Source of the DNA: Protonemura montana
Taxonomy: Eukaryota; Arthropoda; Insecta; Plecoptera; Nemouridae
Length of the DNA: 64,000 nucleotides
Reading direction: 5' to 3'
Assembly (NCBI GenBank): GCA_947568835.1
Contig: OX387610.1
Span: 1,056,501 to 1,120,500, forward strand
Shown here piece after piece: positions 1 to 64,000 of the stretch (within the stretch, counting starts at the first letter, position 1; each line of letters starts with the position of its first letter). A model generated the notes under the pieces. It searched no databases. It was not told the DNA's origin and saw nothing but the letters and a program-made list of their open reading frames with translations. A program made the position numbers and the translations under genes.

Positions 1-67
1 ATTTAGATAATAAAGCAGGTGTGATCAGATAATTTACAGAGAGTTAAGATCAGTTCTAGTTGTGAAG
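1..67 (+). promoter_or_regulatory. 5' leader / proximal promoter of the nuclease gene (partial)
   Basis: This stretch lies directly upstream of the nuclease start codon at 68 and is cut by the window edge. It contains an arthropod initiator-like TCAGT at 50-54, but no convincing TATA box at the right distance, so a transcription start cannot be fixed. It is recognisably repeated at 3790-3856 (about 70% identity by eye, ending in the same GTGAARATG context), which suggests that it is a functional leader that was duplicated. Confidence 0.3.
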
Positions 68-2305
68 ATGCCGCGTTTGCCGCTTTTGGTTCTGGTATTG
101 GCGGCGTGTATTGGGGTTTCTCGGACGGCCACCATTAGAGCAGGTAAATCAATCAAAACGAACTTTCGTCATTTTCACATTTTCTTTTGAACATAACGAG
201 AGTTTTGTTACTTGAGTTTCAAACACTTTCTTTTGGTAACGTGAGTAAGGAATGGCTGTGCTAACTTTGAAAAGAAAAATCAAAAATAAATTTCGATACA
301 CGACATTTTTGATGAAGATAAAATAGCTTGCTCTAGCAAGTGATAGAAGATACCAGCACATGGACTGTCCCTGCATTGCTACAGTCTAGCTCGTGAGAGA
401 AGATACCAGCACAAGGACTGTCCCCTGCATTGCTACAGTCTAGCCCGTGAGAGAAGATACCAGCACAAGGACTGTCCCTGCATTGCTACAGTCTAGCCCG
501 TGAGAAAAGATACCAGCACAAGGACTGTCCCCTGCATTGATACAGTCTAGCCCGTGAGAGAAGATACCAGCACAAGGGCTGTCCCCTGCATTGCTACAGT
601 CTAGCCCGTGAGAGAAGATACCAGCACAAGGACTGTCCCCTGCATTGCTACAGTCTAGCCCGTGAGAGAACATACCAGCACAAGGACTGTCCCCTGCATT
701 GCTACAGTCTAGCCCGTGAGAGAAGATATCAGCACAAGGACTGTCCCCTACATTGCTACAGTCTAGCCCGTGAGAGAAGATACCAGCACAAGGACTGTCC
801 TCTGCATTGCTACAGTCTAGCACGTGAGAGAAGATACCAGCACAAGGACTGTCCCTGCATTGCTACAGTCCAGCCCGTGAGAGAAGATACCAGCACAAGG
901 ACTGTCCCCGTATAAAAGAGGAGATTCAATTTTAGTTGAAAGCAATTATATGCGTTTTGGGTTATTCTTGGGGCTATCGACAGCATTTTACTGAGCTAAT
1001 TTGTTTAAAATACCCATAGTTAATGCTGTTAGACATTCGTAGATAAAATGCTTTAACAAAAAACAGTTTCAAATTTCCATTGGGTTCCATTGGTATAGAA
1101 ATACGTGACAACCCTTAGTAACGACATCTTTTCTATCCAAAGGTTGCACGATCGCCATCAACGGAGGTCTGCCCGACCCCCAACCTCTGATCCTCAAGAA
1201 CGGAGGCACCAACGACGGCTTCGGGTTCCATCTTCCCACCTCAGCCGGCATTGTCAACATCGCCGCCAACGCCGCCGTCCGTCTCGCCTGCACCGGATCC
1301 AGCAACTACTTCACCGCCCTGGGCTCCGGAACAAGAGACATCCAAGCAACATGCGTTGACGGAACCACTTTCTCTGTCAGCGGCACCAACCGCGAGTTCT
1401 CAACACTTAAATGCCAACAAAACCCAGTACACACTGCAGTGCGGTCAGGCTCTTCATGCTACAACGGAAACAGTTTGGTTGATATCGGTTTCGAAGCCGG
1501 CAGTGATTTTATAAAAATCATTCAGGTTTGTTTCTCAGATGATAACCTAGATGCCGTATGGTCCAAGTTTGACCTTGTAGCTGGTATAGGTGGGGAACAG
1601 GTCGGGTTCCCTCGTCCAGATTTTGTGGCCGGTAGTTTTTACCCGGGCTTGGATCCGGACACCCAATACGGACGAGATGCTCAGACCGCTTCTTTCGCAA
1701 GCCTCCTCGGCTCCACTGACCTTGCCAACCAATGGATCTCGACTACCACAGACTACTTCCTTGCACGAGGACACTTGACGGCCAAGGCTGATTTTGTCTA
1801 CGGTTCCCAACATAGGGCGACCTTCTACTTTATCAACGTAGCGCCACAATGGCAAACTTTCAATGGTGGTAACTGGAATACGCTTGAAGACAACGTGAGG
1901 ACCTTGGCTGATGCTAGGGGACTGGATTTGGAGGTTTATACCGGCACCAGTGGCGTTGCTACATTTAAAAACACCGCTGGGGCGGACACGAAGATGTATC
2001 TATACAAAGATTCAAATAACAACGACCAGATTCCGGTACCAGCTATTTTCTGGAAGATTGTTTACGATCCCAACACGCGGAAAGGGACTGCAATGGTTGG
2101 TATTAACAATCCTTATCTGACTAAAGCGGAGGTGGCTGCGTCTTCGTTGTACTGGTTATGTGATGACGTCAGCAGTCAGATTTCCTGGGTGAAATGGAAT
2201 AAAGATGACCAGAAGAAAGGTATTGGGTATTGCTGCGATGTTAATCAGCTGAGAACGAAGGTGCCTTCGATTCCTAGTTTCACTGTCACTGGACTCCTTG
2301 TCTAA
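68..2305 (+). CDS. Secreted DNA/RNA non-specific endonuclease (arthropod dsRNase/DNase type), two exons
   Basis: Exons 68-143 and 1143-2305 join in phase 1 (..GCAG|GTAAAT and ..CCAAAG|GT), giving 412 residues, about the usual length of arthropod secreted nucleases. Residues 1-21 (MPRLPLLVLVLAACIGVSR) are a signal peptide, so the enzyme should be secreted, probably into the gut lumen or haemolymph. Mature protein begins near CTIAINGGLPDPQPL, typical of the family. The C-terminal Endonuclease_NS domain carries the RGH motif at 234-236 (catalytic His236). It also has NVAPQ at 257-261, then Asn266 and Glu274, which line up with Serratia nuclease Asn106, Asn119 (metal ligand) and Glu127. Family knowledge: Mg-dependent, sugar-non-specific cleavage of DNA and/or dsRNA; which substrate is preferred cannot be read from sequence. 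The frame is intact and cysteines are plentiful. Exon 2 is markedly GC-richer than the surrounding DNA near its start. Stop TAA at 2303-2305. Family assignment is secure; the biological role is inferred. Confidence 0.9.
327..911. repeat. 53/54-bp minisatellite in intron 1 of the nuclease gene, about 11 copies
   Basis: The unit begins CTAGCCCGTGAGAGAAGATA, continues through ACCAGCACAAGGACTGTCCC and ends in TGCATTGCTACAGT. One- or two-base differences (CCC versus CCCC) give the 53/54-bp length variation. The array fills most of the first intron, starting about 185 bp after the splice donor. Open frames through it on the minus strand (Cys/Gly/Ser-rich repeats) are artefacts of a 54-bp, codon-multiple unit. 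Confidence 0.95.
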
Positions 2306-3027
2306 CTCTGAGTGGCATTTGTTGTTTCTTGTATTAGAAATGTCATAAAATCTGCAATTTTAAAACATCCAGCAAACTTTTTTCTATCCACTTCCCTCAT
2401 TTGGAATATTCTGTTTTCGATACCAATGTCTTCTTGGGTGATGGGACAATAACAACCAGCAAGAGTTAAGAGGCTCTCTTTTGGGCATTCAGATCTTTTG
2501 GTTTTCTTCTGTAGATATTGTCCTTGTTCTTTATGATATTTCATGAAAGTTTCCAGTATTAACATTGAATGTAGGATTAAACGCTAACATATGAACGTTG
2601 CTTGATGTCTCCCCGACGCAGTTTCCAACTGTTCTGTTTGTTTGTTGTTTATTAAACTCAAGACCCACGCACGCAGGTACGCACTTTATTATTGATTCAC
2701 AATAATTGTTGCAAAGCGGTGGTCGTCGTAACTAGTTGAGGGGGGGGGGGGGCGTTGTTGGGAGGCAAAGATTGAAAGGAGTAGGGGAAGGGGAAGGGGA
2801 ATAGAGGAATAGGGGAGGTTGAGTATACGTTAAGTTATATGGTACTTTCAGTTCTATATTCATCAGAATGTTTTTCTATTTTGGTAAGGAACTTTCAGAA
2901 GAGACATCGTATTCTTTTAAGCGATAGCGTAATCGCTTTTGTCGTGGCTATGTAAAACATTCGATGAGCGTAGCGAGCGAAACATTTTGTTTAAACTTAA
3001 CCACCTCGTAAAAACTGGAGAGAAAAA
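2306..3027. other. Downstream of the nuclease gene, no further gene seen
   Basis: This holds the 3' UTR of the nuclease gene. ATTAAA hexamers near 2574 and 2651 are possible but unproven polyadenylation signals. It also contains a G homopolymer at about 2741-2752 and a purine-rich GGGGAA stretch at 2780-2820. Nothing coding is recognised. Confidence 0.4.
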
Positions 3028-3118
3028 AATATGTAACCTAGCCGGGATATGAACCCAGGACCTTTATACTGTCGGTCTGTTGCTCTACCTGACTGAGCTA
3101 TCCGGTCACACACGTAAC
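3028..3118 (-). mobile_element. tRNA-derived SINE head, family 2 (minus strand)
   Basis: On the minus strand, a tRNA-like sequence begins near GTGTGACCGGATAGCTCAG. A Pol III A box (TAGCTCAGTCAGG) is followed about 40 bp later by a B box (GGTTCATATCC), then a T-rich stretch. The acceptor stem does not pair properly and the anticodon loop is irregular, so this is a SINE head rather than a working tRNA gene. A clear relative lies at 25945-26020 on the same strand. Confidence 0.7.
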
Positions 3119-3789
3119 TTAAGTTTCTTCTTGATTCTAGTTTTTCTTTCATCCACCGCTCACCAATGAGCAGCTCGTGTGATTGCCAACAGATTTACTT
3201 TTAAATCAAAAATATTCTTCGTCTTTTAGTTACACGCTTTGTAAAAGAGTCTGTTCAGGCGTTTTTCTGGTGTTTTTCAGAAAAGAAATCAGAGTTTTCG
3301 TAGCAGCTGTGGATCTCAAAGTTGTTCAATCTGTTAACACTACCAAACTACACAAAACAGAAGACAACTCGGGCCAACAAATTTAAAAAGTCTCCCTTAT
3401 TGGTTGTAGCCAGTTTTTGCACATAATTTTTAGAATTGATTAAAATATATATTTTTATTTGCTGAAACAGGGTTTGTCAACCGCAATTAAAGAATTAAAA
3501 TTATAATTGTGTTCCCTGAATATCCTAGGAAAAGAAGCAGGCGATAAAACCCCCTAAACGACAACACAATAGTATTGTTTCAAATCGATAGCTCAGGAAA
3601 GTACAGAAATCAATTACAGTCTATAGATTGTTCACCAAGTCAAACAAGTGCAGTTAGTCAAAATATGAGATCAGTAGATACGAGATTATGATGAGAATAA
3701 GTTTATCTAAGATGTTACGCATGATCACAATGTCAATACATCACATTGAACACAATGCACTTCAATGTTTCATTGTGTTTTTGTACAGT
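3119..3789. other. AT-rich unique sequence
   Basis: AT-rich DNA with no convincing gene, splice-bounded exon or repeat. A 67-codon open frame at 3183-3386 shows no recognisable motif and is treated as chance. Confidence 0.35.
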
Positions 3790-3856
3790 CTAGATGATAT
3801 GGCAGGTGTACACGGATAATTTGTTGAGAGATTTTAAATCTATCTAATTGTGAAAA
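3790..3856 (+). other. Diverged duplicate of the nuclease gene leader
   Basis: About 67 bp align with bases 1-70. Shared blocks include GGCAGGTGT/AGCAGGTGT, GATAATTT, GAGAG and a final AATTGTGAAAATG versus AGTTGTGAAGATG. Similarity stops at the ATG; the codons that follow do not encode a signal peptide and no second nuclease domain is seen nearby. It therefore looks like a remnant of a tandem duplication of the gene's 5' end. Identity is only about 70% by eye. Confidence 0.45.
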
Positions 3857-4757
3857 TGTGGAGCGCGGTAAAAACACCAGACGGAGATAATTTAAAACTT
3901 GATGATTTCCCGATATTTTCTTCAGTGAATTTAACAAATTTCATGAGCAATGCATTTACAGGATCACAATGCCAACATGTCTGTTCCAGTCCAAGCTGAG
4001 AAACATATGACAGCTGCTCGTCAGTGGTAATTACATTTTGGAAGATTCTCAATAAATGCTTGTTGATTTCTACATTTTGAGCACAATATATGAAAATATT
4101 CACCAAAATGTTCGTATCCCCGCTCGACACCAACGCATTTCTATAAAATAACAAGATTTGTTGGAGGAATTTGATCAAATAATGACATATATCATTATGA
4201 TACCAACTGAAAATAGATAGGAATAACCTATTGAAGGTGTAGCAAATCTTTCATTAAGGTTTGTGCATTGGAAAATGAAAATGTCTACTTTAACTTTGAA
4301 GTGAGTGGTTGGGTTAAGCCGATCTGGGGAGAAAAAGCGACAGAGCTTCTTGACAAAGAATGATATACCTACCGGTCTCAGGCAGCTTAATCTACAGATA
4401 TTAACAGACCGTTACTTTAATATGCGATTCTGTAAAATTAAATTAAAACTCTTTTGACATTTTTATTCCTCTTCTAGAGTAATTTCATTACCAACCAAAT
4501 TAGAAGATTCATTTCTGTAATGGGAAAGGGCGCCACTAGAATCAAAGGAAATTTTGAAAGTGAAATCACACCAATTTAAGTTTAAAAGAACCTTTGGATA
4601 TTAAGTGCGTAGCAATTAAGCTTTAAAGAAAGCATTTCTTTTGATAAATTTAGAACGGTGTAATTAAGAAATGTGATAAAGTTACATAAAACGAACTTAA
4701 AATATTTGTTTAGCTGTGATTTTAGTTCTAATCACAGCAAATTCTGTAAAAAAATGT
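3857..4757. other. Unique AT-rich sequence with one unrecognised minus-strand open frame
   Basis: A 112-codon minus-strand frame occupies 3840-4178. It has no recognisable domain, no signal peptide and no flanking splice consensus that I could fix, and it overlaps the duplicated leader. The rest (4180-4757) is AT-rich and featureless by eye. Confidence 0.3.
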
Positions 4758-5130
4758 CCTCGTGAGATCACCGAGGTTAAGCAACACAGTGCTGGGTCAG
4801 GTATTGGATGGGTGACCATCATACACATGACCAGTTCTGTTCGGGAGAGAGGTTGGAGGGATGAAAGTTAGTACAGCAACTTCACTCGCCTTGCTTATCA
4901 ACCTCTCGACAGCATGGATTTGTGGAGGAATCCTGTTGTTCGCGTTATACCGTCCTTCGGAAGGGACGTTAAGCCGGTGGTCCCCTTGGTGCTCTTCGAC
5001 AGGAGTAGGCTACGTGCCGGCACCGGGTTTCCCCTCCTCCCTTCTAGGCTAGGTTTATCACCATCCACACACACACCGACGCCATTAAACTAGTGCCGCA
5101 TGCCCCATTGTCAAAACAGTGCGTCGCCGA
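4758..5130 (+). mobile_element. 5S rRNA-derived SINE, single-head copy
   Basis: Starts within a 5S-like head (GATCACCGAGGTTAAGCAAC, then GGATGGGTGACCATC), matching the 5S rRNA internal control region (A box, intermediate element, C box). A linker (CAGTTCTGTTCGGGAGAGAG) and a roughly 250-bp body follow. The body includes CCGTCCTTCGGAAGGGACGT and GTGCCGGCACCGGGTTTCCC, and ends near GTCAAAACAGTGCGTCG. The 5' end of the head is missing. This is the simplest arrangement of the family in the window and serves as the reference for the expanded copies. The 63-codon frame in its body is not a gene. Resembles the SINE3 (5S-headed) class. Confidence 0.88.
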
Positions 5131-6573
5131 ACCCAATCTATCAATAAAATTTCAAAAGAAATCTACTAAAGTAACCAGCGAACTAAAATCTAAATATAAT
5201 ATCGAGTTAAACACACAAGTTGTGGCAGCTTTCTCCGAGACACGATCAATCATTTCCTTCATTTTCTCTTGACGGAGTTTATATCAACGCTACCCACTTT
5301 CACCCACGCCGAGCACATCATTCATCGCCCCGTTCCTCCCTCCTTACAAGTATTAACACTGATACGCTGATACCTAAATGTGTTCGCCAGGTTCTCTATC
5401 GCTTTGACCATACAAATTCTTTTCAAGCTTTTCACGGGCATATAAAGTTTTTTTTTAGTTTCGCCTATGAATTCTGAAGTCATTAATTACTGCTAATTAA
5501 AATTTAAGTTTGCTAAAGCGTGAACAAAAATTGAAAACCTTGTTTGCTGAAGTTGGTTTTAGAGAAGCTTCTTAACTCGCAGAAACATTAGAACTTCACT
5601 GATTGGGATTGGAAGTCGTTAAGACAATTGCTTCAAATAGGAGATGAGATAATGATAAAACCTAACCTAACTACCCATTAACGACACATAGTTAACGTCA
5701 CAGCCAATCAAAAACTTTCATATGACTCTTAGCCAACCATTGTTCTTACCTTCAATCTAAATTACGATTTGCCACAACGTATACCAATCATATTCAGTAA
5801 AATAACGGTGAAATTCAAATAATTCCAAAAATCAAGCTTAACAATGAGTTAAAAAATCCGAAATACTGCCCCTTACCATTGCACCACCCATTTAATTTCC
5901 CGCTCAATTCTCAGCCACGCACACGTACGCATCACACGCATACCAATTACTCTAGACAACAGACTTGACGCACATCTGCGTAAGTGCTCGCTCTTCACAT
6001 CCCTGTTGATACGCTTTCCAACATCGTCAAAGCTTTAAAGCTTTGAAACAACGTGACGTACTTGCAGACATTGAATTTATACAATTTCCTTCGAGTTCCG
6101 CTGTACGCACGCATTGCGTAAATTGTATTAGACGAATAAAGAGGGGTTTGTCTTGGTGACATTCGCAGAAGCGATGTGTTTGATGCTTGAAAGATTGGTG
6201 GTACGCACAGGAAATTAGATCAGAGTTTGGGGTTGTGTTTGCTTACCTAGACCCTACCCTTTACCTAGATCGGTGGGGGAAACCGTTTTACCTATCGCTG
6301 TGAATGGGGACTTTGTCAGGCACTTCATTTACCAATTTGTAGTTTTGGAAACTTTGCAATTTTGCGTGGCTGAACTTTTAAATCAAGGAAAATTGTGTGT
6401 TTCAATATTGGACTCATTTTGGTTTGAAGAGGTCAGCGATAGGTTAGGTTTGCTAGGTGATTGCAACAGATTTTAATGAATATCACTTAGTAATTAAATA
6501 GTTTCACTTATAAGTATAAGTTGCAAATCATATCTGAAGCTGAAGTCACTTCACTGATTGATGGTTTGTGGTG
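5131..6573. other. Unique sequence, no gene recognised
   Basis: AT-rich DNA with short open frames only (for example 5220-5477 and 6273-6476) that show no domain or splice context. A brief CCTAA-type run near 5663 resembles two to three telomere-like units but is far too short to be telomeric. Confidence 0.35.
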
Positions 6574-7155
6574 TTTAGCGACGCAATGTCTTGACAACAG
6601 GATCTGTAAAACTGGTTTTAAGACGTCAGTGAATGGGTGTTAGATAATGTCCTAGTCTAGAAGGGAAGAGTCGAAACCCGGTGCCGGCACGTAGCCTACT
6701 CCTGTGGAAGACCAAGGGGACCACCGGCTTAACGTCCCTTCCGAAGGACGGTACAACGCGAACAACAGGATTCCTCCACAAATCCATACTGTCGAGAGGT
6801 TGATAAGCAAGGCGAGTGAAGTTGCTGTACTAACTTTCATCCCTCCAGCCTCTCTCCCGAACAGAACTGGCCATGTGTATGATGGTCACCCATTCAATAC
6901 CTGACCCAGCGCAGTGTTGCTTAACTTTCATCCCTCCAACCTCTCTCCCGAACAGAACTGGTCATGTGTATGATGGTCACCCATCCAATACCTGACCCAG
7001 CGCAGTGTTGCTTAACTTTCATCCCTCCAACCTCTCTCCCGAACAGAACTGGTCATGTGTATGATGGTCACCCATCCAATACCTGACTCAGCGCAGTGTT
7101 GCTTAACCTCGGAGATCTCATGAGATGCAGGTGTTTCCAACACGCCAAACTGTAT
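6574..7155 (-). mobile_element. 5S-derived SINE with three tandem heads (minus strand)
   Basis: Read on the minus strand, this starts near 7155 with ACCATACAGTTTGGCGTGTT, corresponding to the beginning of 5S rRNA. It runs through three 91-bp head units (box A at about 7090, 6999 and 6908), then the standard body. It ends at about 6574 with a GTCAAGACATTGCGTCGCTAAACA-type terminus (positions 6578-6600). It appears to be a full-length copy with head triplication. Bodies of other copies show the same order, so the repetition is confined to the promoter-bearing head. Confidence 0.88.
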
Positions 7156-7660
7156 GGTAAGTAACTTCAAATTTTAGCTTCCATTTTGTCCATTTTCTCA
7201 TTTTCACGGCTCCCAAAAACCGACAGGTGTGTTACAAGGTATTTAACAAATGGTCCTGTCTCATTTGAAGACTTTTACAGGTTGGCTCACCGCAACGTTT
7301 TGCCTGCAGGGGGTAAACGGAACAATCTTTAAAGTTTTAAAGCATTTCGGCTTCTTCCAGATTTCCACGGAGAGAACTCGAAAGAGCTATTAATTATCTA
7401 GAAGTTGGAATCCTACGACGAAGAAAGTCCTCTTGTCGTCAATTATTTAACTCTTGAAACAGGAAGCCAGAATGATGAGGATCGACTTGAACCACCTTTC
7501 CGAGGTTTTGGAGATGCTACTCTTGCTCGTGGGGCACCGCGGAGACTGCCAAATTAACCGCCACGAAACGTGCCTACCCAACTTAATTATAAATCATACA
7601 AACAGATTTAATAATTAGTTAAAGAAGCAAATAGTACGCAGCGAATTTCTTGGGTTATAC
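7156..7660. other. Unique sequence between SINE and foldback element
   Basis: No open frame of note and no repeat recognised. Confidence 0.35.
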
Positions 7661-8083
7661 CGTTGAGTGTAGATTCTAGGTAGAGTTTCAACGTCAATGT
7701 TACAGTCTCTGCGTGAAAGATGGCCGCCAAATGACTACCTTACCGACAAAAATGCAGAGTACCGGAACGTCACGTTAAGTGGAGCCACTGTCGTATGAAT
7801 TTTAATTTCAATATTTCTCGTAGGTTAACTCGCTTTTGTGACTTTTCATGCTCAAAAAATCTTCATCAATGTTAACCTCAACGATTGATATACACGTAAC
7901 GATATTAAAAAGCGAGTTAACCTACGAGAAATATCGAAATTAAAATTCATACGACAGTGGCTCCACTTAACGTGATGTTCCGGTACTCTGCATTTTTGTC
8001 GGTAAGGTAGTATTTGGCGGCCATCTTTCACGCAGAGACTGTAACATTGACGTTGTTTCTCTACCTAGAACCTACACTCAACG
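7661..8083. mobile_element. Foldback (long terminal inverted repeat) element
   Basis: Left arm 7661-7837 and right arm 7907-8083 are inverted copies of each other, about 177 bp each and around 95% identical by eye, separated by a 69-bp loop. Outer ends read CGTTGAGTGTAG and its inverse CTACACTCAACG. The whole could form one long hairpin. No coding capacity is present, as expected for a foldback/MITE-type non-autonomous DNA element. I could not identify a clear target-site duplication. Diverged relatives of the loop and arm lie at 10257-10346 and 55551-55690. Confidence 0.88.
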
Positions 8084-10256
8084 ATGCTAGTTTGGTAATC
8101 AATACCGGTAAGTTTTAAACAACGCTTACTTGTCAAAAACTCATTTTCTTTTTAGTTTTGTAACTATTTTAGTAGAAACCTTTTATTATTATGCGTTTAT
8201 TCGACCTAACCACCTTTAAGAGACTGATTTTATGTCGATACCAAAGATGCTTTTGTGTATTTAATTTAATGCCTTGGTCCTATGTTTACAATGATCAAAG
8301 AAAATGTTTGGAAAATTGTATGGATAATGATCACGCTCTACTCTGCCATCTTTTATCTTTTTGTTGCGGAGAAAATCGAGTTAAACTTGTTGCTTCTCAG
8401 GTTCGACAAAAGAACGCTCTCAAAACACAAAAGCTGGTTTTTTTCTGTTTATTTTTGAGCTCAATAAGTATAAAAGAAAAAAGCTATTCCTCGTCTTACA
8501 GGTCCCATTGATCTCACAAAATTCCATAACAATATCACCCAATTTTTAGAACTTTCTTTTGTAATTTACTGCATACTTTCTTAAAGATTCATTGCCATTT
8601 CAAAGAGACCAACCTAAAATGACACAACCAAAAAAAAAATTAGTGTCAGTTTTGCAACGTTCAGTTAAATAAAATATTAATGGTTAAGATGTTTATCTTA
8701 AAAAGTATTTAATTTGGTTTTTACCAGAAAGACAGACGGTTTAACGAACCGTTATCTTTCTAGCAGGTCATTGTAAAACTAGCCCTTGCTTTCATAAGAT
8801 AATAAATTCTTAACGAAACAGTGATTCCATAGAAGTTTTATATTAAAGTACCATGTCACCAACGAGTTCAACTTTCACTGCCAAACCTAACCTAAAAACA
8901 CAGTAGCAAAGTAAAAATACCTTTACCCAGTGTAAAGCAACAAGTCAGAACTCCCTTCACGGCGACAGAGATCGCCTTCAAAAGCCGTAATCTCTCTGCG
9001 GCCGTGTGTGAAATGCCGAGCTACATAACGACGCCTACGCAGCGACGTCCGATCCTGTTTAGCATTGTGGCGTCGTTCGGCCAGCGTCGTTCGGCTTTTC
9101 ACGCAGCGACTAAACTTTGATAACGACCCGCAAGAAGCGTCTCAGTGTGAAACTAGTTTTGTTTCTTTGTGGCTGAAGTGTTTAGACAAAGCTGTAAGTG
9201 TGATTTTCTACGTTTGTGGCTTTGTCTGGCATTTCTCTGGCGTTGAATAAACAATTCTACACGTTTATTCGTTGTTCTACTAAAATAAAATCAGATAAAC
9301 GTGCTACTAAAGCAAGGGGTTCCACAAGGTATCTGCCTTGGGTCTATAGGTTTAGTCAGAGTCACGTCGCTAATTTAAATCGTTCTACAACACAAGAGAG
9401 AATTCAATGCAAGTGGTTCAACTCGCGGCTGTCCTTTTCAACAAATAATTACGATTCGAAATATCGATACAGAAAAATCAATCGTTGAGTTTTAGAATTA
9501 AAAAATATTAAAATATGCGAATTTTCATATTTCTTATATTACTTTCAATGATGACCTGATTTCATCTCTGGATGATTACAATTTTTGTCGATATAGTAGT
9601 GATCGGTCGGTAATTTTGACGAAGACAGTTTAAACTAATGATCGTTTTTAGACTCGTGTCCACTTGATTTAAGCTTAGCACTAGTTTTAACAAAAACTAG
9701 CTCTCAGGACTGCTCTAACCCTTGATAAAGTAACAGGTACAAGTTACAAAACGTTGGGAAATTTAGTTGTTCTTTACTTAGCATTCAGAACCCAGTTGAA
9801 ATAGTTTAACATTAGCCCCGAGCATCGAAACTTCTATCGTTTGATTTGATGGCATTGATTTTTTGTCAATGGTCACTACTTTGGCTGGCAACAATCCAAG
9901 CCAGAAGTTAATCAATTAGGATGATCATCAGGGTGATTAGTGACTTCAATTCGACTATCAGAGAGGCGTAACCCATGTGTTGGCGCAGAGCCCAGTGGCC
10001 TGCAGAACTAGGAAAGTGCCACTAGATTAAAACTGTTTCTTGGAGTAAATTAAAACTAGATTTCATAGAATTGCTTGAAAAGTTACCAGAAAAACGTCGG
10101 TCAATATGTTGATTGTTAAATTCTTGCGCTTGAATCTCTCAGAAGAATGTTAATTTTATAGACAATCGTCATCTTGATAAACTTGGTTGATTGCAGATAT
10201 TGAAGACAGGAACATCAAATTTTGCGTTTGTGCTAAAGTCACATGGCAGTGTATCT
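8084..10256. other. Unique sequence, no gene recognised
   Basis: Contains a 106-codon plus-strand frame at 8191-8511 without recognisable motifs. A GC-richer patch lies at about 8950-9070. A short phrase at about 9313-9345 would read QGVPQGICLG, like the reverse-transcriptase GVPQG motif, but nothing around it supports a LINE. Otherwise AT-rich and featureless. Confidence 0.3.
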
Positions 10257-10346
10257 ACATCAATCGTTGAGGTTGATGCATTGATAAAGATTAATTGAGT
10301 GTAAACCAGACTCAAATGCGAGTAATCTGCGAGAAATAACGCAATA
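10257..10346 (+). repeat. Fragment related to the foldback element family
   Basis: About 88 bp (ATCAATCGTTGAGGTTGATG through CTGCGAGAAATAACG) match 55551-55636 in the same orientation at roughly 90% by eye. The TCAATCGTTGAGGTTA core is the inverse of the loop of the 7661-8083 foldback element, so this is a partial copy of that family. Confidence 0.65.
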
Positions 10347-10735
10347 GATATTATAACAATATATAGATAAAAAAACGGACTCAACCTAGAAGCAAAAATA
10401 ATTTTCGTTCACATAGTTTTATCAGTATATTTATATAGATATATATTGTAAATATACATTAGCATTAGAGCTAGGACTCTGTTTACACTTGCAAACCAAA
10501 TAATTCACTGATCTCAAAGAACCCATGGATGTTAGTTTTTATAGAGCCAGAGAGACTTCAAAGCCTAGACTGCCATATTGAGAGTCCTTGATTTTGAGTT
10601 CGCTAAAAAAGCTCTTAGTTTTCGCGGATGTAATAGTTTTCGCCACTCTAATGGTCAAAATAGGTTGAAAGCCAGTTTCAAAAACTCAAAAACTAGCATT
10701 GAAATCATAGGGACGCCCCTACCTGTTGCCAACAA
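10347..10735. other. Unique sequence, no gene recognised
   Basis: AT-rich intergenic or intronic DNA immediately before the 41-bp array; nothing coding is seen. Confidence 0.3.
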
Positions 10736-11195
10736 TGGTTATTTGAGATCAGCTGGCTGGATCCTATGCTCTATCCAGGTTATTTGAGATCAGCTGGCTG
10801 GATCCAATGCTCTATCCAGGTTATTTTAGATCAGCTGGCTGGATCCTATGCTCTATCCAGGTTATTTGAGATCAGCTGGCTGGATCCTATGCTCTATCTA
10901 TGTTATTTGAGATCAGCTGGCTGGATCCTATGCTCTATCCAGGTTATTTGAGATCAGCTGGCTGGATCGTATGCTCTATCCAGGTTATTTGAGATCAGCT
11001 GGCTGGATCCTATGCTCTATCCAGGTTATTTGAGATCAGCTGGCTGGATCCTATGCTCTATCCAGGTTATATGAGATCAGCTGGCTGGATCCTATGCTCT
11101 ATCCAGGTTATTTGAGATCAGCTGGCTGGATCCTATGCTCTATCCAGGTTATTTGAGATCAGCTGGCTGGATCCTATGCTGTATCTAAGTTATTT
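10736..11195. repeat. 41-bp minisatellite, about 11 copies
   Basis: Unit GGTTATTTGAGATCAGCTGG followed by CTGGATCCTATGCTCTATCCA. Copies are nearly identical. The array ends 24 bp from the minus-strand splice donor of the GPCR exon at 11220, so it occupies the very start of that gene's downstream intron. The 61- and 69-codon frames in it are artefacts. Confidence 0.93.
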
Positions 11196-11219
11196 GAAAA
11201 CACTACTTGAATTACTTAC

Positions 11220-11477
11220 CATTGCTGTGGTACGGCTTGTACTTGTTCGACTCCGCATGGCCGGGAATGTTAGCCGAGCTCCAGAGGACCCTGACGATCT
11301 GACAGTACGCCACTGACATGAAGAGCAACGGACACGTGTAGAGCAGGACGACCTTGAAGCCGATGTAGATCCTCTCGGAGTCATGATCCCAAGATGGGGA
11401 ACATTGGGTGAAGTAGAGAGTGTCAACTTTCAGTTCCTTTACGTGATGAGTGCGCAGGACTATCAGCTCCGGGATAT
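11220..11477 (-). CDS. Neuropeptide GPCR exon: second extracellular loop, TM5 and start of third cytoplasmic loop
   Basis: The minus-strand exon is bounded by an acceptor (TTAACTCAACAG|ATATCC) and donor (CAATG|GTAAGT). It encodes about 86 residues: IPELIVLRTHH, the loop cysteine in FTQCSPSWDHDSERIY, then TM5 KVVLLYTCPLLFMSVAYCQI and VRVLWSSANIPGH. The extracellular-loop Cys and the Pro/Tyr positions of TM5 are typical of class A (rhodopsin-like) receptors. The IVRVLW..IPGH junction resembles allatotropin/orexin-type receptors. Its first codon is completed exactly by the last base of the exon at 21234-21381 (G+AT = Asp, giving ALSGDIPEL), so the two are consecutive exons of one gene with a 9.76 kb intron between them. 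TM6-TM7 exons should lie further down the minus strand but were not found. Receptor class is certain; ligand is inferred. Confidence 0.88.
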
Positions 11478-13528
11478 CTGTTGAGTTAACAGTGACGTTT
11501 TAAAATCGGCTATTTGTCTAGTAAAAATTAACCTTTCTAACCAACCGGTAATGTATCTTTCGGGGGACGGACACTTTGCCAGGGGACACTTTGCCAGGCT
11601 GTTAAGGTTGGGTAGAGGGGGTGGGCAGGTAGGCATGCCATCGGAGTGATTGACAGTTTGCCGGGCTTTGCTTGTGAGCTCCGTCGCGGTCAAGACATGT
11701 CCCCCCGGTTTAGGAAGAACTATGCTCCGTGGGTACCACGTCAAAAGTTAAAGAAAAAATGAGAATACATACAACACGACACTATCGCTGTAATAGCGCT
11801 GTCGAAAAAGCGCTGTCGAAAAAGCGATGTAAATTCTGTACGGATGGCCGCAGACACCTGATATTCTCTTTTAACAAAGAGTTGCCTGTTTTTGCTGCGG
11901 TATTCTCCCAAACAAATTGTGTCATAAATATTTGAGTAGCAAGCACATGAAAGACAGAAGGGATATGATGAGAAAAAAGCTTTCTTTTGTTAGGTAAACA
12001 TGTCAGGTGATGTGAGATTTTGTAAGATGCATCGCGAGCTGGCAGCAAACAAGATGCGTTCTTGTTCTAAGAGTGGAAGTTAGGAGAGCAGGCGACAGGG
12101 AAACAATGATTTAAATACAATTCGGTTCGGTTTTGTTGCTAAAATGTTTGCACATCTTGGCGTGAATTGACGCAATGAAACAGACAAGTTGTGAATGAAA
12201 TTCGTTGCGAATGGCGAGACGGACGGGGGTTCATTTTGTCTGATGTTTGTGTGTTTAAAGTTGCTTGTTTAGCAACAAAAAGATATTATGTTATAAATTA
12301 TTGTAACTTCTTGGCTTACATTTAAATACAAACATAGCTTTCTAATTTCCTATTAAACTTAACAAAGTCTTCGATCACCTTTAATATTTGCAGGAAGTGC
12401 CAAATACTTTCTTACTCGCCCATAAAATATACCTACTTTTATAAGACTTGCCTTCTACACACGAATTTCTTTCTGATCTTGTTTTATGTTCGTGATCTTT
12501 AAAATTAAGTCTTTTTATTTTCTCAGTAAGTATTTTGGCAAGATTGTTAAAGTAGCGAAACTATCTTTCAAAGATTATGCATGGAAAATAATAATATAAT
12601 GAATTCATGATTTTATACAAGTTTATTTGCACAAATATTGTGTGAAACACTTTTTTTTGAACAACAGAATGTTTTTCCAAGTCTTTATTTGACCAGAATT
12701 TGCCCAAATAAAGTCTCATTTGCAAGCAATTCCGACCAACGTACCAAATAAAGTAACAATACTTATGAAACACGAAAAGTTGGTTAAATTAAATTGTAAT
12801 TCTGTCAACAATTTGTATATGATTTGAAGGCTAATTATTTAAGCATTCCGCCGGGATTTTGTCTGCTAATTTGCTCTGTTCCTTAGTTTTTTCTTTGAAA
12901 AGTTGATGATTTAGGAAAGAAGAATAAATAACAAATCTACCAACCATTCCTTGCTCGTATTAAACCCAACTGAAATGTGGAATTCACAAATGTGATTGTG
13001 TTTTGGCGTCTGAAAGAGATTTTAAAGAAGTTAAGAATCTTACACTGAAAATACTGGGTTGTTTCTTGAGCAAGCTTGAGTTTAGTGAACAAAATATTGA
13101 AAAAATAAAAAATGAAATGAAATATTTCGGAGAAATGTGTTTGTTCAAACAACATGGCAAGCCGTGATACAAAATATGCGTGTTTTCCCGTATTTTGTAT
13201 AAAGATGATTAAAGGGGATATAAATAATATAGGACTTCAAACCAAAGTTTCACACAAAGTTATATTTTCATTTATGATGATGTATGATTAAGCTAATTAC
13301 GCTAATTAACATATAGCTAATTATAGCTAATGAGCACAAAGATGCGCAGGCGGCTTAAGATTGAAAACACCATCAGCCAAATCTTGCGCGACGATCACAA
13401 AGAAATAGACAAACTACTTGAGTTTTTAAAAGTTGCAAACATTTTACACAACATCTAATCACTACTGTTACTTAAGAACCCGCCACAGCTTTGAATATTT
13501 AGTTCAGCACTTGTATAGAGGGCAGTGT
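11478..13528. other. GPCR intron sequence, no other gene seen
   Basis: Intronic on the minus strand. Short frames at 11463-11744, 11782-12048, 12561-12773 and 12937-13172 have no recognisable domains. AT content is high, particularly 12250-13330. Confidence 0.4.
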
Positions 13529-16500
13529 GATCATGATGTTGACGCGCCTATAAACCCTACTATTCCTATTTGACAGTAAACCCGTTACAGATTCATACCA
13601 ATGTGCTGCCAGTTGATCATGATGTTGACGCACCTATAAACCCTACTATTCCTATTTGACAGGAAACCCGTTACAGATTCATACCAATGTGCTGCCAGTT
13701 GATCATGATGTTGACGCACCTATAAACCCTACTATTCCTATTTGACAGTAAACCCGTTACAGATTCATACCAATGTGCTGCCAGTTGACCATGATGTTGA
13801 CGCACCTATAAACCCTACTATTCCTATTTGACAGGAAACCCGTTACAGATTCATACCAATGTGCTGCCAGTTGATCATGATGTTGACGCGCCTATAAACC
13901 CTACTATTCCTATTTGACAGGAAACCCGTTACAGATTCATACCAATGTGCTGCCAGTTGATCATGATGTTGACGCACCTATAAACCCTACTATTCCTATT
14001 TGACAGGAAACCCGTTACAGATTCATACCAATGTGCTGCCAGTTGATCATGATGTTGACGCGCCTATAAACCCTACTATTCCTATTTGACAGTAAACCCG
14101 TTACAGATTCATACCAATGTGCTGCCAGTTGATCATGATGTTGACGCGCCTATAAACCCTACTATTCCTATTAGACAGGAAACCCGTTACAGATTCATAC
14201 CAATGTGCTGCCAGTTGATCATGATGTTGACGCACCTATAAACCCTACTATTCCTATTTGACAGTAAACCCGTTACAGATTCATACCAATGTGCTGCCAG
14301 TTGACCATGATGTTGACGCACCTATAAACCCTACTATTCCTATTTGACAGTAAACCCGTTACAGATTCATACCAATGTGCTGCCAGTTGACCATGATGTT
14401 GACGCGCCTATAAACCCTACTATTCCTATTAGACAGGAAACCCGTTACAGATTCATACCAATGTGCTGCCAGTTGATCATGATGTTGACGCACCTATAAA
14501 CCCTACTATTCCTATTAGACAGGAAACCCGTTACAGATTCATACCAATGTGCTGCCAGTTGATCATGATGTTGACGCGCCTATAAACCCTACTATTCCTA
14601 TTAGACAGGAAACCCGTTACAGATTCATACCAATGTGCTGCCAGTTGATCATGATGTTGACGCACCTATAAACCCTACTATTCCTATTTGACAGGAAACC
14701 CGTTACAGATTCATACCAATGTGCTGCCAGTTGATCATGATGTTGACGCGCCTATAAACCCTACTATTCCTATTTGACAGTAAACCCGTTACAGATTCAT
14801 ACCAATGTGCTGCCAGTTGATCATGATGTTGACGCGCCTATAAACCCTACTATTCCTATTAGACAGGAAACCCGTTACAGATTCATACCAATGTGCTGCC
14901 AGTTGACCATGATGTTGACGCGCCTATAAACCCTACTATTCCTATTAGACAGGAAACCCGTTACAGATTCATACCAATGTGCTGCCAGTTGATCATGATG
15001 TTGACGCACCTATAAACCCTACTATTCCTATTAGACAGGAAACCCGTTACAGATTCATACCAATGTGCTGCCAGTTGATCATGATGTTGACGCACCTATA
15101 AACCCTACTATTCCTATTTGACAGTAAACCCGTTACAGATTCATACCAATGTGCTGCCAGTTGACCATGATGTTGACGCGCCTATAAACCCTACTATTCC
15201 TATTAGACAGGAAACCCGTTACAGATTCATACCAATGTGCTGCCAGTTGATCATGATGTTGACGCACCTATAAACCCTACTATTCCTATTAGACAGGAAA
15301 CCCGTTACAGATTCATACCAATGTGCTGCCAGTTGATCATGATGTTGACGCGCCTATAAACCCTTCTATTCCTATTAGACAGGAAACCCGTTACAGATTC
15401 ATACCAATGTGCTGCCAGTTGATCATGATGTTGACGCACCTATAAACCCTACTATTCCTATTTGACAGGAAACCCGTTACAGATTCATACCAATGTGCTG
15501 CCAGTTGATCATGATGTTGACGCGCCTATAAACCCTACTATTCCTATTTGACAGTAAACCCGTTACAGATTCATACCAATGTGCTGCCAGTTGACCATGA
15601 TGTTGACGCGCCTATAAACCCTACTATTCCTATTAGACAGGAAACCCGTTACAGATTCATACCAATGTGCTGCCAGTTGATCATGATGTTGACGCACCTA
15701 TAAACCCTACTATTCCTATTAGACAGGAAACCCGTTACAGATTCATACCAATGTGCTGCCAGTTGATCATGATGTTGACGCGCCTATAAACCCTACTATT
15801 CCTATTTGACAGGAAACCCGTTACAGATTCATACCAATGTGCTGCCAGTTGATCATGATGTTGACGCACCTATAAACCCTACTATTCCTATTTGACAGTA
15901 AACCCGTTACAGATTCATACCAATGTGCTGCCAGTTGACCATGATGTTGACGCACCTATAAACCCTACTATTCCTATTTGACAGGAAACCCGTTACAGAT
16001 TCATACCAATGTGCTGCCAGTGTGATCATGATGTTGACGCGCCTATAAACCCTACTATTCCTATTTGACAGTAAACCCGTTACAGATTCATACCAATGTG
16101 CTGCCAGTTGATCATGATGTTGACGCGCCTATAAACCCTACTATTCCTATTTGACAGGAAACCCGTTACAGATTCATACCAATGTGCTGCCAGTTGATCT
16201 TGATGTTGACGCACCTATAAACCCTACTATTCCTATTTGACAGTAAACCCGTTACAGATTCATACCAATGTGCTGCCAGTTGATCATGATGTTGACGCAC
16301 CTATAAACCCTACTATTCCTATTTGACAGGAAACCCGTTACAGATTCATACCAATGTGCTGCCAGTTGATCATGATGTTGACGCACCTATAAACCCTACT
16401 ATTCCTATTTGACAGTAAACCCGTTACAGATTCATACCAATGTGCTGCCAGTGTGATCATGATGTTGACGCACCTATAAACCCTACTATTCCTATTTGAC

Positions 16501-16791
16501 AGTAAACCCGTTACAGATTCATACCAATGTGCTGCCAGTTGACCATGATGTTGACGCACCTATAAACCCTACTATTCCTATTTGACAGTAAACCCGTTAC
16601 AGATTCATACCAATGTGCTGCCAGTTGACCATGATGTTGACGCACCTATAAACCCTACTATTCCTATTTGACAGTAAACCCGTTACAGATTCATACCAAT
16701 GTGCTGCCAGTTGATCATGATGTTGACGCACCTATAAACCCTACTATTCCTATTTGACAGTAAACCCGTTACAGATTCATACCAATGTGCT
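13529..16791. repeat. 86-bp satellite-like array, about 38 copies
   Basis: Unit starts GATCATGATGTTGACGCACC, continues TATAAACCCTACTATTCCTA and ends GTGCTGCCAGTT. Copies are about 97% or more identical and differ at a few recurring sites: GATC/GACC at the start, GCGCC/GCACC, TTGAC/TAGAC and AGTA/AGGA. The pattern of these variants shows block duplication: the five units beginning at 14389 recur in the same order beginning at 15163. The array lies inside the 9.76 kb GPCR intron. No coding role is seen. Confidence 0.97.
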
Positions 16792-17244
16792 TCCTGTCTT
16801 TGATTTTCACCGTTACTCATCTAAACCTGCCTAATATTGTTGGAAATAGAGACGGGCATGTTGCTTTCACAGAACAAACAAACAAACAAATTGAAAAATC
16901 GATTTCAAAGAAATTGAAAAAGCTCTGCAAGAGATTGTTCAGTTGACTGTAGGGTAGTTACAGAGTGACAGTGAGATGGATTCTCAGATGTAGTTAGCAC
17001 TGCGAGCTGCACAATCTGTTTCTCCCCATGTGCACTTCCGTGATGGCTGGCGCAGAAATAATTACATGAAGGCACCCCGTCGAGGTAATTTCCTTATCTG
17101 TAATCTCAGCTCAGAGGTTGGCACAAAATGTCGAGCTCAAGTCGCGAATAGGATACAATAAAGTGGAAACCCACGCGACTTATGGGGAGCCTTGACTTGC
17201 ATCAATCTGGTTTGATTTCATTCATATTTGGAGTTGTATGGTGA
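16792..17244. other. Unique intronic sequence
   Basis: No open frame or repeat is recognised apart from a short CAAA microsatellite near 16874. Confidence 0.35.
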
Positions 17245-17735
17245 AATTTTTTAACAACGGGCTCTCTGGCACTGGTCTAATGGCGTCGGTGAATTTGTAA
17301 GTGATGATGAATCTAACCTTGCCTAGAAAGGAAGGAGGGGAAACCCGGTGCCGGCACGTAGCCTACTCCTGTCGAAGACCAAGGGGACCACCGGCTTAAC
17401 GTCCCTTCCGAAGGACGGTACAACGCGAATAACATGATTCCTCTACAAATCCATGCTGTCGAGAGGTTGATAAGCAAGGCGAGTGAAGTTGCTGTACTAA
17501 CTTTCATCCCTCCAACCTCTGTCCCAAACAGAACTGGTCATGTGTATGATAGTCACCCATCCAATACCTGACCCAGCGCAGTGTTGCTTAACTTTCATCC
17601 CTCCAACCTCTCTCCCGAACAGAACTGGTCATGTGTATGATGGTCACCCATCCAATACCTGACCCAGCGCATTGTTGCTTAACTTTGGTGATCTCATAAG
17701 GACCAGTATTTCCAACACGACAAACCCATCAGTTC
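17245..17735 (-). mobile_element. 5S-derived SINE with two tandem heads (minus strand)
   Basis: On the minus strand, a head starts near 17735 (GTCGTGTTGGAAATACTGGT). Two 91-bp head units are followed by the body (CCGTCCTTCGGAAGGGACGT and so on), and the 3' end falls near 17250. It lies within the GPCR intron, in the same transcriptional orientation as the gene. Confidence 0.85.
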
Positions 17736-18360
17736 GGTCGTGTGATTGTGAGATTATTTGCATTTGAAACTAGTTTACGTTCAATAAATTATTTCAAAGT
17801 TCTTAGCTGGTGTTCAGTCTCCTTAATATCGTATTATACTTTGTCTCTGAGATGTTGTGATGCAGGATTTCACTTCACTGAAGCATCTTAGTCTCCTCAA
17901 AGATGTGAGTAGCGAAACGGACACGTGGCTAGTGGGATGGGAATCTTTTGTCAGCAATATCAATTTACTGACAGTATTCAAAAACCACGGGTGTTCTTCT
18001 GAAGTTGAAGGTTAGGAAAACAACGTAGGCGTAGTCTTCCACGCTTGGCAACAATTGAGAATTTGCTGCAAAATTCTCTCCATAAATTATTATTTATAGA
18101 GTATGAGATGAATTCCAGGTAAAAATTCATTCTGAAACTAAATTGCTGAGTGAGTGAGTGGATATTTGAACATGATAAAGAATGTATGGTAATTTATCCA
18201 ACATTCTCAAATATATTTATTGCAGAAAGGGTCGGTCGGGGTAGACATCAGAATATTGTTGTTAAGAAATGAAAACTGAATTTCTTGAAGTGTTAAGGAG
18301 GTTTTATCGCCTCCAATCTTCGTTTTCTGGTGGATCCAGGTTACAAAATGCTATTGCTAT

Positions 18361-18402
18361 TGACCCAGCGCAGTGTTGCTTAACTTCCAACACGCCAAAC
18401 CA
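18361..18402 (-). mobile_element. Scrap of 5S-derived SINE head
   Basis: About 41 bp match the head on the minus strand: GGTTTGGCGTGTTGGA joined directly to AGTTAAGCAACACTGCGCTG. The roughly 35 bp that normally lie between are missing. No linker or body follows. Confidence 0.65.
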
Positions 18403-20617
18403 TTCATTTTAATTTCTTTCTTCTTTGGGGAACAGATAAGGAGAATTTTACCGTGAAGATTTTCTGATAATAATTTCGACGAAAATACGAATAGTGAACA
18501 GAAATACGTTGAAAACATGCAAAGGACATAAAATTTTCAGAAAGATTGGTTGGATAACTGATAATATTCAAGTGAAAAGTTCTATACATTCTGGTATTTA
18601 AACTATATGAGACAATACGAATAAAATAACATCTTTGCTGCAACTAAGTTTGTTACGAACAATTGTTACTTATTTAAGAACAGAATAACAAAAGACTTGA
18701 GAAATAATTGCATGCCATCCTCAAGACTCTGTCCGTAAGACGGAATGTTGTCAAGACGTCTCCAGAGAAATCGTTCAGCAATTTGATTCTGATTTCAAGA
18801 TTAAATTGAACGATATTTCAGAGATCGTATTCCGTCACGACGAGTATTACTTTCAATTCAAGGACCAATTACATTTGGTTCGATTCGTTGAAAATCAAAA
18901 CTTTTTTATTTATTTTTATTTTTTTGTTGTAAAAAGTCACCTTTTCAGGTCTGCACTTGATTAAATTGGGTCGCAATGAGATCCAATTGAGCGACGTTGA
19001 AGACGCGTGGGGTTGAACAAGTTTTGCTGGGACATTTAATTCTAATCTTTAAATCACTGATGACCGGATCTTTAAGTTCAGTTAACCGTAACCCCAGAAA
19101 AAATTATCATATTTTTGTTTTTGTGTTTGTTCTAGCGCCTAAACGTCTGTTCCAATTTGAACGAAATTTGCCGAACAAATTTTAGTGTTTTTAACTTAAA
19201 TCCTCTGCGTTGCGATATTTAGAGGATGATGAAAATGTGAAGCCGATCCGTTTCACAGTTCAAAGCAAAATCACTTTTACAACGTAATTCTGCGATTTAA
19301 AAGAGAAATTAAATACTTTGTCAAAAAACTTCCCAACCACTTTTATTTCGATGTATTTCATATCTTTGAAAAAATTCGCGAAAAAAATATAAAATACTTC
19401 GGCTGCACAATTCCGAAACGTTTATAAAAAAATATATATATTTTAAGAAATATGTTGTTTAATTTCGAAGAGATTAAAAACTGTTGCGTCGATTTTGCTG
19501 AAAAGTGTAGGAGGTTTAAGTTGAACAAACGAGGATTTGTTACGCAAATTTAGTTCAAATCGGAGCAGGAATTTGGCCGCTAGAGCGCAAAGAAAAACGC
19601 AAAGAAACACACAAAAGTGATTATTTTGTGATTTAAGTGAACCTTACTCGCTTCACTCATCAATAAACAATTATTGAATTACAATATTCTGTAAATGTTC
19701 AATATCATTACCTACGGATCAACACATATTTACTGGTTTCTCACTATAAACAAATTCCTTATAAAAGGCAGATATCTTTCTGAACGCTGTTAGTCGTCCA
19801 GTAGTCTGATCGTAGTAAGTGCTTTGTACAATTACTTCCTAACGATGTTGCTCCTAGGAACCTATTTTATCTGCCCGGCAATTTTAAATGAGTCCTAATT
19901 CTCTTGAAATTGGGATGAGATGAGATAGAATGACGGTGAGCCAATTCAAGGTCTCAACCTCTCATTGAATTCCAGGAGATGCGGGCGAGGCAGGAATAGG
20001 GAATGACTTTCTCAATCCCGTGGGAATAAACCTGTCACACGAGATGATATTTCGGCAATATCATCGAAGCGTGGTCATGAATGGGGAAGATTTCGATATT
20101 ATTCCTGGGATTTCTGAACTAAAAAGGAGAATTCAATGGAATCTTGAGACAGTTTGGGAAGACAGAAACTTTGACTTGTGCTAAAACTTGAAACACAAAG
20201 ACTAATGAAAGTATTACAACGAATATCGAGTACAAAACGAGATGTTGAAAATGATAGGTATCTGATATTTACCAGCCAGTTTACTGTCAAATCTTAGCAG
20301 TTAAATTTCTAAGCATCACAACTTTAATATACTTGATAAGAGGTCGCAAAATATTAGAGATTATTTTGCTTTTATTAGCCCTTGACAAAGGAAAAAAACT
20401 GTGCCCCAATAAAGAATTAAATGTCCAGTTATGTGTTTTTGTTATAATAATCAGCAAACTGTCACAGTTTAATCGGTACTTTCAATCTGCTATACTTAAT
20501 TACTCGAGAATCAAAGCGTCTTGGCATAAAAATGTTTCAGAGTAAAAATAACCGATTTGTACCCAGAATTTCTGAACGAATTTGTTTGATATTGGTATTA
20601 TTGTAGTCTAAGGGAAT

Positions 20618-20672
20618 CAACGATTGATCGATCAACGATTGATCGATCAACGATTGATCGATCAACGATTAA
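20618..20672. repeat. 15-bp tandem repeat, about 3.5 copies
   Basis: GATCGATCAACGATT repeated head to tail. The unit contains the palindrome GATCGATC and can form short hairpins. Confidence 0.85.
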
Positions 20673-21233
20673 TTGTGTTTATTCTCTTAAATGGTCCAGT
20701 TTAAAAAAAATTGTTAATCGACACATTTTGTAATAGCACCAACGAGTTTTTAAATAATGACGGCAATGAATGAAGGATTACTTTGAAAAACAAAGTTAAA
20801 CAGTACCTAATTGAAAATGTTTTTTATTCCATTGACCAGTTTTTTTTTTAACTATTTAGAATTATGAATATATATACATGTTTATATACATGTTTATAAA
20901 CATGTTTAGTAGGCTAGAAAATTGACTGTCTTTATATAATGTAATTGATCAATCTTTAGACAGTAAATAATATTATTATTATTATTATAAATGCAAAAAT
21001 CAAGATGCTGAGGGTCGCAAAATAGCGATGATTTAATTTTTTATGAGCCTTGTTATTTTCTAGACAATAAAGCCGGAAACGTCAAATTAAAAAATATTTT
21101 CTCATGGTTGCCGAACTACAGAATTTCTTTCAAGAAATCTCTAAACTCATTACCATAAGAAACACAAGTAAAGTTTCGAATTCAATTCTAAATCGCAATG
21201 ACACATTGAAATAGTTTCAATCGGTAAACTCAC

Positions 21234-21381
21234 CTCCAGACAATGCAATCAACCAGATGATAAAAATGGCCGTCTTTGCACGATTTGTAGTTGACTTGAA
21301 TCTTAGAGGAAAGCAGATAGCGTACCACCGATCCACCGAGATGAAGGTCAAGGTCAAGACAGAGACGGCCACTGACACGGT
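21234..21381 (-). CDS. Neuropeptide GPCR exon: TM3, DRW motif, second cytoplasmic loop and TM4 (allatotropin/orexin-receptor-like)
   Basis: The minus-strand exon is bounded by an acceptor (CTGTTTTTTCAG|ACC) and donor (TGGAG|GTGAGT). It encodes about 49 residues: TVSVAVSVLTLTFISVDRWY (TM3 ending in the E/DR-Y equivalent DRW), AICFPLRFKSTTNRAK (second cytoplasmic loop), then TAIFIIWLIALSG with the conserved TM4 tryptophan. The VSVLTLTF-DRWYAI-PL-FKST series is diagnostic of class A peptide receptors and closest, in my memory, to orexin and allatotropin receptors. It splices in frame to 11220-11477. Exons for the N-terminus, TM1 and TM2 should lie further up the minus strand but were not found. 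The receptor should act at the plasma membrane through a G protein. A search against annotated arthropod receptors would settle the ligand. Confidence 0.9.
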
Positions 21382-21415
21382 CTGAAAAAACAGAAAAACA
21401 ATTGATCAGCATTTT

Positions 21416-22146
21416 ATTATTATCAATACAATAACCGCCTCAGAAATGCATGTCCAAACCGGGACTCGAACCCCAATCTCCACCTGTCGCGGGTGTTGCT
21501 CTAACCAATTGAGCTACTTGAACCCCGATCTCCACCTGTCGCGGGTGTTGCTCTAACCAATTGAGCTACTTGGACCCCGATCTCCACTTGTCGCGGGTGT
21601 TGCTCTAACCAATTGAGCTACTTGGACCCCGATCTCCACCTGTCGCGGGTGTTGCTCTAACCAATTGAGCTACTTGGACCCCGATCTCCACCTGTCGCGG
21701 GTGTTGCTCTAACCAATTGAGCTACTTGGACCCCGATCTCCACCTGTCGCGGGTGTTGCTCTAACCAATTGAGCCACTTGAACCCCGATCTCCACCTGTC
21801 GCGGGTGTTGCTCTAACCAATTGAGCTACTTGGACCCCGATCTCCACCTGTCGCGGGTGTTGCTCTAACCAATTGAGCTACTTGGACCCCGATCTCCACC
21901 TGTCGCGGGTGTTGCTCTAACCAATTGAGCTACTTGGACCCCGATCTCCACCTGTCGCGGGTGTTGCTCTAACCAATTGAGCTACTTGAACCCCGATCTC
22001 CACCTGTCGCGGGTGTTGCTCTAACCAATTGAGCTACTTGGACCCCGATCTCCACCTGTTGCGGGTGTTGCTCTAACCAATTGAGCTACTTGGACCCCGA
22101 TCTCCACCTGTCGCGGGTGTTGCTCTAACCAATTGAGCTACTTGGA
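21416..22146 (-). mobile_element. tRNA-derived SINE (family 1) with its head expanded to about 13 tandem 52-bp units
   Basis: Read on the minus strand, units run GTAGCTCAATTGGTTAGAGC, AACACCCGCGACAGGTGGAG, ATCGGGGTCCAA: the D-arm and anticodon-arm part of a tRNA-like head. The last unit (about 21450-21520) continues into a complete B box (GGTTCGAGTCC). It then enters the family's tail, GAGGCGGTTATTG and an AATAATAAAAT stretch. All internal units keep the A box but have lost the B box at the unit junction. Copies are about 98% identical. The array lies between GPCR exons or just upstream of the TM3 exon. Confidence 0.88.
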
Positions 22147-22252
22147 CACTGGCTTTTTGAGATGATTATAGTGTATTTGATGAGAATGACAGTTCTCCAA
22201 GGAGTAGAACCAAGAGGCTGTGAATACTCACAGTCACTCTGATTCTAGTGAT
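22147..22252 (-). repeat. Dispersed repeat X, copy 1
   Basis: About 106 bp are repeated in inverted orientation at 32981-33089 (about 92% identity by eye). Here it abuts the upstream (5') end of the expanded tRNA-like array when read on the minus strand, joining at GCCAGTGTCC|AAG. It has no coding capacity. It contains the short inverted repeat TGTGAATACTCACA. It may be a 5' extension of the SINE or an independent small element. Confidence 0.75.
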
Positions 22253-22837
22253 GCTATATCACGTCACAACCTGTCATATCTCCAGTAACTACAATTTGAA
22301 GTTGCGAGCTTTGCTCTGTTGTTAAGCCCTTATTGGAAATGTTGGTGGAAAGGGGAAAGAAAGGGGAAAACAACGCAAAAGAAAATAATAAAGGCTGTGT
22401 ACTTATTGAAGGATTGCGCTGTGAAATGTCAAAGTTATTATTTACATTACGCTGAGTCAGAAAAGGTGATACGAGATTATTTCAATTTTTCCTGAACGTA
22501 GATATATTTTCGCTAAAGAATTGTGTTGTTTTTTGAAACTATCCTTACCATCGATCAGCAAATTGCTGAAGTTTTACGCCAGTAGTTATTTTTACGTCTT
22601 AAGGTATATTTGATTGAATATCGGTGAAGATTGGAATCGGTAACTTACGTCCAGCACGTTTTTGTCAGGTTTAGTTTTATCATCCAGAAAGTTAGATTCA
22701 AATTAAGAATAAGTGCATTCCTAGAAACTGGATGAGTTGTACTCTTCGGGATAATGGGAAGGGAATTTGTATCAAATAACTTTAGAGTAAAATATCGAAA
22801 AAAAGAGTCTATTTATCAGATAATACGGATGCTATAA
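22253..22837. other. Unique sequence, no gene recognised
   Basis: AT-rich; a GTAAGT-like sequence near 22650 on the minus strand has no supporting exon. Confidence 0.35.
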
Positions 22838-23405
22838 GATACCGAACAGTTTGGTGTGTTGGAAACATCGGTTCTCATGAAATAACCGAAGTTAAGCAAC
22901 ACTGCGCTGGGTCAGGTATTGGATGGGTGACCATCATACACAAGACCAGTTCTGTTCGGGAGAGAGGTTGTAGGGATGACAGTTAAGCAACACTGTGCTG
23001 GGTCAGGTATCGGATGGGTGACCATCATACACATGACCAGTTCTGTTCGGGAGAGAGGTTGGAGGGATGAAAGTTAAGCAACACTGTGCTGGGTCAGGTA
23101 TCGGATGGGTGACCATCATACACATGACCAGTTCTGTTCGGGAGGGCGGTTGGAAGGACACTCGCCTTGCTTATCAAACTCTCGACAACATGGATTTCTG
23201 GAGAAATCCTGTTGTTCGAGTTGTACCGTCTTTCGGAAGGGACGTTTGGCCCCTTGGTGCTCTTCGACAGGAGTAGGCTTAGTGCCGGCACCGGGTTTCC
23301 CCTCCTCCCTTCTCCAGATTAGATGCATCATCATCCACACATTCACCTACGCCATTAGACCAGTGCCACATTGCCCAATTGTCAAAACAGTGCGTCGTTA
23401 TACAC
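22838..23405 (+). mobile_element. 5S-derived SINE with three tandem heads (plus strand)
   Basis: The head begins near ATACCGAACAGTTTGGTGTG and continues TTGGAAACATCGGTTCTCAT, retaining the 5' half of 5S. Box A sites are at about 22890, 22981 and 23072. In the last unit about 30 bp of linker and body start are missing (GGTTGGAAGGACACTCGCCT). The body ends near GTCAAAACAGTGCGTCGTTA. Frames across it on both strands are not genes. Confidence 0.87.
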
Positions 23406-24263
23406 CAATAATTAATGAAAAAATCAAACAATCAAACCATACGATTGAGCGAAAGACATGTTGGCAATAAACATGCCTTTTAATAGCTATTTGACGATCA
23501 AGAGAAGCGGAATGCTCTACTGACCCTTCTAAACCTGTTTCAAAGCACTCATACCGAAGTTCAGCCAGTTGAAACTCGGCGTCGGAGCCAGTAAGGTCAT
23601 ATTGCTTTCAATAACATAAACTTGTTGAGCATGTAAATTATTTGCAACATTATACACAGTTTCATCCACGGTCTTTCTTGCTTATAATCTTCCCAGTGAA
23701 ACCGTTCGGTGCTTGCAACTTTGACATTTCAATGCAAATACTTTTAAAATTCAACATAACTAACTAGAGCCAACAGCTACGGTAATTGAAGAGACGTGAT
23801 CGACCACAGTGAAGGGTTAAAACTATTCAAACGTTTCCACTCCGGTGAACCCGTGTATTTAAAATATGTTCTGTGCGTGAGTGAAATATGATTCCTCGAT
23901 GTCATCTGATGCCATCGAATCGTTGTTTCGCTTGGTCGACTACATTTCAAGTTGAAAACGACCACTAATTGGTGAGTTACCAGATAACATTTGACTTTGT
24001 CTTGGATTGTGAAACGAAGTTTTACTTGGAAAGGAAGGAAGACTGGTACAATGTGCATCCGAACCAGGATGTGTAATACTTGAATGAACTAACCTTATAT
24101 AAAAGCTTGAATTTCGCGATGTTAAACTTTTTAGTTTGTGTCTGGAATGTATGTTACATTGAGCTGAAATCTTTATAGAAATTGCGAAATTTGGTTAAAA
24201 ACATGTGCAATTGGGTTATCGTACCCTATAATACCTAAATAATATTTAACTTACTCATTCACT
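23406..24263. other. Unique sequence, no gene recognised
   Basis: A 93-codon minus-strand frame at 23777-24058 has no recognised domain. No repeats noticed. Confidence 0.3.
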
Positions 24264-24515
24264 CGGCCTGTACAGAGGCCATATCCCAAATGGTCACCTG
24301 GAGTTCAGCTCAATAACAGTAAAACTGTGCTAATCAAGTTCAAACAAAAACACAAGACCATGGAGTCTAGCGTCTCCCCTCTATTATCCTACCTAGAGGG
24401 AAAAAGTATTCAGGTACCCAATGAAACGAGGTTCCTCGGTCTGATCATTGATCATAGGCTAAAATGGGAAGCCCATATCAATAAAACCGCACTATCGGCA
24501 GTGATGTATTCGTAA
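24264..24515 (+). mobile_element. LINE (non-LTR) reverse transcriptase fragment
   Basis: The open frame reads WSPGVQLNNSKTVLIKF, about 30 less conserved residues, then ETRFLGLIIDHRLKWEAHI. Spacing and wording match the part of non-LTR reverse transcriptases after the FADD box (G-L-N-.KT...F and FLG..ID..L.W..HI). No YADD-type box, endonuclease or poly(A) tail is seen, and the frame stops soon after, so this is a roughly 250-bp relic. Clade (Jockey, CR1 or similar) cannot be decided. Confidence 0.72.
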
Positions 24516-25038
24516 CAATTTTAATGGGGGTACGCAAAAATGACCCATTTTTTTGTGTCGGTTGGCGGGGGGGGGGGGGGGGGGAGGGAGAGACCCAAGG
24601 CGAATGCACCGAAAGCTTGGGAAATAGGGGACTTCGGGCTTCGCTCCAAGTGAATTTATATTCTAAGATTTCTTTTGGAGTCAATCTACGACTTGACGAT
24701 GAAATTGGGCTTGGAACGACATGGTCAGAACTGCATTTTTAATTACGTAATGATTTTGAGAAAATTAAATTAATGCCGCCCTCTCATGTCTACACCTTCC
24801 CACATTGTTGCAGTCTTTAAATTTGGTGGGGATTCGGGATTTTGGTTATTGTTCGTATTTTTGTCTTTCCTGCGAATTCTTATTATTTGACGCGGGCTTG
24901 CTTCTGAGAGCTTGCATCGTCATGCGACGCAGCGAAAGCGGCTACCGACTTCCCTAAGTGATAACAGTAATATGGTTCTAACTAACCCCTTTGTTGCAAG
25001 TCACGACGCCGACATAGTTCCTGTCTACCTACTCTTAG
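24516..25038. other. Unique sequence with a poly-G tract
   Basis: A run of about 18 G interrupted by few bases lies at 24568-24586. The flanking sequence shows no domain. It may include further LINE-derived DNA, but nothing is recognisable. Confidence 0.35.
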
Positions 25039-25588
25039 TTCATTCTTCGCCTTGCTTATCAACCTCTCGACAGCAACTTCACTCCCCTTGCTTATCAACC
25101 TCTCGACAGCAACTTCACTCGCCTTGCTTATCAACCTCTCGACAGCAACTTCACTCGCCTTGCTTATCAACCTCTCGACAGCAACTTCACTCGCCTTGCT
25201 TATCAACCTTTCGACAGCAACTTCACTCGCCTTGCTTATCAACCTCTCGACAGCAACTTCACTCGCCTTGCTTATCAACCTCTCGACAGCAACTTCACTC
25301 GCCTTGCTTATCAACCTCTCGACAGCAACTTCACTCGCCTTGCTAATCAACCTCTCGACAGCATGGATTTGTGGAGGAATCCTGTTGTTCGCGTTGTACC
25401 GTCCTTCGGAAGGAACGTTAAGCCGGTGGTCCCCTTGATCTTCGACAGGAGTAGGCTACGTGCCGGCACCAGGTTTCCCCTTCTCCCTTCTAGACTAAGT
25501 TATTCTCATCATCATCCACTCATTCACCGACGCCATTAGACCAGTGCCTCGTGGCCAGATGCCAAAACAGTGCGTCGTTAAACAAAGG
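25039..25588 (+). mobile_element. 5S-derived SINE body with a 36-bp internal segment repeated nine times; head absent
   Basis: The unit CAGCAACTTCACTCGCCTTG plus CTTATCAACCTCTCGA occurs nine times from about 25051 to 25362. It then runs into the ordinary SINE body (CAGCATGGATTTGTGGAGGA, CCGTCCTTCGGAAGGAACGT) and a terminus near GTGCGTCGTTAAAC. In unexpanded copies this segment occurs once and is flanked by CAGCAAC and CAGCATG, so the unit boundaries coincide with a CAGCA direct repeat in the parent. The 5S head itself is not present. Repetitive frames on both strands are artefacts of the codon-multiple unit. Confidence 0.9.
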
Positions 25589-25855
25589 CAATCAAACGTA
25601 AACCAAAATTTTATTAGATTAGGCTGTAAAATCATCAATAACAATGTTTCGCTGATAAAGTGGTTTCGTTTTCTGAAACAAAAGATAGATTTGAACCATC
25701 AGGAAAAGTTTACGATCTTTCCTGCTTTCATTTCCCATTGAAACTTTCATAAAAAGTATTTCTCTGTGTTTCTATGTCTGTCCAGTGAAATAACTTTCCC
25801 CAACCTTTCAATCTTTTCCAATAATTCCATAACCTTTCACAATATTTCAGCGTGG

Positions 25856-26020
25856 GTGTTTGGTTTTTCTAGTGAATCCACACGGGAGCTGAAAGCAGCA
25901 AGCGTAGGATGGGAACGGAGCTAGACTGGAAAAATTTGCAATCAAACCGGGATACGGACCCGGGACCTCCCAATTGTCGGTCGGGTGCTCTACTTACTGA
26001 GCTATCTGGGCACACATCAT
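25856..26020 (-). mobile_element. tRNA-derived SINE, family 2, unexpanded copy
   Basis: Minus strand: TGTGTGCCCAGATAGCTCAG with an A box, then a B-box-like GGGTCCGTATCCCGG, then GATTGCAAATTTTTCCAGTC, TAGCTCCGTTCCCATCC and a TTGCTGCTTTCAGCTCCCG body. The stretch 25878-25917 contains, once, the sequence that is repeated about 42 times in the neighbouring array. That single copy is flanked on both sides by GGAGCT. Confidence 0.8.
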
Positions 26021-26225
26021 CTGATTTTTGCTGGGGTGGAATAAGGGATCCTGTCAAGGGGAAGAGGCCGAGGCATCTCGTATGGACGGAGTCGTAGCAA
26101 CTCCAAGATGATATGCTCATTCATTGGCCACAGGACAGAATGTCATGTCCATTCATCGAATCCCGTTTTGTGTCTCGAAATATTTGGGTTTTTGCAGAGT
26201 TTTCGGTTTTTCTGATGTTTCCACC

Positions 26226-27560
26226 AAGGAACTGAAACCAGCAAGCGGTGGATGGGAGGGAAGCTGAAACCAGCAAGCGGTGGATGGGAGGGAGCTGAAA
26301 CCAGCAAGCGGTGGATGGGAGGGAACTGAAACCAGCAAGCGGTGGATGGGAGGGAAGCTGAAACCAGCAAGCGGTGGATGGGAGGGAAGCTGAAACCAGC
26401 AAGCGGTGGATGGGAGGGAAGCTGAAACCAGCAAGCGGTGGATGGGAGGAAGCTGAAACCAGCAAGTGGTGGATGGGAGGGAAGCTGAAACCAGCAAGTG
26501 GTGGATGGGAGGGAAGCTGAAACCAGCAAGTGGTGGATGGGAGGGAAGCTGAAACCAGCAAGTGGTGGATGGGAGGGAAGCTGAAACCAGCAAGCGGTGG
26601 ATGGGAGGGAGCTGAAACCAGCAAGCGGTGGATGGGAGGGAAGCTGAAACCAGCAAGCGGTGGATGGGAGGGAAGCTGAAACCAGCAAGCGGTGGATGGG
26701 AGGGAAGCTGAAACCAGCAAGCGATGGATGGGAAGGAAGCTGAAACCAGCAAGCGGTGGATGGGAAGGAAGCTGAAACCAGCAAGCAGTGGATGGGAGGG
26801 AAGCTGAAACCAGCAAGCAGTGGATGGGAGGGAGCTGAAACCAGCAAGCGGTGGATGGGAGGGAGCTGAAACCAGCAAGCGATGGATGGGAGGAAGCTGA
26901 AACCAGCAAGTGGTGGATGGGAGGGAAGCTGAAACCAGCAAGCGATGGATGGGAGGGAAGCTGAAACCAGCAAGTGGTGGATGGGAGGGAAGCTGAAACC
27001 AGCAAGCGGTGGATGGGAGGGAGCTGAAATCAGCAAGCGGTGGATGGGAGGGAAGCTGAAACCAGCAAGCGGTGGATGGGAGGGAGCTGAAACCAGCAAG
27101 CGATGGATGGGAAGGAAGCTGAAACCAGCAAGCGGTGGATGGGAAGGAAGCTGAAACCAGCAAGCAGTGGATGGGAGGGAAGCTGAAACCAGCAAGCAGT
27201 GGATGGGAGGGAGCTGAAACCAGCAAGCGGTGGATGGGAGGGAGCTGAAACCAGCAAGCAGTGGATGGGAGGGAAGCTGAAACCAGCAAGCAGTGGATGG
27301 GAGGGAGCTGAAACCAGCAAGCGGTGGATGGGAGGGAGCTGAAACCAGCAAGCGGTGGATGGGAGGGAAGCTGAAACCAGCAAGCGATGGATGGATGGGA
27401 GCTGAAACCAGCAAGCGGTGGATGGGAGGGAGCTGAAACCAGCAAGCGGTGGATGGGAGGGAAGCTGAAACCAGCAAGCGGTGGATGGGAGGGGAGCTGA
27501 AACCAGCAAGCGGTGGATGGGAGGGAGCTGAAACCAGCAAGCGGTGGATGGGAGGGAGCC
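26226..27560. repeat. 31/32-bp minisatellite, about 42 copies, expanded from a SINE body
   Basis: Unit GCTGAAACCAGCAAGCGGTG plus GATGGGAGGGA(A). The presence or absence of one A gives 32 or 31 bp. Variants GCGGTGG, GTGGTGG, GCAGTGG and GCGATGG are interspersed. The left flank (GGTTTTTCTGATGTTTCCAC at 26207-26226) matches the left flank of the unexpanded seed (GGTTTTTCTAGTGAATCCAC at 25862-25881). The right flank (GGAGCCAGACTG) matches the seed's GGAGCTAGACTG. Minus-strand frames of up to 486 codons exist only because the unit lacks stops in most frames; they have no start, splice or codon-bias support. Confidence 0.95.
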
Positions 27561-27600
27561 AGACTGAACGGTTGCATATTTTTCCAGACTAGCTCCCCCT
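27561..27600 (+). repeat. Inverted SINE family 2 remnant at the array's right end
   Basis: GGTTGCATATTTTTCCAGAC then TAGCTCC is the inverse of 25916-25945 (GGAGCTAGACTGGAAAAATT then TGCAA). The expanded array is therefore flanked by inverted pieces of the same SINE family. Confidence 0.65.
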
Positions 27601-28365
27601 TCCAGTTTAGCATATTCCCTTCATGCTATTGATTAGTAAACGTTTTAATCCCGGAAAAAAATCAAGGACTACGCCAGCGTTAATTTGACGACCTAGATAG
27701 TTTTTGTCAGTATCAATGGATGCGACCAAAGAACGAGGAAGAAAATATCTAAGTTAAAGGGCAAACACTCGAGCGCGAATTTCTCATCCGAGAAAAAAAA
27801 AAGAAAGAAAATAATAAAAGAACCGCGGTAATTTTTTATCCGAGAGCCGACAAAGCTCCAGTTAATTACTGTTCTTTTCGTTTATTTCTTCTCTAGATTC
27901 TCCGGGCTGCATCGGTTGTTCGGAGCAGCGGGGAGGGGTTGAAGGTATAAGAAGAAAGGGCTAAGGTCTCCGTTATAAATTGCACGGTGAGGGACAATTT
28001 CAAGTCTTACCTAACTCCCATTTTTTGGTGAAAAATCTCCTGAACTCCGTTACATTTATTCGAAGATGCTAGCGAGTGTTCGAGTCGAAACCGGAAGGGG
28101 GTTGAGAAAAGCAATGCCACTTTTACTTTCTTGAAACAGGAAGCAGAGAGAAAGCTTTCTTCCTTCAGACGACGAGGTTGTGATGAAAAGAAAATGACGA
28201 GAGGTTTTAGTTGGTACTCCCGAGTGAAGTGGAGACTTCGCTCATTAATTTCATCTCGAGGACTCGGGAATGTTGGTGAATTTTAGGCTGTTCGCACTTT
28301 TCTTTAAAATTAACATTTGGGTAATAATCCAGGAGTGTTAGAGTTTATGTAAGAATTAAATAAAA
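27601..28365. other. Unique sequence, no gene recognised
   Basis: A candidate splice acceptor (TTCTTCTCTAG at about 27888-27898) precedes a GC-rich 50-bp stretch ending in AAG|GTATAAG near 27945. It encodes nothing recognisable and is not called as an exon. Confidence 0.3.
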
Positions 28366-28774
28366 ACAAGCTGAATTTTACCTTAGCCACAGAACACTTC
28401 GTGCAAATGCGAAAACCATCATTTGGATATTTGTTTCCTTTCAAAATAACTCGCATTGTGCTCATTAAAGACGCTAATTTAGGTCAAATTTTATAAATTC
28501 CGAAAAAAGTTGAAACTTCTGATTGCAATATCTTGGTCACCCCTGAATCAATATTTATTTTTTTGATGTCTTTAGATTGGCAATGCAGTGATCTACAACA
28601 TTGTTGTCTACATTTGTTTTGATATCTCCCGTAGATTTTTGAATAATTGATGTTTTATTCAAAACCACCCCTAAATAGGGGCGAAAAACAATGATGCCCT
28701 GGGTTGATTTTTATAAAATTTTGGGCCAATGATCAAAAAAGTTTCCTGAAGATTTCCTGTAAAATTCAGCTTGT
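28366..28774. mobile_element. Possible small TIR element, 409 bp
   Basis: A perfect 16-bp inverted repeat, ACAAGCTGAATTTTAC at 28366-28381 and its inverse at 28759-28774, bounds an AT-rich non-coding segment. A 16-bp perfect match at this spacing is unlikely by chance, but no target-site duplication or second copy is visible in the window. Confidence 0.35.
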
Positions 28775-29537
28775 CGAATCACCCTGAACTTTAAGAAAGC
28801 GCAGAGCCAACAACGAACACAACTAAACATTTTAAATATCATCTGAAAGTTTGAATGTCGGAGGTCTAAATTGGATTTAAACTAAGTTTTAAGTGCTGTT
28901 AGCATCAAGGTATTTCGACTTCAACTATTTCTTGATTTTTAAAATATCTTAATTTCATTGCCCCTAAACGCAGCCCGCTGAACAAAAAATTGCACCTCCA
29001 GAAATATGGTAAACAATTGAAAATCAGCAAGTTTTCAAAGTCTCTACGATCACGAAATCTTTCCACATCGAATCTCCGATCCCATTTTCAGCATCATTCA
29101 CATTGCCCCTGAATACAACCCGCAAAACAAACAAAAACTTGGCACCTCCACAGAAAAGCAAAAGAAAAAACTCTCTGAAATCTCAACTAATTGTAGCTTT
29201 TAACAAAATAACAAGCCGATTCGTGGCAGTGCCATCCATGCAGGGCATGACCAATTGAGTGAATTGCAGAATGCGTTGCTCGGCAGTTTTCAAAATTGGG
29301 TTAATGTGCGAAACCTGAATAATATTTCACTGTAAAACCGCAGATAAAACTGTATATGTTTAAACACAATGCGACATAAAGGTGGGCTTGGCATCCTTGA
29401 TGAAGTACCTACGTTACTTGCAGGTATGCGAGTTGGGAAGGTGTTTTTTGTTGTTGCGCTGTGCATTCTACATACTTAGTCTAGTTTAGAACAATGCATA
29501 TTAATAAGATGGCTGCTGCAGTTTTTTAACCAGTCGA
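28775..29537. other. Unique sequence with one imperfect direct duplication
   Basis: 28956-29015 and 29101-29156 are imperfect direct copies (CATTGCCCCTRAA, then GCACCTCCA about 30 bp later). No gene is recognised. Confidence 0.4.
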
Positions 29538-30084
29538 AGAGCAGATTTCACCAACGCCGTTTAAAACGCTCTTAAACTCTGTTTAAAACGCTATTAAACG
29601 CCGTTTAGGTGTAATTTTAACCTGCGCAGTAATTTGCTTTAAAACAATGATATTTTAATAATTGCAAACCAAGAAACTATGACAACACACGGAGAACAAG
29701 AATAAAATAGTTTTTAACAATGTGTTTGCTTCGAAACGGAATATTTGGTGACTTGGAAATACAAACAAAATATCAATGTGACTTCTTACTTTGACCTCCA
29801 AATGACAGTTGAAAAGTTAAACCCCATCCTTCCAGGTTCAAATATTAAACACTGATTTGCACAGAGAGAAAATAGTGACGGCTGCTAAATTAAATTTCTT
29901 TTATGTGACAGAACAAAGCCTTCCTGAATCATCAACAAATTCAAATTTTAATTTACATATTTTTTGTGTTTTCTCTTTCAAATCTTTCAAAATGTCTGCT
30001 GAACGGGGAAAATAAATTTTGCCTAAAAACCTCCGTTAAACGCCGATTAATCAAGATTTTAACGGCGTCTGTGAAATCGGCTCT
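29538..30084 (+). mobile_element. Non-autonomous TIR transposon (MITE-like), about 547 bp, copy 1
   Basis: Starts AGAGCAGATTTCACCAACGC and ends TAACGGCGTCTGTGAAATCG + GCTCT, giving imperfect terminal inverted repeats with a CGCCGTTTAAA-rich subterminal zone that itself contains short repeats of TTAAACGCCGTTTA. A full inverted copy lies at 57389-57924 (about 88% identity by eye) and a truncated direct copy at 56604-56766. No protein is encoded. The superfamily is not identified; I could not recognise a target-site duplication. Confidence 0.85.
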
Positions 30085-31254
30085 AAAGAGAGGATATAAA
30101 AATGAATAATTAATTCAAGTACTCTGAAAGTACCGACCATAATTACTTGTTTACTCGAAGATTGTTGTAATGTAAGATCATGCCCAGAAGAAAATGCACG
30201 TTCAACTATTTTAATTGATGATATTCTACGATTTCTTTTCAATACATTCGTGTATTTTATAATTAATATAGTTTTCATCTTTTATCCGGATAAAAGCTAG
30301 CATTAGGTTGCACAATCCTGCCTTGCTTTGAGTGAAATACCGTTTTAAAATAATAATTACTGATATTCCCAAGTACTGGTTGATTTCACAGTTGCTTACA
30401 GATCAAAGATTCTTGTAATTAAGATTTTAATTAGTTGGTGTTACGCGTTTCATTCATCGGCCTTTCAGTCGGAAGGTTTTTCAAATGTATAATTTAGTTT
30501 AAACAATTTTAAACAATTCTTTAAACAATTCAAACAATTTTAACAGTTTAAACAATTTACAAATTCAATCCGAAACTTTGACGAATACTGCCTAAAAATC
30601 AAATCAAATAGGAGATCTCAAACCAAGCGGATAATTTACTTTCATCCGTATTTTATTTTTAACTAAAGATAAATCCGTTACTTAGCGATTTGCCACTGAC
30701 ATGGCAACAGTCTGTTCAGAATTTCAAAGCAGGGAGATAAATCTCGCTAACACATTTTTTGCTCCTCGATATCTTATTTAACGGCTGACCTAAGGAAGCA
30801 TCCAGGAAATAATGGACGTGTCGCATGCACCTCTTTCATCCTCATAATCCTAGCTAATCATCATTAGTCCCTTATCTTTGTCCAGAATTCTTGGGAGAGC
30901 GCAATCGATCCTTGGTCTGGAACTCACAGTTTTCATGTGGTAGGAGAAGGATAACGATGAAGATGCTCAATCAGAGGGAAATGTCGCATTTTATTTGGTA
31001 TCGAATATCTTTTATTTCATTGCATGTATGGATTTTTAACATTTGAAATTTAGATGCCTTCCGGTTTAAGCCGTGCACATGTTATTAGATTACAAAAAAA
31101 ACAAAAACGCATCCGTATTTACAGGGAAATCGTAGTTTCAAAATACTTCAGATTCAAGACATTACAAATAATTTAACCTAGTTTTAAATTCCGTGACAAA
31201 AGATAAAAAACTAAACTGTCCGAGAATATACAATTAGATTTGGTAATATGAAAT
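30085..31254. other. Unique AT-rich sequence, no gene recognised
   Basis: Contains a small AAACAATT microrepeat at 30500-30556 and short unsupported frames. Confidence 0.35.
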
Positions 31255-32035
31255 CTGATTTAAATTGCAAACGCTTGCAATGCGCGGGGTATTTTATTAT
31301 TAGAAACACTAATAACCTCTCAAAAATTGATACCCACCCGGGGATTCGAACCCCAATCTCCACCTGTCGCGGGTGTTGCTCTAACCAATTGAGCTACTTG
31401 GACCCCGATCTCCACCTGTCGCGGGTGTTGCTCTAATCAATTGAGCTACTTGGACCCCGATCTCCACCTGTCACGGGTGTTGCTCTAACCAAATGAGCTA
31501 CTTGGACCCCGATCTCCACCTGTCGCGGGTGTTGCTCTAACCAATTGAGCTACTTGAACCCCGATCTCCACCTGTCGCGGGTGTTGCTCTAACCAATTGA
31601 GCTACTTGAACCCCGATCTCCACCTGTCGCGGGTGTTGCTCTAACCAATTGAGCTACTTGGACCCCGATCTCCACCTGTCACGGGTGTTGCTCTAACCAA
31701 TTGAGCTACTTGGACCCCGATCTCCACCTGTCACGGGTGTTGCTCTAACCAATTGAGCTACTTGGACCCCGATCTCCACCTGTCACGGGTGTTGCTCTAA
31801 CCAATTGAGCTACTTGGACCCCGATCTCCACTTGTCGCGGGTGTTGCTCTAACCAATTGAGCTACTTGAACCCCGATCTCCACCTGTCGCGGGTGTTGCT
31901 CTAACCAATTGAGCTACTTGAACCCCGATCTCCACCTGTCGCGGGTGTTGCTCTAACCAATTGAGCTACTTGGCCCCCGATCTCCACCTGTCGCGGGCGT
32001 TGCTCTAACCAATTGAGCTTCTTGGCCACATTCTA
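31255..32035 (-). mobile_element. tRNA-derived SINE (family 1), second copy, head expanded to about 13 units
   Basis: Minus strand: starts near GTGGCCAAGAAGCTCAATTG and runs through about 13 units of the same 52 bp as 21416-22146. The last unit carries a full B box (GGTTCGAATCC). The tail follows (GAGAGGTTATTAGTGTTTCT, AATAATAAAATACC, GCATTGCAAGCGTTTGCAAT). The array units lack the B box exactly as in the other copy. Units differ by GCGGG/ACGGG and AACC/GACC variants. Confidence 0.88.
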
Positions 32036-32247
32036 TTTAAGTTTTCCTAATATCATGATTCATATAATACTTATAACGGTACAAGAATAAATTTTAATGA
32101 ATTAATATCCCAGATTTAATTAACGCTGGCCGGCGAGTTCAAATATTTTCAAAGAAGCAAAATAAAAGCTTACTATTTTTCTGATACGGATTCTGTACGC
32201 TCTATTTGCTTTGGTGTTTACTAAAAATCACGATATTTTATTCATAC
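32036..32247. other. Short unique spacer
   Basis: AT-rich; nothing is seen apart from proximity to the candidate exon that follows. Confidence 0.3.
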
Positions 32248-32420
32248 CTGCTTTGATATTGTAATACAGACGACGCGATTTAAGAACGTGCTCCCGAGGA
32301 GTCATCGAAGTGTACACCAGGATCTTGCCACGCGTGCCTTTTACCTTTGAAGATGCCAGGGATTCCATTTTCCACGTATCCAACTTAGTACATATGAACA
32401 TGTGAGCCCTAGTTTTGTTG
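32248..32420 (-). CDS. Candidate internal exon of an unrecognised gene
   Basis: The minus-strand segment is bounded by a plausible acceptor (TGCTTTTCCTGGTAG|C) and donor (AAAGCAG|GTATGA). It is 173 bp and open throughout, encoding about 57 residues that include AHMFICTKLDTWKMESLA and ILVYTSMTPREHVLKSRR. The mix of hydrophobic and charged residues looks more protein-like than surrounding frames, and base composition is higher in GC than its flanks. No family is recognised. Its end phase (1) does not match the start phase (0) of the GPCR TM3 exon, so it is not the directly preceding exon of that gene. It could equally be chance. Confidence 0.35.
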
Positions 32421-32980
32421 CTACCAGGAAAAGCATTTGCATAATAATATAGAAAAACCAAGATTATATTTACTACGGGTGGAGAAAGTCCGTGAGAGAA
32501 GAAAATATGATAAGATAGATAATAAATGAACGAAATGGTACAACGTCATTTCATTTCATCTATGTTCTCTGAAAACACATTTGCTTCTCGTTTCAACGCG
32601 TTCACCATCAATTTTTAACCTTTTTTTTGGGCAACGTCAGGAGAACAATTGTCTAATTATACATCTTGAAACATAAAGATAATGAGAAAATGTCACAGCA
32701 ATGAAGATTTATCTGTCGTTGGCTTGGGATTATATTTCTGAGAAGGTGAGTTCACGCTCGTGTCGGATGTTTCTATCTCTTGCTAACAAATGTCTACAGC
32801 TCGCATTCTGAGCATCTGAGATCTCTTCCCACGCAACTTGCAGTGCTTCTTACTCAGAAACCGAAGGGTTTCATTGCAAGCTTTTAAAACGTCTTTTTAA
32901 AACTACAAAAATATCTCGAATTTTTGGTAAAAGGCACCTTTTCAACCACTATTACCTTTTCAAAAATGTCTACCTGAAAG
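32421..32980. other. Unique sequence, no gene recognised
   Basis: No open frame or repeat of note. Confidence 0.35.
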
Positions 32981-33089
32981 CGTCACTAGAATCAGAGTGA
33001 CTGTGAGTATTCACAGCCTCTTGGTTCTACTCCTTGGAGATCTGTCATTCTCATCAAATACACTGAAATCGTCTCAAAAAGCCAGTGTC
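32981..33089 (+). repeat. Dispersed repeat X, copy 2 (inverted relative to 22147-22252)
   Basis: Begins CGTCACTAGAATCAGAGTGA and ends AAAAAGCCAGTGTCT. In this copy no tRNA-like head follows the GCCAGTGTC end. Repeat X can therefore exist without the SINE array. Confidence 0.75.
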
Positions 33090-33834
33090 TAAAAAGTTGA
33101 AGTAGTGAGAAAAACACGAAAAGTGGAGCCCGGGGCTTTGTTTCTCCGATTTTAAAGTTTCGAGAGGTAAATAATTAGCGGATTCACACTGTTTAAAATG
33201 CTTGGGCCGATGCCAGCTTGCGCTATTAAGAATAAACTAAACTGATTGACAACCAAGACGTCAAATATCTGTGGCATCCAAACAATTTCTCTTGAAAATT
33301 ACTTTTCTGATTATCGAAAAAGGATCTCGAATATTGCAAATGAGAAATCAGACTCCAAAGCTTTAACTCGACAAGAGTGAAGCCAGCATTTGCAGGAATT
33401 GGAACAGAATTGAAAATGCGAATGATTTTAAGTAATTGTAGAGCCTAGAATTTGTTCAATTTGTTCAATTTTTTTTCGTATATATTGGACGGTTTTACAT
33501 ACTACATGACATCGCTGCGAAACAAAATTATTTTCATTTATAAAACTTCGACCTGTCAGTCAGCTGGGCTTAATTCAAGCCTCGTTATGCACCTCCATTT
33601 CTTGCCAAAAAAAGCGAGAAAATAAACGTAGACGTCATGTAAACGTAGACTTTAGACGTCCTAGTAAACGATTTTATCAGTCAGGAGTTTAAGTGGTTCG
33701 TTAAGAACTTAACAGTCCGTTAGTTTGTTAGTTGCTCAGCAACAACCAATCAGAATGCTGTTTATTTGTTTTTTTTAACAGACTGTTAATTAGTTGACTT
33801 GCCATTGAAAATCCGGCACTTAATCACGGTTTGT
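33090..33834. other. Unique sequence, no gene recognised
   Basis: No recognised coding sequence; AT-rich toward the array. Confidence 0.35.
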
Positions 33835-34987
33835 AAACACCAGTAGACCTGAGTAAGCTCCCACTCCAATAGACCTGAGTAAGCTCCCACTACAATAGAC
33901 CTGAGTAAGCTCCCACTCCAATAGACCTGAGTAAGCTCCCACTCCAATAGACCTGAGTAAGCTTCCACTCCAATAGACCTGAGTAAGCTCCCACTCCAAT
34001 AGACCTGAGTAAGCTCCCACTCCAGTAGACCTGAGTAAGCTCCCACTCCAATAGACCTGAGTAAGCTCCCACTCCAATAGACCTGAGTAAGCTCCCACTC
34101 CAATAGACCTGAGTAAGCTCCCACTCCAGTAGACCTGAGTAAGCTTCCACTCCAATAGACCTGGGTAAGCACCCACTCCAATAGACCTGAGTAAGCTCCC
34201 ACTCCAATAGACCTGAGTAAGCTCCCACTCCAGTAGACCTGAGTAAGCTCCCACTCCAGTAGACCTGAGTAAGCTGCCACCCCAATAGACCTGAGTAAGC
34301 TCCCACTCCAATAGACCTGAGTAAGCTTCCACCCCAGTAGACCTGAGTAAGCTCCCACTCCAGTAGACCTGAGTAAGTTTCCACTCCAATAGACCTGAGT
34401 AAGCTCCCACTCCAATAGACCTGAGTAAGCTCCCACTCCAGTAGACCTGAGTAAGCTCCCACTCCAATAGACCTGAGTAAGCTCCCACTCCAGTAGACCT
34501 GAGTAAGCTCCCACTCCAGTAGACCTGAGTAAGCTGCCACCCCAATAGACCTGAGTAAGCTCCCACTCCAATAGACCTGAGTAAGCTACCACTCCAATAG
34601 ACCTGAGTAAGCTCCCACTCCAATAGACCTGAGTAAGCTCCCACTCCAATAGACCTGAGTAAGCTCCCACTCCAATAGACCCGAGTAAGCTCCCACTCCA
34701 ATAGACCTGAGTAAGCTCCCACTCCAGTAGACCTGAGTAAGCTGCCACCCCAATAGACCTGAGTAAGCTCCCACTCCAATAGACCTGAGTAAGCTACCAC
34801 TCCAATAGACCTGAGTAAGCTCCCACTCCAATATACCTGAGTAAGCTCCCACTCCAATAGACCTGAGTAAGCTCCCACTCCAATAGACCTGAGTAAGCTC
34901 CCACTCCAATAGACCTGAGTAAGCTCCCACTCCAATAGACCTGAGTAAGCTCCCACTCCAATAGACCTGAGTAAGCTGCCACTCCAA
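33835..34987. repeat. 26-bp minisatellite, about 44 copies
   Basis: Unit AGACCTGAGTAAGCTCCCAC plus TCCAAT, with CCAGT/CCAAT, GCTGCCACCCC and GCTTCCACTCC variants. Three minus-strand frames remain open for up to 409 codons (repeats of WELTQVYWSGSLLRSIGVGAYSGLLE) because 26 is not a multiple of three and the unit lacks stops on that strand. There is no splice or start support, so it is not called as a gene. Confidence 0.96.
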
Positions 34988-35065
34988 CAAGGTATGATGT
35001 TAAGGTATAATAAGGTGGTAAGGTATAATAAGGCGGTAAGGTATACCATATGGTAAGGTATGATC
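34988..35065. repeat. TAAGGTATA-type short repeats at the array edge
   Basis: AAGGTATRA / GTGGTAAGGTATAATAAG motifs recur about seven times in 78 bp directly after the 26-bp array. They form a second, unrelated tandem repeat at the array's boundary. Confidence 0.75.
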
Positions 35066-35814
35066 TAATATAAAACGCAATGTACATAGTTAAGAACTAA
35101 TAGAGAACTGTGAGTCCATCCATCTCTCTCACGACATGAAATATGCAATATGCATGTCGTGCCTTGGCTTGGAAATGCAGATAACACATTGCATATCTCT
35201 CTGTGTTGTTGTTGTTGTTTAGCTAAACCATTGCTTGGGGCGTTTTATGAGTTTCATAAATCTTTGTGGCAGCTTTTGTGTATTGAAAGAAGATGATGTT
35301 ATCAACACGGGGTTATGTAGGTGATTAATCATGTGTCATTTTGTTAGGATTGCATTACTTAAAGAACCGATGTTCGAAGTTATATTTTGAGGAAAATTAT
35401 CGTAGCTAAAGAAGCTATGTGAGCTACGGAAAAGAGCGGCGATTTTGGGTATTTTCTGCATATTTCCTTATATATGATTTTATTTTCCAGCTAGTTTTTA
35501 AAACTGTTAGAAAATATTTAAATTAATGCATGTGATTTAATTGTGCCAAATAATTTTTCTTCTACTTTAGTATAATCCTTCTCATTCACCAAGTTCTTCC
35601 ATACTTCCATATCTTGCCAGCTTCCTATCTCTTCTACTTCTTTCTATTTTCCATCTCTTCTCTCCACACCATCTTAGACTTTGTGTATTCATCTTTCTCT
35701 TGGTCTTTCTCTTCCCCGTCTCTCGTATTCCAAGCTTAAAATCTTCATTGCCAATCTTTCTTCCTCCATTCTCATCATTTTCCCAAATAATTTAAAGATT
35801 TATGCAAAAAAAAT
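35066..35814. other. Unique sequence with pyrimidine-rich tract
   Basis: 35575-35780 is strongly C/T-rich on the + strand (CTTCC, TCTCTT and TTCTCT runs). It is low-complexity and probably has no coding role. No gene is recognised in the remainder. Confidence 0.4.
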
Positions 35815-35882
35815 TTATTTAAATTGCAAACGCTTGCAATCCACAAGGTATTTTATTATTAGGGACACTAATAATCAAATTT
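35815..35882 (-). mobile_element. Tail fragment of tRNA-derived SINE family 1
   Basis: TTTAAATTGCAAACGCTTGC and GGTATTTTATTATTAGGGAC match 31255-31325 closely. The tRNA-like head is absent, so this is a tail-only copy and helps define the SINE's 3' end. Confidence 0.7.
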
Positions 35883-36626
35883 AAATATTTCTGTCTCAAT
35901 TTTTAAAACCTATTTTCTTTAAATTCAGTATTGATTTCGATTACATGTAAATATACCTATGTGTGTATTTCTTTTATCATAACTTTTATATTTTTTAGTT
36001 AGTAAAAATTATTTTTTCTTTAACTTGTTATTTAATTTGACCATTGGGCTGTGTTCCAATCACTCAATGTTACATTAGGATATTTTGTAATATTTTATAC
36101 TACAATGTAATATTTTGTAACTGAGCTCAACCGTCAAATTCGTTCCAACGACTCAATGATCTGCAATGTCCTCGACATCATCTCCTTCGCAAGAGAATCA
36201 AATCACTGTTATTTTGTCAAAGGAGCAATGAAGACCACACGCAATAGACGTCAACTGACATCCAATTCGATTTCCCGTCTTCGTTGTGAATGAAATGAAA
36301 TCCTAACCGAAATAACCTAAAAAAAGCCAGACGTCGCTTGACAGGGACGTCATCGCCGATACCCTTGCCCTTGATTAGTTCACTAGGGGGATTCAATTCA
36401 GAAGCGCGGGTAAATAATAATAAATACACGTTGCCTAAATTAGCTTGTTTGAAAAATGCCTTCTTTGGATGACATTTTTATTAAGATTTTATAAACTGTG
36501 AAGGATTAGGTTTATACCACTTTTCTTATTTTGAAAAAGCTCAAATTTTCATTCGTTCATTTCACTTCTCCAATTCGATTCACCAATCCTCATATTTCTG
36601 TCAGAAGGTAAAATTGTAAAACCCGC
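35883..36626. other. Unique sequence, no gene recognised
   Basis: 36120-36420 is less AT-rich than its surroundings and holds a 70-codon minus-strand frame (36217-36429) with no recognisable domain. Confidence 0.3.
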
Positions 36627-38992
36627 GGTAACATAAGATAGCAGAATTGAGAAGCTCTGTCAGGCGATCTCAGCATCTCCATGGCTACCAAACGTTGAAT
36701 CTACCATTGAACCTCCTATGCTAGGCCATGATATACCCGTGGTAACATAAGATAGCAGAATTGAGAAGCTCTGTCAGGCGATCTCAGCATCTCCATGGCT
36801 ACCAAACGTTGAATCTACCATTGAACCTCCTATGCTAGGCCATGATATACCCGTGGTAACATAAGATAGCAGAATTGAGAAGCTCTGTCAGGTGATCTTA
36901 GCATCTCCATGGCTACCAAACGTTGAATCTACCATTGAACCTCCTATGCTAGGCCATGATATACCCGTGGTAACATAAGATAGCAGAATTGAGAAGCTCT
37001 GTCAGGTGATCTTAGCATCTCCATGGCTACCAAACGTTGAATCTACCATTGAACCTCCTATGCTAGGCCATGCTATACCCGTGGTAACATAAGATAGCAG
37101 AATTGAGAAGCTCTGTCAGGTGATCTCAGCATCTCCATGGCTACCAAACGTTGAATCTACCATTGAACCTCCTATGCTAGGCCATGATATACCCGTGGTA
37201 ACATAAGATAGCAGAATTGAGAAGCTCTGTCAGGTGATCCCAGCATCTCCATGGCTACCAAACGTTGAATCTACCATTGAACCTTCAATGCTAGGCCATG
37301 ATATACCCGTGGTAACATAAGATAGCAGAATTGAGAAGCTCTGTCAGACGATCTCAGCATCTCCATGGCTACCAAACGTTGAATCGACCATTGAACCTCC
37401 TATGCTAGGCCATGATATACCCGTGGTAACATAAGATAGCAGAATTGAGAAGCTCTGTCAGGCGATCCCAGCATCTCCATGGCTACCAAACGTTGAATCT
37501 ACCATTGAACCTTCAATGCTAGGCCATGATATACCCGTGGTAACATAAGATAGCAGAATTGAGAAGCTCTGTCAGACGATCTCAGCATCTCCATGGCTAC
37601 CAAACGTTGAATCTACCATTGAACCTCCTATGCTAGGCCATGATATACCCGTGGTAACATAAGATAGCAGAATTGAGAAGCTCTGTCAGACGATCTCAGC
37701 ATCTCCATGGCTACCAAACGTTGAATCTACCATTGAACCTCCTATGCTAGGCCATGATATACCTGTGGTAACATAAGATAGCAGAATTGAGAAGCTCTGT
37801 CAGACGATCTCAGCATCTCCATGGCTACCAAACGTTGAATCTACCATTGAACCTCCTATGCTAGGCCATGATATACCTGTGGTAACATAAGATAGCAGAA
37901 TTGAGAAGCTCTGTCAGACGATCTCAGCATCTCCATGGCTACCAAACGTTGAATCTGCCATTGAACCTCCTATGCTAGGCCATGATATACCCTTGGTAAC
38001 ATAAGATAGCAGAATTGAGAAGCTCTGTCAGACGATCTCAGCATCTCCATGGCTACCAAACGTTGAATCGACCATTGAACCTCCTATGCTAGGCCATGAT
38101 ATACCCGTGGTAACATAAGATAGCAGAATTGAGAAGCTCTGTCAGGCTATCTCAGCATCTACATGGCTACCAAACGTTGAATCTACCATTGAACCTCCTA
38201 TGCTAGGCCATGATATACCCGTGGTAACATAAGATAGCAGAATTGAGAAGCTCTGTCAGGTGATCTCAGCATCTCCATGGCTACCAAACGTTGAATCTAC
38301 CATTGAACCTCCTATGCTAGACCATGATATACCCGTGGTAACATAAGATAGCAGAATTGAGAAGCTCTGTCAGGCGATCTCAGCATCTCCATGGCTACCA
38401 AACGTTGAATCTACCATTGAACCTCCTATGCTAGGCCATGATATACCCTTGGTAACATAAGATAGCAGAATTGAGAAGCTCTGTCAGACGATCTCAGCAT
38501 CTCCATGGCTACCAAACGTTGAATCGACCATTGAACCTCCTATGCTAGGCCATGATATACCCGTGGTAACATAAGATAGCAGAATTGAGAAGCTCTGTCA
38601 GGCTATCTCAGCATCTACATGGCTACCAAACGTTGAATCTACCATTGAACCTCCTATGCTAGGCCATGATATACCCGTGGTAACATAAGATAGCAGAATT
38701 GAGAAGCTCTGTCAGGTGATCTCAGCATCTCCATGGCTACCAAACGTTGAATCTACCATTGAACCTCCTATGCTAGACCATGATATACCCGTGGTAACAT
38801 AAGATAGCAGAATTGAGAAGCTCTGTCAGGCGATCTCAGCATCTCCATGGCTACCAAACGTTGAATCTACCATTGAACCTCCTATGCTAGGCCATGATAT
38901 ACCCGTGGTAACATAAGATAGCAGAATTGAGAAGCTCTGTCAGGCGATCTTAGCATCTCCATGGCTACCAAACGTTGAATCTACCATTGAAC
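36627..38992. repeat. 114-bp satellite-like array, about 21 copies
   Basis: Unit starts GGTAACATAAGATAGCAGAA, contains CTCCATGGCTACCAAACGTT and ends AGGCCATGATATACCCGT. Copies are about 97% identical. Two adjacent four-unit blocks (37991-38446 and 38447-38902) share the same series of private variants (CCTTGG; GAATCGACC; CTATCTCAGCATCTACATGG; CTAGACC), showing a 456-bp tandem duplication on top of the monomer repeat. No coding capacity. Confidence 0.97.
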
Positions 38993-39685
38993 CAAAACGA
39001 ACAAGTCATAATTTTTTTGTAAAGTTTTATTTGGGTGAATTTTCCTTTGAATTTACTATTGCAGATTGAAGTACCCGGTCCCGGTCTTTAGTAAGGGATG
39101 CTGTACCCTCCCGTAAGTCGGGCTACATGTGTGGGAGCCCAGCCTTCAATTGTAAGGTCATGTTACCTAACCCCAGACTTTTCCAGGCCACGGCCAGTGG
39201 GCGGCCACGCGCCGATAAAGAAACCAATTGATTCAAGATCGTGGTAAAACAAAAATGTTGAAAAGTTTCACTCGTGTGTGATTTTTACGAAATTTTGCCA
39301 CTTGATGAGATTTTTATTTCTTTGTCGTAATTTAACGAAAAATGTCAACAAAAAGAAATCCCGGTTAATTCTTTCAACGGATTAAGTTTGTAAAAAAAAA
39401 AAAACGATTTTATATAAAATTAGAAAAGAAAATGTATTTGATGGCAATGTGTGGTTGGAGAAACTTCTGAAAACTTGTTGGAGTTTCAACCTACAGTAGA
39501 TCTGCCATTAAAACAAAACCAATTTTAAGATACCCGAGAGTGTGGGAAATTGGAGAGGGTCGCTTAACTTTTAGGTCTTTTATATGATTAAACCATTAAA
39601 AATTGCATTGCCCAACCGGAAATCACATTTAAAGTTCAAAGAAACCTCGTATCATTCCTTTTGGTATCGAACGGCTCGTCGTTAT
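38993..39685. other. Unique sequence, GC-richer at 39070-39220
   Basis: 39070-39220 contains CCCGGTCCCGGTCTT, GGGATGCTGTACCCTCCCG and GGCCACGGCCAGTGGGCGG. It stands out from the AT-rich flanks and may be part of an unrecognised element. No open frame or RNA family could be assigned. Confidence 0.35.
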
Positions 39686-41240
39686 AGAGGCTGGAGGGAT
39701 AAAAGTTAAGCAACACTGCGCTGGGTCAGGTATTGGATGGGTGACCATCATACACATGACCAGTTCTGTTCGGGAGAGAGGCTGGAGGGATGAAAGTTAA
39801 GCAACACTGCGCTGGGTCAGGTATTGGATGGGTGACCATCATACACATGACCAGTTCTGTTCGGGAGAGAGGCTGGAGGGATAAAAGTTAAGCAACACTG
39901 CGCTGGGTCAGGTATTGGATGGGTGACCATCATACACATGACCAGTTCTGTTTGGGAGAGAGGTTGGAGGGATGAAAGTTAAGTAACACTGCGCTGGGTC
40001 AGGTATTGGATGGGTGACCATCATGCACATGACCAGTTCTGTTCGGTAGAGAAGTTGGAGGGATGAAAGTTAAGCAACACTGCGCTAGGTCAGGTATTGG
40101 ATGGGTGACCATCATACACATGACCAGTTCTGTTCGGAAAAGAGGTTTGAGGGATGAAAGTTAAGCAACACTGCGCTGAGTCAGGTATTGGATGGGTGAC
40201 CATCATACACATGACCAGTTCTGTACGGGAGAGAGTTTGGAGGGATGAAAGTTAAGCAACACTGCGCTGGGTCAGGTATTGGATGGGTGACCATCATACA
40301 CACGACCAGTTCTGTACGGGAGAGAGGTTGGAGGGATGAAAGTTAAGCAACACTGCGCTGGGTCAGGTATTGGATGGGTGACCATCATACACATGACCAG
40401 TTCTGTTCGGGAGAGAGGCTGGAGGGATGATAGTTAAGCAACACTGCGCTGGGTCAGGTATTGGATGGGTGACCATCATACACACGACCAGTTCTGTACG
40501 GGAGAGAGGTTGGAGGGATGAAAGTTAAGCAACACTGCGCTGGGTCAGGTATTGGATGGGTGACCATCATACACATGACCAGTTCTGTACGGGAGAGAGG
40601 TTGGAGGGATGAAAGTTAAGCAACACTGCGCTGAGTCAGGTATTGGATGGGTGATCATCATACACATGACCAGTTCTGTTCGGGAGAGAGGTTGGAGGGA
40701 TGAAAGTTAAGCAACACTGCGCTGGGTCAGGTATTGGATGGGTGACCATCATACACACGACCAGTTCTGTACGGGAGAGAGGTTGGAGGGATGAAAGTTA
40801 AGCAACACTGCGCTGGGTCAGGTATTGGATGGGTGACCATCATACACATGACCAGTTCTGTTCGGGAGAGAGGCTGGAGGGATGAAAGTTAAGCAACACT
40901 GCGCTGGGTCAGGTATTGGATGGGTGACCATCATACACATGACCAGTTCTGTTCGGGAGAGAGGTTGGAGGGATGAAAGTTAGTACAGCAACTTCACTCG
41001 CCTTGCTTATCAACCTCTCGACAGCATGGATTTGTGGAGGAATCCTGTTGTTCACGTTGTACCGTCCTTCGGAAGGGACGTTAAGCCGGTGGTCCCTTTG
41101 ATTTTCAACAGGAGTAGGCTGCGTGTCAGCACCGGGCTTCCCCTTCTCTGTTCTAGGCTAGGTTAGGTTCATCATCACTCATTCACAGATGCCATAAGAC
41201 CAGTGCCACATGCCCCGTTGTCAAAACAGAGCGTTGTGGA
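39686..41240 (+). mobile_element. 5S-derived SINE with 14 tandem heads
   Basis: Fourteen 91-bp units run from about 39702 to 40975. Each contains GTTAAGCAACACTGCGCTGG, GTCAGGTATTGGATGGGTGA and the linker CAGTTCTGTTCGGGAGAGAG. They are followed at 40976 by the ordinary SINE body (GTTAGTACAGCAACTTCACT through GTCAAAACAGAGCGTTG). Every unit keeps the full 5S-type internal promoter region (A box, intermediate element, C box). The 5' half of 5S (GTTTGGCGTGTTGG) is absent from all units; the array opens inside a linker at about 39690. Unit variants (TTCGGG/TACGGG, ACATG/ACACG, GGTTGG/GGCTGG) are interspersed. Confidence 0.94.
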
Positions 41241-41769
41241 TAAAAGAAAGCGTAATTTTTGTGGGAAATAATGTTCACTTAGATTTAATATCTGAAGTTA
41301 TTTCAATGTGACCTAGGTGATGGTTCAAACGTCGGGGTCAAGACACAATTTATGGAGGCAAACTCGGTGAAATATTTCCACAATTTGCGCGGGTACAAAA
41401 TGCGATTAAACAGCGGGTAACTACATTTATTGCCCCAACTTTAACACGAATTTATGTCTGGGGGGTAATAACACGGTGTTAATTACTCTGTCGCCGTATT
41501 TTTATGAAAAATGTGATGAACTTTGGAGGCTTTAAAAATGAAGGAAAGTTCGTTGTTTAACGGGATAGAAAGACGCTAGCGCCGCAACACGACCTCGGAG
41601 AACAGATATTCTCGTTTGCTGCAAATTTAAACACCAATTTTAAGCAATATCATAAGATTGTTCTAAGAAACAAAGATTTTTTCTTTGGAAATGACTGGCA
41701 TTTGCTAGCCCCTTATGGTAAACCGAGGTCGATCAAATATTCCATAGAAAGTACTAACTATATCCTTCA
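41241..41769. other. Unique sequence between two expanded SINEs
   Basis: No gene or repeat is recognised. 41330-41600 is moderately GC-rich with no long open frame. Confidence 0.35.
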
Positions 41770-42543
41770 TAATACCAGTTCTGTTTGGGAGAGAGGTTGG
41801 AGGGATGAAAGGTAAGCAACACTGCGCTGGGTCAGGTATTGGATGGGTGACCATCATACACATGACCAGTTCTGTTCGGGAGAGAGGTTGGAGGGATGAA
41901 AGGTAAGCAACACTGCGCTGGGTCAGATATTGGATGGGTGACCATCATACACATGACCAGTTCTGTTCGGGAGAGAGGTTGGAGGGATGAAAGGTAAGTA
42001 ACACTGCGCTGGGTCAGGTATTGGATGGGTGACCATCATACACATGACCAGTTCTGTTCGGGAGACAGGTTGGAGGGATGAAAGGTAAGCAACACTGCGC
42101 TGGGTCAGATATTGGATGGGTGACCATCATACACATGACCAGTTCTGTTCGGGAGAGAGGTTGGAGGGATGAAAGTTAAGCAACACTGCGCTGAGTCAGG
42201 TATTGGATGGGTGACCATCATACACATGACCAGTTCTGTTTGGGAGAGAGGTTGGAGGGATGAAAGTTAAGCAACACTGCGCTGGGTCAGGTATTGGATG
42301 GGTGACCATCATACACATGACCAGTTCTGTTCGGGAGAGAGGTTGGAGGCATGAAAGTTAGTACAGCAACTTCACTCGCCTTGCCTATCAACCTCTCGAC
42401 AGCATGGATTTGTGGAGGAATCCTGTTGTTCGCGTTGTACCGTCCTTCGGAAGGGACGTTAAGCCGGTGGTCCCCCATATGATTTTCACCGACGCTACTG
42501 GTCCATTTTCACAGAGCCCGTGAATAATTACGTCGATAAACAC
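41770..42543 (+). mobile_element. 5S-derived SINE with six tandem heads and internally deleted body
   Basis: Opens within a linker (ACCAGTTCTGTTTGGGAGAG). Six 91-bp units start at 41811, 41902, 41993, 42084, 42175 and 42266, then the body. After GTTAAGCCGGTGGTCCC at about 42475 roughly 60 bp of the body are missing. The sequence resumes with GATTTTCACCGACGC and ends near TACGTCGATAAACA. Several units share GAAAGGTAAGC instead of GAAAGTTAAGC, a variant specific to this locus, so it expanded independently of 39686-41240. Confidence 0.9.
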
Positions 42544-42818
42544 TACAAATCAATTTACTAAAGAATAAATTAAGCCAACTAACATGTTTCGTTTTGAGTT
42601 AATTTATTTTATATCTGTTTGGTAATTGTTTTCAGGGCGTACTATCAGTTCATGACGCAAAGTACTTACTACATGTGGCTTCGAATCGGTAAGCTCTCAA
42701 ATTATGTACATACTATTAGTTATTTACGAAGTTAATATCAAATAATTGTCCATAACTTTCTGTAGGTTATTTTTACCCTTTCTTGTTTTAGCCCGTTCCG
42801 CAAAACCACACATTCTTT
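42544..42818. other. Unique spacer with a possible 53-bp exon
   Basis: 42636-42688 is bounded by TTGTTTTCAG| and |GTAAGC and would encode AYYQFMTQSTYYMWLRI on the plus strand. Consensus sites are good, but such a short exon cannot be supported alone. Confidence 0.2.
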
Positions 42819-43463
42819 TTGTTTCGATATGATTCCTATTTTATTCTTTCCCGCACCAAACTTTGCACCCAGCCAAACCTTTCGGTGTCTCACGAGATTC
42901 AACTCAAACAACCCAACAACGAATTTAATTATTATACGATTACACTCAAAATCCCACAGCAAGTTACCGAATTTAAACGAATGCGTACATATGTTGGTAC
43001 AGTGCACTTGAGTATGTTCTTGCCAAATAGAATATCCTTGTTTTGCATAAACTTTAACTCCGAAGAATGCAGCTTGAGATTTGTTTTATGCCTCTTATAC
43101 TCAGCGAAATGTCAACTGCATTCAATTCCTTTTATGTATGCAGACAATAATCTCAAAACATCTTGCCAAATAGAAAATAGAAAGATGATCGCGGCAATGT
43201 CAAGCCAAAACACAAGTCGAATACATTTCGAAATCCTGAACTTCATATGTAAAGCAATTGTGCAAATAAGTGGTGCAGTTTGTGGCTTTATTTCTAAAGA
43301 TATATTCATTCTTAACTTCTTTTTGAAGCATCTTAAGATGGATTGGCTGCATCTTGCAAGCAATGTGTCTTTATGCATTAGATATTTCGCTATCGACCGG
43401 TCTGCCCCAGGACAGGTTAGAAGTTGCACTGGGACAGAGTTACATGGCCAGTCGAACACGTGA
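42819..43463 (+). CDS. Unrecognised 214-codon open frame (doubtful)
   Basis: An uninterrupted plus-strand frame from ATG at 42819 runs into the first units of the 43-bp array, where it ends. It is longer than chance frames elsewhere in non-repeat DNA here. It shows no signal peptide, domain or membrane segment I recognise, has many Cys/Asn/Ser residues typical of translated AT-rich DNA, and a 128-codon minus-strand frame (43112-43498) overlaps it. It may be coding or chance; transcript evidence would decide. Confidence 0.15.
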   Translation: MFRYDSYFILSRTKLCTQPNLSVSHEIQLKQPNNEFNYYTITLKIPQQVTEFKRMRTYVGTVHLSMFLPNRISLFCINFNSEECSLRFVLCLLYSAKCQLHSIPFMYADNNLKTSCQIENRKMIAAMSSQNTSRIHFEILNFICKAIVQISGAVCGFISKDIFILNFFLKHLKMDWLHLASNVSLCIRYFAIDRSAPGQVRSCTGTELHGQSNT

Positions 43464-45163
43464 AAGTTGCACTGGGACAGAGTCACATGCCCAGTCAAAC
43501 ACGTGAAAGTTGCACTGGGACAGAGTCACATGCCCAGTCAAACACCTGAAAGTTGTACTGGGACAGAGTCACATGCCCAGTCGAACACGTGAAAGTTGCA
43601 CTGGGACAGAGTCACATGCCCAGTCAAACACGTGAAAGTTGCACTGCGACAGAGTCACATGCCCAGTCGAACACGTGAAAGTTGCACTGGGGCAGAGTCA
43701 CATGCCCAGTCGAACACGTGAAAGTTGCACTGGGGCAGAGTCACATGCCCAGTCGAACACGTGAAAGTTGCACTGGGGCAGAGTCACATGCCCAGTCGAA
43801 CACGTGAAAGTTGCACTGCGACAGAGTTACATGCCCAGTTGAACACGTGAAAGTTGCACTGGGACAGAGTCACATGCCCAGTCAAACACGTGAAAGTTGC
43901 ACTGGGACAGAGTATCATGCCCAGTCGAACACATGAAAGTTGCACTGGGGCACAGTCACATGCCCAGTCAAACACGTGAAAGTTGCACTGGGACAGAGTC
44001 ACATGCCCAGTCGAACACGTGAAAGTTGCACTGGGACAGAGTCACATGCCCAGTCGAACACGTGAAAGTTGCACTGGGACAGAGTCACATGCCCAGTCGA
44101 ACACGTGAAAGTTGCACTGGGACAGAGTCACATGCCCAGTCGAACACGTGAAAGTTACACTGGGACAGAGTCACGTGCCCAGTCGAACACGTGAAAGTTG
44201 CACTGGGGCAGAGTCACATGCCCAGTCGAACACGTGAAAGTTGCACTGGGGCAGAGTCACATGCCCAGTTGAACACGTGAAAGTTGCACTGGGACAGAGT
44301 CACATGCCCAGTCAAACACGTGAAAGTTACACTGGGACAGAGTCACATGCCCAGTCAAACACGTGAAAGTTGCACTGGGGCAGAGTCACATGCCCAGTCG
44401 AACACGTGAAAGTTGCACTGGGGCAGAGTCACATGCCCAGTCGAACACGTGAAAGTTGCACTGGGGCAGAGTCACATGCCCAGTCGAACACGTGAAAGTT
44501 GCACTGCGACAGAGTTACATGCCCAGTTGAACACGTGAAAGTTGCACTGGGACAGAGTCACATGCCCAGTCAAACACGTGAAAGTTGCACTGGGACAGAG
44601 TATCATGCCCAGTCGAACACATGAAAGTTGCACTGGGGCACAGTCACATGCCCAGTCAAACACGTGAAAGTTGCACTGGGACAGAGTCACATGCCCAGTC
44701 GAACACGTGAAAGTTGCACTGGGACAGAGTCACATGCCCAGTCGAACACGTGAAAGTTGCACTGGGACAGAGTCACATGCCCAGTCGAACACGTGAAAGT
44801 TGCACTGGGACAGAGTCACATGCCCAGTCGAACACGTGAAAGTTGCACTGGGACAGAGTCACATGCCCAGTCGAACACGTGAAAGTTACACTGGGACAGA
44901 GTCACGTGCCCAGTCGAACACGTGAAAGTTGCACTGGGGCAGAGTCACATGCCCAGTCGAACACGTGAAAGTTGCACTGGGGCAGAGTCACATGCCCAGT
45001 TGAACACGTGAAAGTTGCACTGGGACAGAGTCACATGCCCAGTCAAACACGTGAAAGTTACACTGGGACAGAGTCACATGCCCAGTCAAACACGTGAAAG
45101 TTACACTTGGACAGAGTCACATGCCCAGTCGAACACGTGAAAGTTGCACTGGGACAGACAGCT
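43411..45163. repeat. 43-bp minisatellite carrying a CACGTG site in almost every unit, about 41 copies
   Basis: Unit GTCACATGCCCAGTCGAACA plus CGTGAAAGTTGCACTGGGACAGA (split at the CACGTG palindrome). Variants are GGGAC/GGGGC, CGAAC/CAAAC and GTTGC/GTTAC. Two 16-unit (688-bp) blocks carry the same variant series: 43784-44002 reappears unit for unit at 44472-44690. Frames in it on the minus strand are artefacts. Confidence 0.96.
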
Positions 45164-46797
45164 GAATGCGTCATAAGTTTAGAAATCTGCATCTAATCAA
45201 GAAATGTTAAGCAAACTTTACTTTGGAAGTTTTTTTTTTTAATTATTTTGACCGAAAGAAGTCATTGTTGTGGTTAAACGCGAGCAGAGAAACATTACGA
45301 GGCCGGTGTGCCGAACAATAATAGCAGTAAGTGTGGTGAGAGGGTTGAAGAGGGTTGAAGTGGGTTGAAGTGGGTTCTTGCCTCTTAAACTCATTGTTTG
45401 GGCAAACGGGCAGCCAATGGGACGTGTCGTAAAGAGGAAAGTGGGGGAGGTAATGTCACATAAAAATAAACTTCAAGATCCCTTTTAAAGCAAATCAAAT
45501 CAGTGTTCAAATCAGTGTAAAAGGCGACGACTTTCAGATCCCGTTATTCGCTTTGATATGAGTTTCATCGCTCATCAAACCATGGTTTACAGGCAACGTT
45601 GCACAATCAATAATTTTCATTAGATTTGGATGCCGAGGAATTAAACAATGCCATATCTGATGTCTGATTCTCTGTGCACTTACACGAAGAAATGCTACAG
45701 TTTCTTAGATTAATGAAATTAAACCACAAAACTTCAAAATGTTTTTGATAGTTAATGAGTGTAAAGAAATGTTAAATTATACATACCTGCAAATAGAAAA
45801 TATATTTGAGAATTGAATGACCAGAGAAAGCAAAATAAGCTTACAGGATGACTCATGATCCAAAGCTAAATGGCGACATTTTTACAGACGAAATTTCAAT
45901 TAAGAGAATATTTTGCAAGGGGCGTTGAAGGGCAGCCCTTTCTAAAGACACAATAAACTGCTCATTTATAACACAACTCAAAATGCGTTGCGATGTCCCA
46001 GTAACATTTGTTTCTTAAACAGTAGCTCGTCTCAATCTTCTCCCAGCTTTAACAAGCTCTTTTCTCCAAGAAAAGAAGGAAAGTAGAAAGTTAATCCGAT
46101 ATTCGTAAGTCAGTCGGAGGGTTGCTGTCAAGAAAAGTCGACTTTTCATTATTGGATAAGACATTTGTTGTCGCTTTTGATTATTCTACCTGACTTGGCT
46201 TGTCAGTCGAACATTGCAAGGAGATTTTTGTCCACAATTTTTCTCAAGGTTTGCCTAAGTTTTGGCTTAAGTTTTCAAACAACGTGACTTAGCTGTGAAT
46301 TTTACTTTCATGCCATAAACAAGCATGAGTTATATTAAAAATGTATACATATTTTTTTTAAGTTTTATCATTTATAACTTTATTTTAGTGTACTCCTGCA
46401 TGTTTTTCGCCACGCTAAAGTTGCTGTACACTTCTGCCGTAATCTTGAAATAACTTCTTGGGAATTCTAGAGTTTGAATGTTGTAACCCCAACCCACCGC
46501 CATCACCGAGACGCATGGATACTCATGAAATAGGTCAGCACCCTTAAAGCTTTTAAGTATTGTTTAGCACCCCATTCTCTACGTTTTTATTAAGAGCAAT
46601 GTCTTGTCAACTTGATGCACTGATTTATGCCAGCTTTAAACAATAAATACCACTTGGAATTTAGTTTCTGCACCAATTATTCACAACCGATACTTGCAAT
46701 TGTTCTTATAGCTGGCCACCTCGTGCAATGTGCATTTCTTTTTCTGTCTGCAAAATTGACACACGGAACATTCGGTAAACCATTAGATGGTAAGTGA
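45164..46797. other. Unique sequence between the 43-bp and 118-bp arrays
   Basis: Contains a short GGGTTGAAG repeat (about four copies, 45341-45376). No gene is recognised; AT-rich. Confidence 0.35.
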
Positions 46798-49700
46798 GTT
46801 GTCATCACAGCTTAGATGGTCGAGTCGAGACGGGTTGAAATGTTGACACCTGACAAGATGGACATGAATCGAACAAAGACACTCCTGATGGGAAGGGGTG
46901 GTGGTAGGTACGTGAGTTGGCAACACAGCTTAGATGGTCGAGTCGAGACGGGTTGAAATGTTGACACCTGACAAGATGGACATGAATCGAACAAAGACCC
47001 TCCTGATGGGAAGGGGTGGGGGTAGGTACGTGAGTTGGCAACACAGCTTAGATGGTCGAGTCGAGACGGGTTGAAATGTTGACACCTGACAAGATGGACA
47101 TGAATCGAACAAAGACCCTCCTGATGGGAAGGGGTGGGGGTAGGTACGTGAGTTGGCAACACAGCTTAGATGGTCGAGTCGAGACGGGTTGAAATGTTGA
47201 CACCTGACAAGATGGACATGAATCGAACAAAGACCCTCCTGATGGGAAGGGGTGGGGGTAGGTACGTGAGTTGGCAACACAGCTGAGATGGTCGAGTCGA
47301 GACGGGTTGAAATGTTGACACCTGACAAGATGGACATGAATACAACAAAGACCCTCCTGATGGGAAGGGGTGGGGGTAGGTACGTGAGTTGGCAACACAG
47401 CTTAGATGGTCGAGTCGAGACGGGTTGAAATGTTGACACCTGACAAGATGGACATGAATCGAACAAAGACACTCCTGATGGGAAGGGGTGGGGGTAGGTA
47501 CGTGAGTTGGCAACACAGCTTAGATGGTCGAGTCGAGACGGGTTGAAATGTTGACACCCGACAAGATGGACATGAATCGAACAAAGACCCTCCTGATGGG
47601 AAGGGGTGGGGGTAGGTACGTGAGTTGGCAACACAGCTTAGATGGTCGAGTCGAGACGGGTTGAAATGTTGACACCTGACAAGATGGACATGAATCGAAC
47701 AAAGACCCTCCTGATGGGAAGGGGTGGGGGTAGGTACGTGAGTTGGCAACACAGCTTAGATGGTCGAGTCGAGACGGGTTGAAATGTTGACACCTGACAA
47801 GATGGACATGAATCGAACAAAGACCCTCCTGATGGGAAGGGGTGGGGGTAGGTACGTGAGTTGGCAACACAGCTGAGATGGTCGAGTCGAGACGGGTTGA
47901 AATGTTGACACCTGACAAGATGGACATGAATACAACAAAGACCCTCCTGATGGGAAGGGGTGGGGGTAGGTACGTGAGTTGGCAACACAGCTTAGATGGT
48001 CGAGTCGAGACGGGTTGAAATGTTGACACCTGACAAGATGGACATGAATCGAACAAAGACACTCCTGATGGGAAGGGGTGGTGGTAGGTACGTGAGTTGG
48101 CAACACAGCTTAGATGGTCGAGTCGAGACGGGTTGAAATGTTGACACCTGACAAGATGGACATGAATCGAACAAAGACCCTCCTGATGGGAAGGGGTGGG
48201 GGTAGGTACGTGAGTTGGCAACACAGCTTAGATGGTCGAGTCGAGACGGGTTGAAATGTTGACACCTGACAAGATGGACATGAATCGAACAAAGACCCTC
48301 CTGATGGGAAGGGGTGGGGGTAGGTACGTGAGTTGGCAACACAGCTTAGATGGTCGAGTCGAGACGGGTTGAAATGTTGACACCTGACAAGATGGACATG
48401 AATCGAACAAAGACCCTCCTGATGGGAAGGGGTGGGGGTAGGTACGTGAGTTGGCAACACAGCTGAGATGGTCGAGTCGAGACGGGTTGAAATGTTGACA
48501 CCTGACAAGATGGACATGAATACAACAAAGACCCTCCTGATGGGAAGGGGTGGGGGTAGGTACGTGAGTTGGCAACACAGCTTAGATGGTCGAGTCGAGA
48601 CGGGTTGAAATGTTGACACCTGACAAGATGGACATGAATCGAACAAAGACACTCCTGATGGGAAGGGGTGGGGGTAGGTACGTGAGTTGGCAACACAGCT
48701 TAGATGGTCGAGTCGAGACGGGTTGAAATGTTGACACCTGACAAGATGGACATGAATCGAACAAAGACCCTCCTGATGGGAAGGGGTGGGGGTAGGTACG
48801 TGAGTTGGCAACACAGCTTAGATGGTCGAGTCGAGACGGGTTGAAATGTTGACACCTGACAAGATGGACATGAATCGAACAAAGACCCTCCTGATGGGAA
48901 GGGGTGGGGGTAGGTACGTGAGTTGGCAACACAGCTGAGATGGTCGAGTCGAGACGGGTTGAAATGTTGACACCTGACAAGATGGACATGAATACAACAA
49001 AGACCCTCCTGATGGGAAGGGGTGGGGGTAGGTACGTGAGTTGGCAACACAGCTTAGATGGTCGAGTCGAGACGGGTTGAAATGTTGACACCTGACAAGA
49101 TGGACATGAATCGAACAAAGACACTCCTGATGGGAAGGGGTGGGGGTAGGTACGTGAGTTGGCAACACAGCTTAGATGGTCGAGTCGAGACGGGTTGAAA
49201 TGTTGACACCCGACAAGATGGACATGAATCGAACAAAGACCCTCCTGATGGGAAGGGGTGGGGGTAGGTACGTGAGTTGGCAACACAGCTTAGATGGTCG
49301 AGTCGAGACGGGTTGAAATGTTGACACCTGACAAGATGGACATGAATCGAACAAAGACCCTCCTGATGGGAAGGGGTGGGGGTAGGTACGTGAGTTGGCA
49401 ACACAGCTTAGATGGTCGAGTCGAGACGGGTTGAAATGTTGACACCTGACAAGATGGACATGAATCGAACAAAGACCCTCCTGATGGGAAGGGGTGGGGG
49501 TAGGTACGTGAGTTGGCAACACAGCTTAGATGGTCGAGTCGAGACGGGTTGAAATGTTGACACCTGACAAGATGGACATGAATCGAACAAAGACCCTCCT
49601 GATGGGAAGGGGTGGGGGTAGGTACGTGAGTTGGCAACACAGCTGAGATGGTCGAGTCGAGACGGGTTGAAATGTTGACACCTGACAAGATGGACATGAA

Positions 49701-52700
49701 TCGAACAAAGACCCTCCTGATGGGAAGGGGTGGGGGTAGGTACGTGAGTTGGCAACACAGCTTAGATGGTCGAGTCGAGACGGGTTGAAATGTTGACACC
49801 TGACAAGATGGACATGAATCGAACAAAGACACTCCTGATGGGAAGGGGTGGTGGTAGGTACGTGAGTTGGCAACACAGCTTAGATGGTCGAGTCGAGACG
49901 GGTTGAAATGTTGACACCTGACAAGATGGACATGAATCGAACAAAGACCCTCCTGATGGGAAGGGGTGGGGGTAGGTACGTGAGTTGGCAACACAGCTTA
50001 GATGGTCGAGTCGAGACGGGTTGAAATGTTGACACCTGACAAGATGGACATGAATCGAACAAAGACCCTCCTGATGGGAAGGGGTGGGGGTAGGTACGTG
50101 AGTTGGCAACACAGCTTAGATGGTCGAGTCGAGACGGGTTGAAATGTTGACACCTGACAAGATGGACATGAATCGAACAAAGACCCTCCTGATGGGAAGG
50201 GGTGGGGGTAGGTACGTGAGTTGGCAACACAGCTGAGATGGTCGAGTCGAGACGGGTTGAAATGTTGACACCTGACAAGATGGACATGAATACAACAAAG
50301 ACCCTCCTGATGGGAAGGGGTGGGGGTAGGTACGTGAGTTGGCAACACAGCTTAGATGGTCGAGTCGAGACGGGTTGAAATGTTGACACCTGACAAGATG
50401 GACATGAATCGAACAAAGACACTCCTGATGGGAAGGGGTGGTGGTAGGTACGTGAGTTGGCAACACAGCTTAGATGGTCGAGTCGAGACGGGTTGAAATG
50501 TTGACACCTGACAAGATGGACATGAATCGAACAAAGACCCTCCTGATGGGAAGGGGTGGGGGTAGGTACGTGAGTTGGCAACACAGCTTAGATGGTCGAG
50601 TCGAGACGGGTTGAAATGTTGACACCTGACAATATGGACATGAATCGAACAAAGACCCTCCTGATGGGAAGGGGTGGGGGTAGGTACGTGAGTTGGCAAC
50701 ACAGCTTAGATGGTCGAGTCGAGACGGGTTGAAATGTTGACACCTGACAAGATGGACATGAATCGAACAAAGACCCTCCTGATGGGAAGGGGTGGGGGTA
50801 GGTACGTGAGTTGGCAACACAGCTTAGATGGTCGAGTCGAGACGGGTTGAAATGTTGACACCTGACAAGATGGACATGAATCGAACAAAGACCCTCCTGA
50901 TGGGAAGGGGTGGGGGTAGGTACGTGAGTTGGCAACACAGCTGAGATGGTCGAGTCGAGACGGGTTGAAATGTTGACACCTGACAAGATGGACATGAATC
51001 GAACAAAGACCCTCCTGATGGGAAGGGGTGGGGGTAGGTACGTGAGTTGGCAACACAGCTTAGATGGTCGAGTCGAGACGGGTTGAAATGTTGACACCTG
51101 ACAAGATGGACATGAATCGAACAAAGACACTCCTGATGGGAAGGGGTGGTGGTAGGTACGTGAGTTGGCAACACAGCTTAGATGGTCGAGTCGAGACGGG
51201 TTGAAATGTTGACACCTGACAAGATGGACATGAATCGAACAAAGACCCTCCTGATGGGAAGGGGTGGGGGTAGGTACGTGAGTTGGCAACACAGCTTAGA
51301 TGGTCGAGTCGAGACGGGTTGAAATGTTGACACCTGACAAGATGGACATGAATCGAACAAAGACCCTCCTGATGGGAAGGGGTGGGGGTAGGTACGTGAG
51401 TTGGCAACACAGCTTAGATGGTCGAGTCGAGACGGGTTGAAATGTTGACACCTGACAAGATGGACATGAATCGAACAAAGACCCTCCTGATGGGAAGGGG
51501 TGGGGGTAGGTACGTGAGTTGGCAACACAGCTGAGATGGTCGAGTCGAGACGGGTTGAAATGTTGACACCTGACAAGATGGACATGAATCGAACAAAGAC
51601 CCTCCTGATGGGAAGGGGTGGGGGTAGGTACGTGAGTTGGCAACACAGCTTAGATGGTCGAGTCGAGGCGGGTTGAAATGTTGACACCTGACAAGATGGA
51701 CATGAATCGAACAAAGACCCTCCTGATGGGAAGGGGTGGGGGTAGGTACGTGAGTTGGCAACACAGCTTAGATGGTCGAGTCGAGACGGTTTGAAATGTT
51801 GACACCTGACAAGATGGACATGAATCGAACAAAGACCCTCCTGATGGGAAGGGGTGGGGGTAGGTACGTAAGTTGGCAACACAGCTTAGATGGTCGAGTC
51901 GAGACGGGTTGAAATGTTGACACCTGACAAGATGGACATGAATCGAACAAAGACCCTCCTGATGGGAAGGGGTGGGAGTAGGTACGTGAGCTGGCAACAC
52001 AGCTTAGATGGTCGAGTCGAGACGGGTTGAAATGTTGACACCTGACAAGATGGACATGCATCGAACAAAGACCCTCCTGATGGGAAGGGGTGGGGGTAGG
52101 TACGTGAGTTGGCAACACAGCTTAGATGGTCGAGTCGAGACGGGTTGAAATGTTGACACCTGACAAGATGGACATGAATCGAACAAAGACCCTCCTGATG
52201 GGAAGGAGTGGGGGTAGGTACGTGAGTTGGCAACACAGCTTAGATGGTCGAGTCGAGACGGGTTGAAATGTTGACACCTGACAAGATGGACATGAATCGA
52301 ACAAAGACCCTCCTGATGGGAAGGGGTGGGGGTAGGTCCGTGAGTTGGCAACACAGCTTAGATGGTCGAGTCGAGACGGGTTGAAATGTTGACACCTGAC
52401 AAGATGGACATGAATCGAACAAAGACCCTCCTGATGGGAAGGGGTGGGGGTAGGTACGTGAGTTGGCAACACAGCTTAGATGGTCGAGTCGAGACGGGTT
52501 GAAATGTTGACACCTGACAAGATGGACATGAATCGAACAAAGACCCTCCTGATGGGAAGGGGTGGGGGTAGGTACGTGAGTTGTCATCACAGCTTAGATG
52601 GTCGAGTCGAGACGGGTTGAAATGTTGACACCTGACAAGATGGACATGAATCGAACAAAGACCCTCCTGATGGGAAGGGGTGGGGGTAGGTACGTGAGTT

Positions 52701-54320
52701 GGCAACACAGCTTAGATGGTCGAGTCGAGACGGGTTGAAATGTTGACACCTGACAAGATGGACATGAATCGAACAAAGACCCTCCTGATGGGAAGGGGTG
52801 GGGGTAGGTACGTGAGTTGGCAACACAGCTTAGATGGTCGAGTCGAGACGGGTTGAAATGTTGACACCTGACAAGATGGACATGAATCGAACAAAGACCC
52901 TCCTGATGGGAAGGGGTGGGGGTAGGTACGTGAGTTGGCAACACAGCTTAGATGGTCGAGTCGAGACGGGTTGAAATGTTGACACCTGACAAGATGGACA
53001 TGAATCGAACAAAGACCCTCCTGATGGGAAGGGGTGGGGGTAGGTACGTGAGTTGTCATCACAGCTTAGATGGTCGAGTCGAGACGGGTTGAAATGTTGA
53101 CACCTGACAAGATGGACATGAATCGAACAAAGACCCTCCTGATGGGAAGGGGTGGGGGTAGGTACGTGAGTTGGCAACACAGCTTAGATGGTCGAGTCGA
53201 GACGGGTTGAAATGTTGACACCTGACAAGATGGACATGAATCGAACAAAGACCCTCCTGATGGGAAGGGGTGGGGGTAGGTACGTGAGTTGGCAACACAG
53301 CTTAGATGGTCGAGTCGAGACGGGTTGAAATGTTGACACCTGACAAGATGGACATGAATCGAACAAAGACCCTCCTGATGGGAAGGGGTGGGGGTAGGTA
53401 CGTGAGTTGGCAACACAGCTTAGATGGTCGAGTCGAGACGGGTTGAAATGTTGACACCTGACAAGATGGACATGAATCGAACAAAGACCCTCCTGATGGG
53501 AAGGGGTGGGGGTAGGTACGTGAGTTGGCAACACAGCTTAGATGGTCGAGTCGAGACGGGTTGAAATGTTGACACCTGACAAGATGGACATGAATCGAAC
53601 AAAGACCCTCCTGATGGGAAGGGGTGGGGGTAGGTACGTGAGTTGGCAACACAGCTGAGATGGTCGAGTCGAGACGGGTTGAAATGTTGACACCTGACAA
53701 GATGGACATGAATCGAACAAAGACCCTCCTGATGGGAAGGGGTGGGGGTAGGTACGTGAGTTGGCAACACAGCTTAGATGGTCGAGTCGAGGCGGGTTGA
53801 AATGTTGACACCTGACAAGATGGACATGAATCGAACAAAGACCCTCCTGATGGGAAGGGGTGGGGGTAGGTACGTGAGTTGGCAACACAGCTTAGATGGT
53901 CGAGTCGAGACGGTTTGAAATGTTGACACCTGACAAGATGGACATGAATCGAACAAAGACCCTCCTGATGGGAAGGGGTGGGGGTAGGTATGTGAGTTGG
54001 CAACACAGCTTAGATGGTCGAGTCGAGACGGGTTGAAATGTTGACACCTGACAAGATGGACATGAATCGAACAAAGACCCTCCTGATGGGAAGGGGTGGG
54101 GGTAGGTACGTGAGTTGGCAACACAGCTTAGATGGTCGAGTCGAGACGGGTTGAAATGTTGACACCTGACAAGATGGACATGAATCGAACAAAGACCCTC
54201 CTGATGGGAAGGGGTGGGGGTAGGTACGTGAGTTGGCAGCACAGCTTAGATGGTCGAGTCGAGACGGGTTGAAATGTTGACACCTGACAAGATGGACATG
54301 AATCGAACAAAGACCCTTTT
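46798..54320. repeat. 118-bp satellite array, about 64 copies, with higher-order structure
   Basis: Unit (from 46810): AGATGGTCGAGTCGAGACGG, GTTGAAATGTTGACACCTGA, CAAGATGGACATGAATCGAA, CAAAGACCCTCCTGATGGGA, AGGGGTGGGGGTAGGTACGT, GAGTTGGCAACACAGCTT. Copies are about 98-99% identical. The CAGCTGAGATGG variant recurs at spacings of 5, 5, 4, 6, 5, 6, 5 and 18 units. The rare variants GAGGCGGG and ACGGTTTG at 51666 and 51787 recur together exactly 2,124 bp (18 units) later. GTTGTCATCACAG appears at the left edge and at 52582 and 53054. Minus-strand frames of 116 or 234 codons reflect one or two passes through all three frames of a 118-bp unit and are not genes. Confidence 0.98.
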
Positions 54321-54384
54321 AATCGACAACTAAGAAATTTCAATCTTTTCCACGTGAGTTTAAGGGACGTACCATACCTTGATG

Positions 54385-54711
54385 TTATTTCCGTCCTCCC
54401 TGAAGATCACTGGTACAGTGACCAGGACCTCGTTTCATTTCCTTCTTGTGGTCTAAGATTACAGCTGAATAGAAGTCACCGTAAGCTGGAAATCCTTTGA
54501 AAACATTCCGTCTCACACGTGAAACCTTAAAGATGTCCTGGGAGCTGGAAACAGTTCTGAGATCTTTTTCCCATTTAGTCGTAGTGGACTCAGGAAACCA
54601 CTTATCCCCTGCTCTGGGTCGACCAGGAAAGACGGAAGAAGGCGGTGGTCCAGATTCGTACCAAGCGCTATTTCGAGATTGTTTTGTCGATTTTTTTGAC
54701 CAAATGACCAA
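54385..54711 (-). CDS. Unrecognised open frame, possible exon
   Basis: The minus-strand frame encodes about 108 residues including WYESGPPPSSVFPGRPRAGD and KWFPESTTTKWEKDLRTVSS. Base composition is more balanced than the flanks, and the amino-acid mix (Pro, Gly, Lys, Trp) looks protein-like. Near the C-terminal end a second frame (ending in VPVIFREDGNNIK before a GTATGG) competes, so the boundaries are unclear. I recognise no family. It lies directly beside the 118-bp array and may be a single exon of a minus-strand gene, or chance. Confidence 0.28.
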   Translation of the reverse strand: MVIWSKKSTKQSRNSAWYESGPPPSSVFPGRPRAGDKWFPESTTTKWEKDLRTVSSSQDIFKVSRVRRNVFKGFPAYGDFYSAVILDHKKEMKRGPGHCTSDLQGGRK

Positions 54712-55550
54712 TTTATATGAAATAGACTTCTTCGACTTTTTATTTATTAATGAGGTGTTTTATTTTTGTATGAAGTCTTTTCATTTAACTTATGATAAAT
54801 AATTTATGTTTTTTTAGTCTTTCGTTGGTAAAGAGTTTTGTTGCATCAAAAATATTTGGTAGCGAAATATTGTCTCTGTTTTGTGATATTGCCAGCGCAA
54901 GGCAATGATTTCAGACTTTTTAGCAATTAGCCACTTAAGAAAATTAACTAGGAATTCAAATTAAATTGTAAAAAAAAAAAAATTAAAAATTGTTTCTCGT
55001 TTTGAAACGTTATTTTCAACAATCAGAAGCCCCTCCCGAGAGAAGTCTTACATGCCTGTGTGGTTTCGTATCTGACAGCGTTCAGTTCTATGCGGAGATT
55101 GCTGACACTTGTTTGCCCACTGGCTGCATTTTGTATTAGAAATAAAACTAACTTTCAGGAATGTTTACAATGCGTTCACTCGAGCTTGTGCGCTAACATA
55201 TGGTTGTTAACAAAGCTGTGGTCAGAAAATCGGGTCATATCACGAGTACTTCAAAATAAATGTACGACATAATTCTAGGTTTTCTCGCAGAAATGTACTC
55301 TGTTCAGAGAATGGATACTTTTCCAAATGTTTCACTTTTGAACTCTGGAATGAATTGACTGGAAATTTTATCAACATTACCATTGAGTTTATAGCTATAG
55401 TAAGAGGGTCAGAGTTAGTGTATAAATTTCTGCTAAGCTAACGAGGCTTACATGTGGTTACGGTAGGTGCCACCCGATGGCGCTAGCAGTCGTAGTTTGA
55501 AAAAAAAACTATAGGTAAATAATTACGACTGAAAATATCGCGATACATGT
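54712..55550. other. Unique AT-rich sequence, no gene recognised
   Basis: A 70-codon plus frame at 55060-55272 is unsupported. 55470-55550 may include a diverged left arm of the foldback fragment that follows. Confidence 0.3.
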
Positions 55551-55690
55551 TTATCAATCGTTGAGGTTAGCATTAATAAAGATTAATTGAGTGTAAACCA
55601 GACTCAAATGCAAGTAATCTGCGAGAAATAACGAAATTAAATTTCTTAACACTCGAAAAGACGGTGACTCCACCTGGCGGCATCATACAT
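55551..55690 (+). mobile_element. Half-copy of the foldback element family
   Basis: 55551-55636 matches 10257-10346. The continuation (GAAATAACGAAATTAAATTT, GACGGTGACTCCACCTGG, CATACATTTTTGTCAG) follows the same order as the right arm of 7661-8083 (GAAATATCGAAATTAAAATT, CAGTGGCTCCACTTAACG, GCATTTTTGTCGG). A clear left arm is not visible, so this is an eroded or half element. Confidence 0.6.
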
Positions 55691-56603
55691 TTTTGTCAGA
55701 AAATTAGTTAAATCTAAGTCTTTGCAAAAGGTACTTCTAGATCTGGTATCAAAATTGAATTAACTTCTAGATAAAGTGGAAGTTCAATTAATTGCCATGA
55801 CAACAATCAATGAAATGCAGTAAAAGTCAGCTGATTCTGAGATTTAAAACGCATTATAATACCGTGCCTTATATCACTAAGGTTTTTTTCCTAAAAAATA
55901 ATAATTCGGGAAAAAAAATACAGATCGCATTTTTTTCTAGAACCGAAATTTGAAAGTATTTCTGTCTTGTGAATTTAAAAAAAATAACTCTTTTGTAAAC
56001 TTTTATTGGGATCCGTAAGTTACAACTTCATTACGATTGTTTAACTCTTGTCTAATTAGAACTGGTTCTAAAAAAAACAACATTTTTAAAGTCAACTTAA
56101 AGAAGTAATTGTACCCTACGTTTCCAAACTTAAACCTGTTATTTCAAGCAATATTTACTCTTCCCGATAACAAAAGAACAACAAAAACATAATTAAAACC
56201 CAGTCCTCAAATAGCAACAAAGTTAATTCTAAATTAATTCTGTAATTTTCTCAACACCACGCAGCCAGTTGAAGGATAAATATCGCCTGGCTAGGCGCCT
56301 CTCTTTTCCCAAATTGCCTTGGATGCTTCAGTGGAATTATTTCCAAGTTCCCATTCGAAGATAAAGTTACCATCGATCCCGTTTTAAACCAGCTAAAGTT
56401 GCCGAACGAGAATCAAATTTAGAAGCTCTAACTAAGAGGTCATTCTGTACGGGCTAACAGCCATGAATTATTGATTGTATCTTTTATTTGTGGTCATCAA
56501 AGCAGAGATGTCTTTGACACTGGCTATCTGTGATGTTATTATCGTTAGAGATGGATCCGCATTAAATAAGTATTTTTAAACAAGGATATTCTTTAATTAT
56601 ATT
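55691..56603. other. Unique AT-rich sequence, no gene recognised
   Basis: Several A/T homopolymers are present; no open frame of note. Confidence 0.35.
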
Positions 56604-56766
56604 AGAGCCAATTTCATTAACGCCGTTTAAAACGCTCTTAAACGCTGTTTAGGTGTGATTTTAACCGGTGCAGTAATTTGCTTTAAAACAATGATATTTT
56701 AATAATTGAAAACCAAAAATAAAGGCAACACACGAAGAACAAGAATAAAATAGCTTTCAACAATGA
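56604..56766 (+). mobile_element. Truncated copy of the 547-bp TIR element
   Basis: AGAGCCAATTTCATTAACGC through CAAGAATAAAATAGCTTTCA matches the first about 165 bp of 29538-30084, then similarity ends abruptly. The right terminus is missing. It lies about 620 bp from the complete inverted copy at 57389-57924. Confidence 0.8.
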
Positions 56767-57388
56767 AGGTTACCACAGACTTGCTGCAAATCGGTTTAAC
56801 TGTTCGACCGCTAAAAATCCAACAAACGCAAAGACAATTTTGTTGTTTATTATTTTCAGATTATCAAAATGAGTCTTTGCTTTGTTTACCTCAATAAATA
56901 ATAAATGATATAATTGTGTATTACAAAGATCTAGTACAGTGGATAAACGCGCTGATTTTACAGGAAGGTCTTTCTATGTAAGTACCTACATCATTGAAGA
57001 GAAGTCATAAAGTAGCTCATACAGTGAAGGTGTTGAATAGCAAGTTGCTATCCAAGCTATCCAAGCCGAGACAAATCCAGTTACCAATCCCCTTCCCTCT
57101 ACACGTGAAGAGTTCAGTAATCAAATCAAAACTAGCATCGATTAGGAAACGCTGGCAACATTTTAAACAGTGTGGACAAAATAGGTCGCTCTTTTACAAG
57201 GCGTTTGTTTTCTGAGAAACTATTTGGGAAGCAAGTTTTTTTTTAAAGTGGTTAAATGCCGGGGGAAATGTTTGAATCTAATTGAAAATAAGATGTATCT
57301 TTAATGAGACAGATTAGTTTTAGTCATGTTATTTAGTTCTTAAAATTGCCAACATCATCAGATCTTTTTGCCAAACTCACAAGAGTAA
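56767..57388. other. Unique sequence between two TIR element copies
   Basis: A 73-codon frame at 56994-57215 is rich in Lys/Ser and has no recognised domain. Nothing else is seen. Confidence 0.3.
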
Positions 57389-57924
57389 TGGCCGATTTCA
57401 ACAATGCCGTTTAAATCTTGATTAATCGCCGTTTAACGGAGGTTTTAAGTCAAAATTAATTTTCCCCGTTAAGCCAACATTTTAAAAGATTTCAAAGAGG
57501 ATGTTTCGATAAATACACAAAAAAGTATATAAATTTAAATTTGAATTTGGTGATGATTCAGGAAGGTTTTGTTCTGTCACATAAAAGAAATTTAATTTAG
57601 CAGCCGTCACTATTTTCTCTCTGTCCAAATCAGTGTTTAATATTTGAACCTGGAAGGATGGGGTTTAACTTTTAAACTGTCATTTGGAGGTCAAAGTAAG
57701 AAGTCACATTGATATTTTGTTTGTATTTCCAAGTCACCAAATATTCCGTTTCGAAGCAAACACATTGTTAAAAACTATTTTATTCTTGTTCTTCGTGTGT
57801 TGTCATAGTTTCTTGGTTTGCAATTATTAAAATATCATTGTTTTAAAGCTAATTACTGCACCGGTTAAAATTACTCCGAAACGGCGTTTAATAGCGTTTT
57901 AAACGGCGTTTGTAAAATCGGACC
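57389..57924 (-). mobile_element. Non-autonomous TIR transposon, copy 2 (inverted)
   Basis: Near-complete inverted match to 29538-30084 over its whole length, with termini GGCCGATTTCAACAATGCCG and CGGCGTTTGTAAAATCGG. The two copies differ by scattered substitutions and a few small indels (about 88% identity by eye), suggesting moderately old insertions. Confidence 0.85.
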
Positions 57925-57975
57925 CAAAGGACAAAATAACTAATTTATTTCAGGATTGTCAGTTTTTCCACGTCG

Positions 57976-58461
57976 TTATAACCGATTTGTAAGCAAACTT
58001 AGCATCAGTTGGTTCCACTTTTTCCACGTGATAACCGGAAAATTCTCACAACCCAACCAAACAGTCTCAAACTTTTCAAACATGCCCAGAATTTTCCGAT
58101 ACACACAAAAACACACCATTATCCGAGTATTTTTTATCCTAAAAGAAACTTCAAACGTATAGGACTCACAATTACTATCCCCTATGTGTGCATCTCTCCA
58201 GCCAAACAAAGCTACATTTCCAATAGTATACCCGCGAAACATATCATGTACCGCCTTTGAAAATGCAAAACAAAATTTCAAACCACCATTTCTAATATTA
58301 AATCCAGTAAGCTTGTGTATCTGAACGACGATCGTCCATTTTGAGGAAAATCCCTGTGGTGTCGTTTGGGTTACAAAACAGAAGGAGTTTCCTCTATAAT
58401 ATCGGTGAAGCCTGTCGTTTCTTTGCTCGCCTAGAGGCTTAATTAGGGGAATAACTAGCAT
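57976..58461 (-). CDS. Unrecognised 161-codon open frame (doubtful)
   Basis: An uninterrupted minus-strand frame from ATG at 58461 to TAA at 57976, longer than expected for chance in ordinary DNA of this composition. It encodes segments such as NVALFGWRDAHIGDSNCESY and KKWNQLMLSLLTNRL. I recognise no domain, signal peptide or clear membrane segment. Competing plus-strand frames of 68 and 83 codons overlap its 3' half. It sits about 50 bp from a TIR element. It may be a single-exon gene, part of an exon, or chance. Confidence 0.22.
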   Translation of the reverse strand: MLVIPLIKPLGEQRNDRLHRYYRGNSFCFVTQTTPQGFSSKWTIVVQIHKLTGFNIRNGGLKFCFAFSKAVHDMFRGYTIGNVALFGWRDAHIGDSNCESYTFEVSFRIKNTRIMVCFCVYRKILGMFEKFETVWLGCENFPVITWKKWNQLMLSLLTNRL

Positions 58462-59567
58462 GATTAAAGTTAGCCCTGAAGTGAGGGAATCGTTCTAGTT
58501 GGGTAGTTGGGGTTGATATTTTGTCAAGATGATCCTCTGCGGCTTGTACGGTGGTTGACAAGCTTTTGTGAGGGGAACGACAACAATAGAAGGCTAATCA
58601 CATTGTGTTCCGGATCCTCGACATATTAGGGGCTGCTCGTATAATTCTTTCCACCTATCGAACATGACAAGGTGGCGACAGGGTTGGAGTTTTTTTTTTT
58701 AATTAGTTTTCAAGAGGAATCCTTTGTAATGCCGCATGTTTTTGGTATTACAATGGGTTTATATAAAAGCGGGAACGGCTTGCGGTTCTGTCTATCAAGT
58801 TGAAAAGTCGGCGCGATTGTAAATATCAAGTTTATAAAAATGCGAATTCTTGTTGAATTAACTAATAAACTACGGATGTGTGCCAACAAAAGCGATTCGA
58901 AAAAACGACCGAGCGCAAATTTGTCGGAAAAGCATTCAATTTACAATTTATCTTTGCTACATAAATTCTACAGAGAGTTTTATTTGCGAGTAGAACTTTT
59001 ATTAAAAAGCTTGTATCTCTTGTGGCAAATGCCACGTATGCATTATTCAACTTTTATTCGGTGGAACAAAAATATATGATATGAATTAAACAGAATTAAC
59101 CATATCTCACATTATTTCTATGAAAATAAAACAAAACGACACTTTTAGATAAAAGAGAGCAATAACCCCTTAATTTGTAAGATAGTCAGTCAAAGCTGGA
59201 ACATGTAAACCCGTTAACATTTTCATTACATGTTGTTAAAACTCTGACACATTCAACGTTCAATTCAGCTGCTTGCAACCCGTCATTCCTTTGAAACTCT
59301 TGCATTTACTGCTCGCATGTACCGAATTGTCGCCCAAATTATACACAATTGCTGCAATGACTCGAGCATTAACGAACATGCTTTTATGCCAAACCTAAAA
59401 GATGATAATCCTGCTAGCAGGTGCCGTTGTGATAACGTCACTGCGTCATAGCGTCGTATCAAACTAAACTACAAAATAACAACAGTCTGACAAAACTATG
59501 TTTGCAGAAATAAATTCAAGACAAGTTTTTGATGAAATGTTTATAACTGTTGCTGACTGTAACATAG
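58462..59567. other. Unique sequence, no gene recognised
   Basis: A 79-codon plus frame (58840-59079) and its minus counterpart show no domain. AT-rich. Confidence 0.3.
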
Positions 59568-60172
59568 GTCCTCGTGAGATCACCGATGTTAAGCAACACT
59601 GCACTGGGTCAGGTATTGGATGGGTGACCATCATACACATGACCAGTTCTGTTCGGGAGAGAGGTTGGAGGGATGAAAGTTAAGCAACACTGCGCTGAGT
59701 CAGGTATTGCATGGGTGACCATCATACACATGACCAGTTCTGTTCGGGTGAGAGGTTGGAGGGATGAAAGTTTAGCAACACTGCGCTGAGTCAGGTATTG
59801 GATGGGTGACCATCATACACATGACCAGTTCTGTTCGGTAGAGAGGTTGGAGGGATGAGAGTTAAGCAACACTGCGCTGGGTCAGGTATTGAATGGGTGA
59901 CCATCATACACATGACCAGTTCTGTTCGGGAGAGAGGTTGGAGGGATGAAAGTTAAGCAACACTGCGCTGGGTCAGGTATTGGATGGGTGACCATCATAC
60001 ACATGACCAGTTCTGTTTGGGAGAGAGGTTGGAGGGATGAAAGTTAAGCAACACTGCGCTAAGTCAGATATTGGATGGGTGACCACCGAACGGTTTGGCG
60101 TGTTGGAAACACTGGTCCTCTTGAGATCACCGAAGTTAAGCAACACTGCACTGGGTCAGGTATTGGATGGTA
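59568..60172 (+). mobile_element. 5S-derived SINE: six tandem heads followed by a fresh, truncated head
   Basis: Begins TCCTCGTGAGATCACCGATG, so the first unit retains more of the 5S than internal units. Six 91-bp units have box A at about 59588, 59679, 59770, 59861, 59952 and 60043. At 60083 the array switches into a new 5' head (CCGAACGGTTTGGCGTGTTG) that stops at GGATGG near 60170. No SINE body follows. The layout looks like one head array with a second SINE start fused to it. Confidence 0.88.
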
Positions 60173-60438
60173 TTGTATTGGGTATTGGTTTTTAGATGTT
60201 CTGTTTCTCCATGCTATCCAGTCATGGGATAAGGTTGACTATCAGAGCAGTCGCTTAGAGAATGTTGTCTGGAATTCGTGAAGTTCTTCAACGTTGAACT
60301 AGAATGCAAAGTTTTCTGCTATTTTCTTCATACTTCGTCGACCACATTACACTGGTGGTAACTCGCTGGAAAAGTGTGTCCCAAAAGAAACTGTTTGCAT
60401 CAGTTGAACGATGTTTACCTTTGTAACAAGGCGGTCTG
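60173..60438. other. Unique spacer
   Basis: No feature recognised beyond a short TATTGGATGG/TATTGTATTGGG microrepeat at the SINE break. Confidence 0.3.
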
Positions 60439-60510
60439 TATTTACCTGATGATGGGGAGGGGAAGGGGTAAGTGACACCTGACAGGATGGACACAAATCA
60501 AACCAAAACC
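60439..60510 (+). repeat. Solitary diverged relative of the 118-bp satellite unit
   Basis: CCTGATGATGGGGAGGGGAA, GGGGTAAGTGACACCTGACA and GGATGGACACAAATCAAACC match the satellite's TGATGGGAAGGGGTGGGG..., GACACCTGACAAGATGGACA and TGAATCGAAC in order, with the roughly 45-bp middle part of the unit missing. It lies 6 kb from the array. Confidence 0.55.
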
Positions 60511-61490
60511 GTCATAATTAAAAATTATTATGAATTCAGCTGACATTTTGGGATACACTTTGTTCGATTCAGAAAATTGCAAATTGCAAAAAATATCATT
60601 GTTAACTTAAAATAAACTTGATTACTAGGTTTTTATCGTTTAAAACATGGCCAAGGTATTTGTACAAAAACTGGTCTAAAATCACCGAAGGACACTTTCG
60701 TTTTACCCGATTTTATGAAACTGGCTCTAAATTATCTGGCCGAACAACATTACCAAACTCTCATCGACAAATGCCTATCAAATAGTTTGCAAAGTTTGAC
60801 AAGTCTGTTAGGAAAGTTTCGCCAGGCAGATATATGTAAGTTTGCGAAAACTTAGCTCGAGCAATCTCGGTTATCATTACCATTCTCATATGAGTACGCG
60901 TTTGCTATCCCGGCAAGGAAACTAGAGTTAAAGCTAGAGTTAAAGCTAGAGTTAAAGCTGGAGTTAAACGATGTAGTACTATCTGGATTTTAGCTTGTAA
61001 TAACTACAATTGCTTTCATACTATTCTCTGATTTTAATCTTAATTTATGTTGTGATACGAGTGAGATTCAAACACAAAACATATGTGGATTGTCATTTCC
61101 ATGAAACGGTGGTGTGGGATTATAAATCAAATAAATTACATGCATAAAGAGACTTATTTACCTGTGAAAACCAACTAATAAATCATAATGTTTACTGGAA
61201 ACTGCATTAGACAGGGAATTTTATGCAAATTGACAATTTCTAACCGAAATTCTTGAATATATGGGAGATTTGATACAAACTGAAAGGGGTTAAAATATTC
61301 AGCGGAATATTCTAGATCTGAAAGGAAATAATGAAACAGAATGAAAAGGTAATGGAAGAAATTGTTGGAATCATCTGATCTTTTTAAAAACTATGCAAAG
61401 AAAAGATTAATTATCTTGGATCACAGAAAGATTAAAATTATCTGAAAATAAAATACCCAGCGCATTGTAAGTGTCTGCAATTTAATCGAT
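60511..61490. other. Unique AT-rich sequence with a small 12-bp repeat
   Basis: AGAGTTAAAGCT occurs four times in tandem at 60923-60967. No gene is seen. Confidence 0.45.
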
Positions 61491-63897
61491 TTTGTCAGGA
61501 GAATCAGTGATCTTTGCAAAAACCCAAACGCAGTGGGGACACCCTCGTTAGAACTCGATAACTCAGTTCAATTAGTGATTCTGTCAGGAGAATCAGTGAT
61601 CTTTGCAAAAACCCAAACGCACTGGGGACACCCTCGTTAGAACTCGATAACTCAGTTCAATCAGTGATTCTGTCAGGAGAATCAGTGATCTTTGCAAAAA
61701 CCCAAACGCACTGGGGACACCCTCGTTAGAACTCGATAACTCAGTTCAATCAGTGATTCTGTCAGGAGAATCAGTGATCTTTGCAAAAACCCAAACACAC
61801 TGGGGACACCCTCGTTAGAACTCGATAACTCAGTTCAATCAGTGATTCTGTCAGGAGAATCAGTGATCTTTGCAAAAACCCAAACACACTGGGGACACCC
61901 TCGTTAGAACTCGATAACTCAGTTCAATTAGTGATTTTGTCAGGAGAATCAGTGATCTTTGCAAACACCCAAACGCACTGGGGACACCCTCGTTAGAACT
62001 CGATAACTCAGTTCAATTAGCGATTTTGTCAGGAGAATCAATGATCTTTGCAAAAACCCAAACACACTGGGGACACCCTCGTTAGAACTCGATAACTCAG
62101 TTCAATTAGCGATTTTGTCAGGAGAATCAATGATCTTTGCAAAAACCCAAACGCACTGGGGACACCCTCGTTAGAACTCGATAACTCAGTTCAATTAGTG
62201 ATTCTGTCAGGAGAATCAGTGATCTTTGCAAAAACCCAAACACACTGGGGACACCCTCGTTAGAACTCGATAACTCAGTTCAATTAGCGATTCTGTCAGG
62301 AGAATCAGTGATCTTTGCAAAAACCCAAACACACTGGGGACACCCTCGTTAGAACTCGATAACTCAGTTCAATTAGCGATTCTGTCAGGAGAATCAATGA
62401 TCTTTGCAAAAACCCAAACACACTGGGGACACCCTCGTTAGAACTCGATAACTCAGTTCAATCAGTGATTTTGTCAGGAGAATCAGTGATCTTTGCAAAA
62501 ACCCAAACACACTGGGGACACCCTCGTTAGAACTCGATAACTCAGTTCAATTAGCGATTCTGTCAGGAGAATCAATGATCTTTGCAAAAACCCAAACACA
62601 CTGGGGACACCCTCGTTAGAACTCGATAACTCAGTTCAATTAGTGATTCTGTCAGGAGAATCAGTGATCTTTGCAAAAACCCAAACACACTGGGGACACC
62701 CTCGTTAGAACTCGATAACTCAGTTCAATTAGCGATTCTGTCAGGAGAATCAATGATCTTTGCAAAAACCCAAACACACTGGGGACACCCTCGTTAGAAC
62801 TCGATAACTCAGTTCAATTAGTGATTTTGTCAGGAGAATCAGTGATCTTTGCAAAAACCCAAACACACTGGGGACACCCTCGTTAGAACTCGATAACTCA
62901 GTTCAATTAGCGATTCTGTCAGGAGAATCAGTGATCTTTGCAAAAACCCAAACACACTGGGGACACCCTCGTTAGAACTCGATAACTCAGTTCAATCAGT
63001 GATTTTGTCAGGAGAATCAGTGATCTTTGCAAAAACCCAAACACACTGGGGACACCCTCGTTAGAACTCGATAACTCAGTTCAATTAGCGATTCTGTCAG
63101 GAGAATCAATGATCTTTGCAAAAACCCAAACACACTAGGGACACCCTCGTTAGAACTCGATAACTCAGTTCAATCAGTGATTTTGTCAGGAGAATCAGTG
63201 ATCTTTGCAAAAACCCAAACACACTGGGGACACCCTCGTTAGAACTCGATAACTCAGTTCAATCAGTGATTCTGTCAGGAGAATCAGTGATCTTTGCAAA
63301 AACCCAAACACACTGGGGACACCCTCGTTAGAACTCGATAACTCAGTTCAATTAGTGATTCTGTCAGGAGAATCAGTGATCTTTGCAAAAACCCAAACAC
63401 ACTGGGGACACCCTCGTTAGAACTCGATAACTCAGTTCAATCAGTGATTTTGTCAGGAGAATCAGTGATCTTTGCAAAAACCCAAACACACTGGGGACAC
63501 CCTCGTTAGAACTCGATAACTCAGTTCAATTAGCGATTCTGTCAGGAGAATCAATGATCTTTGCAAAAACCCAAACACACTGGGGACACCCTCGTTAGAA
63601 CTCGATAACTCAGTTCAATCAGTGATTTTGTCAGGAGAATCAGTGATCTTTGCAAAAACCCAAACACACTGGGGACACCCTCGTTAGAACTCGATAACTC
63701 AGTTCAATTAGCGATTCTGTCAGGAGAATCAATGATCTTTGCAAAAACCCAAACACACTGGGGACACCCTCGTTAGAACTCGATAACTCAGTTCAATCAG
63801 TGATTCTGTCAGGAGAATCAGTGATCTTTGCAAAAACCCAAACACACTGGGGACACCCTCGTTAGAACTCGATAACTCAGTTCAATCAGTGATTCTG
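61491..63897. repeat. 89-bp satellite-like array, 27 copies
   Basis: Unit TTTGTCAGGAGAATCAGTGA, TCTTTGCAAAAACCCAAACA, CACTGGGGACACCCTCGTTA, GAACTCGATAACTCAGTTCA, ATTAGTGAT. From about 62370 onward, units with GCGATTCTG...CAATGATC tend to alternate with units carrying CAGTGATTTTG...CAGTGATC, a tendency toward a 178-bp dimer. No frame is coding. Confidence 0.97.
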
Positions 63898-63945
63898 ATT
63901 TAAAAAATCAGTGGTTAATACTGACTTAAAGACTGAATTGAAAGT

Positions 63946-63975
63946 TTTATTATTATTATTATTATTTATTATTTA
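63946..63975. repeat. ATT microsatellite at window end
   Basis: A TTATTATTATTATT run is followed by AAACCGTCTCAAAAATTGGTG. The last 15 bp resemble CCTCTCAAAAATTGATACCC, which precedes the tRNA-like head of SINE family 1 at 31316, so another copy may begin just beyond the window. Confidence 0.5.
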
Positions 63976-64000
63976 ACTAAAACCGTCTCAAAAATTGGTG

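Follow-up and report, generated by a model that had tools for sequence, protein, structure and literature searches.

Tandem heads of a 5S-derived SINE in Protonemura montana and their likely origin by satellite-forming duplication

In a 64-kb window of Protonemura montana DNA (the whole stretch that was analyzed), we found a 91-bp SINE head unit with a 5S-type control region at seven loci, arranged head to tail and differing in copy number: 14 at locus F, 6 at G, 5.5 at H, 3 at B, 3 at D, 2 at C, and 1 at A (Table 1). The evidence supports tandem heads that derive from 5S and vary in number. Their most likely origin is satellite-forming duplication of the ordinary kind and not a purpose-built promoter array. 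With somewhat more confidence than doubt, we favor an account in which the arrays are SINE-derived minisatellites of the kind called sSats, which would have been founded as a dimer, changed in register, and been homogenized. This account is drawn from the seven head-bearing loci and the headless copy E of one window.

An earlier note on this DNA had listed 1, 2, 3, 3, 6, and 14 heads, as we find at A, C, B, D, G, and F, and six at H, where five are complete and the sixth is 44 bp long. It had also described the same SINE body everywhere, which is not the case: H is bodiless and runs directly into head fragment I at 60085, the body of G matches to position ~119 and is degraded beyond, and in D the third head ends about 11 to 15 bp early and the head-body junction is lost. 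Body sequence of the 5S SINE is present at seven loci, and copy A, with its single head, is the single-copy interspersed form. In arrays F and G, the first unit is entered mid-unit.

Table 1. SINE copies, head arrays, and head fragments in the window
Feature	Coordinates	Strand	Structure
SINE copy A	4756..5126	+	Partial leader (from about +31), one 91-bp head at 4776, full body
SINE copy B	6576..7158	-	Leader, 3 heads at 7107-6835, full body
SINE copy C	17249..17739	-	Leader, 2 heads at 17683-17502, full body
Head fragment J	18361..18405	-	
tRNA-SINE	21470..22147	-	13 copies of 52-bp 5' half-head; A box, no B box in unit
SINE copy D	22841..23402	+	Leader, 3 heads from 22891, body from about position 17-20; Rfam 5S 53.2 bits
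SINE copy E	25047..25580	+	Headless; 36-bp body segment x8.8 (seed ACAGCA), then remaining body
Second tRNA-SINE	31350..32025	-	13 copies, same 52-bp unit as at 21.5 kb; flanks differ
SINE copy F	39686..41237	+	No leader, 14 heads at 39705-40978 + 19-bp partial, body
SINE copy G	41774..42545	+	No leader, 6 heads at 41811-42356 + 37-bp partial, body
Head array H	59561..60086	+	Partial leader, 5 heads + 44-bp sixth (59588-60086), no body
Head fragment I	60085..60172	+	Complete leader + 37 bp of unit, adjoins array H

The unit begins with the 5S-type A box GTTAAGC and ends in ...GGATGAAA. Its C box, GGATGGGTGACC, was matched 35 times at up to two mismatches, compared with 3.81 expected from shuffling, and is exact in 30 of the 35; the A-box 10-mer is unchanged in 29 of the 35 units and altered in six (G01-G04, F04, and H03). 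Three loci reach the gathering score of the Rfam model 5S_rRNA (RF00001), namely B, C, and D, with 53.2 bits in D and 45.6 and 41.8 bits in the other two, and each of these matches spans the leader and the first head. Head-to-tail 91-bp units bearing a 5S-type control region, as described in the earlier note, are confirmed. We take the motifs of the head unit to be an A box, an intermediate element, and a C box; the tool support is for the 5S match itself. Likeness to 5S is clear up to GGGTGACC and weaker beyond, so the unit consists of a control-region core of ~42 bp and 49 bp of other sequence. The repeated unit starts at the A box, and the initial 50 bp of 5S (+1..+50) are missing from it. 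This leader occurs once in each of A, B, C, D, and H (partially in A and H) and is absent from F and G. With a 5S rRNA-like head and a putative type-1 internal promoter, the element can be placed among the 5S-derived SINEs (SINE3 class).

All six multi-head loci share an identical junction between units, GATGAAA^GTTAAGC. In the single-head form, the unit is bounded by two AAGTTA repeats at a distance of 91 bp, one at the A box and the other at the head-body border. Slippage or unequal exchange between these two repeats would have turned one ancestral copy into a head dimer, a first step suggested by the shared junction. The 405-bp consensus, whose leader and body rest on six to seven copies, contains 15 direct repeats of at least 6 bp at a spacing of 20 to 200, four of them longer than AAGTTA. 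Under an independent and even choice of seeds, the probability that five more loci match the first would be about (1/15)^5, although this arithmetic ignores seed preference. Since one of 15 comparable seeds was used at all six loci, the head dimer probably arose only once, and a single founding dimer is the simpler reading. The 36-bp unit of copy E is likewise bounded by a short repeat, ACAGCA, 36 bp apart. Minisatellites born in SINEs from flanking repeats of 5 to 10 bp have been described by Haber and Louis, and for Alu by Jurka and Gentles, as outlined in the relevant passages of a review (PMC6947457). The present arrays resemble them in the 6-bp seeds that bound the unit in its single-copy form, and differ in that their 91-bp junction is common to six loci, most of which were therefore probably not seeded anew.

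Several units of one array share variants that are private to that array: F 52C (three units), F 65A (five), G 1G (four), and D 29C (two). The locus-specific variant GAAAGGTAAG reported at 41.8 kb is indeed present there, in units 1 to 4 of the six in G, and GGTAAG also occupies units 1 to 4. In array F, the block F07-F08 differs from F12-F13 by one base in 182, the best two-unit match in that array. Therefore, arrays do change in place, and these variants support some head copying that was local and later than the founding dimer. As a second step, shown in part, head number would shift in each copy by in-register unequal exchange or slippage, including movement of the two-unit block in F.

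Overall, units lie no nearer to others of their own array than to units of other arrays. The mean distance between units was 0.037 within arrays versus 0.040 between them, and 862 of 5,000 permutations were as large (33 of the 35 units, with H06 and D03 left out). Each of seven non-CpG variants is present at two to four loci, which makes 12 sharing pairs versus 4.1 expected (P = 0.0008 at equal site rates, 0.11 at gamma 1, and 0.38 at gamma 0.5); as this is not significant under rate variation, the sharing between loci is only suggestive. Mean distance along array F hardly changed over lags 1 to 7 (3.1 to 3.9), which indicates no simple higher-order repeat.

The heads are less diverged than the ends of the copies that carry them. 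Heads are 1.5 to 3.5% off consensus, whereas the leader and 3' body of the same copies are 7 to 22% off (pooled odds ratio 6.4, P = 4e-20, six loci; each locus P < 0.05 except D, P = 0.19). The pooled test was made without G, whose 3' body barely aligns, and without the headless E; the ends were represented by body 191 onward only in F and by the partial leader only in H. Along the element, divergence from consensus is 10 to 18% for the leader where present (five copies, and 4% in fragment I) and 4 to 27% for body 191-265 (six copies, with G barely aligning there). Body 1-118 is 0.8 to 2.5% off in six of seven copies, including E (2/106), and 15% off in D. The figure for D is inflated near its deletion, and from body position 20 to the end of this core D has 11/94 substitutions.

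A change-point scan identified a low-divergence middle segment in A (unit 16 to body 191), B (unit 1 to body 163), and C (leader 36 to body 199), each with 0/100 permutations. In F and G, the right-hand break lay at body 119-120 (0/100 each); the left edges of these two segments carry no meaning, as the sequence to their left is equally little diverged. The scan was not significant in D (53/100 permutations), and its best segment in E was body 124-156 (5/100), outside the core, so these two copies give the pattern no support in this test. The body rows of G and D were also left out of the sliding divergence profile.

Each in-place duplicate retains the decay it has already suffered; local growth alone therefore cannot leave heads fresher than their flanks. 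Together with the junction shared by all six multi-head loci, this limits the proposal that each array expanded locally: the private variants in D, F, and G bear it out in part, and as a full account it is unsupported. Either the core was renewed between loci, through circles or by conversion, or the sources were elements with differing ends that kept the core. Copy D, in which body positions 20-190 are decayed (19/163) and the heads are near consensus (9/258, P = 0.002), favors renewal. The fresh body 1-118 of the headless copy E, which is not tandem, fits source conservation as well as renewal. This body segment is as uniform as the heads without being tandem, so homogenization cannot be a property of arrays alone. 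As a third step, suggested by the divergence pattern, arrays and adjoining body would have been homogenized between loci by gene conversion or by circular or ectopic exchange, which would hold the heads close to consensus as the outer ends of those copies decayed. We weight renewal within a satellite-type process about twice as heavily as source conservation.

Amplification in this window extends well beyond the 5S heads. From 32 overlapping TRF rows, we delimited 20 longer tandem arrays, which occupy 25,732 bp or 40% of the window: the six multi-head loci, one 36-bp array, two tRNA-SINE arrays, and 11 others. None of the 11 had an Rfam match at the gathering score. Nine were checked against the remaining window sequence: two (63- and 118-bp units) had a partial single-copy relative, and none matched the 5S SINE. 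The 52-bp unit of the tRNA arrays is the 5' part of a tRNA with what is presumably its A box, and a single presumed B box follows the last unit only. Its junction is identical at both tRNA loci, and the units differ by 2.9% between them; just downstream, only 46/64 positions are identical. The tRNA arrays thus show a pattern like that of the 5S family, with units near-identical between loci and downstream parts 28% diverged. Since the window also amplifies tRNA half-heads, a 36-bp SINE body segment, and other DNA, amplification was not aimed at Pol III promoters and is indifferent to promoter content. The window also contains an open reading frame at 1439-2305 that encodes an Endonuclease_NS protein (Pfam).

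The strongest alternative, which we regard as possible and clearly the less likely, is a ready-made multi-head subfamily, in which a Pol III transcript through an array was retroposed and source lineages differed in leader and 3' end and kept the core (control region plus body 1-118) needed for transposition. This would explain why there is one junction at all six multi-head loci, why units are no closer within than between arrays, and why the core is also conserved in the headless copy E. The mid-unit starts of F and G would be expected if a multi-head RNA were truncated at its 5' end, and read-through is possible because TTTT is absent from the unit and from the consensus body. There is also a plausible target site duplication (TSD) around the three-head copy B: TGAAGTTACTT/TGAAGTGACTT, outside the element and 10/11 identical, a match equaled by 1% of random placements. 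Under the criterion used for B, however, no TSD-like repeat was found at the other seven of the eight copies, and an exact-word search returned nothing convincing. For a 9-bp match at F (GGATAAAAG), the 5' copy belongs to the unit itself, and the match was therefore discounted.

Other observations also weigh against retroposition of ready-made arrays. The decay of the body of D beside its near-consensus heads is not expected, and the private variants imply some later local copying. The 3' end of a SINE is the part usually read by its partner LINE, and here it is among the least conserved parts. Full-array transcripts would be hard to explain for the 13 tRNA half-heads, which have no B box of their own.

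A more far-reaching possibility, to which we give slightly less credence, is that Pol III head arrays recombine as modules and pass from one dispersed SINE locus to another at the DNA level, through conversion or circular intermediates. Fresh heads and the first ~120 to 190 bp of body would then have overwritten the middles of much older insertions, in the 5S family and independently in the tRNA family. Passages of PMC3225859 document 5S rDNA in circular form, as well as satellites that have rolling-circle intermediates. If such modules exist, Pol III promoter cores would be renewed in dead SINEs without retrotransposition.

The earlier note had proposed that each array grew in place from one inserted head and was retained as a tandem promoter or a decoy for TFIIIA. 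We consider this improbable. Beyond the private variants, it can draw on the intactness of most C and A boxes described above. The shared junction and the freshness of heads relative to their own ends argue against growth in place, and the way the control region evolves gives the retained function no support. Across the 35 units, the first 42 bp carried 32/1470 substitutions and the rest of the unit 39/1657 (0.0218 versus 0.0235 per base, P = 0.81); the control region is thus not conserved above the remainder of the unit, and the repeated heads do not each bring a start region, +1..+50 being absent from internal heads. TTTT lies within the bodies of F (in which the 3' part is diverged) and G, the two largest body-bearing arrays, and is a possible Pol III stop ahead of the 3' end. 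Xenopus 5S genes truncated to about +50 can still initiate transcription, and insect 5S genes require upstream sequence.

Type-1 promoters depend on upstream signals, and retroposed 5S copies are on that account presumed silent or weak, according to the passages on this point in PMC3272025. A promoter-array or decoy function is thus unsupported, and the amplification of other DNA in the same window weighs against it as well. The sequence evidence is compatible with occasional transcription of the arrays. In the account that we favor, the extra heads are passengers that carry a type-1 control region with putative TFIIIA binding, and nothing suggests that they were retained for that binding. RNA structure was also considered as a driver and rejected, as one shifted unit, body 1-122, and a leader fragment folded no better than shuffles (z = -0.25, -0.68, and +1.49).

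Less probable again is a stutter of reverse transcription, in which the cDNA end would slip from the upstream to the downstream AAGTTA during target-primed reverse transcription and the head would be re-copied, making the array at insertion. The microhomology at the junction, the arrays that start mid-unit, and the near-equal divergence within and between arrays are in keeping with it; however, many other units are amplified in the same window, units of one array differ by variants present at other loci too, and the diverged ends are left unexplained. Misassembly of the arrays or of their copy numbers is very improbable: tandem DNA is hard to assemble, but the units are mostly individually different, the flanks differ by locus, and the arrays of one to three heads are short.

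We return to the satellite-type process, for which the closest known system is the sSats of squamates, as described in portions of PMC10702118. There, part of a SINE is repeated at many loci; in an Indian cobra sample the units were 89% alike and the SINE 64%. Orthologous loci mostly have the same unit number (74%) and sometimes differ by ten or more, and at least four units is the threshold for nuclei of proper satellites. A preference for subtelomeric regions is a further trait of the kind. The 5S arrays resemble the squamate ones in several respects: the same unit recurs at many loci, what is left of the SINE lies at an end, the units are far more similar to one another than the SINEs are, locus-specific subvariants alternate, and copy number varies with locus. 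The snake unit consists of the head plus some body. The two systems differ in that the squamate arrays derive from tRNA-headed Squam SINEs and reach about 950 to 1000 units, whereas here the SINE is 5S-headed, the unit holds the core of a type-1 control region, the arrays are short, two SINE families are involved within a single window of 64 kb, and a body segment that is not tandem shows equal uniformity.

We file the 5S-headed arrays with the sSat kind based on four features of the sequence. The unit is part of a SINE that also occurs in single-copy interspersed form (copy A, and body at seven loci). Unit boundaries are the same at several loci (6/6 for the 91-bp unit and 2/2 for the 52-bp unit). 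Units are more uniform than the other parts of the SINE in the pooled comparison, with the provisos that D alone gives P = 0.19 and that body 1-118 is equally uniform. Finally, three of the seven loci (F 14, G 6, and H 5.5) have at least four units; B, C, and D have two to three and A has one.

Other elements share some of these features. The insect 5S SINEs HaSE3 (PMC3272025) and PxSE4/PxSE5 (PMC8010984) also join a 5S head with A box, intermediate element, and C box to an unrelated body, a likeness drawn from their descriptions; the word "tandem" has 0 occurrences in the main texts of these two papers, and the passages describing the elements include no multi-head forms. Cassandra, a plant retroelement that carries 5S sequence and forms tandem arrays, for which unequal exchange or slippage has been discussed (in the sections of PMC7215508 on these arrays), likewise places a 5S-type promoter sequence in tandem via a retroelement; it differs in being an LTR element whose repeat is the LTR plus internal domain. 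Some amphibian tandem units with tRNA-like sequence have been claimed as SINE-derived (passages of PMC10702118 and PMC9659126). These Pol III-type repeats (Xenopus OAX/satellite 1, Hydromantes Hy/Pol III, and Rana/polIII) share tandem Pol III promoter-like units with the present arrays and differ in being tRNA-type, and their claimed SINE origin was judged inconclusive by PMC10702118. We recognized no multi-head 5S SINE among the listed titles, abstract starts, and passages from an open-access library. Exact scans of three SINE patterns against viral contigs and of one against genome contigs gave no match in any of the four, and six SINE k-mers had no occurrence in the open-access papers scanned.

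The arrays thus extend to a 5S-headed SINE the few cases in which SINEs have been observed turning into satellites; stages with one copy, a few copies, and long arrays occur next to one another, and the seed repeat is visible. In a window with tandem DNA over 40% of its length, promoter arrays are not to be read as selected promoters. The arrays also offer a test between growth in place only and homogenization and spread between loci.

The two tRNA-SINE arrays at 21.5 and 31.4 kb are built from a 52-bp unit representing the 5' half of a tRNA head, and they share a terminal variant: the final unit of both arrays has GATTGGGG at a place where the remaining 12 units all have GATCGGGG. The sequence 3' of the arrays is only ~72% identical between the two loci. 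The end of a 108-bp dispersed repeat coincides to the base with the start of the 21.5-kb array. Shortly downstream of that array, 28 codons at 21301-21384 (-) translate as QTVSVAVSVLTLTFISVDRWYAICFPLR; on visual inspection this peptide looks like a transmembrane segment of a GPCR, including a DRW motif. The Endonuclease_NS ORF is a coding sequence lying inside a window rich in repeats.

Features bordering or related to the repeats, with the coding sequence (window positions)
Feature	Position	Strand	Detail
ORF, 288 aa	1439-2305		Endonuclease_NS (PF01223, E 6e-40)
tRNA-SINE array	21470-22147	-	13 x 52-bp half-tRNA unit
tRNA-SINE array	31350-32025	-	13 x 52-bp half-tRNA unit
108-bp dispersed repeat	22148-22255 and 32979-33086		two copies, 95% identity
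Array, 32/63-bp unit	26228-27557
487-bp dispersed repeat	29608-30081 and 57391-57877		two mutually inverted copies, 92% identity
Array, 118-bp unit	46789-54317		~64 repeats

Related stretches also occur outside the listed repeats. A 158-bp stretch at 56608-56765 is related to the 487-bp dispersed repeat, and an isolated 41-bp stretch at 60473-60513 has 83% similarity to the 118-bp unit. Near the 32/63-bp-unit array, 39 bp at 25884-25922 are 82% similar to its unit and may represent a single-copy relative of the array.
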